Shown here: positions 1-64,000 of the stretch, one piece after another
Layout: every line of letters starts with the position of its first letter
Numbering within the stretch: the first letter of the stretch is position 1
Source of the DNA: Apostichopus japonicus
Taxonomy: Eukaryota; Echinodermata; Holothuroidea; Aspidochirotida; Stichopodidae
Assembly: GCF_037975245.1 (NCBI RefSeq)
Contig: NC_092579.1
Coordinates: 19,676,678-19,740,677 of the forward strand
DNA: 64,000 nucleotides
Reading direction: 5' to 3'
Position numbers and translations under genes: made by a program
Notes under the pieces: model-generated
The model's database searches: none
What the model was told of the DNA's origin: nothing
Seen by the model: the letters and a program-made list of their open reading frames with translations, nothing else

Positions 1-992
1 AATCTAAGACAACTTTTGTCTTGTAAATTACATTGACCTTTCGGAAGCTTCTTTAATTTCTTTTACAAATATTTAATAAGACATGCTCTGCTTACATATT
101 TTAAGGACAATGTTCATGGAAAACTCATTCTAAAGCCAAATATGAGCAAACTTGATGTCTTTGCGTCTAAAATTTGGAATGTGTGTTCGTTTCGCGGAAC
201 AAGGTAAAACGAAATCGCCAAATTTGGTATGAATCCATGCACCCAAAATGGCAAATTTGGCAGAGAAGTATCTGACAAGCGGCAGTGGCATGAAAACTAT
301 ACAGTGCCAGGTTAAACCATGTACTAACGCATGGCTGTCTAATCTTAATTTGCGAATTCTAACCCTATTCTACCTTTGGTGTTGTTATAAAACAAAACCA
401 AGTCATTCTCCATGTTGACAACCTAAAGAATATACCCTTTCCAAAGGCGCGAAGGATGCAATAAGGGTACCTTACTGTAAGAATGCATAGGACATATCTT
501 AGCACTGAAAAAATAGTGTTTAAGTGGAATGTGACAAACACAAACTTGTTTTCGATTATATTAGCTATACATTCGATGTCATTTCCATTTATTCTAACCC
601 TTTGTCTGGACAACCGATAACTATTGTTCGACAACTGGAGACAGGAATTTCTCTGCAACCTTTTCAACAACAACGAAAAATTACAAAAAACTGTAAGGTG
701 CAAATAAATTGAATAAAAGGAGACTTTTAAGTCATAACCGATCAAAGGATCTACGGTATTCGATAAAATAGTACATTTCTTCAACCTGAACTAACCTCAT
801 TAATTTAATGTCGCTTAAACATTAAATCTCTACAGATAACATTTCTTGGAGCCCCCATGAAGGAGAAAGTTCATCCTGGGACACACCTTTTACAGGTTTG
901 ACGTCATCACTTTATGTTCGTTCAAGTGATAAATTAAACGTCGTATACATATATCATATATTCGTGTTGTAAATATGAAGGAGAGCTATAGC
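1..992. other. No gene recognised; probable intron or upstream flank
   Basis: No open frame here pairs with convincing splice sites. The region precedes the first visible exon of the CACNG-like gene and should be its first intron or upstream flank. I looked for the family's GLW-C first-loop motif and did not find it, so the first exon is probably further upstream, outside the window. Confidence 0.4.
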
Positions 993-1343
993 CAGTGGCG
1001 TAGGAAGGTACTTTTGAGTAAGGGGGGGGGCTGAAGACTGATGGTCGGCCTGGGGGAGGGGTCTTTGGATTTTGTTTTGCATTTCCAGGTGGCCTCAGAT
1101 GCAATTTGGTGCAATATAGCACACTTCAACACCCACTCCATTTTGTAAATAATTTTGCATTTTCACCTGGCCTTAGATGCAATTTGGTGCTCCAAATGAG
1201 ATTTTTTTTCTCATTTGGAAATGGAAAAGGGGTTTTCTGACTTGCGAAGCGGGGGAGGGGGGACGGAATGATACTTCCGCCCACCATATTTTTCACTGGG
1301 GGGGGGGGCTGGCGCCCCCAGCCCCCCGGTTCCTACGCCCTTG
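993..1343. mobile_element. hAT-like MITE, 351 bp, with 8-bp target duplication
   Basis: The element starts CAGTGGCGTAGGAA and ends TTCCTACGCCCTTG, so the terminal inverted repeats match at 12 of 14 bases. It is flanked on both sides by GCTATAGC (985-992 and 1344-1351), an 8-bp target duplication typical of hAT transposons. Inside there is a direct repeat of about 40 bp (around 1079-1117 and 1155-1193, both containing GATGCAATTTGGTGC) and G/C runs. There is no coding capacity, so it is non-autonomous. Confidence 0.88.
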
Positions 1344-1762
1344 GCTATAGCATTATCCACCGATAAGATACCTTACTTGACCCAGCTAACACAGTCGAGA
1401 CCTCTCGGTAATGCAGTCTCAATATAAACGGGCTACGGCTTGACAATATACAGCATACAATCACGCCAATGAACGAAGGAGACATTAAGATGATGTATTC
1501 AACTCACAAAATGTGTAAATTGCTCTTGTGCAGTGACTACCCCAACCCCCTTTTTTAAGTCCCTTTAACGAAGTCATAGCGATTCGGGTACTTCTTCATT
1601 CTCTAATTTTAACAATTTACATGTTAGCAGCGATGAAACTGCAGCACATGCATTATATAAACAACTAACGTGAGATAGACATTGTTTATAATGAATTCGG
1701 TTATGCATATCGTCAGTAAGCAATATAAGTTAACTTTTTTTCTCATTTTAATTGGCTTTCAG

Positions 1763-1840
1763 AGAACAAATGCACAAAATTAAGGGAACTGCTGTCTGAT
1801 CGAGAGGACCCGCCTAACACTATAACATATGCTGTCTTTT
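1763..1840 (+). CDS. CACNG-like gene, exon encoding end of first extracellular loop
   Basis: This 78-bp exon follows a pyrimidine-rich acceptor (ATTGGCTTTCAG) and ends at a strong donor (GTAAGTGC). Two bases complete a codon begun upstream, 25 codons follow, and one base is left over. That base joins the TA at the start of the next exon to make Leu. The frame contains one Cys, as expected for the loop disulfide of this superfamily. Its 3' half is echoed twice in the following intron. Confidence 0.68.
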
Positions 1841-4162
1841 GTAAGTGCAATTTCACATTATTTTGTTAAATGAAAGATATCGACATGATAAACATGTCTC
1901 CGGTAATTATATACTACCTTAACACATAAAGAATGTTGTGTTTTGTAAGGGTAGGCCCACTTTATTTTACAGCACAAGCTACAGGATGTCATGGAACGAT
2001 AAACAGTATATCTTGGATAAGTATAGACTATCCTAACACATTCCGCATGCTGTTTTTTGTAACGGTAGGCTCAATCAACAGCAGCGATTCGTCACGGCTG
2101 TGTTACAGTGCTTGAATTAATAAAGATATTGAAGGTGAAACGCAAAGATTGATTTGTGCATAAATAAAAGTATTATAAACAATGAAGTAACTAAAATTCA
2201 CTGGAATCAACAAAAGATCATGAGTGGCGAGCACAGGAATTTAAATCTGGGCGGGGCGAAGGGAGGGGGGGGGGCGGACAAATTATAAATTTCCCCGAGA
2301 AGGGGAGTGTACACCCTGCAGAGAAGTGGCTTACTTCTTCCCCCATTGATGTAGAATGTCACCCGACTGAACGATTGGGTGGGGATGTCCCCTGCCCTCT
2401 CATGTTGTTCACGACAATGGATCTCATGACAGAATTTGATACAAACTATTGATGTCAACAAATGAAACCAAGCTCTTCTCCCGAAAATAGTCCATTTGTT
2501 AAACGTTTTGTGCATACCATAGATTAGTTTCAATGAGTCAGATACAGAAAATGTTAACGAACTTTACGGAATAATGCAATGACGCCATCACTGACGAAAG
2601 AGAAACTGACCTTTAAATACTACAGATTCTATGATGATATGATAAAGAATGTAACAATTCAAATTGTTCTACTTTAATCTTCTTCCCTTCTAGTACATAC
2701 CAGCAAGCTATTTTTTCTTCCGTTGTTTACCTGCTTACTACTTTTATCCGCTGTAATCGTCTGTACTGTGGCTCAGTTTATGCCCAAACGGCGATGCATG
2801 GTGTTCTTGAGCGGGACCATTTGCGTCATTTGTGGTGAGTTACAATTCAATATGCATTGTGTAAGATATTCACTTTAAGCAAAAGATAAGACCAAACAAA
2901 ACGCGGTTTAGAGGAGTTTCTACCTGCAAAGTAAAAGTTATTAATGTAAAAGTGTGATATTTAGAAGCACTGAGATTCAGTACGGCCCCCTAGGAAATTA
3001 TGTCAAAAGGGCCCCCAATTTCGCAACCTATTTTTCCGGTAGTATATTATAAAAATGAGTCTACATTTCTTCTTGATCTCATAATTTCCACCCACCGGCC
3101 CGTCTATTTTCCCGGGCCCCATATTGTCCCGGGGCTATTCCCTTGACCCCAATCACGTCACATCTGATGTTATTACTTTATATTCTTAACATACACACAC
3201 GCACCGAACGTTGTCCGTGCCGCACAAATGTTGATAGATCTGCCGTGGGTGGGCGGGCGGGGGCGGGCGGCATAGCAGGTGTGGGGAGGGGGGGGGGATT
3301 GAGAGCTAATACATGAGCTACGAGGGACTGCAATCTTCTTGCTCAATATTTGCATATTTAATAAGTGCTAAGCATTGTTAAAGCTCTTCAAAGAACTTCC
3401 TTGGAGGTTCGGACTGTCCAAATAATTCCCCCAATTTGCCCGACGAACGCTAAAGAGTTAACCCCTTTTCATTACACCATATACAGGCTCTACATCCTGT
3501 TACGCTGCGGGAATTCTAATGCAAATTACAACTAAAATGCGCGTTCATGCACATCTTAGCTACACATCAGAAATCAGCCCGGGTGGGTGGAAACACCACT
3601 CACTCCATGTGTGGGTGAGGGGCGACTTTAATTCCCCGGCGCACCCTATACCCCTCTGGCTACGCCACTGGACTAGGCTTGATAGTATCAGGAGATTAGT
3701 ATTAAATATACGTTTTTTTTTTTTTTGCTGTTTATTTCTTACGTCACAGGCCTTACGTCACTGACTGCCATCGTCAGGTACATCATCGCCATCAACGACG
3801 CAATAATAGAGAAACATTCACAGTCAAAGGACATCACTTTCGAACACAAATACAGACTGTCATTCATCCTCGCTGTTATAACCTTTATGCAGGCGAATGC
3901 AGTGGGCGTGGCTTCCCTTTATCTATTTATACTATTGGAGAAACAGGCCGCGCACTCTGAGAAGGAACGAGTGCGCCATCACCTGCAACGATTGGGAATG
4001 AACGTAATACACGGACCTAATAACGAAGTAGAAACGGCGTTCATTAGTCCCGGGGCCGGTGGGGAGGTGTATGGAGTACCTGTCATGTCCTGGAAGGAGA
4101 CTCAATATGGGTTTGAAGGTGATCCGAATTGGAAGGATGAACGAAATCAAGCAGAACTATGA
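1763..4162 (+). CDS. CACNG/PMP22-claudin-like four-TM protein, C-terminal three exons
   Basis: The three exons are 1763-1840, 2694-2834 and 3750-4162; the N-terminus is missing. Joined in phase they give a loop with a Cys (NKCTKLRELLSD), a hydrophobic segment (LFFLPLFTCLLLLSAVIVC), a short basic turn (PKRR), a third-type TM (MVFLSGTICVICGLTSL onward), a loop, and a last TM (LSFILAVITFMQANAVGVAS). The ~70-residue cytosolic tail ends KDERNQAEL. Known CACNG proteins (calcium-channel gamma / TARP auxiliary subunits) share this layout, the FLSxG...SxGLSxI-type third TM, a small second exon and a 141-bp third exon ending at the Gly before LS/LT. All of these fit here. No C-terminal PDZ ligand of the TTPV type is seen. 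It could instead be another claudin-superfamily member. A channel-modulating role is inferred from the family only. Confidence 0.75.
2694..2834 (+). CDS. CACNG-like gene, 141-bp exon with TM2 and start of TM3
   Basis: The acceptor is CTTCCCTTCTAG and the donor GTGAGTTAC. The exon is two bases plus 46 codons plus one base, and only this frame is open throughout. The translation carries one full hydrophobic segment, a KRR turn and the start of the next. The length and the end at a split Gly codon match the third exon of vertebrate CACNG genes as I know them. Confidence 0.78.
3560..3676. mobile_element. hAT-like terminal fragment in intron
   Basis: The stretch ends CTGGCTACGCCACTG, the reverse complement of the CAGTGGCGTAGCCAG end shared by hAT-like elements in this window. 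It is G/C-rich inside. I could not find a matching left end or a target duplication, so this is a fragment or a decayed copy lying just upstream of the terminal CACNG-like exon. Confidence 0.4.
3750..4162 (+). CDS. CACNG-like gene, terminal exon
   Basis: A long T tract (3713-3726) and TTACGTCACAG precede the exon. Its first two bases complete the Gly codon begun at 2834. The frame gives the rest of TM3, a charged loop (INDAIIEKHSQSKD), TM4 and an acidic/basic cytosolic tail, ending in TGA at 4160-4162. The composition is clearly protein-like, unlike the surrounding chance frames. Confidence 0.82.
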
Positions 4163-7100
4163 TTCTTCATAGTTACGTCATGATTACTGGTTGCGGCAAT
4201 GCATATTACTTAAATGCATATATGCAATGCGGATATGATTTTTACTATAGATTGCGGTGGTTCATAACGTTACCAGTTCATGTTTTTGTTCGTTCCCAAT
4301 GTACATGTCGCGTAACCTCTATGTAATCCTTTCCAAAGTGGTTACGTTGAAAGTATAGTAGCCTACAACTGCCTGTTCATAGAAGAGGAGTTTGTGGGGG
4401 GGGGGGGGGTGGGGTGGCTGGAACTGTGTAGTGTATCAGCAGCTCTCTCAAATGTATCACTCAGCAGAATTTGACTGAGCTTGTAATGAAAGGGGGACTC
4501 GAGCACGGAGTGAAATTGACAGACGCGAGAGAAGCTCATTAATTAATGACCGTCAATTGCAAAGATTTACTCTCTTTTGTTTTAAATTAGTTCTGTTCAG
4601 TTTTGGGGACATTTTGGGTTTAGCTGAATCCATGTTTTTTTCTTCAAGTCAAATATCTTCTTTCGACTCCTTTGTAGTTATTAAATAGCTAAAATTTTAT
4701 AGCAATATGTGAGCTTATCCAATCTATATTATTCTATTATATTTGGTATTTGGCGTAGCCTAGACGATCGTTGTAACTGCAAAAGGAATAACATAAAAAC
4801 TATAACAAAAAATGGACTTAAAATAATCAACCATATATGGACAAGAATGTGGTATTTATTTTTTAAGGTATATCTGATGCAAAAAGTTTGAATTTCTTAG
4901 ATAATCAAGTGTTATGCAAATTTTTTGTCTAGCCATTTTATTATTTATAAATAATTTTATGCCAAAGATATTATTTTTTCTCACTTTTTAAGTTCATGCA
5001 TAATAAACATATAGACTTACTTTGAAAATATTCAATTGTCAGTAGGCAATACATGTTGCGTTCATAATATCTTATTACAATCAACACTCGTTGTATTTGG
5101 TTTTCAATGCATGATATGATTTTGAGAACGCAGTTAGTCTTTTGATATAGGCTAGCTTAGTAAGGATATAAAGCTTAAAGGCATTCTCTCAGCTAGGAAA
5201 TTTTTAGAGGGCGGGCCAATTTCATAGGTTCGCTGGTACACCGTTACTCACGTGATACGGTATTTGTAATATACTGCCACTGTACAGTGTAAATCCTGTA
5301 TGTAAATATACGTAATGTATAGCACAGTTTCATGCAGTGGTAGTATAACACAAGCGTAACGATATCGCTTGTTGCGTCATAATATCGTTGCCATGGCACT
5401 CGAGGAGGTGGGCTGGTGGTGGGGCAGGGGTATTCTTTTTTTCATATTCTGGCCAGCCAGCATCCCAAATTAATATAGCTGGATAACCCCATGCATGAAT
5501 AACGTATGGATTATACAGTACGGTATCCAACAAGTTCGTACCACTCACAGGTTCGTTCAGATGTACAGTGCCTATATGTTTTCATTCTGGCGTATAAGTG
5601 CCATAAAATGCTTCATCGTATCGTTATGAAAGGCGATCTTAGAGACATCATCTTTATATAGTAACGACTGGAGCAAGTCTGTAACATATGCACATGTCTA
5701 TTCATACGATAGTAGAGTACCCATGTGAACAATTTCAGAATATGTGGCATGAAAATGCTAGATCGTACAGTAAGGGAATAGTGACCGCAGTGACGTCATG
5801 CTTAAGACAACGACATGCTTCCAAGATTATGCACTTTACGATCCTCCACCTTTAAAATGTCAAAGTTTGCAAATATTAAAACAATATATTCAAAGTTGTA
5901 ATGATTATAGTTGTCTAGAAGTATCCATTTCTGTGTTTGTGTGTGGAGGGTGGGGGGGGGGGCCTTTTTAGGGGTTTTTATTTATTTATTTTTGTTTTTC
6001 ATTACATATGTAAACGTAATTTATGCAGTTGATGTGGTTCCAATGATATTGCGTTATCCTTGACGCAACAATGATCTATTGTAATTAACATATATGCTAA
6101 GTAGCCCTCATATAGATGAATGGATGTAGTAGGTTTAGTTCTGATTAATATGCATTTTATAACTGTATTCAATAAACACATATAACAATCATGGTCACTT
6201 GAGATTTGCATTACGTTCCATATTTACCAAGATGAATGTTCTTTTATTTTTATTGAAATGACTATCGACATTTGTAATTACTAAACCATTCGTCGTGCCA
6301 AGAAGGCGTTCCATGATTACTACTGCGCATATACGCGACGAAGGTTGTGTCAAGTGATATACAAACATTAACATGCATCCATCATAAGACAGATAATGCA
6401 CATGCTTTTATAATGAAGTATTATCATATAGTAAGACCATATATATGCACATATAATATGCTCTGTTAGGCAACAACATTTATCAGTGTCTTATAATCAA
6501 ATATCACAGACTTTGAAGACACGAAAATGATCTTCTTTGCAAGTAAATAAAGTATGATGCAGGAATTCTTTGTAAGTGGGTACAGTGTCACATATCACTG
6601 TTACATATAATGTTAATGGTCACTATTAGGTTATTAAAATAGGTTAACGTTATTAGTAGCATAAATTCTTTCAGTATTCTAGCTATCATTACAATAAAAA
6701 AAACATGAAAAAATATTCCTATTGTTACGATATTATGTGTTTCTTGCTTGTTTAACTCCGCATTTGTTTCTTTCAACACTTCAAAGTTATTATTTTAATT
6801 CCAATAAGTTCACGATAGGGGGTTCCTTTCAGATTATGAAAGGTTATGTGGCTCTGACTGCCCCCCCCCCCCCTCACCCCTATACAGAAATCATCACCAC
6901 CTGTGAGCTATGCATGGCTCAGTCTTTAACACACATCTGTTGCAAATCTTGCAGTTACTGGTTCTTGTTCTGGCAATAAATTTTTGTTGTTGCTCTTTTC
7001 GACGTTTTCTTTTGTTCAAAAGAGTGAGTGGCAGTTGACCATCATATATAATCCTGACATAATATCAATTACGTTCCACTTTGATAAGGAAAACATCCAG

Positions 7101-7409
7101 CACATTTTAAAGTCTGAAAAACACATAAATATGTCAGAAAAATGGTAATCAATGGTCAGTTTTTTGCACCTCTTTTCAGGGGTTAGCTAGACTTTTATTT
7201 GTTTGAGGTGGGGGAAGGGAGGCCCAACGCTTTTGCAAGGGATATGGCAGGCAGAACATATTTCTCGAAAAAAACATTTCTGATAAGAAAATTGTGGGTG
7301 GGGGGGGGAGTAATGAAGAGGAGGGGGTAGTGGAGGAGGGGGGTTTCTGAAAATAAAATGTTTTAGATCCAATTGGTACTGTGACATCTCACGTTTACAA
7401 AGGGACAGC

Positions 7410-7412
<3 letters not shown>

Positions 7413-7494
<82 letters not shown>

Positions 7495-7592
7495 AATATA
7501 TATATATATTGTTATATATATATATTGTTATATATACATAAATATATATATATATATATATTGTTATACATTGTTATATATTGTTATATATT
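7413..7592. repeat. TA dinucleotide array with degenerate TTGTTATATA tail
   Basis: About 80 bp of almost pure (TA)n are followed by interrupted TA blocks spaced by TTGTTATA units. The Tyr/Ile-alternating frames over it are artefacts. Confidence 0.95.
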
Positions 7593-9000
7593 CAGTTGTT
7601 CACATGTTGTTCACTTCCTACCTATACTATACACATATACGTAGTTAGGCAGAAAGCGCTTGGATGAAACGAAATCTGGAAATCGTCAATGTCTACGTTT
7701 TTTAATCTAACTACGGATCAGTAATTTGTAGCTTATCACCACGAATCGCACGATGATTCTCTTTGATATATCATACTCGTCATTTTGGTTAACTCAAAAC
7801 TTAAGTTCAATCGAGCGATACTTTTTGTGCCGTCGCCGATCTCCATAAATTTCTGACATAAATCCAATGAGGTGTGTCCAGGGAAATATTTGGCCTTTAT
7901 AGACTTTTCTAATTTATTCTTGTCGTTAAGTTTGGGATGGAATTTTGGTTTGGTTTTTGGCAGATAATAAGGAGATTCATAATAATGTTATTGCTTGTTG
8001 GTGGTGATTTATGGGTCACATAAGTAGGAGAAACTTCTGACAACCAAATAAATGAGATTCTGAGCTGTAAAGTCTATTACTGAAGTGTAATTTGTTTAAA
8101 TCTATATTTGCAATTTTATTTTCGCTATAGTTGCCAGATACAAAAAAAATGTTTCATCATCACGCCGAAAGTCCACAGCTACTTATTGTGGCAACTGATT
8201 AAGATGACAATTTGATTGAAGGTAACACATATTGTTGGAACGAAATCAGAACTTTAATTTTAAAATGATCTTCCGTTGGCTAAAGGTGAATGGTAATGAC
8301 AAGGGAAAAGCCCCTCTGGGGCGGGTGCAACATTTTCAGATTTTTTGCCCCTTTGCTCTCGCAAGGGAAACGAAGCTCCAAAATACCTGCAATATTTGTT
8401 GAATTATTCTGAAACTTATTTGCAATGTGTCTCATCTGTTTTATATCCTTATTACTTATTTAAACAAAATATAGGGGAGGACCGGGATACCTCTGAAACA
8501 CCCTCGGCTCCTACGCCCATGTGTATTGGACTAATACATCGAGTGGTATTTTATATGTCTAAAATTATCATACACATCGGACTTGTTTATTACAAAAGTA
8601 TATAATAGAGGACACTGTTCAATATATATGAACGCGACGATAATTATAACTTCACGCAATCATTGTAGAATGGAACTAATAGTAAGTCAACTTAACTTTT
8701 TAGGTCTTCAAATCTGTGTCATTGACGTTCTAAGGGTTTGGCCTATAGCGGAGCTGGAATTACCCGGTGGCACCGACGATAAGTTGCCATCGGTGCCACT
8801 ATACCACTTGCCGTAATGCACTTAGAAATCATCAGTCCGTTACCGAAGATAGCAACTCCCGGGCCCCTTTAAACAAGTTGCCTCATAATTATCTCGATCG
8901 ATTAACTTCATTGTTAACCAAATCAGGGTTCAAAATTTGTCCAAAAGTTTGAACCATCTTTTCATCAGAAAATTACGGCTACATTTCCGCAGCGATACAG

Positions 9001-9080
9001 TAAACATAAAGATCGATATAGACGCATGGTAAACATAAAGGTCGATATAGACGCATGGTAAACATAAAGTTTGATATATA
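9001..9080. repeat. 29-bp tandem repeat, three units
   Basis: The units begin at 9001, 9030 and 9059 and read TAAACATAAAGATCGATATA followed by GACGCATGG. The second differs at one base and the third has diverged. Confidence 0.85.
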
Positions 9081-9234
9081 GACGTACGAGCAGTTTCTTG
9101 AATCGTTCCCGTTTTCTCTTATGCACGTATGTGAAAATTATACTTTACTTTTGAGAGACCCTCTCCCCCCCCAAAAAAAAATTAAAATCCAGGGATATTT
9201 CTAACTAGCTCTGAAAAGGTTGCCCATGGCATAC

Positions 9235-9281
9235 GTTAAAGGTCAGTGAGTGATCTGCTGTGCACTCTTTATAAATGTACT

Positions 9282-9337
<56 letters not shown>

Positions 9338-9338
9338 A
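9235..9338. repeat. Flanking repeat copy plus TA array, left of hAT-like element
   Basis: GTTAAAGGTCAGTGAGTGAT and following bases (9235-9273) recur in the same orientation at 11483-11521. They are followed here by a TA array (about 9284-9332) into which, or next to which, the 2.1-kb element is inserted. Confidence 0.8.
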
Positions 9339-10027
9339 CAGGCGCGTATCCAGGATTTTCTAACCCGGGGGGCGCGAATTACTATCTAAGCGTAGCGCCA
9401 CCATCGGTTGGCGCGCAGCGTACAAGAAAATTTCTGGTTTTGATACCCCCCCAGATCACCGGAAACGGCACTTCTCGGGCTTGAAATGACCAACCAGATG
9501 TACACTTTTGGCCTGAGAACCAAGTATTTCCTAATAGTTTTTTTTTTCCATCCATAACCTTTTTGAAGATTGTCAACCCGGCACACGTCATGTTCGACCT
9601 GATCGCATGTCCTGTGGGTCTTTGCTTTTGTAGGTGATTCTACGTCGCGGCCCACAATACCCGTCAGCCCCACTTTTCAAGGTTTTAAGCCCCAAATTTG
9701 TTCAGAATTTGAAAATTCACATTTCTCGTGAATAAACTCACTTCAAAACATACCCATAATGTTGTGCAAAATTTCATCTATGGACAACCAATATAGAAAA
9801 ACTACCTTCGACCCCTAACAGACCGGTCAAAATTGCACGAGTAGAGGGAAGTGTGATGCAGAATGTTGGTCATACATTTTCGAAAATTCAGACACAGTTA
9901 ATTTATTGGTGTAGAAATATTAAACCTCTTATAACGGCTATTATAAAACTTGGTTGAAGGAAATGAAAAAAATAGCAGATATTTCCGAAACCGAACACTA
10001 CACACATAGGCTTAGGAGGCGCGGCGG

Positions 10028-10405
10028 CAGTGGCGGAGCTAGGGGTATTGGTCAGGAGGGGCGAGAATGGTCTGTAGGGGCGCTTTCGACACTATCTAAG
10101 CGGAGCGCCACCACTGGTTGGCGCGTAGCGCACAGACAAAGTTTGAGTAAAGATACTCCCTAGATCGCCGGAAATGACCCTTTCAGGGCCTGGATAATTT
10201 GCAGATAAACGAAAGAATAGGGTGTCATCGCCAAATTACACCAACAAAATGTGACAAATGTCAATAAGTAGATGAGAGCGTAATAAAAAAGTCAATAATC
10301 TAGAATAAGTAAAAAGTGGTAAAGAGCTGAAAAGGCGCTAGCAGTCCATTTGAGTCCGTCAGGGGGGGGTATCCGCCCCCTGACCATATGGACGCTCCAC
10401 CACTG
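10028..10405. mobile_element. hAT-like MITE nested in copy 1, 8-bp target duplication
   Basis: The element starts CAGTGGCGGAGCTAGG and ends GACGCTCCACCACTG. Both flanks are CGCGGCGG (10020-10027 and 10406-10413), an exact 8-bp duplication. It has its own copy of the GCGCCACC...GGTTGGCGCG module at about 10103-10128. The related copy at 33.5-35.4 kb lacks an insertion at this point, so this one is younger than the split of the two copies. Confidence 0.88.
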
Positions 10406-10757
10406 CGCGGCGGGGGTGCAGTCCCTAATTCGCCATTACTAATGTAAAAGAGAGTTTTGACATAATTGGACCTCCCTGCTTTTTATTCATCTACATGAGA
10501 CATGTCGTTGTTTACATTAGCATCCCGCGGTATACTGCGCAATTTCCACGGACCGTACGGTACATGATGGCATGCGATGTAATAACCGATGCTTGCTTAT
10601 ATGATATTGACGAAGACGTTGAACTCGCGCGAAGCGCGCGAAAATTTTTGGTTATTTTTTTCAGGCAAGTCGGACAGTTTTGAGGCTTTTCATCCTGGAA
10701 CGCCATTTTCATGCTCACTGATATTATGTGATATCTGCTATTTGCGTTACAAATTCG

Positions 10758-10925
10758 AACAGGCGCGTAGCGAGGAATTTGCCAAGGGAGGGGCGAAGCC
10801 TGTAGGTAAATTATCTAAGTGTAGCGCCACCATAGGTTGGCGCGAAGCGTACAAGAAAATTTTGGCCGAAAATGCCTCCCAGATCGCTGGAAATGGCACT
10901 ACCCAGGCATTGTAAGTTGCATCTA
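10758..10925 (+). mobile_element. Internal hAT-like end with hairpin module
   Basis: CAGGCGCGTAGCGAGG at 10758 is followed by the same subterminal block as the outer end (GCGCCACCATAGGTTGGCGC, AGATCGCTGG). The matching segment is in copy 2 near 34085-34217 in opposite orientation, so this nested end is ancestral to the family. Its partner end is unclear. Confidence 0.6.
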
Positions 10926-11257
10926 AGCACTTTCTATTTTGAAATTACTTAGCGATATCATTTAAAAAAATGCTGAATGGGGGGGGGGCGGTCGCCCCCA
11001 TCCCAAAATGCGTCATGTTCCCCGACGACACGGTAGAGTTCGCGACCAGCCACAGATGGTTTCATAGCACAATTCTACACACGCGTTATGCTAGACCATA
11101 TATAGTATATATATAGATCATTAGTGAGAGAGGAAAATGGAAACGTCAAAAAAAATGGAGTTGTCGGTGTAAGGGGTAGGGTGAGGCACACTTTTACGAA
11201 ATCATTGATCCGTCACTTGCTACCCTTCAGCGCTGTAATGATGTCACTGTTCCTCTT

Positions 11258-11412
11258 TCTCTTCCCGGTGTCTTCGCGTTTTTCTTTTACTCCCTCCTTT
11301 TCTCCTTCTTCTCTCTTTCTTCTTTTTCTTTTCCCTTCCTTCCTCTCCTCCTCCTCTTTTTTCCCCTCTTTTTCCTTTTTTCTTCTCTTTTTTTTCTCTC
11401 CTCTTTTTCTTA
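11258..11412. repeat. Polypyrimidine tract inside hAT-like element
   Basis: About 150 bp of nearly uninterrupted C and T occur here. The purine-rich equivalent is present in the inverted copy at 33555-33680, so the tract is a conserved part of the element. Long frames on either strand are low-complexity artefacts. Confidence 0.9.
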
Positions 11413-11460
11413 CCCGGGGGGCGAGCGCCCCCAACGCCCCCCCCCCTGGATACGCACCTG

Positions 11461-12735
11461 ATATATATATACCCTTGATCAGGTTAAAGGTCAGTGAGTG
11501 ATCTGTTGTGCACTGTTTACACATGATAACATGAATAGCCAAATACCGACTGACAGAGAAAGATAGTCACTCAAGCATGCCTAATTACATATGTTATATT
11601 ATTTTATTACATTATTATATTTTAAAGAGTAGCATTGTGTTCAAGTGAACGAATACAATGAGAGATATTTCAGTGGTCATATATACACATAACCTAGTAA
11701 ATTCACACGGTATAGTTTTAGTATGTTAACTGTTTTTTAGAGATCAGTGACAGGGAAGCGAAACAAACGAAGCTTCTATGTAACTAAATATATCGACAAG
11801 GCTTGTAAATGTTTATAGTCACTTGAATTCCGGCATACACCGAGAAGCAGTTATATTCGTTATGGTGGTTCCGTGAATGAACAAATGAGTTGTGTAGACT
11901 TACGTGACATTGTTAGTATAAACCATCCCTTGGAAATTACACATCCCTGATCCGAGTGTCCACAATCGTTGAGGAAGGAGATTTTCTAAGCTGCTCTCCA
12001 AAAGTATAAAGTGTTTATACATTGCTTCAGTTGGCCTAACTTCATTCTGCTAGGCTTGGCACTCCGCATGGTGAGAGTTATCCAATATGAAATGGTCAAA
12101 AATAATGTCCTTTCCTCGACTTCACATTTATTAGATTTGGTTATCTGCGAGAAAAGTAGAACAACGTCTTATTTGACTTTGCTGTTGTTTCGTGATTATC
12201 ATTGATAACAATACAGACGACTAAGTAAGGGACGCAGTCACGGATACTCTGGTGGATTTGGATCCCCCACCCCCACCCCCTCGAGTAAAATCAAGGGGAT
12301 CATCCCCGCTCCCCCACTGACAGACAGAATATTATTATTATTATTATTTAAAAATATCCCAGTGTATAGGGAGTACGTGTAACATAATGTGCGGTACTAA
12401 ACCTTTTACGATTCTTCTATAAATTGCTTCAAAAGTTGCAAACTATCAAACCACCATTGGTATTTAAACACCCCTCCCCTTCCATATTACCAATATTTCT
12501 GAAAGGGAAGGTAACCGCCCTCCGTTCAAAAATGTATTTGTGTCCTGGTGATAATTGTAACATAAATATAGTCGTTACGTTCTTTACCTCGATTTTTATC
12601 CAGCTGCATCAAAACACACCGATTAATCATTATTCATCAGTATACATATAGTAAAGACCCCCCCCCCCAAGCACTCCCCTCCCCGATCATTCTCATGCTT
12701 GCTCACAAATTGTTATTGGAAATTCTGTTTTGAGG
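11461..12735. other. Intergenic, no gene recognised
   Basis: After the second copy of the flanking repeat (11483-11521) I see only short frames, a short ATT run (12322-12349) and C-rich patches. No splice-supported exon is visible. Confidence 0.5.
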
Positions 12736-12988
12736 ATGTATGTATATGTATGTATTTTAGATCCTCCTGCAAGCAGGAACTCGCGCAGAAGCCATCATTG
12801 CATGGCTTATCAAAGCCATGCAAGCTGACCGAAGTCAGTCTCTTATATTCATATTTAACGTCCATGATTATGAATTGTCAATGATCAACAACTCTGTAAC
12901 TGGACGACATACATTAATCTTGGAGTGACTCGTAACTCGGGACCTTATGATTGAAAGGCACCGGCGTTAACCACTGAGCTAACACTCC
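12736..12988 (-). mobile_element. tRNA-derived SINE, copy 1
   Basis: Read on the minus strand the element begins GGAGTGTTAGCTCAGTGGTT, which contains a tRNA-like A box, then has a decayed B box, a unique body and a TACATACATA-like tail (plus strand 12736-12757). A second copy with the same body is at 21768-22012. The A box is intact here, but the B-box region (ACTCGTAACTCGGGACC on the plus strand) has diverged. Confidence 0.85.
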
Positions 12989-15900
12989 TATATATCATTC
13001 CTACAACCTCCGTCACTGGTACCCAAATAGGAATTGCATACTTAAGCTTGTGGCAATAATAATCATAGTGATAATAATCATAATAATGATGAGGACCACA
13101 TTAACTTGCAGTCTCTAAAGTAGCCTTGGAAACACATTGGTGATCAGTGTAACCTTAGCATAAGCTCACTGATAGTAGGCTGAAGAGGGTGATGTAATAA
13201 GTCATTACCAGCAGCTTACATACCCTAATGGAATATTAATCAGTAACCTATAGTATACTAAAGGTTTATACATTATTTTGTTCATGGAAATGCAATTTCT
13301 TTCTAATATACCAATGAATTTGTCCACCTGTGTGATAATGATGCGCCATTAGTAATACAGATATTATATCCAGATGTTTTGTCCAAATTTATCCAGGGTC
13401 TTCACCACATATTTATATACATAATCACACCAATCAATAATAACAATGAGGCCTATTCGAATATACTTGCCTTCTCAAAAGCATCGTGCCCCCTTAGGCA
13501 TGAGAGAGGGGGTTATTCCTCAATTCATTACTTGTACTATATACATTTCCACTGGGAAGAGTTAAACTACACTTGTCAGGATATTCGCCCGATGTTAGGT
13601 AAAAAAACAAATAAAATGACAATATTCCAAATTTCATTGAAGAGGTACTCATAGGAGAGGAGGCTGGTGTGGGTGTAGATGGGGGGGGGGGTGGTGTGGG
13701 GGAGTAGAGGGCGGGGTTTTCATCCCGAGAGATCGTGACCTTTTCTTTCTTAACTAAAGTGCATCTTCTAATGTACACATAAATACCAAAACAAATAGTC
13801 AGTAGGTTAAACTTGGTTTATCATGTCAATATACACACACCTTCATATAGAGTGAAAAACAAGAGAATATAAATAATGTCAATGTATTTTAATGTAAGAA
13901 CGAATGTGAAGAAAAAGTTGTTTACACATTTATGTAAACTTTTTTTTTCAAAACAAGAAAGTTTAAAGTGTTAAATAATGCAAATACAAACAGAACTTGG
14001 ACGACGATGATGACAAACACATAGACTATACTGTCCGAGAAAAGAAATAAGAATTCCAAACTTCAAATTATGAAAAGCCTCTTTTTCATTCTGAGAGAAG
14101 TCGGAAAATACTACGAATTAAGGGGTCAAAAGGGTATGGGGTGTGGGGGGGGGGGGTGAGTATGTGGCATTTTTCCTTTCCGGAATTTACCTAGCACACT
14201 ATATTGCACTTTATGACCTCCTTTATGTAACAACAATGGAGGTTGACCTTGCTCTCATTATACCATTGCCCCCTAGAACATTAATATCTTGAGTATTTGG
14301 ATACTTTTAAGCCCAAGTAAAAACTTCCTCTCTACTCATCCTGCCCGTTTTGAAGTATTGTCGATAAACTTGCCAAGCAGTGTTATCCTAACTTGCTGCT
14401 TTAATTATGAGAACGTCCTTGGCGGTGCAAATGAAAAAAAAAATTAAGCAGATGCTTGTGACATAACACAAGATGTCCCCCTTTAAATTATTCTGCCAGA
14501 AATTTAAATGTGAAACTATTTTGTGGTTATCTATTTTCGGTGGAAATATTCAGTGGTTATTTCTAAAGGATGCCACAAGGTAAATTGTCAGTGCTGTATG
14601 ATAACATTTAAAGAGCTATTATCAGTATTCTGAACTTGTAACAAAAATATGACCCTGTTATATTGGAGCATTTTAAAAAACAGAACTCACATTTGGGGGT
14701 TTTAGTGTTGTTCTTTAAAGTTTGACATATTCCAAAATTTGCTTTCAGCATACCATGAAGAACAGTATAGCATGCTTCAATGAAAACTTTCCTCTTTACA
14801 AACATAAATATTATTGCTATATGATTAAATTATGTGGGATATTATAAAGAAAATGTTAGTTCAAAATTGTAGGTTTACAATCTTGTATCACGGTAAGGCC
14901 TTCTTACAGGACGTTACAACAATTAAGTCCTAGTCATTAGTAAAGTGTGCACAATTCAAACAGTCGTTCCCGCGGCACTACAGTGCACCACATCTATGTG
15001 GCCCCTGGGGGACTTCCCATAGGGTACAGCCTAAAACCAGTGTATGCAACTATATTTATAAGTTACTCTTAAGTCCCCATTTATAAATAAGGAGGGGCAA
15101 TTGAGATTAAGTGCCTTGCCCATGGACACAAAGATCTGACCAGGACTTGAGGCCTGGCCAGGACTGAAACCTGCAAACCACATATCGTAAAGTGCAATGT
15201 GCAACTCACACTTAGCTGTCAACAGAAAAAATATCACATGGCAACCAACCCTGGTAACATGTGGGAGTAACTTTAAGGCCTAATATCTTCAACTACAACT
15301 CCATAAATTTTTAATTACAAAAAAGAAGAAATTAGAGAAAATTAAATAAAGTGAAGTTCATCATAGTGACACTGATACTTGCATCCAACAAAATTAAAGG
15401 AGCATTCTATAAAAGCAGTCTCATCAAGTTTAAAATGGGTCACATAATCAGTCATAATCACAGACTAGATTTATAGGCTTGAAATTATACAAAATAATCC
15501 AAGGTATTCTCCAAAGGGTCAGTGAGAGGGGCAGGGAAGTGGTAACGGCCGAGTCAGGAAGACTCTTGGGTTGCGTGAAATATTTATAGATATGATAAAT
15601 CACTGATGAACAATACATGGTTGAAGTCCTTTGCAAGTATCATTTCCTTTGTCTCCTTTAAGCTTGGCTTTCCACTACCACTCAACAATCTCCAACCCAA
15701 TTCATTCCTCCTCCTTTCTCCAACCCCCCTGCCCCACTTCCGACCCCCCCCCCTCCACCACTTCCCCTTCTCACCAATTGATAACACTTACGACCTAACA
15801 GAAAATGAAATGTCTATAAAGCAAGTCGATGCCAATGTTAATGACAATCTGTGTAGTTGGCATAGTATACAAAAACATGTAAAGATGATTTTAAAAAGAA

Positions 15901-16385
15901 AAAAATCTGGGGCTTTCAAAACTGAGACGAAACACAAAATGGGACGATTTATGAAGAAAATGAAAATGAAGTTAAGAGGAGAAATGATCCCTGAATAGCA
16001 GCTTTCTTTATCTCCAATCTCCTTATACCGTGCAAAAGTGTGGATGTCGTGCAAAGAGTGGACTTCCCGTGAGATTTTCATCCAAAAAGTTTACTTTCGA
16101 TACAGCTATGACATTTGAGAAACAATTGAGGTCGCTTCAAATTTGGAGTGTATGAAATGAGAAATACTTGAGCTCCAAATAACCTGTGCTACTCTCAATT
16201 CCAGAGCTACTAGGATCGCGAGTATGGAGATTTCTTGTGTCTGCACCGAGTCAAACACAAGCTTGCATTCCTTTAAATGAGCCATCTATCACTCCTGATT
16301 AATAGGTCTTTTACTGCCCCGTAGCGAGTCCATCCATGTCTCCGCAATTCAAGCCTAAGGAGCTAAACTTTTCTATGTTGAGAAA
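12989..16385. other. Intergenic, no gene recognised
   Basis: The stretch contains poly-G runs (13680, 14140), a pyrimidine-rich patch (15710-15770) and short frames. At 15100-15190 there is a block resembling the AAGTGCCTTGCCCA...GGACACAA signature of old interspersed repeats. The 130-residue plus frame at 15606-15998 is half low-complexity Pro/Leu and half Lys-rich, with no splice or family support, so I do not call it a gene. Confidence 0.45.
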
Positions 16386-16895
16386 TCCATCACTCCACAC
16401 CGGTTACAAGGAAAAGCAATACTTTCGTACCACGAGCTATCCGTCATTCGAAACTGGGTAAGAGGGTAAAGCAAGGTCCATCAACACTGTTTTGGAGGAA
16501 GTTTGAAGGAAGCTTCCTTGCTATCCACAGGCTATCCATCGTTCCACTTTGAATAGCAAGCTTACTCTCTTGTACCAAAGTTATCCATAGTTTCACTCAA
16601 CATTGCATACAAGTCTAAAGCAAGCTGACTTCCTTACCACAGGCTATTGATCATTCCACATTGAATATAATGAGATAAAGCAAGCTTACTGTCTTACCAC
16701 GAGTTATCCATACTTTAACTCCACATTGCATACAAGTTTGAAGAAAGCTTACTTTCTTAACCACAGGCTATCCATCGTTCCACATCGGATACAAATTATG
16801 GCGAGCTTACTGTCTTACCACAAGCACACTCTCAGTCATGCCACACTGGGTATGCGTTTTCAAGCCAGCTTTATTTGGTAACTTTCAGATATCCA
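16386..16895 (-). repeat. Degenerate ~60-bp tandem array in the presumed 3' UTR
   Basis: Eight or so units of about 50-95 bp share ATCCATCGTTCCACATTG, a variable middle, AAAGCAAGCTTACT and CTTACCACAGGCT (plus strand). The array continues up to the stop codon at 16896-16898: the last codons and stop (TATCCAGAATGATGGATA on the minus strand) overlap the repeat's ATCCATCATTC phrase. On the minus strand it would be the 3' UTR of the gene ending at 16896. An AATAAA lies about 20-30 bases after the stop. Confidence 0.7.
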
Positions 16896-17171
16896 TCATT
16901 CTGGATAGGGTGCTTTATGTCTCTGTAGGAAATCAAAGTGCGCCTGTTTTAACACCATGTTGATATTGGTGTAGATGGTTGGAGTTGATGGTTCGTCGTC
17001 CGAGTCCTGGTCGGGCTGTTCCATTATCTGGGTACTGGGAGCTGACGGACAATTAGGTATTGCTTGGGATGGCAGACGGAAAGGAGGAATGTTCTGCGGC
17101 GGTTGATGAGACGAGCAATGCGGCGAGTTGGAAGAACTGCTGGCTTCAAGCTGGTGTTGGGGAGGGATCAC
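16896..17171 (-). CDS. Terminal exon of the unrecognised nuclear-type gene
   Basis: It starts after CCCTTCTACAG in phase 0 with VIPPQHQLEASSSSNSPHCS and gives 91 residues to TGA at 16896-16898. It is rich in Ser, Pro, His and Gln, has an acidic DSDDEPSTP, and ends in an amphipathic NMVLKQAHFDFLQRHKAPYPE. The frame also extends upstream through an AT repeat, which is intron and not coding. Confidence 0.75.
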   Translation of the reverse strand: MIPPQHQLEASSSSNSPHCSSHQPPQNIPPFRLPSQAIPNCPSAPSTQIMEQPDQDSDDEPSTPTIYTNINMVLKQAHFDFLQRHKAPYPE

Positions 17172-17258
17172 CTGTAGAAGGGTAATCAAATACATATTAC
17201 ATAACCACTTACACATTAACAGAAAGAGAAATGAATACATGTGTTTATATGTATACAA

Positions 17259-17310
<52 letters not shown>

Positions 17311-20300
17311 ACATATAAACACATGTATTCATTTCTCTTTCTGTTAATGTTTAAGTGGTTATGTAATATGTCAGTATCATATCATATCCCAGTATCATTT
17401 AACACAACCAAGAAAGAACAGAGAAGTGAAATCCATTATTTGACTATGAACATTCAAATTTGAACGAGTTAATAAATGTGTTCTACCAACTTTCCTGTCC
17501 ACTTCTAGTTTGAATACCGTCTCTATTTCATAAGTTATCTCTTGAAGACGTCAGTCAGAATGTCCTCTTCCTTGCAGCCATTTGTGAGCTTTTTATGTGA
17601 TTTCTATATTCAGCTTGTCACATAGATGGGACAATTTTTTTCTATACTGTACTTTCTTGTCCTACTTTGAAAGTCTCATACTTCAAGTAGGAGCAGTTTC
17701 TACCAGATAACCGGTTAGGAACTGTTCATACATTTTCAGTACAGATTTGCTTTGAAGCATAGTCAGGGAGAACAGTATAGAGTGGTATTAGCATTCAGAA
17801 ATTGTCCCACTTGGCCGACCTACTGCATACACACATGAATATTCAAATCGCACAACTTTTTGAAAATAACACCTTGCTCATGGGCCAGGGTATAATGCAT
17901 ATTTTGCCTGTTAAAGCTTTTAAAGTAACCACTCACCATTGATTCCAAATATCAGAAAGGATATATGTACCAGCTAGGATATTAGAGGCAAAAATTGATC
18001 AATTGCTGTTGCTTTCCACAAAATATTGAGATTTGAAACAAACATTCAATGAATGCTGACAGTGCAGTATTACAGTATGATTACAGTATACAGCATTTTC
18101 TACATAATTAGTAGTAGTGCCATCGTTTTAATACTTTGGTGATTCCTCAACAAATGAGTGACCTGCAAAGGATTTCAAAGGTGCATTGTGGGGGAAGCGG
18201 GGAAGGGGAAGGGAGGGCAAATTCTTTATTCCTCTGACCTCACTATACGTACAGTAGGGCATGAACATTTATGGAATGGCCAAAAGAAAATCGAAGCAGG
18301 GGAGGCCTGTGAGATGTTTCACAAGCTATTAACATATTTTGTAACCAAAGGTCACAGCCAGTTTCATGTGAAACAAGCTGAAATCTACAAGGGAATTGAT
18401 CTCAAGTAAATAGAAGAACTACTGTTTTTAATTACCTATAGCTATAGTACTGCTAAAACAGATAACTGAAACAGCCGGAAGGGTTAGATAAAGACTACAA
18501 TGTATCTTCTATGTACAGAAAGTCAATATTTCAACTCTGGTTCTAGCAACAATTTTACTGCATTACCTTTCACAGTTAAAAAAAGGAGTATATAACTCGT
18601 TAAAGATCTCTTCCTTTCATTTAATTTTGACCCGAGTTGTACAAGAATTCTCCGAGGGGTTTTTCAAGAAAGAAAAGGAAAAGTGAGCATTATAAAATGT
18701 AATGTAGAAGATACATATTCACAAGAAAGATAAAAACAAAAGTGAGAGAAACAGTTTGAACCTCGATTAGGATAGAAAGGAAGCCAGACATGGCATTGTA
18801 TGTTGATAAATAGCGGAACCTAGTGACCTACACCCTAGTACCCCACACATGAGATAAAACAATTACTATTAGAACTTGAAGGAAGGAGTTGTTCATTGTA
18901 AATATCACTATAGTAAAAGAAAATGATGGCTGGATTTACATGTGCAAAGTCAGCTCAATTGCTTGGCAGAGGATTCAAATACCAAACACAGGGATGGAGA
19001 GGGGAGGTGAGGGGGAGGGGGAGGGGGAAGGGAGGGTATGACCTGGTGGAAGGAAAGTGTAGACTGGCAAGGGAGAGTGTAGGTATAAACAAATACCCAT
19101 ATATTTTGGAAATTACATCTTTGATATTTTTTTTAAAGGGGCAAAGCAATTATTGGCTGGTGGGGCTCGACCCGAATAATTACCAGTCCGGAAAACAATT
19201 CCTGAGTTCTAACATTTGAGCTATTCAGCGCTATCTCCCCCGATATAAGCCATTTTCTATTGATCAACCATCTCCGGTGACTTGCACATACTTATAATTG
19301 AGGGATTGTAACGGACTTTGACAAAATCTCAAAAAGTGGCTTCAAGAACTTTGCCAATGAGAATTCTGGCAACCGTGGTCTCGAGCAAATGCCAGCCAAT
19401 GCAAACAGGACTAAAATAGTTTAAAAAGTAACAAATTGAACTTTTGCCTCGACTAAATGGAAAATAGAAGTCTGATGAAACAAGAATTGGATCAAGTGTC
19501 TTACCAAGAAATAACAATTTGAAAGGGAAAATTACACTATTTATAACTTTCGAACAGAAAATTAGACTAAAAGATTATTTCCTTTCTGTTTGTTTCTCTA
19601 CTTTGTTTTTCCCAATCCTGCAACTAAAAAACATTGAAAATCTAGTATTACCTACCAAAATGGATGTGTACTTTCCATTTTGTATCCTGATTTTGCCACT
19701 GGTAAAAGTATTATCACCCTGATAATGTTTAGACTCAAGTATTAAAGTCACATGTGGAAAATAACAATGTTTGTTTAAATTACAGAAAACGAAAAGAGAT
19801 TACAAATTGTTTGGTACTATCTCTTTACAAAAAACTCTAAGAAAAACGCTAAGAAGTGAACATAACATAACACATTGTTTTGCTCCCCCCACGTGCGTGA
19901 CTGGCTAGTTTCACAAAATAAATGTTATATTATCGCTTTTGCTCTACTTTACAATTTTTAACACAAGTATGTCAACTAGATGGCTTCTTCAGACAAGAGA
20001 GAGATCCCCTTAACCCCCCCCCCCCCCCCCCCGCAACTCTGAATCAGAACCTGATTAATAGTGGATGCAGCATTGCAGGAAGCCAAAGTTTGAGTACTTC
20101 TAAACTTCATTTCATTTATTTGTTTCTCACAACATGCATTTAATTTTTTACAATAATCAGAGGAGAGTGATAGGGCAGCAATGATGTGATGGGAGTGGAA
20201 TAATAAACCCTCGCAGGCTTGAAAAAGTGCCCTACGCCCTGTAATAAAGTATATCATCATAATAATGTCATTTAGCCTTTGAGGAAGATCCTGCTAGGAT

Positions 20301-23300
20301 CAAAACGTCAGGCCAACTTTCTAATACTTAATGTATTAGAAAGAAATATTGCAGTAGCTCAGTATAAGAACAAACACAATTAGAGCAACACCCCCCCCCC
20401 CTCCCCGACCCACTCTGTATACTGTATCCCAAAACACAAATGCCGACCGAAAAACCACCACCATTCTCATCACAGCTGTAGTACCTGCTTTCCATACAAT
20501 GAAAGAGTGCGGGGTTTCTTACAGTCTTAAAGAAAGTATGCAGACAAAATGATGATCAGTAATAATAAGTACTGAGGTATGATTTACATTAGTTATATCT
20601 AAACGATCTTTAGCCAGGTCTGTCAATTAATGTCTTGGGTAAGGCGTTCCGAAAGTTATTCGGCCTTACGTAAATGTGTGGAAATTACAGTGGACATCTC
20701 CCTGGAGTATTTATAGGGTCTGTGATGGGTACAGAGCCACGAAAGTTACTTTGTAGCTTCGGAACAATTAGGCCCCCATCATAACAAAGAAAATACAGGT
20801 CATGGTTGTGCCCCACTCATGTGGTCATACAACATACAGTAGTACTTTACAGGGGGGGAGGGGAGGGGAGGGGGGAGGTCTGAGCTATTTTTACTTTATA
20901 AGATTTTAGAAATTTCTAAACAAGTTTTCAACAGTTGATCTACTGCTTGTTACTGTGAAACCCAACGGTGTTATTATTATGGAAAGGTTTTTGTCATCAG
21001 TTCAAATTCATCAAAATTAATTTTAACATTAGACCGATCAAATCCAAAGACTTTACCTGATGGTTGACTCCGTTGGTAAGATTGACTCCGTTGGAAGCAT
21101 GGATTGATAAAGCTGATAAGCCCAATAAATCTCTGCCGATAGAAAAGAGAAACCAAAAACACCAAAACGTTAAAAATAATCCACAGAGTACTACAAAGTT
21201 GCCATGGAAAACATAACATAACACATAACATAAAATAACACATAATATAACACATAACATATATAATAAAATAACAAAACAAAGCAAAACAAAACATAAC
21301 AAAACAAAATAAAACAAAACAAAAAGAACAGAGCTGGTTTTCAATCTCTTGAAGAAACAAAACTTAGGTACCCTTGTGAGTAAAGCACAAAGTCGAAACT
21401 TGTTTTTTTTTTTGTAATAGACAAAATTTGCTGTTTGGCTGCATAGGTTCAACAGACAAGTCCATGTTGAGCTAAATGGACAACTAGTTAAGTTTTCTTG
21501 AAACCCGGTCATGGGATACATTAAAAGTCACCAAAAATCTTCAAATACACAAGATCAAGTTTTTTTTAATAATTGTTTTTTGGTCTGTTTTAAAACCTTA
21601 AGATTTATGACAACCTATAGATGCAAACAATCCTTGGTTGAAGAAACAGAATGGTAAGCGAGGGACGAGGGAGTGGGTACATGATCGAAAGTCGTATAAT
21701 TTCAAACCATAATTGGTAGTAAGATATCTATAACGTAGCCAGGAACTGGTGCTACAGGATTTAACCTGTATTTGTATTGTATGTATTTTAGATCCTCCTG
21801 CAAGCAGGAACTTGCAAAGAAGCCTCATTGGCTTTATCAAAGCCGCAAGCTGACCGAAGTCAGTCTCTTACATTCATATTTAACGTCCATGATTATGAAT
21901 TGCCAATTGTCAACAACTCTGTAACTGGACGACATACATTAATCTAGGAGTGACTCGAATCGGCGACAATATGAGTGAAAGGCACCGGCGTTAACCACTG
22001 AGCTAACACTCCACTAACCTAACCCGAACAAGGATGTCATACAAAGATACTAGTAGCACTGCCAGTGTTTCTTTATATGTTTGGCAACTGAGAGCCTCTA
22101 ACATGAATTATGAAAACAAAAGAAGAAGAAGAGGTGGCTATTAAGGGACCTGAAAAAACAAATAGAAATTGTCCATAACAAGACTTGGCAAAACAGTTTC
22201 ACTTTCTTCTTAATCAAATCATTTAGTTTGTTAAGAGGAGAAAACCTTCTGAAAACCAAAACTGAAACAAATGACTGTTACTAAGGGTAATGCAAGGCTC
22301 AAGTCTCCAGTAGAGATCAAATTTCTAACGGAAGCCTTGCCAAGTTTTACTCAAGTTTCTATTTACAGAACGTTCAAAGGTTTCCTCCGACTATTCTAGC
22401 TGGTAACATGATCCATAAATCAGAGGCAAGATGAAACCAAAATCTATCACTTTTGCCTTTATAGGTGACCTAATAACTGATATTTTTTAAATTCATATCC
22501 AAGATATCATATCACAAAGATAAAATTGAGATCAGAAACATCCCAGGCACTTGTGGCAGATACATGTTTTTGACTTTTAGAAAGAAGAATAGAAAGCATA
22601 ATATTACTACCTTTCTTGTCATATTTTCTTGACACCAAGGCTAAATGGCAGCAATTGCCTGGTGTAGAGAGTAGTGCAGAACTGAAGGTTTACCCCATTT
22701 AACTTTACCTCAGCATATTTAACATTGGAACCAAAATTCAACAGAAGTCAATAAATAAGTTAAGATACGATTCCTCAGTTTGAAGTCGGGTTGTAGGTGC
22801 AACAATGTGCAATTCTTATTTCGAATTTATAGTCAGAGACTTGATTCAAGACCTCAAAGCATTGTAGGTCTAACAATCAACCATTCAACAGGACGTCTAT
22901 GTATTAAAGAGAAAAACTTCATAAACACAAGCTATTATATTCCATACTATTTCAATTTATTTAATGCCGAGAAAGAAGTTTCAAACTTTGCCATGGACTG
23001 CTACAACCTTCTTCCACCCTCACCCCCCCCCCCCCTCCCTGCCCCTCCAACGACACAGACTAACTTGAAAAATTATCTCACTGCTCAGATGGAGATAAAC
23101 AAAGCATTAATATAACTCTGACATTGTATCCACATGGACATAACCCTTGTGCAAGTTTGAGTAACATGGAGATAACCTTTACTTTCAGAGTGAAGATGGC
23201 TTAGAATTCATTTCATGCAAGTACGTGGCATTCATCTTTCAATAATTGATTAAAAATTGTTGTGAATGGTGTCCGTGATGCAGTATTGCAAACTTGTATG

Positions 23301-23456
23301 AAGCAGGGAAAAGTCAATACCAGCTTTATTCCTAGTCGTTCTGTTTTACATCAACAAACATCTCTTTACCTGTTAGGGTTTGAATCCCTCCTCTTGGATG
23401 CAGGATGAAAGAGCTGCGACTCCTCATCAACTGACCTGGGTCGTTTTCTCCCCGAG
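16896..23456 (-). CDS. Unrecognised Ser/Pro-rich, probably nuclear protein; last three exons
   Basis: The exons on the minus strand are 23456-23370 (87 bp), 21132-21057 (76 bp) and 17171-16896 (276 bp, with stop). Phases match perfectly: the first ends with two bases (AG), the second starts with one base (A, giving Arg) and ends in phase 0, the third starts in phase 0. The product is about 145 residues of C-terminus: a basic patch (SGRKRPRSVDEE...ASKRRD, an NLS-like bipartite sequence), a polar linker, a Ser/Pro/His/Gln-rich stretch, an acidic segment (EQPDQDSDDEPSTP) and a hydrophobic-basic end (NMVLKQAHFDFLQRHKAPYPE). I do not recognise the family. A nuclear, regulatory role is only suggested by composition. 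Upstream exons were not found. Confidence 0.7.
17192..17371. repeat. 180-bp near-perfect palindrome with TA core
   Basis: The left arm starts ACATATTACATAACCACTTA and continues through CATTAACAGAAAGAGAAATG. The right arm is its reverse complement, ending ATGTAATATGT. Arms of about 75 bp differ at one clear position outside the TA core (centre about 17281). It lies 20 bp upstream, in transcript sense, of the acceptor of the terminal exon. Confidence 0.92.
17372..21056. other. Intron of the unrecognised gene; no further exon seen
   Basis: About 3.9 kb separate two exons. The region has G-rich tracts on the plus strand (19004-19036, GAGGGGGAGGGGGAGGGGG type, and 20851-20878) that could form quadruplexes, a poly-C run at 20014-20032, and the tRNA-like fragment listed separately. 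No additional phase-compatible exon was noticed. Confidence 0.5.
19155..19245 (-). mobile_element. Decayed tRNA-like SINE head
   Basis: On the minus strand the sequence reads GGGGGAGATAGCGCTGAATA, then GCTCAAATGTTAGAACTC (A-box-like), then about 35 bases later GGGTCGAGCCCC (B-box-like). The spacing resembles a tRNA promoter, but the fold is not intact, so this is a SINE fragment or tRNA relic, not a tRNA gene. Confidence 0.45.
21057..21132 (-). CDS. Short middle exon of the unrecognised nuclear-type gene
   Basis: The acceptor is a good pyrimidine tract (TTTCTCTTTTCTATCGGCAG) and the donor GTAAAGTC. After one base completing Arg it reads DLLGLSALSIHASNGVNLTN then GVNHQ, ending in phase 0. The TNGVN/SNGVN pair is a small internal repeat (NGVN twice, from two GGAGTCAA copies). 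Confidence 0.68.
21214..21325. repeat. Degenerate AACAT/AAACA pentamer array
   Basis: Low-complexity runs of AACAT, AACACAT and AAACA units occupy about 110 bp just upstream, in transcript sense, of the 76-bp exon. They inflate two long minus frames (Cys/Phe/Leu-rich) that are not genuine. Confidence 0.85.
21768..22012 (-). mobile_element. tRNA-derived SINE, copy 2
   Basis: It has the same body as the copy at 12736-12988. On the minus strand it has GGAGTGTTAGCTCAGTGGTT (A box) and GATTCGAGTCACTCC (B box, canonical GATTCGAGTC), a shared body containing GACTGACTTCGGTCAGCTTG, and an A/T tail. It lies in sense orientation in an intron of the minus-strand gene. Confidence 0.9.
23370..23456 (-). 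CDS. Exon with NLS-like basic patch, unrecognised nuclear-type gene
   Basis: The acceptor on the minus strand is CAATCTTCTTCCAG and the donor GTAAAGAG. The frame reads SGRKRPRSVDEESQLFHPAS then KRRDSNPN, and ends with AG left over. It has two basic clusters about 15 residues apart. The other two frames contain a stop or look unlike protein. Confidence 0.68.
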
Positions 23457-26400
23457 CTGGAAGAAGATTGAGCAATCATATAAATGTGTATTAGAAAACA
23501 AGAGGAAACCCGAAATCAGAGGCCCTAACTTTCAGTTTCAAGATGGTGGCATTGCATGCAGTAATGAACACAGCTAAAATGATTCCTATTATCTTGGCTA
23601 TGAAGATACTTGTATATATAAACATACTTCTAGTTATGCAAGGGTAGAGATATGAATATATAATCACATATATTAGTATGAAGATTCTTAATAGCAGGCA
23701 CGTACAGTAGACATCATGCAACAATATGAAGAATTTATTTTTTTCAAGTTAAAGTTCATCCCAAAAGTTCATCCCAAATTTTTGCACAATACTGCTGTAG
23801 GTTCTCAAAAGCACTTTGTTGAACGATCCAATCCTGTTAAGTATTCCCAGAGATTGAAGAGTATTTTCAAAATAGACAAATAAGATGTCTCAGTGTGGAT
23901 AGTTACTTGGTAATTAATTGATAATTACTTGGCAGTTAAACGATTGTTCAAATTTAAGAGCATGGGTGACCTTTTTTGTCTTTCTTTAGCATAATTGGGA
24001 GCAAGACTGACAACCCTTTTTTAAAGTTGGAACTCTGAACTTCACTGTTCAGTAAGGTGTGAAGACTTGCGCACAAAGAAACATCTCATGCCGGTAATCT
24101 GACCTAATTTCGAATGAGGTGTAACAGAAGTGTTAGACACCACCATCGATCCCAGAAAATACACACACAGCTTGCTACCGTCGGTAATTAGACACTAGTG
24201 TACAGTCAATACATAGAGCTACAGTCAATACCCACTCAGTGTACATAGCAGCCATGGACATCTCAGTTCTACATAAAAGATAACAAGGTATATATCACAT
24301 TTCATTACTATCTGCATTTTGTTGCGACAAGAAGGAAACTTCACATGCAAGCAATGGAAAGTTAACTTTTTCAGTGGGCGGCATGCGATTTGGGGCGAGT
24401 CTTCAATGCCTTTAAGGATTGGCTCTTTTTGGGTTATCCTGCCCTTAGTTGCTGGCAGACCTGTGATGCCTGTGTAGCTATATTTTTGCTGATGGCTTGA
24501 GTCAGATGCCACAGTACCATACATATATACCATATATCCTGGGATAATGCCCCAGTTCATTTGATTGACCATGAAAGTAGCAGGGAATGGATTCAACAGA
24601 AAATGGGCTCTTTGTATTTATTTATTATGATATCAGTTGTTCATTAATTTAGTTATACATACCACTAAATCCTTGGCATATTAAAAATTCTTTGGAACTG
24701 GTATGTTGAGGCTGCCGAGTTGTGTTAGGGACTAAGGGTACTAATATGCTACTGTACACTAGTTTATTTATGCATACTGAAGTAGTTGACCAGACTCCCT
24801 GCCAAACCACTCCTAGTTTAGTTGTTTTGTTATGATTTAATGTAAAATGCTCTGGTCGATACACTCCATGTCCATTAAAACAGCTTTATGAAAAATGTGT
24901 CTATCATTGCTAATGTACATTTATTCCTGAAGGAAATATTTGTTTGCAATGTTTTGGATGGAAAAAAAGGGTCTATAACTTTATTCTATTTGCCAGTCTT
25001 GTACTACTTGCATCCTATTTTGGCAAGTACATTACTCTGTACTTGCACTCGAAGAAAAGAAACTGTTTGCTTAGGTACTCATCCTCAACATTCAGTGCTC
25101 AAGTTGGGATGCTAAAGATGTTGAAGTACTTGTTTCTCACTCAGGACAGGCAGATAAAAACAAAGAGTCTACAACTTTACTCTGCGGTCCTTTTTGAACA
25201 TCAATGAGCCACATTGACCTGTTACTAGATTTGCTTGATATATGCCTTAACAATGTTACCGAATAAACTTTCACAATGCTCCTCCGTAATGTACATGTGG
25301 AATTTCGATACAGGACTATATCAAACCAATGTCATTTCAAAATAGTATACTGGAGTGAGAAAGAATACCATTTTACTTTGTAGAGCTGAAGCATATTTCT
25401 CATCTGTAGTTAACTAAGGAAATGTTAACTGCTTAAATTCCTATTAGTTTCGATTCTTATAGTTCGACCATTTTCGAGAGTTTTGATTCTTATTCCTTCA
25501 GTCAGTTGCAATTCTTATTTTTCTTAATAGTTTGAATTCTTATTATCCTTAATATGTGCAATTCATAGTTTGGTTTCCCTTTAGTGTATTTTCATGTATA
25601 CTATTTGTATTTTCTTATTCCATCTTATCATTGTATTGTCTTATTGCGAGCATTTAATTGCCCATTTTTGGTGCTTAATAAAGTTTATTTGAATTTGAAT
25701 TTGAATTAAGTTAATGAAGAAAGTTGCTACGGAACTTCCACAACCATCATTTTGGTATCCCCAACCTTCATTTTGGGTGCATATCAGCAATTAAAAGTAA
25801 ACCATCAGTGCCACAGATAATATTTCAAGAGAGTTATAAGTTTTTATTCCAGATCTGTCTGAAAACTCCAAGCATATAGGCCTAGCCATAATAATAAACA
25901 GTTGGTCTTGTCTGAAGAGAGCCGAATCACTTTACTGTATGGGAAACGGGTATGGCAATTACAGCCGACTGGACTGAACTTTCTAGCTATCTGAGCATAG
26001 ACTAAACCTATTAAATGTTGGGGTTGACATGAACACAACATATTTCCTTATTTACACATTGGGGGAATAGCAGTTCTACAATGAGGCCTAGTACTGAAAT
26101 ATTACATAAAATTGGCATTAAACCGAGGCTTATTTGTCAACCAATGATTAGGCCTACCTACAGTACAAGCTGTCCTTCGCTTTAGCACAAAAGTTGCACA
26201 TATTCAAAGTAATATGGATAGGCATAGGAAAGACGGAGGCACTTATATTGCAACTTGTTAGCTTACACTTTGAAACCAATGAAAGTATGAATTAGGCCTA
26301 GGCCTAGGGCGTAGGTTACTGTAGCCTACAGAGTAAGGCCGTACAATACAGTGGCCCTAACGTTAAAACGCAGACTACGCCTTCCCCAATAAAATAGTAA

Positions 26401-27940
26401 TATTACAGGTGAGGTTATTCCTCGTTTAAAATATAAATATCTAAATCAAACGACAATTCATTTGCAGGTGAGGTTGTTGTAAACCAAAAACACTCAAATT
26501 GTGGTGCTAAACATCGCAAATTAGAATTACTTGTGTTTAGACTGTGTCATCCTTCTTTTGCAGAATGTTTACAACTGAAAACACTGCGGAACCAGTTTTG
26601 CTACATTGTGATATAAGTGAACCCATAGAACAAAATAAGGTTCTCAACGTGTCAAGATCTTTGGTAGCTTCGTCATCGGAAAACCACACAGTTTGCGTAC
26701 CTTTTTATAGTTGCCTTCTATACAAGTCATTTCTAGCATTTCCAAGACCTTTGATAAACTTCGAGTCAAGTACATTTTATCATGCCGTACATATTTCATG
26801 TATGTGGGGAACTTTGATGCAGTGGCGGGCCAATATGTGTGTGTGTGGAGGGGGGGGGGGAGGGGGTTAACCCAACTCCATCGTCAGTGAGAGGAAAAAC
26901 ATTCAGTCGTGGTTTTTTGGTGCAATTCATATGAAAAACTTAAGCATATCTTTCCCTTTTTTATGCAAGTGTAATATTGGATACCAAGCTTGGGATACTG
27001 GAATTAAACTCAGTACGAGCTGCATGAATTTGAGCAGAACGACAATGCGTGTTGCATTTATAAAGTTGATAAGAACCCATGCATAGGCCTAGTCATTATA
27101 AGCTTAATTAGCATCTTTAATTGGGTCAATTTGATAAATACTGGTCGTATATTCGATCACACTCATTTACACTAACGCAAACGGTTCACACAAATTTTAA
27201 TCAGCCTCTAGAAAAGCAGTTTCCCTTTGGCATATTAATTAATATTTATATTGTTTAATAACCTCACCATTAATGAGATACACAATACATCCACGAAAAA
27301 CTAATGACCATAGACCTAGCCTTAATCTCATTTTCGATTCGAAAATTACTATATAATTAGCTCCGTAATTAACATCATATAAAGTTCATTTGCTACTTTT
27401 GTATGCATGGGTTGTTAGAAATGGCATCTGACCACATAATATCTCCAATTTATCAATTTCCACCTTTTTGTTTTTATAGTTCAATTGATAGCTTTGTTGT
27501 AACTTTTCATCGTTCTAATATATGTACTACTCACACATAACTACATATAACCTGGCCTGGAGAGGGGAGGAAGGGCGTTAACAAGGGAAACAGCCTGATA
27601 TATAAGGACAGCATTTTCATTTTCGTAATATTATTAAGGAAAAGATGAAACTTCAAAAACAAAAAAGTGGGTGGGGGGATGTGACAGAAATGCCCCTGGT
27701 GGTCCGACCTAACTCTCAAGCCCCTGGACATATCTACATTTCAAAACTAAGAGATCTATGTTGGTCATATATTCTTGTAGTGTGAGTACACATCTATGAG
27801 TACGAGTACCAGCCCGAGTAAAAAGTCCCGAGAACGAGTAAGACAACATGAACTTGAACTTTGTATTCTCATAGAACGAGTACAAAGTTCCGAAAGAGGA
27901 CAATAAAAGAAACACAATGGTGAAAAAAACCGTTCAAATA
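23457..27940. other. Upstream region; no firm exon
   Basis: Earlier exons of the minus-strand gene should lie here or beyond, but none could be fixed. A minus frame at 24225-24596 and a plus frame at 26566-26870 look partly protein-like. The plus frame starts with an ATG right after a TTCTTTTGCAG acceptor (MFTTENTAEPVLLHCDISEP), and two CAGGTGAGGTT donor-like sequences sit 60 bp apart just before it (26407 and 26466). Without a donor or family match I do not call a gene. Confidence 0.4.
25560..25707 (+). mobile_element. LINE-like 3' end with TTTGAA tail
   Basis: GCTTAATAAAGTTTATTTGAA is followed by two more TTTGAA units, ending at about 25707. A polyadenylation-like AATAAA directly before a short 3'-terminal hexamer repeat is typical of CR1/L2-type LINE ends. 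Only the untranslated end is visible; no reverse-transcriptase frame is present upstream. Confidence 0.55.
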
Positions 27941-27944
27941 TCTT

Positions 27945-28340
27945 TTTCGGTTAAAGAGATATTCAAGTGTAAAGTTTTATCAGATTGTGTAGAAACTGCT
28001 GAAATCTGACTAGCTGTGATGTCACATCCTCACATTCCTGAAAAGTCTTTGTTTTTTTTTCTCTAAATATTTTGTGAGATTTCATGACTTTCAACCAAAA
28101 GATATGTCAGGAGATCTCATATTTGTCAAAGGAAGTATTTGAGATTAAACATCTGAAGAATTTTGATTATATTATTTTCAAATGTGTTAAAAAATGTAAA
28201 TAATTATTAAAGAAATATATTCACAAATGTTAAGGAAGTGAGGATGTGACGTCACACCCTCACAGTAAGTCTTTCTACACCAGTCGTTTTCAAAAAAAAT
28301 GTTGATATCTTCAAAGTGTCATATCTCCTTAACAGAGCAT
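27945..28340. repeat. Long imperfect inverted repeat (foldback element)
   Basis: GTTAAAGAGATAT at the left and ATATCTCCTTAAC at the right are near-complementary. Inside, GATGTCACATCCTCACATTCC (28019-28039) is mirrored by GGAAGTGAGGATGTGACGTC (28233-28252). The whole ~400 bp can fold back on itself. It resembles a MITE, but I did not find a convincing target duplication. Confidence 0.6.
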
Positions 28341-28586
28341 GCTATCATGGTAGTTTCTTCACTGTTCTTGTTGTTTTTTTTTGTGCTCTTTCATACAAAA
28401 TAGACATGTCAAACACCTGAAACAATCCTTTAACGAAGAGGGGTGGTGGCTTGGAGACTGCAGCCAAATATGTGTTAACAATAAAATACTTCATGGAAAT
28501 GATTTGAACATTTTCAAGAGGGAACTCTTAATCGTCTCAATCGTCTTAATCGACTTAATCGTTCCCGGGGTCCGACCTGTCTCTCA

Positions 28587-28690
28587 ATGTACTTCCTTCT
28601 CCCTCCACCTCCACCTCTCCCTCCCCCTCTCCCTCCATCTCTCCCTCTCCATCTCCCTCTCTTTCATCTTCTCTCATCCACCTCTCAAAC
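28587..28690. repeat. CTCCCT-type pyrimidine microsatellite
   Basis: About 100 bp of repeated CTCCCT, CTCCAT and CTCCACCT units occur here. It creates the Ser/Leu-rich end of a chance frame. Confidence 0.85.
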
Positions 28691-29187
28691 AACTCTCACC
28701 TCTTCCTTGCGGTCTTAGAGCTAATTCCATTTCTTAATGCCGACTTAATTTCCCCGTACAATTAATCATTTTGTATATAAGTTTGATGCAGTCATCTTAA
28801 TGGACAGGTGAACTGAACTAAACCACTTGAGTTTAAAAAAGAGATTTACTACCGAACGATTCTGGAAGATTCCATTTATTAGTAGGCCTATATACTGTTT
28901 GCTAGAGTGCAGATCCCTTGAGAATGGCAAGATGTATTTTAAATTACTCTCAAAACCTACACAAATAACTGTCAAGTACGACTACAGTTAATTATATAAG
29001 AATTCTTACCCAATCCCAATTTATCAACAATATTCATTTCGTAGATGAATTATATAATTTGCCGAAAGATCAAGGGTTATAAATGATATTATATCGAAAT
29101 GCCTTATTGCGAAATTTGAAGTTGTGCGAACAAGTCGGTGTCATACTCACAGGGATATGTTGTATAACGTTAGGGTGATCATATATT

Positions 29188-29512
29188 CAGGGGGTAGGAA
29201 GCTTCCAAAATGTAGGGGGGGGCATAACATCAGAGGGGCACTTTCTCATTCCACAACCACCACTCGTTATGCTATAAACCGATACACACCGGCCATATCA
29301 CTTAAATATATATGATGTGTTAGTATGCTATCAATATGGTGCACGTGAAGAACTAAAATAAAATAATAAAATTAACAAAGGCTTAAGATATCCAAAAGAC
29401 AGTTCTTCATCAGAGGGGCTCATATTATTTGCCAGTAGGGCACATTTGCTATTATGGAAAAAAGTGGGGGCATGGGCCCCCAGTGCCCCCCCCCCCCGGC
29501 TCCTGCCCCTTG
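29188..29512. mobile_element. hAT-like MITE, 325 bp
   Basis: The element begins CAGGGGGTAGGAAGC and ends GGCTCCTGCCCCTTG, imperfect inverted repeats. The flanks are CATATATT (29180-29187) and CATACATT (29513-29520), an 8-bp duplication with one mismatch. It is G/C-rich near the right end and non-coding. Confidence 0.65.
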
Positions 29513-32050
29513 CATACATTCGTTGGTATTCTTATAGATCTCGTGGCTATTCCTTCATCATGCGTTCTTTTCTCGTCTAGATTTCGCGCACCATAACTTG
29601 TTTGATAAGGCATTGAATTGGCCATGAAGTTATGATGCCTTAAAAAGGGAAACGAGGATATAATTGTTTCTGTTAACATCGTCAAACAAATTAATGAAAT
29701 CTTTTTGAATAACCCATGATGTTTCCGATTAATTTTCCATTCAGTGTCCGCCCTTTACTTACACCAATCATGTGTCTATGGTTTCAAGTCTATAAAATGA
29801 AATCGGAACCAAATATTTTTATTTTTATTTTATACTTTTTTTTATGATTTTTGAACAAACATGCGCTTGGAAGTTCGGGAGACTACGGCTGGCCAGATAG
29901 GACATTGGAAATTCCATCCACACCCCTCCCGCTCCCCAGTCTCCCCCACTCCTTCATCTGGAGGATAATATTTTCACCTTTCAAATTAATTTGATAAAGT
30001 TCAAATATGTAAAATGAATACATAATTGTGCATACATCTATGTGTGTAAATATTTATGTATTGAATTCACTTCAAGCTTAGTGGAACTGGGTACGGTAAC
30101 GTTGTAAGTGCTTTGTATAGCTGGTCGAGAATGAGAAGAAATCAAAGTAGGTCATATATACTTTTAAATTGATTTAACACACATAAATTGAAAGTGAAAC
30201 AATATACTGCTTGGATTCATATGATCTCAATTCCTATACCAGAGAGTTCACCCGGTTTTGTTAATTTCAAAATACAACAACGACAACTAAAGACAAAATA
30301 ACCCTGGTTACATTACCCGGAATATCACAATGGCGGACATTCATGCTTCCTGAGATACGAACACTTTCAATGAAATTTGATTCGCAACCAGCAAGAAGTC
30401 CTTTATAACCCCCCAAAAAACATCCGCTTTTGTTTCGATTCAATAGAGTAACTCTATACCCTCAATAAATTCTCGCCTTTATATATACACTTTTCAGGAT
30501 GAGTTCAACGTCTTCTTAGAAATGGTTTTGATAAGTTGAAAACCGGAAAAGAAAAGGAGAACAAACATCTTATCAGTATACCCTCACTGGAATACAGACA
30601 TGTCGCACTGGTAAATCCCCAGGAACCCCTATGATTCATTTTAAAATGGTTTTAGTTTCTGTTTTAGCAAGTTTCAGTTTGGGGCCGTTTGATTGATTTA
30701 TTCTAGTCTCTAATCAAGAAAATTAATTAAAAAAGTAATTGTAAACCATTAGTTGAAGAAAAGACGAAAACCAGAAGAGCACTTTCAAGTGTTCTCTGCT
30801 AGAAATTATTTGTGTTTTCTTTAATAGCATAAACGGTTCTGCCGCAGATTCACTTTATACATTGGAAAATGCATTAAGAAGTTAATAAACATATCAAGAG
30901 ATTCCGCAGAAATCGTCGACAAATCTAACACAAAATTAGTCAAAGACTACTGTTGACATGTGCAACAAGATCCAGTAAATTATATTTTTATTATAGTTGC
31001 AGAATATTTCGAAACCGAAATGGTTTTCTTTGTCAACAGCGAAAGGTAACAAACAGATTCATGTGTTAAAATGAAGTAAATTTGATACCGTTTGTTGTGC
31101 ACAGTTACAATACATTAATATCATCGGAATAGTTTATATTTCTTTAAACTCATAATTTTGGAGAAATAACCCAGCTGTATAAAGCTGAGAGTCATCAATT
31201 AAAGCGACTGGACTTCATAGTTTAATACACAATATGTAACACAAAAAGTTATCAAGGACACATGAATTGTATTTAAATGCCATCCAAAGTTGCTCGTTGC
31301 ATTACATATATGGAGTTAAAAGGGATCGAACATGTTTTGGTTGGGTTTTGATAATTAACAATACAGAGGATTAAATTTAACATTACGACCTATACTCAGG
31401 CACTGACGTCATCATCACGTTTAGCCTTAAAGGAGCATTCCAGAGATTTAAACTGTTTCAAGTAAAGGTGAATATCCGGGAAGCCGTAATATCTGCATTG
31501 CTAGGGCTGAAAATTTATGTTGCCATATTGAACTATACATATACGAAGACTAAAATTCTGCCAAAAGCGAAATTGATACAAAACTGCATGCTTTGAATGA
31601 ATGTTATTAGAAATATGAAGGCATAAAAGATATAAAAATTAAATACTGTCCCTACTAAACATGGACAGATAAACATAGATTTGCTTGTATCACTTCGTCC
31701 GTGTAAAATAAAACAAGCGGAACGTCCGGAAATCGGTGGTATAGAATCATAAGGTGAAGTGATGAAAATATTTACATAGGGAATTTCGTCAATATATTAG
31801 CTGGTCATTTCAAAATTCAACGTTCCCATCGTGTTTCTACACAAGAGGAAATTAATAGCAATTAGTTCCTTGTTCCTGTTATCGAGAATGTGCACCCCTT
31901 CAAAGGGAGTGGTTTAAGGAAACCGATAGCAAAATATATCAAAAGGGAAAATCCCATGTGAGGGTTCCAGGACGATCGATGGCAATTCTATGCTTTTTCG
32001 ATCATATCAGATTTGAGCCAACCTTCCAATTCAATTGATCAAGGCAAGAA

Positions 32051-32124
<74 letters not shown>

Positions 32125-33507
32125 CTCATTAAATTATATTCCCCACCCCTTCCATAGTCCGCGACATTGCATATAACAAACGTTGACACATCGTCCGAAT
32201 CGTACGTAATAATTGCATTCACAAAATGCTAGTAGCCTATACATATTCATGATTACAGGTTTGTTACCATGGATATAAGCTAGTAGTGGTTACCAGTTTG
32301 TATTTTCCGTTTATATCTACTTAACATGAGCCTACGTGATGATCACAGGCGCCCATTTTTATTTTTTTTATTTTATGAGAGCAATGTGATAACAGTGAGC
32401 AATATTGTTATTAGTATTCCTTATTATTAAGTCTAATGTCTGTACACTTGAACACATTAACAGAAACGCTGAGGTCCCTGGTGTATAATATACATGATTT
32501 CTAGCGGCAGTATTTTTTCCTTCTCTTTTCTGAAGTCTATATATTTGGTTCCGACTTCATCTTTGGCACAATCAATTCAAAAGATGTAGCAAGACTTTTC
32601 TTAGGGAGGTGCAGACAAGACCTATTTCTAACAAGAAAACTTTTTTTCTGGCAATTTTTCTTCGGATGCCCCATGACAAATATTGGGGCCTCGGCCGCCC
32701 TAGGCCTAGCCCGCCCCCCCCCTAATGTGACTACATCACTGCCTGATTGAAAAGAATAATGAAACTGAATTATTTTAACCTTCATTTATGAAGTGAGACC
32801 ATGAGTTCTAGTAGTTGGCATTCTAAAGTTTTAAGGTTTTACATTGAGCCCGTCGCACAAGGCTTGTCTAAAATCACGGCCCGTCAGAACTTGACTCGAC
32901 CGTCGTGACCTAGTTTTCGATTGTCGTGACCTAGATTTCGATTGTCTTGACGACCCCATGTCCATACAAATAACCCGTCAACACTGACCCACTGGTCGAC
33001 GTACACAACGACTGTTTGCTGTTCGTGCCCGAAACTCGTTTAGATCACATGCAAATTTATTACCCCGTGATTGGATAATTTTGTTATAAGGGCGTAGTTT
33101 GTTAGTTTTGAACTACCGCACATTATATCGGTACACAAGCAAGGATGATCTACTTTGAATTTGTCATTCGCTCGATCTCAGATGAGAATGAGCCAACATT
33201 TTGGCCGAGAAGTATTTGACACTATTTTTTATCGTCCTTTTTTTTCAGGGCAATAGTAATAGAAATTAGATATATAGATATTAAATAACATATAAGGTAC
33301 AGCATTCATAAAGTATATGATTGTAACTTACTTTGTAGTTTAATTGCAAAAAAAGGATGAACTCCATTAACATATATTTTCATACTATCATTACGTCAGT
33401 GCTGCAACTTATATTTAAACAGAATAACGTGGACGTTTGTCGCGTTGTATATGGTGTAAGTTTATATTCATCCTTATAACCATTACAGATATCCTTTTCT
33501 CGTTACT
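29513..33507. other. Intergenic, no gene recognised
   Basis: This is about 4 kb of AT-rich sequence with no splice-supported frame. It holds the TA array listed next, and CCTTAAAGGAGCATTCC at 31428, a phrase also partly present at 15396 (TTAAAGGAGCATTC) that may mark an old dispersed repeat. Confidence 0.5.
32052..32122. repeat. TA dinucleotide array
   Basis: Seventy-one bases of uninterrupted alternating TA. Confidence 0.97.
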
Positions 33508-35421
33508 CAGGTGCGTATCCAGGGGGGGGGCGTTGGGGGCGCGCGCCCCCCGGGTAAGGAAAAGAGGAGAGAATAAAAGAGAAGAAAAAAGGGAAAAGGA
33601 GGGGGAAAAAAGAAAAGGAGGAGAGGGAGGGAGGGAAAAGAAAAAGAAAAAAGAGAGAAAAAGGAAAAAAGGAGGAGTAGAAGATAGCCAAGACCTCGGG
33701 AAGAGAAAGATCCCTATTATATACACAGGGTAGCCAGTGACAGATCAAGGATTACGGAGGGGGTGTGCGCCTCACCCTACCCCTTACACCGACAACTCCA
33801 TTTTTGACGTTTCCATTTTTCCTCTCTCACTAATGTATCTATATAAATACTATATATGGTCTATCATAACGCGCGTGTGTGTGTATGGACGCCTTAAACA
33901 ATTGTACAATTGTGCTATATGGAACCAACTGTGGCTGGTCTTGAACTCGACCGAGTCGTCGGGGTACATGACGCATTTCGGGAAGGGGGCGACCGCCCCC
34001 CCCCCGAGCAAATTTTCTTTATGACATCGCTAGTAATTTCAAAATAGACAATGCTTAGATGCAACTTACAAGGCCTGGGAAGTGTCATTTCCAGCGATCT
34101 GGAAGGCATTTTCGGCCAAAATTTTTCTTGTACGCTTCGCGCCAACTCATCATGGCGCTTCGCTTAGATAGTTTGCCTACAGGCTTCGCCCCTCTATTGG
34201 CAATTACTCGCTACACGCCTGTTCGAATTTGTAAAGCAAAGAGCAGATAAAACATCATATCAGTGAGCATTGAAATGCATGTTCCACGATGAACAGCCTC
34301 AAAAACTGTCTATGTGTGTAGTTAAAGGCGTAGGAGCCCAATTGGATTTGGGGGCTGTAATGACTTGCCCGAAAAAAAAGCCAAAATTTTTCGCGCGTTC
34401 AACATATCAATGCCAATATCATTTAAGCAAGCATCGGTCATTACAGTGCATAGCATCATGTACCGCACGGTCCGTCAAAGTTGCACAGTATACCGATGCT
34501 ATGTAAACAACGAAATGTCTTATGTAGATGGAGAAAAATCATACAGATCCATTTATGTCAAAACTCTCTTTTACAAAGGTAATGTCGGCCAAGCTTACAA
34601 CTTTATTTTAATTACCAAGGAGATCATTTTTAAGCTATTCATTGCTATCTATTTTTCTTTCAGTAGGTGCCCGAAAAAGATGGGGAAAAATTTGGTTGGG
34701 GGGAGGGGGGCTGCAGCCACCGCCTCCTACGGGACCTACGCCTATGTGTGTAGTGTTCGCTTTCGATATACCTCATATCGGAAATATCTCCTATTTTTCA
34801 TTTCCTTCAACCAAGTTTTATAATAGCCATTATAAGAGCTTGCAATATTTCTACACCAATAAAATTAACTGTGTCGGAATTTTCCACAATTTCCTCACCA
34901 ACATTCTTCATCATACTTTCCTCTACTCGTGCAACTTTGACCTGTCTGTTAGGGATTCAAGGAGGTTTTCTATATTGCTTGTCCATAGATTGAATTTTGT
35001 GCAACATTATGGGTATGTTTTCAAGTGATTTTATTCACGAGAAATCTGAATTTTCAAATTCTCACCAAATAATGGGCTTAAAACCTTGAAAAGTGGGGCT
35101 TTCGGATATTGTGGGCCGTGACGTAGAATCACCTACAAAAGCAATCATCCATAGGACATGCAATCAGGTCGAACATGATGTGTGACTGGTGACAATCTGC
35201 AAAAAGGTTATGGATGGAAAAAACTTTTGGGAAACACTTGGTTCTCAGGCAAAAGTGTACATCTAGTTGGTCATTTTCAAGCCCGAGAAGTGCCATTTCC
35301 GGTGATCTGGGGGGTATCAAAACCAGAAATTTTCTTGTACGCTGCACGCCAACCGATGGTGGCGCTCCGCTTAGATAGTACTTCACGCCCCCCGGGTTAG
35401 AAAATCCTGGATACGCGCCTG
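33508..35421 (-). mobile_element. hAT-like non-autonomous transposon, copy 2, inverted
   Basis: Its ends are CAGGTGCGTATCCAGG and CCTGGATACGCGCCTG. The flanks share TTACT (33503-33507 and 35422-35426), a 5-bp duplication as in some hAT subgroups. Content runs as the reverse complement of 9339-11460: purine tract first, then hairpin modules near 34140-34165 and 35345-35375. Inside, 34323-34740 is itself bounded by AGGCGTAGGAG-type ends and TGTGTGTAG on both sides, an older nested element related to the one at 52933-53523. No transposase frame is present. Confidence 0.85.
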
Positions 35422-38400
35422 TTACTGGTATAAAATGGTGAGAACTCCAAAAGGAAAGTAACAGCGACTATTATTTTCAAAGTTTTACCTATTTTCCCCA
35501 CTGTGATTGTTTCAAAAACAGATTTGACATTCAGTTCTCTAAGAACTTAGAAGCAATATTCTGCCCGCAAACGGAACACGGTGGTTATTTCACCAACTTC
35601 TAAGAAGTCTATGCTGTTGAAGAGTATATGTTTCCATCTTAAAGAAAAACATAATAATTGGTAGTTAGCCAAACAAGGTAACAATCTGTAGACAAAGATC
35701 TCAACATATCAAGTTGGCAGTTTGCAACAAATAAAGCGTTATGTACACAGAGTAACAACATGGTGACAAACTTACCTCAACATCGGATCAGTTTGGTTGT
35801 AATAACTAATTACAAAACAGTTCATTTAAAGGGAGCACCTCCGAAGTCAGCACATGTGAGCAGGGGCGCAGCCACCATTTTGTGTACCGAGTAGGACAGG
35901 GGTGGGGGAGGGGGTCAAGATGCTATGTCGTCGAGGGGGAGTATTCTAAAGGGAAGAGCGTTGTTAAGAATCAATGCGTTAACATTAACATTTTTGGCTT
36001 GCACTTGTGAGCACTAAAAGAGTTAGCAAAGTTTAAAGGTGAATGCCTTGAATGCTGGAATAGCTAGAGAATTATTAATAGCACTAAACCCTTTATCTTT
36101 TTTTTAATTCGATTCATTCTTGGACTAAACGTCTGCCTAAGTTCATCACTTAGAACTTAAAACTTTATCAGAGTTACATACAACTGCTCGAATTACAATA
36201 GTGAAGAACAGAAGAAATTAGATAACACAACGTTCCATTGATATTGTTGAGCTAAGACCATCTATTTCATTTATACCAATCTTAGTGTTACCCCATATGT
36301 ATAGATAACAAAATGTCTAATACCAATCAGTTTTAAGAAAAAGATAAACACATAAAAAAAACAAATTATTGAAAAATGTAAACATGTAAAACGTTTGGTT
36401 TTTGCGATTTGTATTTTAACTCCTTCGTATATACATACGAACGAATTAAATACAAATCGCAACACCAAAAGTCTTTAAGTTCTTCTTATTTACACTATAG
36501 CATACTGGCCTATTTTAAAGGTCAAAGGTGAAAGGTCATCAGTATTTCCTCCAAAAAATGGTATGGCCGATCATGGTCGACTTTACCAAATATTTGACTG
36601 TGCCACCTTCTGTGAAGCCTTTGCCCTAATAACATTAACGCAATTATGATGATCTGATTTAACACTAAAAAATGGCTGGTAATATCTTGGATAGTCAAAC
36701 CTGTCGGAATGTAAGGTTTTTTTCTTTTCTTTTTAATTGTTTGCAATTTTATCAAGACAAATATGTGCGGATGGCATACTGATGACATTAATACAGGATA
36801 GGTATTTTGAAAACAATGTCCTTTCGTTGATAGTAAAATGTTTGTATTGAATTATTTCATCCGATTTTGGTTGGTTATAGTATACATTTGATGAAACATT
36901 TTTGCCAGTCAAAATGTTGAAATTTTGGCTTTTAATCTCATAATTCGACGTTTAATCATTTATTTTCATATCACTTGAGATTTCGAAATTTTATGCAAAC
37001 ATATCGAGCTTTTAAAGTCGGAAGTTTGAACTTTCTATGTCCCTTTATAAAAGAAAGGGCAAATGTATGTGACAGAGGAACTTGGTTGCAATGATTTTCC
37101 TCCATATGGGGACTTTACGTACTGTATTAACCAAAACCTGTGATCTCATGGGATATTTATTAGCTTGTTGGGATGAAAGAAATACTTTAAGCATCTAGCA
37201 ACTGTCATAGGGGCCATCTCATTAATGAAAAAAATATGAAGAAAAGTAGATTATGTACACAACTTTTGCCTCTCTGGAATTAGTACCCCATGAAACACCC
37301 ATCCCCCCCTTGTTCAAAAATGATTGCTAATTTTAGTATTTTTTTTATTTACATTGTATATACATTATTATAGTTTAGATCAAAGATTGATAAAAGATCG
37401 ACGATATTGTGCTTTAAAATTGTTTTATGGACCAAAGAAAGTTTAAGATGGGAAAAAAAACACATTATGCACAATGTTTAGAATCAAGTACTGAGTACAA
37501 TAATTAAAGTTTAGACAACACCCGGCATTGAAGGTTCTACCAGATAATACTGTATCGTTAGTATATCATTATTTCATTGATTCGATTAACTTGGATTGAT
37601 TTATGAAGAATTTCTTATAAACTTATAAAAGCGCGTAGGCCTATATATGAACCATATTTGTAGATCAGAAATAATAATAATAATAAAAGGAAAAAATATG
37701 GAAAGACATTTCTGTTTAGAAAGAATGGTACTTGCAAGTTCTACTTATTGAATAACTTTCAATTGGATCGATTATACATTTTCATCTCATGCTCGACTGT
37801 TATTGTGTGACGTCACGAAGGATGAATGTCGAAGAAGTGTTGAACAGTTAAATCAATCATTTCCTCTCTCGGATGAATGTATAAACTCATATAAGACGTA
37901 TTTTCAATCTAAATTGATTGACACTTATTCCAAAAAGACTGAAAATGTATCAGTTTAATGAGATCAGATTGAATCAGATTGGAATATCTCAATCTATGAA
38001 ATGAAGAGAGTAAACATATAATAAACTGTTATAAAAGAAAAAGCAAACCCAAAGATCACCTTAGTGTTTTCAGACAGAGATGCTTGTTAACCAAAACAGC
38101 AACAACTACAACAATAAGTTTCCCACTCGAAAAACAAATATTTCTACTTGCGAGATTTTATAACGTTCTAAAGTCATCTGAGAAGTCTTCACTTCTTTTC
38201 CAAGTTACTTTGTATGATGTTATAGTGGCGCAAGGAGGTAAGATCCTAACGTTTTCGTGTAGATTAAGTAAATTAGTTTAGTAAGTAAGTAAGAGCACTG
38301 TTGTTACTACAAGCAAAACAATTAAAAAAAAACAACATTCACATGAAAAAAAGGAAACATATTAGAGAATATACAAGCAAGACTGTAAACATTTAACAAC

Positions 38401-38944
38401 AAAACGCTGGTATATCTGTGACACAGACATTTGGCTTGACGAGAGGTGAGGGTAGGGGTCGGGAAAGGGGACTCTTGTTTAACATAAGCATCGTATATCA
38501 CGTGGAATAAAGATGCTGTTTGGGTTTGCTTCCGCTTTTTTGAGTTAACATCATAACACAGATTTGAAAATAATAGTACTTTCATTTTTCAACGGTTCAG
38601 TGGTAAAGTAATCAAGGACAAAATTGCACAAGTAAAGAATTAAGCTACTAATTTTTATTATTATTTAAAGAAAATCTGACATTTATCCTGAAGAGAAAAT
38701 AGTAGAAGTAGTGTCAAATTGAGTGACTTGCTTTCAGTGAAACCTTTTTAGGCATTCATAAAATGCTTAATTCAACACAAGCAAAAACTCTCCAGTTATA
38801 CTTAAATTGTTTGTTCATCAATTCTGAAACCATCCTTTTTGTTGCAATTTATACACAAAAAAAACACTGAAAATCAAAAAGAAAAGATATTTATATATAT
38901 TTACATATCATTCTTCCTTACAGATGACGTAATTACTTAATCAC
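35422..38944. other. Intergenic, no gene recognised
   Basis: The sequence is AT-rich. A single CAGGGGCGCAGCCACC at about 35871 resembles a hAT-like left end without a partner. There is an AAT run at 37671-37684. A donor-like CAACATCGGA/GTAAGTTTG arrangement on the minus strand at 35775 has no matching acceptor with an open frame. I see no supportable gene. Confidence 0.5.
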
Positions 38945-39757
38945 TTGAAAGCAACTGTTTTTTATATGTGTTTGGTTGGCCATTGTGACAACACTACAGA
39001 ACACTTTTTACTCAAAAGTAAAATTCAAATTGATCAAAAGGAAGACACATTGAACAGCGCAGATGAAGAAACTATAACGCGACAAACTCGAAACATATCG
39101 TTGAAGTCATCTTCGAAATACTTTTTCATCGATTTATGTTCATACCCGTCTGGCACAGTAAGGCTTAAGGCTAGGGATCAAGTAACAGCAAGCCTTAAGG
39201 CTAGGGATCAAGTAACAGCGAGCCTTAAGGCTATGGATCAAGTAACAGCAAGCCTTAAGGCTAGGGATCAAGTAACAGCAAGCCTTAAGGCTATGGATCA
39301 AGTAACAGCAAGCCTTAAGGCTAGGGATCAAGTAACAGTCAGCCTTAAGGCTATGGATCAAGTAACAGCAAGCCTTAAGGCTAGGGATCAAGTAACAGCA
39401 AGCCTTAAGGCTATGGATCAAGTAACAGCAAGCCTTAAGGCTAGGGATCAAGTAACAGCAAGCCTTAAGGCTAGGGATCAAGTAACAACAAGCCTTAAGG
39501 CTAGGGATCAAGTAACAGCAAGCCTTAAGGCTAGGGATCAAGTAACAGCAAGCCTTAAGGCTAGGGATCAAGTAACAGCAAGCCTTAAGGATAGGGATCA
39601 AGTAACAGCCAGCCTTAAGGCTAATGATCAAGTAACAGCCAGCCTTAAGGCTAGGGATCAAGTAACAGCAAGCCATAAGGCTAGGGATCAAGTAACAGCA
39701 AGCCTTAAGGCTAGCGATGAAGTAACAGCAAACCGTAAGGCTAGATGGATCAAGTAA
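38945..39757 (+). other. Doubtful frame across the minisatellite
   Basis: This plus frame has about 74 non-repetitive residues (first ATG at 38966) followed by about 19 copies of the decapeptide LKARDQVTAS or LKAMDQVTAS. A possible acceptor TTCTTCCTTACAG ends at 38923, but the frame has a stop at 38930 just after it. The minus strand is equally open, so openness is explained by repeat period. No signal peptide or family match is seen. It is probably not a gene, though expression cannot be excluded. Confidence 0.3.
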
Positions 39758-40038
39758 CAGCACGCCTTAAGGCTAGATGGATCAAGTAACAGCAAACCTT
39801 AAGGCTAGCGATGAAGTAACAGCAAACCGTAAGGCTAGATGGATCAAGTAACAGCACGCCTTAAGGCTAGATGGAGCAAGTAACAGCAAACCTTAAGGCT
39901 AGGGATCAAGTAACAACACGCCTTAAGGCTATATGGATCAAGTAACAGCAAACCATAAGGCTAAACGGATCAAGTAACAGCAAGCCTTAAGGCTAGGCAT
40001 CAAGTAACAGCAAGCCTTGATGCTATAGGGATCAAGTT
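39162..40038. repeat. 30-bp minisatellite, ~29 units, each with a 12-bp palindrome
   Basis: The unit is AGGGATCAAGTAACAGCAAG plus CCTTAAGGCT. From about 39166 to 39740 the period is exactly 30 bp. In the first third, units with AGGGATCA and ATGGATCA alternate, so there is a 60-bp higher-order repeat. From about 39740 the units drift to 29-34 bp with AGATGGATCA variants. Every unit carries the palindrome AGCCTTAAGGCT. Because 30 is a multiple of 3 and the unit lacks stops, frames of 270 (plus) and 207 (minus) codons stay open; the plus frame repeats LKARDQVTAS. Confidence 0.97.
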
Positions 40039-40613
40039 ACAGAAACATGGATATGACTTACAAGACAGATTACTGAAATGAACATAATACATCACAGTGG
40101 ATATAATTAGACTATTTCTCATACTTGATACTATCAATGAGCTTCAACAACCAATCCAGTTCATATTTGTTTCAATTGCACGTGCGCATAGCGGAGTGGA
40201 ATGTTCGATTAACTGCATGTAAAGTGTAAAACTCAGCAACGCTTTATCATAAGGAGGTTGGCTAAGGCATTCCAGCTTCATGAAAACATTAAAAAAAAAA
40301 CTATTGTGGAAGTCACTTATGTCACTTGGTCGGATCTGAGGTTCCATTCCTCAGAAAACATCCATTAGTTTGCCAGGTACAGGGGAGGGTTGCATAGGTT
40401 TGACCTGTACTTGAGTTGTGTCACTTGACCCCCCCCCCCCCCCATCTAGACATACCCTCATGCCCATAGATAGAAGTTTTCCCTTAAACCTCATCAAGAC
40501 AGAATTACTTTGCCTTTGGTCTACACCGACACACCGACATACATCGCTTCAAGGGGAAAGCACAGACTTTATACAAAAGACTTTGCCATCAGTGTGATGC
40601 AATTATTATTGTC
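40039..40613. other. Short intergenic stretch, presumed 3' flank of LRR gene
   Basis: It contains a poly-C run (40429-40442) and no exon. The minus-strand receptor gene ends at 40614, so part of this should be its 3' UTR. Confidence 0.45.
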
Positions 40614-42080
40614 TTAACTATTGTTTTCCATGGGAGCATATAAATCTTTGAGCGGGTTTAAGACGCTGCTGCGCATCGGCATGTATTGTGAAGTTTCAGA
40701 CATATTACGGAATAATGAGACGGCATAAGACCCACTTGATTGACGAGAGTTGTCGCAGATATTATCAGATTCTTTCACATCAAACGGATCTGGTGAGGGT
40801 GGGATCAGGAGAGAGTTAAGCCTCTCGGGGGACTGTTCAATGGTTGTCTGTCTCGGTTCAGCATATACAAATCCCTCGATGTCTTTCAGTTTTACCAATT
40901 CGTTCGCAGTCATAGGTTCGTTTTGAACGTTACAGGACCTCTCCATATAACGAGCTTCTGATTCGAATGGGATCTCCTCATAATCGCAAGGGGATGTATG
41001 ATTACTCGAAGGAAGCACTTCTGGAAGACGTCGTTGGCTTTGCAGCAATGGCCAAGGTGCAGACTCTGATCTCTGGCCAATGACGGTGAGATTTTCTGTG
41101 CTTCTTCGTTGTTTTGCAGAAGCCTTCACTAGTACCGTTATCAATAGAACGAAGATGGCGAGGAAAATTGTACCAAGCGATACAATTGCAATTGACATCA
41201 CCATATTATCCTTTTCAAATAGTCCTTTCGATTCCTCCTGTAGAGATTTCTGCACAATTGGTGGCTCTATCAGTCCTTCATCCTCTGAGTCAGTGAGAAC
41301 ACCAATGTCTTGTGAGACCTCTTTAATGACGGATTGACTCGACGGGTCCATTGTTGTTATGGCAATCTCTGTTGTGAAATCGTCAGTACTTGTTAAGACA
41401 TCTTTGGCTGTAGTAACTTTGGGACAAATCTCAATATCTCGACGTGACAAATCAGAAAATGTCATCCCGTATCGGTCCATTGGAGTGTGACACTCCGGTG
41501 TTCCTCCTCGACAGGTCTCGAGCAAACTGTCGCTACCAGTATCAAGAAACCTCCGAAGGAGAGATGGAAGATCACATTCACAGTCCCAATAGTTGTCGCC
41601 AAGACACAAGATTGTTGTCGTGGGTAATGGTATTAGTACTTCAGATGTTATGGTAGCCAACAAGTTGTTGTGTAGATCCAGTTTCTGCAACATTGCAAGG
41701 CCTGCCAACGCATTTGGAGAAAAGTGGGAAATATAATTGTTACTGAGATCAAGAATTTTCATCTTCTCATTGTTTTGGAATATGTTGTTTTGGATGTCAT
41801 AATGAATCCGATTGTGTGACAAGTTTAGCTCTCTCAATTCCGTGAGGAGTTTGATCCTATTGGGCACTTGGTCGAGTCGGTTTTCACTGAAGTCAAGCTT
41901 TAAGGCCCTGGTGTTGATTGGAGGAAGTACTTCGTCATACAATCCAGAACAGTCGAAAATCGTGCCCATCTGACCATCAACGATGTCGTTGGTACAAGAG
42001 CATCGAGAGGGGCAGGAATAGGTTACAATCGCCAAAGACGAGAGGATAGGGATGAGCAAGATGATGAAAGTAGAGGACAT
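40614..42080 (-). CDS. LRR transmembrane receptor with tyrosine-motif tail
   Basis: A complete 488-residue frame in one exon. It has a signal peptide (1-21), an LRRNT Cys cluster (C23, C27, C29, C44) and leucine-rich repeats with LxxLxLxxN cores at about 60-69, 82-90, 108-115, 131-139 and 155-163. An LRRCT cap follows (WDCEC at 165-169, C190, C197), then a Thr/Glu-rich stalk, one TM (about 294-318) and a ~170-residue cytosolic tail. The tail has YEEI (Y367, Src-SH2-like), YAEP (Y406), and YMPM (Y466) and YAPM (Y481), both fitting the YxxM consensus for PI3-kinase p85 SH2 domains. The ATG follows ACACCAAG, 11 bases after a good acceptor (TTATTTATTGCACCTACAG at 42092 on), so a 5' UTR exon is likely. 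An extracellular recognition receptor is inferred; ligand unknown. Confidence 0.9.
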   Translation of the reverse strand: MSSTFIILLIPILSSLAIVTYSCPSRCSCTNDIVDGQMGTIFDCSGLYDEVLPPINTRALKLDFSENRLDQVPNRIKLLTELRELNLSHNRIHYDIQNNIFQNNEKMKILDLSNNYISHFSPNALAGLAMLQKLDLHNNLLATITSEVLIPLPTTTILCLGDNYWDCECDLPSLLRRFLDTGSDSLLETCRGGTPECHTPMDRYGMTFSDLSRRDIEICPKVTTAKDVLTSTDDFTTEIAITTMDPSSQSVIKEVSQDIGVLTDSEDEGLIEPPIVQKSLQEESKGLFEKDNMVMSIAIVSLGTIFLAIFVLLITVLVKASAKQRRSTENLTVIGQRSESAPWPLLQSQRRLPEVLPSSNHTSPCDYEEIPFESEARYMERSCNVQNEPMTANELVKLKDIEGFVYAEPRQTTIEQSPERLNSLLIPPSPDPFDVKESDNICDNSRQSSGSYAVSLFRNMSETSQYMPMRSSVLNPLKDLYAPMENNS

Positions 42081-42110
42081 CTTGGTGTAATCTGTAGGTG
42101 CAATAAATAA
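42081..42110 (-). other. Splice acceptor and 5' UTR start of LRR gene, copy 1
   Basis: On the minus strand TTATTTATTGCACCTACAG is followed by ATTACACCAAG and the ATG. The paralogue has TTTGCATTCACAG before the same 11 bases. Near-identity of the two genes ends within 3-4 bases past this boundary, which supports it being a true intron edge. Confidence 0.7.
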
Positions 42111-43699
42111 GGCAGCTGTTATTTACCATGAATTATCAATGGGAAACTGAATCAGGCGTTGTGCACATGATCTTAAGCATGCAGTTGCATTCGCCACGCA
42201 TCATGGCACTGAACCGTAAAACCGTCATCAACATCTACCAAAAATATGCAAGAATGTGAAATCATTGGCAACACTGTCTCCACCACAGTCGTGCTCCTCA
42301 TGTACCATAGCATTACCACGTCATAATGTCATAATCTCAATTTAAACACTCCTCAATTTCTGGGAATAGTTCGAGGCGGGACGAAACCCTAAAGAAATTT
42401 CATCTGAAATATCGAAACATCTTAATACGTCTATAGAATTACCTGCGTCACGTTATAGTCTGAACCCGCGCAAAGGTACTACTGGTTTTGACATGTTGAA
42501 CAGATTATCAATTTCCAATATATAAAGATCGCATCGCCAATTTAGATAAAATTTACTTATCAACCTAAATTTGTTTTTGTCATATGGAGATCTGACTTCC
42601 GCACATGTCATTATCACCCAAATCTTGCAGCCAGCTTTCAAACTTCGCTCGATAATACGATACGTGTTCATCTCAACATATTGGTTAAATATATACGCTT
42701 CGTAAAAATGGGCGTACTTAGTTCGAGCGTGGTTTCCAGGTGGATATCGTCAAGAATGGAAATAAAAGTTGAAGCCAATTACTCATCACTAGGGGTTCAG
42801 AAAATTTTAATTAATTTTGGTATACTGAGCCGTTTCAACTTTCTTACCGGTAATAACTTTGACGAGATTGCTGCGCATACAATTCTTTAGTTTATCCCCC
42901 ATGGATATTTTATGAACTAAACCAATTTTGCTAAGTTAAATGGTTCTTGTAATTATATTTTTAACGGCCCAGTTGGAGTATGATGGATAAATTTATGACT
43001 TTTATTTAGCTCAAAACTGACGTGGTTCTGTTGATTAATATATATTTGTGATGATGGAGTCCAATAAAGTAAATAAGCTGCTTTCGAACCATTAGTAAAC
43101 CTTTATCTTTTCTATGGAAACAACAAATGGAGTTCATTAACAGAATAACCGTGGATCGAATATATATATACCGTCGCATGAAAGCCACATTCAAGTTCAT
43201 TGCAACGTAATAAATTCTATTTTTAACATACAAGCCAACATAGAGTGGTGTTGATGTATATAAATGTAATAAAACCACTGGATATAGCTCTCTGCGTGGC
43301 AACCAACCAAAGCGTTCACTTATAGGGTATATAGGTTATACCAATGATGAACACTAAACGATCAAGTAGCTGGTTGCGTTGATTGCGTGTCACTTATACA
43401 ATTAAGGACTCACAACTAAAAGTTAACTTTCGTTACGTTTTTACTCTTATTCGAGTGAACATTTTACCGAACTTTTCTAACAGGGAATATCCCTGATTAT
43501 TAGCTTGCTTGTCAAGACCAAACGTACTTTTGGTTGTAAAAAGGTATTCGTGTAGAGGAATATAGTTTGTATCCTCACACATACGGTTAGCCTTTGGACA
43601 AACTTTGGAGATTCGTTTAGTAATAGAATAATTACCAAGTGCGATATAAGAAATCAGAGAGCTATATTTGGCACTCCAAAACAAACATATACCGATATA

Positions 43700-43747
43700 T
43701 GTTATGTTGTTTTGTGTTATTTTATGTTATGTTATGTTATGTTATGT
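43700..43747. repeat. TTATG pentamer repeat
   Basis: GTTATGTTGTTTTGTGTTAT and following units reduce to repeated TTATG, perfect at the right end. Confidence 0.85.
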
Positions 43748-44298
43748 AAAATATTCACGGACAAACTCACAATATTTAAAGTTGTTTGTTGACAGTCTCG
43801 TGTTGACTTGCAAACTGTTTAGCCACGCGCACGTGGCCTTCGATATTTTGCAACTTTGTTGCATTTTTGTCTTTGTTTTTGCATCGCACAGCAATGATTG
43901 AATGGTTATTGCGTTTTTGTTTTGAACCAGTTATTCCTGTTTCAACCATGGTATTTTTCCGAGAAATATCTTTTAGTCCAAGTATTAGAACCCTTTAATG
44001 ACCATCATGCAAGTCCAGTTGTCATGTACCGGTAGCTATGATACAGCTCATTTGGTTCGCACTCCATTATATGTACATGAATTATTGTAGTACAAGTCGT
44101 AACTATACGACACACATTTATAGAGATCCAAATTGCAGCGCTTTCCTTGTTGCAACTTGAAAAGTTTGCAATCTTATTGCTTATAGCAAATAAGTGAAAC
44201 AAAAGAAACCCGGCCTTGTTTTTTTTTTTTGCATCTTGCTTAAGCGTATAACGAAAGCAAAACATTCCTCAGCAACGCCTGTTTGCTTAGAAAACATA

Positions 44299-44413
44299 AT
44301 GTCACCCAAGCATGATCTTTATGGTACCTGGTTTCGCAATGGGAGGCATCTCAAGGCGGACTCGCATTTCAGTTTTCAAACAACAACACAGCAAAGGCAT
44401 ATATGTTTCGCGA
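44299..44413 (+). CDS. Candidate first coding exon, weak
   Basis: From an ATG the frame reads MSPKHDLYGTWFRNGRHLKA then DSHFSFQTTTQQRHICFA, followed by two tandem donor-like sites (GTAAGATAACG at 44414 and GTAAGACAC at 44425). The composition looks protein-like, but no partner exon or family was recognised. It could be chance. Confidence 0.22.
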
Positions 44414-46456
44414 GTAAGATAACGGTAAGACACTGACATTGTGTCCTCATTGTTTTATTTAAGGGTGAGAGGTTAAGTGGTGAGATCAGGATGGGGAAGG
44501 GGAAGAGGGTAAGGGTCTACTACAACGGCGAAAATATATATTTTTTTAATAAGTTTCTTATACCGATATATATACACATTATAAGATTTGATAATAATAC
44601 ATTTACTAGCGATGACAACATCTACGACATGGAGACGAACCGGCAGTGATATATGAAACGTTATCACATCGATGTGCAACCATCGGTGGTATGTTCTTCC
44701 CCAATCCCTCATTTAAACTATATGGGAATGTGTGAAGTACAGGCAGTACCCCATATCTCATTGAAACAGCCTGTCTAACTCTCATTTTAGGTTTATGATA
44801 GAAAAAGGCCGTTATTTTGTGAGATCCAAAACCTTTGAAGGTCATCAGTTATCGTATCAAACTTGCTGAAAGTCTTTTCAAAGTTTAAAGACGTTGGCCT
44901 TCCCATAGCCTACTTACTATTCCTAGTCATTGAAGAGTGTTAAAAAATATAAACCAAAAAAGTGAGATTGTTTTCAATTTGGCCTTAATATGATCGAGGA
45001 AATGTATATATTGGTGCCCATTATTTGACTTTTTCTAGCATAGTTTGGCCAATACTGATGACCCTAAAGTCCAACCGGTAAACGTAAGCCATCATTTCTT
45101 TCCAATATGCACGAAATATCTCGCCCACAATTTTTTTTTTCACACGACACACTGTTATACGACCATCGTTTATTGCGCATGCGTATATCTGCGGCTTCCC
45201 GACGTGATGTATTTTCTTTTGGTTATTTACAGTTTTATAAACTAAAGGCTGTTTAGGCTAAATGTTGTTTATGCTGATTCATGTTTATATATCTACAGCA
45301 CATTTAATTAACTATGATATATCATATATAAAGCAATCAAATAAAGAATATTTCTTTTAACAGTACATTTCTGAAATATTATTCTGCCATATCGGGGAAC
45401 TTGTCCAAAAAGACGCAATGGTGCAACCAGCTGCTAATTTTCACGCGATGATAATAACAAAACCTTGTCCAATGTTTAGTGTGCAAATAAGGGCTAAGCC
45501 CGTACGGGATTTAATCTTATTAATGGTGTTACAGGGCTGGGATCATTATTCAAAATTGTTGAACAGATGAATGTTAGAATGGCAGGGTAAAGCAGAACAC
45601 ACCCCCACCCCCACTTAAAAAGACACATACATACATCGGACTCCCCCTGGTTCAACCCTACTCTATTAGCGCACTGCAGGGTGTAACGTAAGTCGAATAT
45701 TCAGTGTGTGGTTTCTACTCCAGGGTGCGGGAGAGGGTAGCATAAACATTTCAGGAGAAGGACTCAAGGGTTTCATGGATATTTACTTGTCATGTGCTTA
45801 AAATGTAAAATATGCGTAAAATATGGGGAGAAGGGTTTTGGGATACCGGTTTTTTCGGTAAACCTCACCCCTCCCAAAACCTCCAAATCCGTCTTTCCCC
45901 ACCAGTCTGTGTATGCCGGCCTGATAAAATACATGTACATGCATAATACTGGTGCCCATGAAAATCTGGTTACAGACCTTCTTCTAAATCTCAGAATCAA
46001 ACTAACGGAGAACAATCTACACTCCATGCACCGACAGTGCATGCATATTTAGTTTTTTTTTAAACCCGGAGAAATATAAGATAAAGAATATTGTCTGCTC
46101 AATTTCGTAATGATCTAAAGGAAAAAAATAATTTCTCCCGATGGCCAGACCTGGCACCTCGCGCCACTGATCTCTTCCTGCCATCTCTCTAGAAACGAAT
46201 CTGAGTTTTTAACCAATCTTACACCTCCTCCATCCATCTCTATTTCTCTCCTCTTCTTTCTATACATCATTACCCAGTCATCATTAACCTTCTCTGAAAG
46301 ATCTACACGTAGTTAATATTTATTTTGTTTAATGGTACTAATGGGTTTCACACTCGAGATGGCTCGTTTATAATTGCTTTGACACTTGTATATACTTCAC
46401 TTAAATTATTTAAAAAATAATAATTAATATGAAGATTCCATGTAAACACAGTGCTG

Positions 46457-46530
46457 ATTGGATAACACAGTTGGTAGGAAACATCTCGTTTATTCTTTAC
46501 GGCACATGTTCAAATTCTGTTCTAGCCATT
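46457..46530 (+). mobile_element. tRNA-like SINE fragment
   Basis: GGATAACACAGTTGGTAGGA resembles an A box (TAGCTCAGTTGGTAGAGC). Forty bases on, ATGTTCAAATTCTGTTC resembles a B box. The stems are decayed, so this is a SINE head or tRNA relic and not a functional tRNA. Confidence 0.4.
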
Positions 46531-48280
46531 TTAAGCCTATATAGATAAAACAATACTTTTGCAGCAATTCTATTTTGTTCTATATATAAAGTAAATATAT
46601 GAGTCCCATATGGCACACAACTTATAAAACTCCTATAATTTCGCCTAAGTAAATCTCCGCTCAGTGTTACTAGATAACAAGTCGCCCTGATAAAAGGATA
46701 TTTGTTAAACTATACTTATCAAATTATATATCAATGCACTGAAACTATAGAAAAAAACCCCATAAGAATAAAAACAAAAAAACAGTGGGCTTACCTTCTG
46801 CAAAATCAAACGGAAGCGGCAGCTACTTCAAAGTCAATTCACAAAGTGACAAAAAAAATGATCGGCTGGTCTTGATCCGCCCCTCTCAGTGAACAACTGT
46901 AAAATTAATCATCAACTAGCTTCTCGATGTATACTCTTTGTTTTTACAAGTTACCCGTCTTTGTGTGTTTGGATCACAGAAGCAATGATTCACAACAGTG
47001 GCGTCTTCTACCCTGGTTATGCAAATATGACTTTCGATTCTGTTTTGTTTTAAATCTGTCCAGGTTAGAATCTGTTTGATTAGCAAAATGTTTTTCTGCC
47101 GATACAAGAGCCTTATATCTACGGCTCTGGCCGATGCTGTTAGAGGGCGCCCTCTTTAAATAACACCACAAATGCCTACACCACCACCACCAAAAAAAAA
47201 AAAAAAAAAAAAAAACACGTTGCAAGTTTCATTGGATGGTCAGTTCTAGTACATAAGACAGTGACCATTGGTTTCAATCACATTTAGCTGATTTATTATT
47301 TACGAATAGATAATTGGACTGCGCACCTACAAGAGCGACCTATACGTGTTTGGTATATCTGGATACTTTCGATTGTTATCCAGGTGTGAAAAGTTTCGCA
47401 CAACTGATATCCTTATCGAAAGTAAAGTGCGAAGACTAATCAAGAACAAAGGGCGGAAAACGAGAGAAAATCAGAACGAAGAGTAAACAACAAACACAAC
47501 TTGGATGGTAGCCATGAGCCGGGATGTGAAAGATTTCATTAACAACAACCACTACCACTACCTCACAATTATTATTACCAAAACAGGCCAATATTACTTC
47601 AAGTTAATCGATATAACTTGGGGTTAAGAAATAGAAAGGAAGGGATTGGGTAGGGAACGATTAGTCTGCATTCAGATTACCTTATCGGGAAATGGTTATC
47701 GAGGAATGACGCACTTAATAGGAATCTCCTGCCCCCCCCCCCCCTCCTTCCATCTCACTGCACCGAAATTCCTGTAATATCACTGATGTTAGTTGGAGAA
47801 TACGAATTATAATCCAAAAGCATTTCATGTAAAACTCTATCCCGCCAGCTGGTAAAACCCGGTCCGCATTCCCACTGCACTCACTCTCACATACGCACTC
47901 ACCCACACACCCACGCACACACTCGGCTCCCGATCCCAAACATAGTTTCCTCCAGGGAAAATCCAGGTATACCCTGATATGAAAGCGACTTCTAAACTAA
48001 TGAAGAGGAATAGTTACTCGAAAAAGTTTCGAGTTTTGTTTTAACCAGTTGAAACACGCACACCCCCTTCAATTTCAAGCATTAGTATTGGAGAACTTCA
48101 GATCGTCATGAGAGATCTAACTCGTTCTTATTTCCAACTGCGCAGTAGTTCCCAACTGCTGTTCAGCTAAACATAAACTAGGATTAGGGACTGAAAATTA
48201 ATTGGTTTGAAAGCAGTTTGTCTGCATCATATATACTACCTAACGTTCCATGTAAGAAATAGCATGCAAGTTGTTCAAAG

Positions 48281-49950
48281 CAGGGACGTAGCCAGGGGGG
48301 GGGGGGGAGCAGGGGGAGCGACCGCTCCCCCCTTTCAGTGTCGATTTTTTTTTAAACTGTCGTTTTTTAGCATGGTATTTTGTCAGTGCTCTTTTGATCT
48401 TGAATACTCGTCAGCTCCGTTAACTCGATTGTAACCGTAGTAACATTCACGCCTACTGATTCAACTACTTACTTAGTTTGGCAGATGCAATTAGCTAAAT
48501 TTAGCTTATAGCCAATTACAAGCCTACAGTTGGCCACTGTGTAATAAAATACATATTGCCTACCTAACCGCACTCTATGGAATGTCACGAACTGTATGCA
48601 CAACAACGTCGACAACGTTCGTTCAATGAGTCGTCCTAAGGTGTTGTACGAACAGCATGTTATGAAGCTAAGCTAGCAATCGTACGTGATACGCACTTCC
48701 TGTAATAATTATTACACTGCTAATACACTGCGATAACGATATTTGTTTTTAGGCCACTGCATATCTGGCATTATTACAAAATATGAAAGTTTATATTGTC
48801 CATCAGTTACGTTCGTCAAATGTATTAAAGTCCAGACATTGGACAATAAACAAGAATCATCCTACTGGAAAAAAATTGCAAAAGAGCACTATGTTTGTCT
48901 TTCTGATATATTATGTAAAAGAACATGTAAAAGAATTCAAACAGGAAACAAAATCTGCTGATTATGATATCATATGATCAGGGGCGTAGCCAGTATGTAG
49001 CACTGTAGGCCCGGGCCTACATTTTTTTGGCCAAGTTATATTTTTTTAAAAACACCCATAATTCAAATCGATAAGCTTGCTGGACGAGTTTAAGAGTCTA
49101 TAGACAGGAAAAACTATTGAAATGAACGTAGCAAGAATATGGCTAAATTAGGTGACCTATTCTTCTGTCATCTAGGCTGTCATTTCTATCGCGTGCCGTT
49201 TCATTCAACACTCTACCCGCCGAAAAGTTTGTTTTTTAACATGTAGTTAAGAACCCGTTTACGCAGATAATATTTCAGTTGAGAAAACAGTTGAGAAATT
49301 TGCGTCAGATTGCAATGGTCGGATACCTCTCGCCTTCTCTTATTAGGCTAACTTAAACATTTAATAGCTACAGTTGTATCAAAGACAATTACTGGCTATA
49401 GTTATATCAAAGACATTTCAGGCCTATCTTTGTATCTATAAGTATCAGAAGTTGAAACGTAAGACTACTCTGTACATGTACCTTGCTAATTTTAAATACA
49501 TTATGTAGTATTGAATTAGACATTTTCTAGCTACAGATGTATCAAAGACAATTACTGGCTATAGTTGCATCAAAGAAATTTCAGGCCTATCTTTGTATCT
49601 ATAAGTATCAGAAGTTGAAACGTAAGACTACTCTGTACATGTACCTTGCTAATTTTAAATACATTATGTAGTATTGAATTACGTACTATTTTAACTCATT
49701 TTTTTTTGTGGGTTTAAAAGTGATATTGAATGAGGTGTCTCAAGATAGCAAGAGGCCAGGGAACCAGAATGAACACTCGGGAAGGGCCGTTTCCGGCCAT
49801 CTGGGGGGTTTGTAAATCCAAAAATTTTCTTGAACGCTCCGCGCCAACCGATGGTGGCGCTCCGCTCAGATAGTCGTGCCTACAACTTTGAAAATCCACA
49901 TCAATCGCAAAAAGTGCTCCCCCCCTTTCAAATTCCTGGCTACGTCGCTG
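48281..49950. mobile_element. hAT-like element, 1.67 kb, 8-bp target duplication
   Basis: The ends CAGGGACGTAGCCAGG and CCTGGCTACGTCGCTG are inverted repeats with one mismatch. The flanks are both GTTCAAAG (48273-48280 and 49951-49958). The right end carries the subterminal hairpin module (GCGCCAACC...GGTGGCGC at 49840-49866). Inside are a 163-bp tandem duplication (49366-49691) and a second CAGGGGCGTAGCCAG at 48980 without a clear partner. A 72-codon Cys-rich frame (48746-48961) begins after a TTTGTTTTTAG acceptor-like site; it has no recognisable transposase features. Confidence 0.88.
49366..49691. repeat. 163-bp direct tandem duplication
   Basis: Copies start at AGCTACAGTTGTATCAAAGA (49366) and AGCTACAGATGTATCAAAGA (49529). 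They differ at only a few positions, so the duplication is recent. It lies entirely inside the 1.67-kb hAT-like element. Confidence 0.92.
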
Positions 49951-50159
49951 GTTCAAAGTATTTTCGAGGTCTTTGGTTGAAAAAAAGTTTTAAACGAAGC
50001 TTAACCACAGAAAACAGTTAAGTTACATCCTGTTATTTTTACCGTGAGCACTTTTTTTTTTTGTCTTAGATACATTCTTGAAACTTGTAATGAAAAGTTA
50101 ACCAACATGTGGTACTAAAACATCGAGACTTTAACCGTATGATCATGTACATTGGTGAC

Positions 50160-50305
50160 CAGTGGCGTGCGCAAAGAGAGGGGGGGAGGGGGGGGGGGGT
50201 CGGCGTCAACGAACCAAGGGCAGCTCCACTCCTGGATAAAATCCTTCATTCGCCACTGGCCCTTCCCCTAAAATGCAGCACCTTGAAATCTGGTCAACGC
50301 CACTG
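50160..50305. mobile_element. Short hAT-like MITE, 146 bp, perfect 8-bp target duplication
   Basis: It begins CAGTGGCGTGCGCAAAGA and ends TCTGGTCAACGCCACTG. The flanks are both TTGGTGAC (50152-50159 and 50306-50313). An extra internal CGCCACTGG (50251-50259) resembles another terminus. It lies about 480 bp beyond the 3' end of the truncated LRR gene. Confidence 0.87.
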
Positions 50306-50789
50306 TTGGTGACTCGTGTTCATTGTACCGAACGTCGAAGTTAGTATGTTTTTATTGCTGTGTAAAGGAGACAAAACACTTCCGAACAGGATCACTCGAT
50401 TTCACCAGACGAATATAATAGATGGCAGTATGACAAATTACATGCTATTCGTAAACCCGACTATATATGTCGGATATAAAGGAATTCTTCATCGCTATTA
50501 GAACTGCTCAAATTTAGCCTTTTCCATGGGTGAGCACAGAATTGGTTTGCCCGAGGTCGCAGTGAAAGTTTTTAATCAACTTCACTTGATGACAATAACT
50601 TACTTTGGAGCAATGTTCCGTCAGTTTGATACACTGCTGGCCTATGAACAACTGGTTATGGAATTGGCAATACTTTCTAACACAGCTGAAGGCATGGATT
50701 TTGGTATCGCAAGTTGACAATAAGTTTTCTAGGCACTGCAACTTGCAGAAATGGGTAAGGTGAAAACTTTGATCTCTGGGCAATGATGG

Positions 50790-51797
50790 TTAGATCATCT
50801 CTGCTGCCTCTCTCTGCTCTGCTTCGCTTGCATACGTTTTCAAAAGTAACTTTATCAGGACAACGGAAACCACAAGAAAAATGGCGCCAAGAGATATCGC
50901 AAATGACATCAAGATTTTATTTTGAAATAATCCTCTCGGTTCCTTATGAAATGCTTTCTCCGAGGTTGGCGGCTTCGTCATTCCTCCATCCTCCGTCGGA
51001 ACAATGAGTTTATTTATGTCTTGCGATACCACTCCCATAACCGTGTGACTTGGCGGGTCCTTGCTTGATAAAGCAACCTCTGTTGTGAAATCGTCAGTAC
51101 TTGTTAAGACCAGGACATCTTTGGCTGTAGTAACTTTGGGACAAATCTCAATATCTCGACGTGACAAATCAGAAAATGTCATTCCGTATCGGTCCATTGG
51201 AGTGTGACACTCCGGTGTTCCTCCTCGACAGGTCTCGAGCAAACTGTCGCTACCAGTATCAAGAAACCTCTGAAGGAGAGATGGAAGATCACATTCACAG
51301 TCCCAATAGTTGTCGCCAAGACACAAGATTGTCGTCGTGGGTAATGGTATTAGTACTTCTGATGTTATGGTAGCCAACAAGTTGTTGTGTAGATCCAGTT
51401 TCTGCAACATTGCAAGGCCTGCCAACGCATTTGGAGAAAAGTGGGAAATGTAATTATTACTTAGATCAAGAATTTTCATCTTCTCATTGTTTTGGAATAT
51501 GTTGTTTTGGATGTCATAATGAATTCGATTGTGTGACAAGTTTAGCTCTCTCAATTCCGTGAGGAGTTTGGTCCTATTGGGCACTTGGTCAAGTCGGTTT
51601 TCACTGAAGTCAAGCTTTAAGGCACTGGTGTTGATTGGAGGAAGTACTTCGTCATACAATCCAGAACAGTCGAAAATCGTGCCCATCTGACCATCAACGA
51701 TGTCGTTGGTACAAGAGCATCGAGAGGGGCAGGAATAGGTTACAATCGCCAAAGACGAGAGGATAGGGATGAGCAAGATGATGAAAGTGGAGGACAT
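50790..51797 (-). CDS. Truncated LRR transmembrane paralogue (335 residues)
   Basis: It has the same signal peptide, LRRNT, repeats and LRRCT as the 488-residue receptor. Over residues 1-238 I count three substitutions (R58S, I76T, R176Q) and a two-residue VL insertion after 229. After DFTTE similarity drops to roughly half: the stalk and TM (ILMSFAISLGAIFLVVSVVL) are recognisable but diverged. The frame stops 15-20 residues after the TM (SEAEQREAAEMI). Bases beyond the stop still resemble the paralogue's ENLTVIGQRS region in another frame (two extra bases), so the stop comes from a frame change, and the tyrosine-motif tail is absent. It could be a decoy receptor, a form fused to another exon by splicing, or an early pseudogene. 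Confidence 0.85.
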   Translation of the reverse strand: MSSTFIILLIPILSSLAIVTYSCPSRCSCTNDIVDGQMGTIFDCSGLYDEVLPPINTSALKLDFSENRLDQVPNRTKLLTELRELNLSHNRIHYDIQNNIFQNNEKMKILDLSNNYISHFSPNALAGLAMLQKLDLHNNLLATITSEVLIPLPTTTILCLGDNYWDCECDLPSLLQRFLDTGSDSLLETCRGGTPECHTPMDRYGMTFSDLSRRDIEICPKVTTAKDVLVLTSTDDFTTEVALSSKDPPSHTVMGVVSQDINKLIVPTEDGGMTKPPTSEKAFHKEPRGLFQNKILMSFAISLGAIFLVVSVVLIKLLLKTYASEAEQREAAEMI

Positions 51798-51830
51798 CTT
51801 GGTGTAATCTGTGAATGCAAATATGTAAAG
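51798..51830 (-). other. Splice acceptor and 5' UTR start of LRR gene, copy 2
   Basis: The minus strand reads TTTGCATTCACAG, then ATTACACCAAG and the ATG. The 11-base leader is identical to copy 1 and the presumed intron is unrelated. Confidence 0.68.
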
Positions 51831-52932
51831 TACTTATGTGTCATCGTGCATCAACGACTGATCTATGGTCTGTCTTGTTAATGTGATCTTGTGTCCGTTC
51901 TTTACACCAAGAATGTCAATCGTATAGGTAATGGTTATAGATAATATTCCTAAATATGCTATAGATGCGATACTATTGAGAACACCTTCAACCGAAAATA
52001 CCATTCAGGTTCGAAGAGTATTATCTGTTACGTCCTGTTGACGTAGGCCTTATAGTCGTTTCTTCGCAAATAATATAATAGCTAGCTATATGTTGACAAG
52101 TGGTTTATAGCCTTTTTAAAACATATTCCATTTATTGATATATTTAGGTCTTTCTAACGGCGACTTAAATAAACCGCGATTTCTGTGAATAAGTTCGGAG
52201 AGCCCAACATGCATGACAGTTCTTTTGGAAATGCTTCCGTCGGAAAAGGATCTGCTCATCTTAAGAAACATGTTTATGATATAGTCAGAAATTGTGATAG
52301 TTGTATCAAGTTCTGTGATAAATGTTCTCAAGTTTTAGCGAGGCAGCCAAAACACGTTGTTGTATTTATATTAATCAAAAAAATATCACAATATGAGTTG
52401 TTTATTTGGTTGTATTGTTCTGTTTAATTTCATGAAGACTAATAATTTATAATGTCGTACGGTACCTATTGGTATACAAACAGGGTTTTGGATTCCAGAG
52501 ATGAAATCAAATGCCACGAGAATTTTATATGACATATACTTTGACGATGTAGTGTGTCAGTCATTTTCAATAAAATGATAACTGATCTCGGCTACGGTCC
52601 GTAACATGTTTGATATCAGTATTGAACGTATATTGGTCAAACCGAGTAAACGAATCATACAACAGAAGTTAAATTAGCGAGAGGCTATAGTGTTTTTCCA
52701 ACTTGCTAGCACATGCCAAGTTGGTGGGTGATTTGATTGTTCATTTAAAAATAACGGAAAATAAAAACTTGAAAAATTATACGATGGCTTCTATCCATCA
52801 TCATCACATGAAATATAAGAAATGTTTCGTGTTCAAAATTGTGACGAAGATGCCTTAACGTTACATGATATGTGTACCATCACGTTAAGCTGGGTACAAA
52901 CGATTTTTTTTCTTCGAACCTACACTAAGGCC
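51831..52932. other. Upstream flank of LRR copy 2, no gene recognised
   Basis: A plus frame at 52185-52427 has a CDSCIKFCDKCSQ cluster, but it lacks splice sites or a family match and is probably chance. No first exon or promoter for the LRR gene was identified. Confidence 0.4.
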
Positions 52933-53523
52933 CATAGGCGTAGGAGGCGGGGGTTGGAGGGCTGCAGCCCCCCCCCCAACCAATTTTTTTTATTGAAAAT
53001 TCGGGCAATATGCTGAGAATTTTTCGGGCACCTAATACAAGAAGTAATTTGCAATGTGCTTTTCAATGCTTAAACTTATATTATTATTATCATTATTATT
53101 GAAACGACCTCCCCAATAATTCGAACCTACACTAAGGCCCATAGGCGTAAGAGGCGGGGGTTGGAGGGCTGCAGTCCCCCAACCAAATTTTTGTGTGAAA
53201 ATTCGGGCAATATGCTGAGAATTTTTCGGGCACCTAATACAAGAAGAATAATTTGCAATGTGTTTTTCAATGCTTAAACTTATATTATTATTATCATTAT
53301 TATTGTAACGACCTCCCCAATAATTATAACCAATATGGAAGGATAATAACACGGAAAATGATTGTATGTTATTAGCATGTGATGTAATAACCGATGAATG
53401 CCTGTATGATATGCACATTACCATGTGGAAGGAGCGCGCGAAAAAATTTTGGTTATATTTTTCGGGCAAGTCGTTACAGCCTCCCCCCCCCCCCCTCAAT
53501 CAAATTAGGCTCCTACGCCTATG
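52933..53523. mobile_element. hAT-like element with CATAGGCGTAGGAG ends and internal duplication
   Basis: The start CATAGGCGTAGGAGGC and end GGCTCCTACGCCTATG are inverted repeats. The flanks are CTAAGGCC (52925-52932) and GTAAGGCC (53524-53531), 7 of 8 matching. A 207-bp tandem duplication (52915 and 53122 starts) includes the left end plus the host flank CGAACCTACACTAAGGCC, so it arose after insertion. A related element is nested in the copy at 33508-35421. Confidence 0.78.
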
Positions 53524-54828
53524 GTAAGGCCGCCTGGAAGCAAATCTCGATAGTGTAAATCTGTTTGAAAACGGACTGAGATAAGACAATGTTTACAGTT
53601 TGACAGTTTGTTACGGGCTTTCTCAATACGTTTTCGATTTGCCAAGATGGTCCCAAATTACTCAATAAACTCTGTTGAGAACGCCTAAACACACTAAATG
53701 AAAGCGACCTTTCATACAATGAAAATCTAAGGTTGACAAAGCATCTGTTCTTGCCCTCGCAATTTTTGTCGAGTGAAAAACCCTGCCAAAAAGCATGGCA
53801 GCGAATGACACTTTTACATAAATGCAGGTAGTGTTTTTATTCATAAAGCTATATCTCCAGTAGCCTGTACAAGCTTTGCGTTCATACCTGCCATGAAGTA
53901 TAATGAGATACTTAGTTGCCGTTATTCAACATAACACCAAACATACAGATGAAGAATGAGCTGTATCTTTCTATCACGTGAGTTAGTAAAAACATCGTCA
54001 GATCACCCTTGCAGTAAGCTATTTCCTTCCATCACAAGTGTACAAGTATACAGTAGCATAATTATGTGCATTGACTGTATGTGCATTCCATTAAGAAGCA
54101 TAACAATTAGTTGCAATATATTTACACTTCATTGATTCCACACAATAGGTCCAATGTGATGTTTAGCTGAAGGTCTGATCTTGAGGTCGGCAGCGAGACA
54201 AATCACGAAATTAACTGTGATGGTCAGATGACAGAGAGGGAGATAGGAGGGGTATTCATGTCACCTAGCTTGGATAACTTCCCCCCCCCCCATATTTCAT
54301 AGGGGGGAATTCGCTATGGTTGTGTTTTGCCAAGAAACAAATATAAAGTGTTTTTCTAAGAATAAATTGTCCAACACCCCTCCCCCACCCCACCGAATTT
54401 CCAGCCCTCTAATTGTAAAGTATTTCCAAATCGCATACACAATATTCATACACATAGGATCAGTTCAACATACATACACAAATCAAAGATTAAATCCTGG
54501 TAAACTTTAATGTTATACAGAGGTATGCCGTTCCTGTACAGCAATACCATGCGCTATATTGAAAGTCAATGCACTTTTCTGACTGAACAGTTTAGCATAA
54601 TTACTCGTTTAGCCACCAAGCATTTTTCACGCTTTTTGAGCAAAGACTGAGCTAAGTGATCGTACAGAGAAAAAATGAAAAAAGAAAAAAAAATGTTAGA
54701 CAAAGCTTATTGGAAAGCATCTCAGTGAAGCACTATTGCCATTGTACAAGACAATGTTTTAATTAACATTCTTTTCTGGGAATGATTCTTTGTTATTTAA
54801 ATATTGGGTAGAGATCATATACTCTGAG
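53524..54828. other. Intergenic, no gene recognised
   Basis: Only short frames and C-rich patches (54283-54293, 54378-54393) occur here; no splice-supported exon. Confidence 0.5.
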
Positions 54829-55182
54829 TAGTGGTGTACGCAAGGGTGAGGGGGAAGGGGTCATCCCTCCACCTCCATCAGTCAGTCGGGCCAAAACTTT
54901 TTTTCGAGGGATAATTCAAAATTCAAAACTATTTATCAGCACAAAATTGTGTTTAGACCTTATTTTTGACGTTATTGATCATTTAATTAGGCCTATGTCT
55001 TAAAATTGCGCCGTTTGCCCCCCCCCCCCACACACACACCCACACACACACACATTTGAGAGTAGCATTCAACGACCACACCGCCTTCAACCCTTCCATG
55101 AAGGTTCCATCCCTACCTTAATCAGTCGGGGGTGCAATTTGCCTTACCCCTTCCCCACCTCATAACCCCGTGCACGTCGCTG
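54829..55182. mobile_element. hAT-like MITE, 354 bp
   Basis: It starts TAGTGGTGTACGCAAGG and ends CCCCGTGCACGTCGCTG, imperfect inverted repeats. The flanks are ACTCTGAG (54821-54828) and ACCCTGAG (55183-55190), 7 of 8 matching. A CA-rich run lies at 55028-55054. Confidence 0.65.
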
Positions 55183-55190
55183 ACCCTGAG

Positions 55191-57552
55191 TTATCTTACT
55201 ACAACAAGCAATTAGTTATTCCATGTCATTTTTTACGATATGAAATATTTCAACATACATTCCTGTTTCCTAACATATAAAACTTATAAAACCTCAGGTT
55301 TCAATAGCTGTGATTTACTCGAGTCACTTATAGCCTCAGTGGGACACAACCCCTCGATTCGTTGGATCAAAGAGGTTAATATATCCCAGAACAGAATACT
55401 CATGAGATGTTAACGTGATATCACGAGAACCCAAACAGTCTGGCCATACATGTACAGCTATACATAAGGGCTGAACAGACCATCCATCGCACTGTGTTGC
55501 ATTTCTGTGAATGGCAGTGCCAGCGAGACGACGTATTATCGTCATTATACCTGAACCAGACATACCAAACACAACAATAACATTCACTTGCCTCTGGTTC
55601 AAACCACTTTGGTTTCAAACATGAATGTGCGGATTTTCCGTTTATCTTATAAAAGAGTCGTAAACACCTCACAAAAATACGAACGGACACATTACGTTTA
55701 AAATACGAAATTTTGTACATGTCAAAAGCGATCAAAAAATGGAAGTACTTACACCAAACTTGAGCGAGATCTCGTCAACGAAAAGTATAATCATGTTATT
55801 ATGTTTATTAATTGCTGCTATCACGAGATTCATTGCGAGTCATCTCCGGAGGGTGCATATAAATACTATACCACGATATATTACATAAGTGAGGTACAGT
55901 TAGTTACGGATGCTTGTAACACTCATGCGATTAAACTAGATCATCAATTTGAGATATATATACCTAACTACCAAACAAAATTCTATCGTATGCGGTATGA
56001 AATATACTTACGGTTGTAGTGTCCCGGATGTAAGTCACTTTACAAAATGGCTGGAAGCGAGACGGATAAAAATACAGAAACCTAAGCAACAACCGGACAC
56101 AGTCTACGACGAGGTGGATGATTGCATTAAGCCATCCGCAGATATCTACCATACACTTGATCACTCGTTGAATATGTTTTCTACATAATCTTGGGACAAC
56201 AATCGATATTTATGCACGACTATCTTTAGTTGCGGTGTATGTAATAGTTTTGTATCCAGCACGAACATGAATTAAGTGCAACGGAGGATTACTCCGTCCT
56301 TTTGTTACGTTTAAAAATAGTACCTCTACTCACAACTAATTATAACGCTTTGATTGGTTTTGCCTTCCTTTCATGATCTTTGTTAGATCATTAAATGGTC
56401 TCCATCAGATACAATAGATCAAAGTATTTATAGTATTCGTAATATACAATAGCAAACAGACCGACTATATGACAAGAGGTACGTAAACAAATTACAGGTC
56501 ATTCTATTATTGTATGGGTGAACATTTTCGTGAGCAATTCAAACGATATCCACATTTTTAGCAGATTTAGTAGAGGAAAATGATTCTTACCTTTTTCATT
56601 CTATTATAGCATGAATAAAACTACGAAGTGCATAAACTGTTGATTCTTTGTTTTTGCAATGGGGCATAGCTTATCCCTAGTAATAAGTAGAACGATCTAT
56701 TGCATAAAATCAGTTCGTGACAGTGTTTCCACTTTGAAGGAAATTCCTCGGAATACGATAAAAGTCGGGTACATTTTTCGGAGACTAACAAGTGGCGATT
56801 CGTATACACCCTAGAGTATTTGTTATTACAAAACGTTTCATGATATCTTACAAGGATAACTTTGGTTCATTCCCTGTAACGACGAAGTCATCCATCAATC
56901 CTCAATACAGGTTAACAATCTAATTTAAAGTTACTACAAAGGCAACTCTGCAATTTAAGTATTCAAGAACACAACTTAGCGGTTATTATAGCTTTTTGCT
57001 TTTTCAAATTTATTTCAAATTTTTTATCACGGTTTATTTCAACAAAACTTAAAAAATACATTTATCTTTATGTCTTCTTTCTTCAAAACCAAATGTTTAC
57101 AACTTTCTGTCTTACAAGAAGGAGCATTGGGCAATGAAAAAAACGAGATAGGATTTGAGTATGGGCATTAATCTTATTCGTTGTTTCATTCACATTACTG
57201 TGCCCATTTTTATGTATATTTATATTTTAATGTTCTTTATTGTAGTTTATAATCCTGTCTTTTATCATTTTTTTTACTTTTGTTATTGCTGTTGTTATTA
57301 CTTTCAGGTTTTCATAAGTTTGGTAATTTTATATTCCAGGTATTGGTTCTTTTGTACAGTGCTCTTGAGCATGTTATTTCATGATCACATCACTTTAATA
57401 TATGGTATTTATTTATTATATTTATTATAGATAGGAGGAAAAGAAATGACACTGTTATCCCGCGTACCGGTGTGTCTTATATTTTTCGTAAACACGAATG
57501 GGTGATCTGCTCAGCGGAAATATTGCCATTTAAAACAAATTTCTCATAAATA
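55191..57552. other. Region with weak candidate exons only
   Basis: Apart from the candidate exon at 56020-56188 nothing is supportable. A minus frame (55336-55602) contains VNVIVVFGMSGSG, P-loop-like up to the point where the essential Lys should be, and a GTATAATG donor-like site follows exactly there. Upstream support is missing. Confidence 0.35.
56020..56188 (+). CDS. Candidate terminal exon with tyrosine-motif tail
   Basis: After TTACGGTTGTAG the frame reads SVPDVSHFTKWLEARRIKIQ, then KPKQQPDTVYDEVDDCIKPS, then ADIYHTLDHSLNMFST and stop at 56186-56188. YDEV and YHTL, separated by ten residues, resemble SH2-binding or ITAM/ITIM-like signalling tyrosines. The exon start is uncertain, because a donor-like GTAAGT lies at 56030 and the acceptor tract is poor. 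Partner exons were not found, and the call could be wrong. Confidence 0.28.
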
Positions 57553-57671
57553 CAGGGGCGGATCCAGGGGGGGGCCCGGGGGGCCCGGGCCCCCCCTTTA
57601 TGAAAATCCTGATTTTTTTTTTTTTTTTTTTTTTTTTTACCGCGTTCGAGGGAAAGTGCCCCATGCGTGAT

Positions 57672-59008
57672 CAGTGGCGTAGCTACGGGGGGCCTGAAAT
57701 TGCAGACATGAGATCCATATTTTCAGGCTAGGTACATGCTGCTTAGAATACTCGGGAAGTGCCGTTTCCGGCCATCTGGGGGGTTTGTAAAGCCAAAAAT
57801 TTTCTTGTACGCTCCGCGCCAACCGATGATGGTGCTCCGCTTAGATAGTCTTACGTTCAGGCGCGGCTGGACCAGTCAGACCCCCCCCCCCCCCCTGTCA
57901 CAAATCCTGCATCCGCCCCTGATATGTCATTGAATATTCCACAAAACAACTTTTTATGTCCACGAAACTGTCGAAACATGATTTTCACTACTGGTAGAGA
58001 TATAAAATATTGGGAATTCTGAATTTCCTGCAAACTCGGGCTGTGCCTGTTCAATACTCACTACTGTATCGCCTTAAAAAATGATGAGTGGAAATAGTTT
58101 CTCCAGGACCGTATCGTATCGTGGGTATCGAGTGCGTCTGATATACGAACGCACGTAGTACGTACGTACGTACGTCTATGATGATATGCACTGTACTGTA
58201 CTGATAAAAACAGGTGAATTTCACTCCATGGGAGTGATCACTGAGCACATTCCGGTATAAGAGTGAATTTCCACTCCATTGGAGTAAATCTTAACTCCTA
58301 ATAGAGTTATATTCACTCATATTAGGAGTGAGGGTTAACTCCAATAGAGTTAAATTTTACTCTTAATTTGAAGTGCGCCGAGTGATCACTCCAATGGAAT
58401 GAAATCCACTCATTTGTTTTTAGAGTGTTGCTAGATATATGAAGAAGAAATTTACATACCAATACATGTTATCGGTCATCGATTGGCACAAAAAGCCAGA
58501 TTCTGATGACAGCTGCCTCAAGAAACCCAATAAATGGCCTAATAAGTACCGAGCCATCAATGTGGACCATTACCGAAACATCGATGCGTGTTAGTCTTCC
58601 ACCCCCTTCCTCTAATGCTATTTAAGTCCACATGTGGGCATATCCTGCAAATCTACCGGTAGCCCACAGGGGTTTGAGTTGGGAGAAAGGCCTTGACAGC
58701 TTGAAACGACAAATGATGCCAACTTCCCTCAAGTTAAAAGTCTGGCTGAGTTGGCAAGGCCAGTCAGCATGAAAGAGAAAAAACTTTTTTTGCATTTCTG
58801 TCATCAAAGTTGCACATCTTTTTGGTTGCTATTTTGCCTCACAGGTGCCATCTCCTGCGATCTGGGGGGTGCTGAAATCTCAAATTTTCTCTGTACGCTC
58901 CGCGCCAACCAAGGTGGCGCTCCGCTTAGATAGTAAACTCCTCCCCCCACAAGAAAGAACAGCCCCCCATGGCCCCCCCCCACTCAAAAAATCCTAGCTA
59001 CGCCACTG
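57672..59008. mobile_element. Nested hAT-like element, 1.34 kb
   Basis: The start CAGTGGCGTAGCTACG and end CCTAGCTACGCCACTG pair as inverted repeats. The flanks are TGCGTGAT (57664-57671) and TGCGTGTA (59009-59016), 6 of 8 matching. The hairpin module occurs near both ends (57818-57845 and 58905-58925), in the same orientation, so two related ends have been combined. Confidence 0.7.
58199..58433. repeat. Foldback element of ACTCC/GGAGT palindromes
   Basis: The outer arms ACTGATAAAAACAG...TTTCACTCCATGGGAGTGATC and GATCACTCCAATGGAATGAA...TTTTTAGAGTG are about 50-bp imperfect inverted repeats. Between them are further short palindromes: ACTCCATTGGAGT, TTAACTCCTAATAGAGTTA and TAACTCCAATAGAGTTA. 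It is a MITE-like foldback lying inside the nested hAT-like element. Confidence 0.82.
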
Positions 59009-59448
59009 TGCGTGTAATTTTTTGTAAAATAAATTTGCAAAAAGAGTACACCATCATTCTGATAAAGTGAAGGTGAGAGGGGCACTCTGACTGCATCAAT
59101 AGTCTCCATCTGGAAGGGGGCATCCAAGATGAAATGGCCTGGAATAGCCTGGTAAAAAGTAGTTTGCATCACCACCTACTCCCCAAAGACGTAAATCCCA
59201 GCTCATTGCTCGAAATTGCAAATATATGCCCGGCAAACCATGAATACATGATTGATTGGAAATAAATTTTACTCCAAACTTTCACGAAAAGTAGCACCAG
59301 ATTGCACCGAGGACCTCCATATTTTGTGAAATTTTCCCAAAGGGGAGGGGGGCACCCACTCCCCTTAGACCCCTCCCCCAGGACGACGATTAGGCATTTC
59401 CCATCTGGGCCCCCCCTTCGGCGAAATCCTGGATCCGCCACTGAAATA

Positions 59449-62400
59449 GACGCTTAGCTGAGCTTATGCAGTGCTGCTGCTCTTGTTGAGTTGTACAATG
59501 TTCAAGAAGCTATTGTAAATGATGAATCTAAAATACAACACTGTTAACATTCAACATTGATACTATGAAAGAAAAACAATGCCAAAAAAAGCAAATGTCT
59601 AAATATTATAGAGGCACTATGGAATCACAATTTTTGGCGATTTTTAAAACGAGTTTACTCCCAAAAGGAGCAAGACGTTTACTTCCATGTTTTTTATCTT
59701 TTATTTTTTTTGGGGGGGGGGGGTTGGGGTTGTTCTCCACAAAGACAATTATCTTTTAAGCTGAAAATGCTTCTTAGGCCTGTGTCCTCTTTATTTTAAC
59801 AAACCACCGGCGAAACTTGGGTTATACATTTTGATGAAATTGCAATACATTTTCCCCGTAAAAACAGATGTCGACAGAATGAAATAAAGATTGACGCCAT
59901 CTATTAAGATAATTTGGCTCTGAAAATTGGTGACCGTCTTAGGTGGCGCTATAGACGACAAAACTCGCTCCCGTAAACAATTTCGGTAACTATAAAATAA
60001 AAGCATCGTGGCATCTATAGAACATGGTATCACAAAGAAACGGATGAATTTATGCCTTTCAGAGGATATCAGAAGGCCGAGCTGTCCAACTAGGTATGCT
60101 GGAGTTAAAGTAAATCAGACCGTTCTGAATGTTTGGGCATTTTGGTAGTACCAGAGAGCCCAGAGCAATAGGAGAGTACAGGGGACACTCTAGCCTCCTA
60201 ATCAAATCCATTATTTACCATGCTAATACTAAAGTTGTTTTTTTGCTTATCCGTGTATTCAGAAATGAGGTAAATCTCGAAGCCATAACTTAACATTGGG
60301 AGGGGAATGGAGAGGGGGACGCAATAACTTAACATTGGGGAGGGGAAGGGTGGGGGTTGATACCTCTTATTGTTTATTGCTAGCTGTATGTCACTAGCGG
60401 AGAAGTGTAATGACCGTTAATTCGTTGACACTTTACAGTGCTTTTTTTCTCACAAAAAATCTTATGCCAAGCAATGTCGTGCTCATGATTTCAAAGGTAG
60501 GGCCATGGAAGGGCCAGGGTGAATGAAAGGATGCTATAAATGGAGGGAGCATTCGGCATTATTCATTGACACAACTGGTTTCCAGTTTGCAATGATGGTT
60601 TGCACACCAATTTCGATATTTTGGGATTGAGCTTATAGGAGTTACACTTTTCAAACTCTGTTATTTCAAACTTGGTAAAAATAATACAGAATCATGCCGA
60701 ATTAATCATTTTTATATTCAAATGTCACGCGATGGTATCACTGGGAATTAGAGGCGTCGCGAAGTAGGTCGGACTATATAATTATGGGGAATCAACCACG
60801 GATTACAATAAGTATAGAGAGAGATTCTTGAATATTCCAGTTATACGATTGCAGTTCTGTAGCAATGTGAAAGTGTACAATAAAAATTGGTTTTAACAGA
60901 TACTTGCTGATATTCAGTAAGTTATAGTTAAGCCTGACTGATGCCAGCTTTTTCTTGGGGTGGGTGGGGGGGGGGGTAGGAATTTAAGTACCACAGTAGC
61001 TTAATGTTTTGGATATTTTTTCCTAAGGTTTGCATCTGACGGAAGGTAATTGGAGAACGGGGGTGGGGGGGGGGGGAGGGTTTGCTGTTGGTGAGATGGT
61101 CAGCTCAGATTCATAACTTTTCGTTTCTTTCACGTATGTGAACATAGGTGTACTTATGTTCTTAAAGACTTTAGGCAGCATTTATAACTGATGTAGTTCA
61201 AGTAAAGAATTAACAAGATGTTTTACTCTAAGTTGGGGGAGGGGGAAGGGAAGGGGGTGATTAATTCAAAGACAACAACCACCCTTGCCTACTTGTTTCC
61301 GTTCTAAGAAATGTGACATCAAAAAGAAGGATGAATTTCTGACGTTCTACTTTCCACTTCCACGTCAGTTTATTGTTAATAAGCATATATAATGGATCAA
61401 ATGCGGCAATCCATTGCCAACTGAATTATTCATGAGCTGTAATTATGTCACATGAATATTCATGAACAGTAATATTGCCAAAGTGACTTACTATTATTTA
61501 CGAGACCAAAGAAATCGCCATATTCGCGTAGAAGATAAAAGTACTAAACAGCTAATTTTGTAATATTCATGTAATTAGTTCCTCCGTAACTTGTTAACAA
61601 AAGACCACCAAGGCGAAGAAAATAAAAAAACAAATTAGTTCCAATGGCTGATACCGCTTAGGGAGTAAAAACGACAAGAAACCTCAAACTAACAACTTAT
61701 TCGTGTAGATGTTAGAGAAGACAAAAATTTAGGATAAAAAAAGGTAAAACTTTTGTAAACCTTTCACCAGTCAAATAAATCGTTGAAATGTTGGTCTTAA
61801 AATTCTATCAATGCTCAACGAAAATATTTCCACCCTTTCTTTTAATTCGACAGTAAACAAAGCCCATTTTTTCGGGACAAAAACGAACTTTCATATGTAC
61901 GGATAAAAAGAAAGCGCTCAGTGAAAAAAAAAAAAAATCAAAAACATATAATTTCAATACAGGAAGCATAGAATAAACGTAATCACGCAGGATCGTACAA
62001 AAATGATTATTTAAAGAAAGAAACGAGAAAAAAAAATACTATTTTACATTTTTACTCCCAGGGAATACTTCCCTCCAAAGAGGGCGCCCTGCCATCGAAT
62101 CTTTCTTTCTCTATTCGTTACATCAGCTTCTCGTTATTAATCCCCTTTTCACACTTCGTGACAAGCAACTTAATCCGTGTCGTTTGCCACTTGATCCGAT
62201 AAAGGGATGGAATGTAGTGATTACACCAATTGATCCTGATTTACCAATCAATGATCAATTTTCTTTCTTTCTTTCTTTTTTTCTCAAAAAAAGTCACCCA
62301 AGCAACTTGGCAGAGGCACGAAAGTTCAAACGATATTTCCCCGAAGTTCTGCCACTCGCACCATGCCAACTAACTTACAGCTTAATTGTTGACACGTGAT

Positions 62401-62836
62401 CATTAAAGATGATATGAGAAAACCTAATGTTCCATTAAGAAAAGAACAGAAAGTACGCAAATCATAGTCGAATGACTGAGCAGTTTTCAAAGATCATCAT
62501 GCAGACACATTTTTGAAGACATTACCCAAGATTGAGCCCGGACATGGAAGGCATCGTTACTTCAGTTCAAACAGTCAATGAACCTCATTAAGATAGAACA
62601 AGCTATACACTGTATATATATATATATGTACTACATAGTTTTAAATCCTCGGGTGTCACATTTGATCTTATGTTACGAGGGAACGGCCTTTTTGGGGGGA
62701 TATAAGTGACGCTATTACTCATTGGTATGTCATCGAATTGTGAAATTATGCTATGATGGTTCTTTCTTTTATTACAAGTATATAGTTTCATGATAATACA
62801 TCGGGCGATATATGCATTCTTCTGCCATTATTTCAG
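59449..62836. other. Intergenic, no gene recognised
   Basis: G-rich patches (59711-59722, 60295-60360 with a 33-bp x2 repeat containing AACTTAACATTGGG, 60957-60979, 61058-61080, 61237-61258) and AT-rich sequence. No exon could be supported. Confidence 0.5.
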
Positions 62837-62929
62837 TATCTGTTTAAAGTGTTTTCATTACGGGGAGGAGAAGGAGGTTGTGGACGATAACGGCACTGCC
62901 TGGTTAGTTCGGTGGTACAATAATATAAG
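62837..62929 (+). CDS. Candidate internal exon, unrecognised protein
   Basis: The 93-bp exon sits between a good acceptor (TTCTGCCATTATTTCAG) and a donor (AAG/GTATAC). One base, 30 codons and two bases give ICLKCFHYGEEKEVVDDNGT then AWLVRWYNNI, symmetric in phase. The composition (CxxC, acidic turn, WLVRWY) looks genuine, but I do not recognise the family and no neighbour exon was found; the rest of the gene may lie beyond the window. Confidence 0.45.
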
Positions 62930-63524
62930 GTATACGTGCCGTGAGAATAAACCCCAAGCATCGAGATTAACATTTTCGGAATCAATGGCCTCTTATAGGC
63001 TTCCACCATTATTATTGCACGTCGCTTAGTTTGACTTGTACCGTTAGTTCATAGACTTTGGGAAAATATTGTTCGAATCTATATGGCAATAACAAATAAC
63101 AACCATTTACTGTTAGTTAAAACACCAATACTTCCTTTTATATCTTTCCCAACCGATATGTAACAGTTTAGACTGACGACAATGTCGTTGGTGAAATTAT
63201 GTTGCTCCTTTTTGTGAACGGCATTCAGCCGCGATCACACGTTTCCTTGGAAGACAAAGTGACTCAAATCATGTAAATCTTTCCCCTTTAGAGGCTGTTG
63301 AAGCTAAACAATAAAGGTTTCCATTTTATTCAACGTGCATTACACGCACCGCTTGTCATAGATACTAGCAATCACACCAAGTAAACCGCAAAAGAGAAAT
63401 ACGTGATGTTGTAGAACGGTTGGAATGACGTCACCACAATCACGGTTTTACATGACTTAGGCCACAACACCTGCATATACAAATCCCATGAATTAATGTA
63501 GGAGCAGTGCCGTTGCACGTACAC

Positions 63525-63627
63525 CAGTGCATGGTTCTGAGTTTATCATGCACACCTTCTTTAAGCTTCATCAAAACGTCTTCTTGAGCAACTAAACTTT
63601 CTCCATCTTTGAATACTTCCAATGAAT
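63525..63627 (-). CDS. Candidate internal exon, unrecognised helical protein
   Basis: On the minus strand, TTTCTAATATTAGGCATTACAG precedes a frame reading SLEVFKDGESLVAQEDVLMK then LKEGVHDKLRTMH, followed by a donor (GTGTACGT, or GTACGT two bases on). The sequence is amphipathic and protein-like. An apparent donor 60 bp upstream (GAG/GTAAGCTTA) is out of phase with this frame. Product unknown. Confidence 0.45.
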
Positions 63628-64000
63628 CTGTAATGCCTAATATTAGAAATGAAACGAAGTTTGTGGGTCAAATCATATGTAAGCTTACCTCAATATTGCA
63701 GAAACACAACGGTTTGAAAAACACACAAATTTTCACAGCATAATTTTAGGGGCAAACATTTAAAAGACGGCCACGTTTTTGATGAGAAATTGACTAACTA
63801 CAAAAATATGCAGACTATACAGCAGCTTAGGTTCACTTTCAATGTGATAACTATAACTAACATACGTCTTTATAAACTATTGCTGTTATTCAGGCACAAT
63901 GATGTCATTCCCTGTTTGTTCCGTTCTTGTCTGTCGACATTTCGTTATCAGGTTGTACTTTATACAGATAAGAGTTTCTAGAGGATAATAGCTTCCATGA

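Follow-up and report, generated by a model that had tools for sequence, protein, structure and literature searches.

How do two neighbouring receptor genes come to share a nearly identical ectodomain and to carry different inner parts? The question is raised by a stretch of 64,000 nucleotides from the holothuroid Apostichopus japonicus (NC_092579.1, positions 19,676,678 to 19,740,677; hereafter the window), for which an original prediction, made from the letters of the DNA, proposed a tandem pair of LRR receptor genes with an abrupt change in divergence between them.

Gene layout and receptor architecture

The two genes, A and B, lie on the same strand with their starts separated by 9.7 kb, and their prediction as genes for single-pass LRR receptors is confirmed by open frames at the proposed places and by Pfam LRR_8 matches in A (E 5.5e-15) and in B (E 2.8e-15); the Pfam LRRNT match in A reaches only E 0.033, under the cut-off. 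The features of the pair are as follows.

40614..42080, minus strand: coding sequence of gene A including stop (open frame; 488 aa, one exon)
40617..41126, minus strand: cytoplasmic tail of A, 170 residues (pattern search)
41127..41204, minus strand: membrane helix of A, MVMSIAIVSLGTIFLAIFVLLITVLV (hydropathy)
41367..42095, minus strand: putatively homogenised tract of A, beginning at splice acceptor ACAG and ending with codon 238 (DFTTE) (alignment with B)
42092..42093, minus strand: inferred 3' splice acceptor AG of gene A, where similarity ends (sequence and alignment)
50743..50799, minus strand: A-like tail remnant in B (57 bases picked from the alignment)
50790..51797, minus strand: coding sequence of gene B including stop (open frame; 335 aa)
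50841..50915, minus strand: membrane helix of B, ILMSFAISLGAIFLVVSVVLIKLLL, with a Lys close to its inner end (hydropathy)
51078..51812, minus strand: putatively homogenised tract in B (alignment with A)
51809..51810, minus strand: inferred 3' splice acceptor AG of gene B (sequence and alignment)

The codons of A run from 42080 to 40617, with the stop codon at 40614-40616, and those of B from 51797 to 50793. Gene A encodes a signal peptide, an LRRNT-type cap, four LRRs, an LRRCT-type cap (caps and LRR count assigned by eye from the sequence), a stalk, a membrane helix and a long tail. A pattern search of the tail found the tyrosine motifs YEEI (367), YMPM (466) and YAPM (481), the last two being of the YxxM type, and no canonical ITIM, ITAM or ITSM. 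YEEI and YxxM motifs are ligands of Src-SH2 and PI3K-SH2, respectively. The ectodomain of B is laid out as in A and is followed by a diverged stalk and membrane helix and by a tail of 16 residues, without the tyrosine-bearing tail of A. In paired receptors, a short tail and an intramembrane charged residue mark the activating partner; B has the short tail and a helix Lys, which by hydropathy lies close to the inner end, not mid-membrane.

The tail remnant of B is 81% identical to A 41040-41096, and lies outside the frame of B and mostly past its stop, 11 extra bases upstream of it having shifted the frame. Its 11 changes are split 4/3/4 by codon position, and thus have no codon-position bias. 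A reading of the B tail across a 35-base intron, proposed by eye, was not adopted, since 35 bases is too short for an animal intron. Elsewhere in the window, no tRNA or Rfam match was found, and none of 10 other open frames searched with Pfam reached a family cut-off. Neither tblastn with A and B over the 100 kb flanking the window on each side nor a search of viral contigs with A found a further relative.

The near-identical tract and its edges

Across codons 1-238, A and B differ in 12 codons (nine silent changes and three replacing ones: R58S, I76T and R176Q) and by one 6-base indel, which reproduces the count originally predicted; the tract edge carries a 13th change, at A 41366. Synonymous divergence, proposed as a check, revealed a step at silent sites: dS is 0.059 in the tract (bootstrap 0.025-0.102; dN 0.005) versus 0.98 (bootstrap 0.63-1.66) in the next 94 aligned codons. 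At fourfold sites with the same residue, 7/99 differ inside the tract and 10/18 outside, and at the protein level 216 of 219 ectodomain residues are identical, compared with 35 of 79 in the stalk and helix. The best break (chi-square 198) falls at A 41367/41366, equivalent to B 51078/51077, immediately 3' of DFTTE, and none of 2,000 permutations reached this value, the highest giving 24. The sharpness predicted for this drop is thus borne out, but not its predicted depth of roughly half identity, since identity 3' of the step is 65-75% per 60 bases and falls to about half only past the membrane helix.

The 5' edge is also abrupt, in keeping with the prediction that similarity ends within a few bases of the acceptor: the inferred acceptor ACAG is common to both genes and is followed by three mismatches, then TTGCA, then unalignable sequence. 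The introns and flanks of A and B are unalignable save for interspersed repeats, and when 681 bases of the tract were searched as DNA against the whole genome, only the A and B places were returned. A cDNA-mediated copy, a candidate raised by the position of this edge at a splice acceptor, is superfluous, since conversion could not have extended into an unalignable intron, and in the pair C5 (below) the edge lies inside coding sequence.

The 13 changes, including that at the edge, are evenly distributed (KS p 0.75), which fits a single event followed by point mutation. Replacing changes make up 3/12 of those in the tract versus 78% expected (P = 1.6e-4), and the predominance of silent changes, spread evenly along the tract, indicates constraint on the shared ectodomain. 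Pairwise A-B dN/dS in the stalk and helix is about 0.39-0.45 with an interval below 0.75, a value that describes both genes jointly and not B alone.

Other tandem LRR sets in the genome

A survey for further paralogues with a step, suggested by the original prediction and covering part of the genome's LRR genes, yielded a conversion-like pair (X/Y) and a pair with a shared module (C5). Thirteen tandem LRR sets were compared, a non-random sample picked by hand from hit lists in which further sets were omitted; three show strong steps (A/B, X/Y and C5), one a mild step, six are even, and three are uninformative. The mild step is in C16b, with silent changes of 15/270 versus 4.5/38. The even sets are the C19 cluster at 4.7 Mb, C13 at 23.8 Mb, C11 at 8.0 and at 11.7 Mb, C16a and C10; five rest on few changes (0-2 silent in the inner part), and the old tandem pair C10 on many (dS of 1.42 for the ectodomain and of 1.55 for the inner part). 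C16c and C19d are uninformative for lack of any silent change, and C3 because its open frame exceeded the fetched stretch and its helix was not found. All three stepped sets have at least one member with a tyrosine-bearing tail of more than 90 residues; in C19d, a tail of ~110 residues goes with no step, but also with zero silent changes.

The pair X/Y is related to A/B (30% identical) and is present twice in the genome, as X13/Y13 and X19/Y19. The columns that separate both X from both Y number only 6/507 in LRR1-LRRCT, compared with 31/198 before it, 26/279 in the stalk and helix, 57/215 in the tail and 183/378 upstream. Silent changes between X19 and Y19 show the same contrast (5/110 inside versus 34/169 outside, p 1.6e-4), while the control comparison of X13 with X19 gives uniform silent divergence throughout the gene (7/109 versus 14/219, p = 1). 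The identity profile is a valley of divergence with sloping sides (94-96% inside versus 80-86% on either side), and the inner parts, with 53/73 to 57/73 residues in common, are clear paralogues. The pattern is conversion-like, suggesting ectodomain-restricted copying in X/Y as well, with edges less sharp than in A/B. Within the quartet, no clear X-Y exchange after duplication of the pair was seen, one column supporting it. The inner part shows no sign that the duplications behind A/B and X/Y arose jointly, with A grouping with X and B with Y (identities 20/64 for A-X19 and 11/62 for B-Y19, beside the A-B value above). Y13 has a broken LRR region and a stop in its tail, and the frame of Y19 is intact. 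The upstream members B and Y13 look partly decayed, which is equally compatible with a neutral conversion whose recipient was fading.

In C5a/C5b, both frames are intact and only the LRRNT-to-LRRCT module is shared (439 codons, dS 0.065). Identity of the signal peptides is 32%, dS is saturated in the inner parts, the upstream DNA is unalignable, and the 5' edge of similarity falls within the coding sequence, between the segments for signal peptide and LRRNT. Neither tail contains a canonical ITIM, ITAM or ITSM. An apparent kinship of the inner parts at E 1.4e-9 came from an unadjusted comparison of Thr-rich stalks and was rejected, since it vanished after composition adjustment, which left a best E of 0.34 and only a PPxYES[VI] match. 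On present evidence, C5a and C5b outside the module do not appear as the older paralogues that conversion presupposes, and since no relation of the inner parts survives composition adjustment, module capture rather than conversion may apply. This pair, unrelated to A/B, shares its LRR module either by overwriting or by capture, which look alike here.

Origin of the pattern and comparison with known receptors

The pattern in A/B is probably the result of ectodomain-limited gene conversion between old tandem paralogues, the pair presumably being kept for paired-receptor use. A and B would descend from an old tandem duplication of a single-pass LRR receptor, and germline gene conversion would have copied ~730 bases from one to the other, overwriting the recipient ectodomain with a tract that comprises the splice acceptor, signal peptide, LRR module and upper stalk. 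The silent-site step shows that the membrane helix, tail, intron and flanks were left unaltered; the twelve point changes, mostly silent, would have followed. Two receptors with one target and different inner parts may have been useful, and the copies retained on this account, in the manner of vertebrate paired receptors. A would signal via its tyrosine motifs, and B, almost without a tail, would be a decoy or work via a partner. The ectodomain is presumably the ligand-binding part, and a shared ligand, co-expression and different signals would be expected of A and B.

It is rather unlikely, but conceivable, that the copying was neutral, a chance event between tandem paralogues in which the upstream gene (B, Y) was losing its tail and pairing had no function. 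The shifted tail of B, with its remnant free of codon-position bias, would suit such a history, as would the broken LRR region and tail stop of Y13, whereas an intact B frame through 335 codons, the joint dN/dS in the A-B stalk and helix, the scarcity of replacing changes in the tract, and the intact frames of Y19, C5a and C5b speak against it. Module capture, in which a fresh ectodomain copy recombined onto the inner part of another receptor to give a recent chimera, is improbable as a general account; it is favoured in C5a/C5b by the lack of significant relation outside LRRNT-LRRCT, but the inner parts of A and B, and those of X and Y, are evidently paralogous and occupy the same place of the same exon, so that overwriting in place is simpler there. 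An assembly artefact or uncollapsed haplotypes are very improbable: near-identical stretches 9.7 kb apart are a common site of error, but the window contains no N, the tract flanks are unrelated save for repeats, both copies are on one 32-Mb contig, the 13 changes are scattered, and the pattern recurs in other pairs. The original prediction had offered strong selection beside gene conversion, of which only the latter holds up: purifying selection alone, with a constrained ectodomain, an unconstrained inner part and no conversion, has hardly any likelihood left and would already be contradicted unless the silent sites of the tract were themselves selected, since dN in the tract is very low but the step is carried by silent sites, which protein-level selection alone cannot produce; moreover, the A-X19 ectodomains (31% identical) have evolved no slower than the stalk and helix (likewise 31%), and silent divergence is even in X13-X19 and similar between the parts of C10.

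Ectodomain-limited conversion in a pair kept for use invites a wider and more tentative reading, in which this animal may have a set of paired LRR receptors that arose separately from the vertebrate Ig-type ones, repeated module-confined germline copying keeping tandem pairs matched. The same ligand-binding module would be carried on tyrosine-signalling or on tail-less inner parts, by conversion in A/B and X/Y and by conversion or capture in C5. Near-identical ectodomains with different inner parts (tails of 170 versus 16 residues), as expected of paired receptors, are found in A/B; the ITIM or ITSM of an inhibitory partner is not found in A.

Among known systems, primate Siglec-11/Siglec-16 are likewise neighbours with a near-identical extracellular part, which lie ~9 kb apart and have their near-identity maintained by repeated conversion, with signalling motifs in the tail of one partner that are absent in the other, and with one partner often broken (PMC5701461). 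They differ from A/B in being Ig-type lectins in head-to-head orientation, for which binding and expression were measured (PMC5701461). Xenopus CEACAM are also paired receptors kept matched by conversion, in a fold other than that of A/B; they are Ig-type, with ITIM/ITSM versus ITAM-like tails and oppositely oriented partners, an arrangement termed necessary (PMC5112662), whereas A/B are LRR receptors with partners in the same orientation and no ITIM/ITAM in A. In the literature consulted, conversion-matched paired receptors belong to vertebrate Ig-type families, and the titles and abstract openings of the matches listed include no LRR pair with such a pattern. If the wider reading is true, one recognition surface with two signals has evolved in another receptor fold, the LRR. 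The signature occurs more than once among the LRR receptors of one genome, silent-site steps between tandem receptors offer a simple screen for such pairs in any animal genome, and the pairs named here are now open to ligand and signal tests.

Toll-like receptors resemble A/B in combining an extracellular LRR module with a membrane helix, and chains of TLR3 and TLR5 appear in the best 60 of 257 solved relatives of A, but A/B lack the TIR domain: at thresholds up to E 1 neither gene gave a TIR match, and Toll-like receptor identity was rejected. The VLRs of lamprey and hagfish share the LRRNT-LRR-LRRCT module, and VLR B is among the same best 60 of 257 solved sequence relatives. A VLR gene is incomplete in the germline and is completed from LRR cassettes, whereas A and B are complete open frames in the germline with a membrane helix and no sign of somatic assembly, and VLR identity was likewise rejected. 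A VLR-like protein is present in amphioxus (PMC4731796).

Two neighbouring genes with a step in divergence

Genes A and B are neighbouring LRR receptor genes on the same strand, and the coding exon of each starts directly 3' of a splice acceptor inferred from the sequence.

42080-40617, minus strand: gene A, 488 aa, single open coding exon
51797-50793, minus strand: gene B, 335 aa, single open coding exon

By eye, both encode a signal peptide, an LRRNT-type Cys-rich cap (CPSRCSC), four LRRs, an LRRCT-type Cys-rich cap, a stalk and one membrane helix. Pfam recognizes LRR_8 in A (E 5.5e-15) and B (E 2.8e-15), matches LRRNT below its cut-off only, and detects neither a TIR nor any other inner domain in either protein. 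Among the best 60 of 257 matches, the proteins of known structure related to A are extracellular LRR proteins of a general kind, with acid-labile subunit, LGR4/5, LRRC15 and VLR B among them.

The original prediction of a near-identical ectodomain followed by an abrupt drop was borne out, including its count of about 12 base differences, three of them replacing, and one 6-base indel. Codons 1-238 contain 12 changed codons (9 silent, 3 replacing) and one 6-base indel, giving dS 0.059 and dN 0.005, compared with dS 0.98 and dN 0.44 for the following 94 aligned codons, with disjoint bootstrap ranges for dS (0.025-0.102 and 0.63-1.66, respectively). The best single break (A 41367|41366 = B 51078|51077) has a chi-square of 198, against a maximum of 24 in 2,000 permutations, and of the fourfold sites in residues common to both genes, 7/99 differ inside the near-identical tract and 10/18 outside. 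Similarity also ends 5' just beyond the splice acceptor, as had been noted: the acceptor ACAG is common to both genes, followed by three mismatches, TTGCA and nothing alignable further. At low stringency, the flanks matched only where the two query stretches overlap each other and at repeats, interspersed or tandem. Changes within the tract are evenly distributed (KS p 0.75, including the edge change) and skewed to silent (P = 1.6e-4), a pattern consistent with a single overwriting, or with a last one that came late, and subsequent point mutation under constraint.

A second pair in the same family

The 671.6-Mb assembly (35 contigs, with A and B on contig C19) was searched at the DNA and protein levels, scoring the best candidates only, so that family counts are lower bounds. 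Among the candidates scored, A and B are the sole whole-genome matches to 681 bases of the tract. Protein search with A finds at least four further family members (E 3e-19 or better), separated by a gap from the remaining LRR genes, which start at E 1e-14; search with one of these relatives, Y19, is concordant (E 1e-25 or better for A and B, 8e-14 for the next match). These four are arranged as two tandem pairs, X13/Y13 on contig C13 and X19/Y19 on C19, the latter about 3.2 Mb from A/B. X13-X19 and Y13-Y19 are 92-98% identical in every part of the stretches compared, including the DNA upstream, and the X/Y pair was therefore duplicated as a block. In each pair the genes run head-to-tail, and in A/B and X19/Y19 the upstream gene is the one with the shorter tail; a Y-E-x-I-P motif is common to the A, X and Y tails. 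In Y13 (L024, C13:12212000-12213800), the upstream member of its pair, the frame is interrupted in the LRR region and the tail contains a stop; the duplicate, Y19, is intact.

Upstream DNA cannot be aligned between X and Y (46 and 45%). Identity is 80% from the exon start to the LRRNT, rises to 94 and 96% from LRR1 to the LRRCT and is lower again beyond, at 84-87% for the stalk, 83-86% for the helix and 64-67% for the part of the tail that aligns. Columns setting both X copies against both Y copies number 183/378 upstream, 31/198 from the exon start to the LRRNT, 6/507 from LRR1 to the LRRCT, 26/279 in stalk plus helix and 57/215 in the tail. Silent changes between X19 and Y19 are likewise fewer in LRR1-LRRCT (5/110) than elsewhere (34/169, p 1.6e-4). 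Homogenisation has thus been limited to the ectodomain in both A/B and X/Y. In X/Y it is older than the block duplication, given the fixed differences common to both pair copies; one column supports exchange after the duplication. Because the homogenised part has sloping sides, repeated events, or an older event, are likely. In the X19-Y19 tails (L025, L026), dN exceeds dS (0.53 and 0.33; 92 codons, alignment uncertain), a hint that the signalling part may be under diversifying or relaxed selection.

Origin of the step

The original prediction attributed the A/B step to either partial gene conversion or strong selection. Selection alone cannot produce it, because silent sites bear the step and the ectodomain does not evolve slowly in general: A and X19 are only 31% identical there, as they are in stalk plus helix, and silent divergence between X13 and X19 is even along the gene (7/109 and 14/219). 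Gene conversion, which the silent-site step favours, is very probably the cause.

Ten control tandem LRR sets, picked by hand from search hit lists, comprise six even sets, most with profiles based on few changes, one with a mild step (C16b) and three uninformative ones. The telling control is C10: in this old tandem pair, dS is 1.42 for the ectodomain and 1.55 for the inner part (stalk, helix and tail). Stepped sets have long tyrosine-bearing tails, whereas even sets stop no more than about 40 residues past the helix; C19d has a long tail and no step, but with zero silent changes it cannot decide. This association was noticed post hoc and is a lead only. Two further sets of LRR genes are either very recent duplications or assembly duplicates: L048/L049 (C16:28025600, 28056000), 30 kb apart with all compared codons identical, and L029/L030 (C19:4752000, 4767700), 16 kb apart and identical over about 2.2 kb of compared bases.

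A third pair, C5a (757 aa) and C5b (777 aa), lies 8 kb apart on contig C5, is kin to A only as LRR proteins, and forms a family of two (next genome match E 3.7e-30). Its LRR module has been recently shared, with dS 0.065 over the 439 codons from the first LRRNT Cys to the last LRRCT Cys and a segment score of 1006 against at most 27 in 1,000 shuffles. The signal peptides are 32% identical, and stalk, helix and tail reach 31% in a forced alignment with saturated silent sites. The 5' edge falls within coding sequence, so a splice site is not required for such an edge. Old paralogy outside the module is not supported: the inner-part match fell from E 1.4e-9 unadjusted to a best E of 0.34 with composition adjustment, apart from a short PPxYES[VI] match. 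With no significant inner-part match left, capture of the module explains this pair as well as conversion does.

Tails, possible function and repeats

The A tail carries YEEI, YMPM and YAPM, and a pattern search of it found no ITIM, ITAM or ITSM. As motifs, YEEI and YxxM are ligands of the SH2 domains of Src family kinases and PI3K, which would be candidate partners of the A tail. B stops 16 residues past its helix, which has a Lys (VLIKLLLK) at the position of A's Thr, close to the inner end. The frame of B is shifted by eleven extra bases, and 57 A-tail-like bases lie mostly past its stop. Changes in this match are spread 4/3/4 across codon positions, as expected if the remnant is no longer read in an A-like frame; most simply, B would once have had an A-like tail, since lost.

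The paired genes may share a target and differ in the response that they give, a true paired-receptor function being a tentative proposal and less likely than not. Compared with vertebrate paired receptors such as those of the Xenopus CEACAM family, A and B are of LRR fold, lie in the same orientation, and A is without a canonical ITIM/ITAM. The chief competing explanation, neutral conversion into a neighbour that is fading, is kept plausible by the broken Y13 and the lost tail of B.

Several repeats also occur in the window. A 30-base-unit tandem array (39035-39980) lies just downstream of A and is open in a plus-strand frame (38933-39754) with LKARDQVTAS repeats and Pfam matches below cut-off only. 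Two adjacent 163-base direct repeats, 96% alike, lie downstream of B (49353-49678), and a roughly 200-base unit is repeated once in tandem upstream of it (52913-53331, pieces 89-95% alike). Inverted copies of an interspersed element occupy 9338-11393 and 33575-35422 (arms 82-96% complementary, 22-26 kb apart), with shorter kin at 49771-49884 and 57746-57859.
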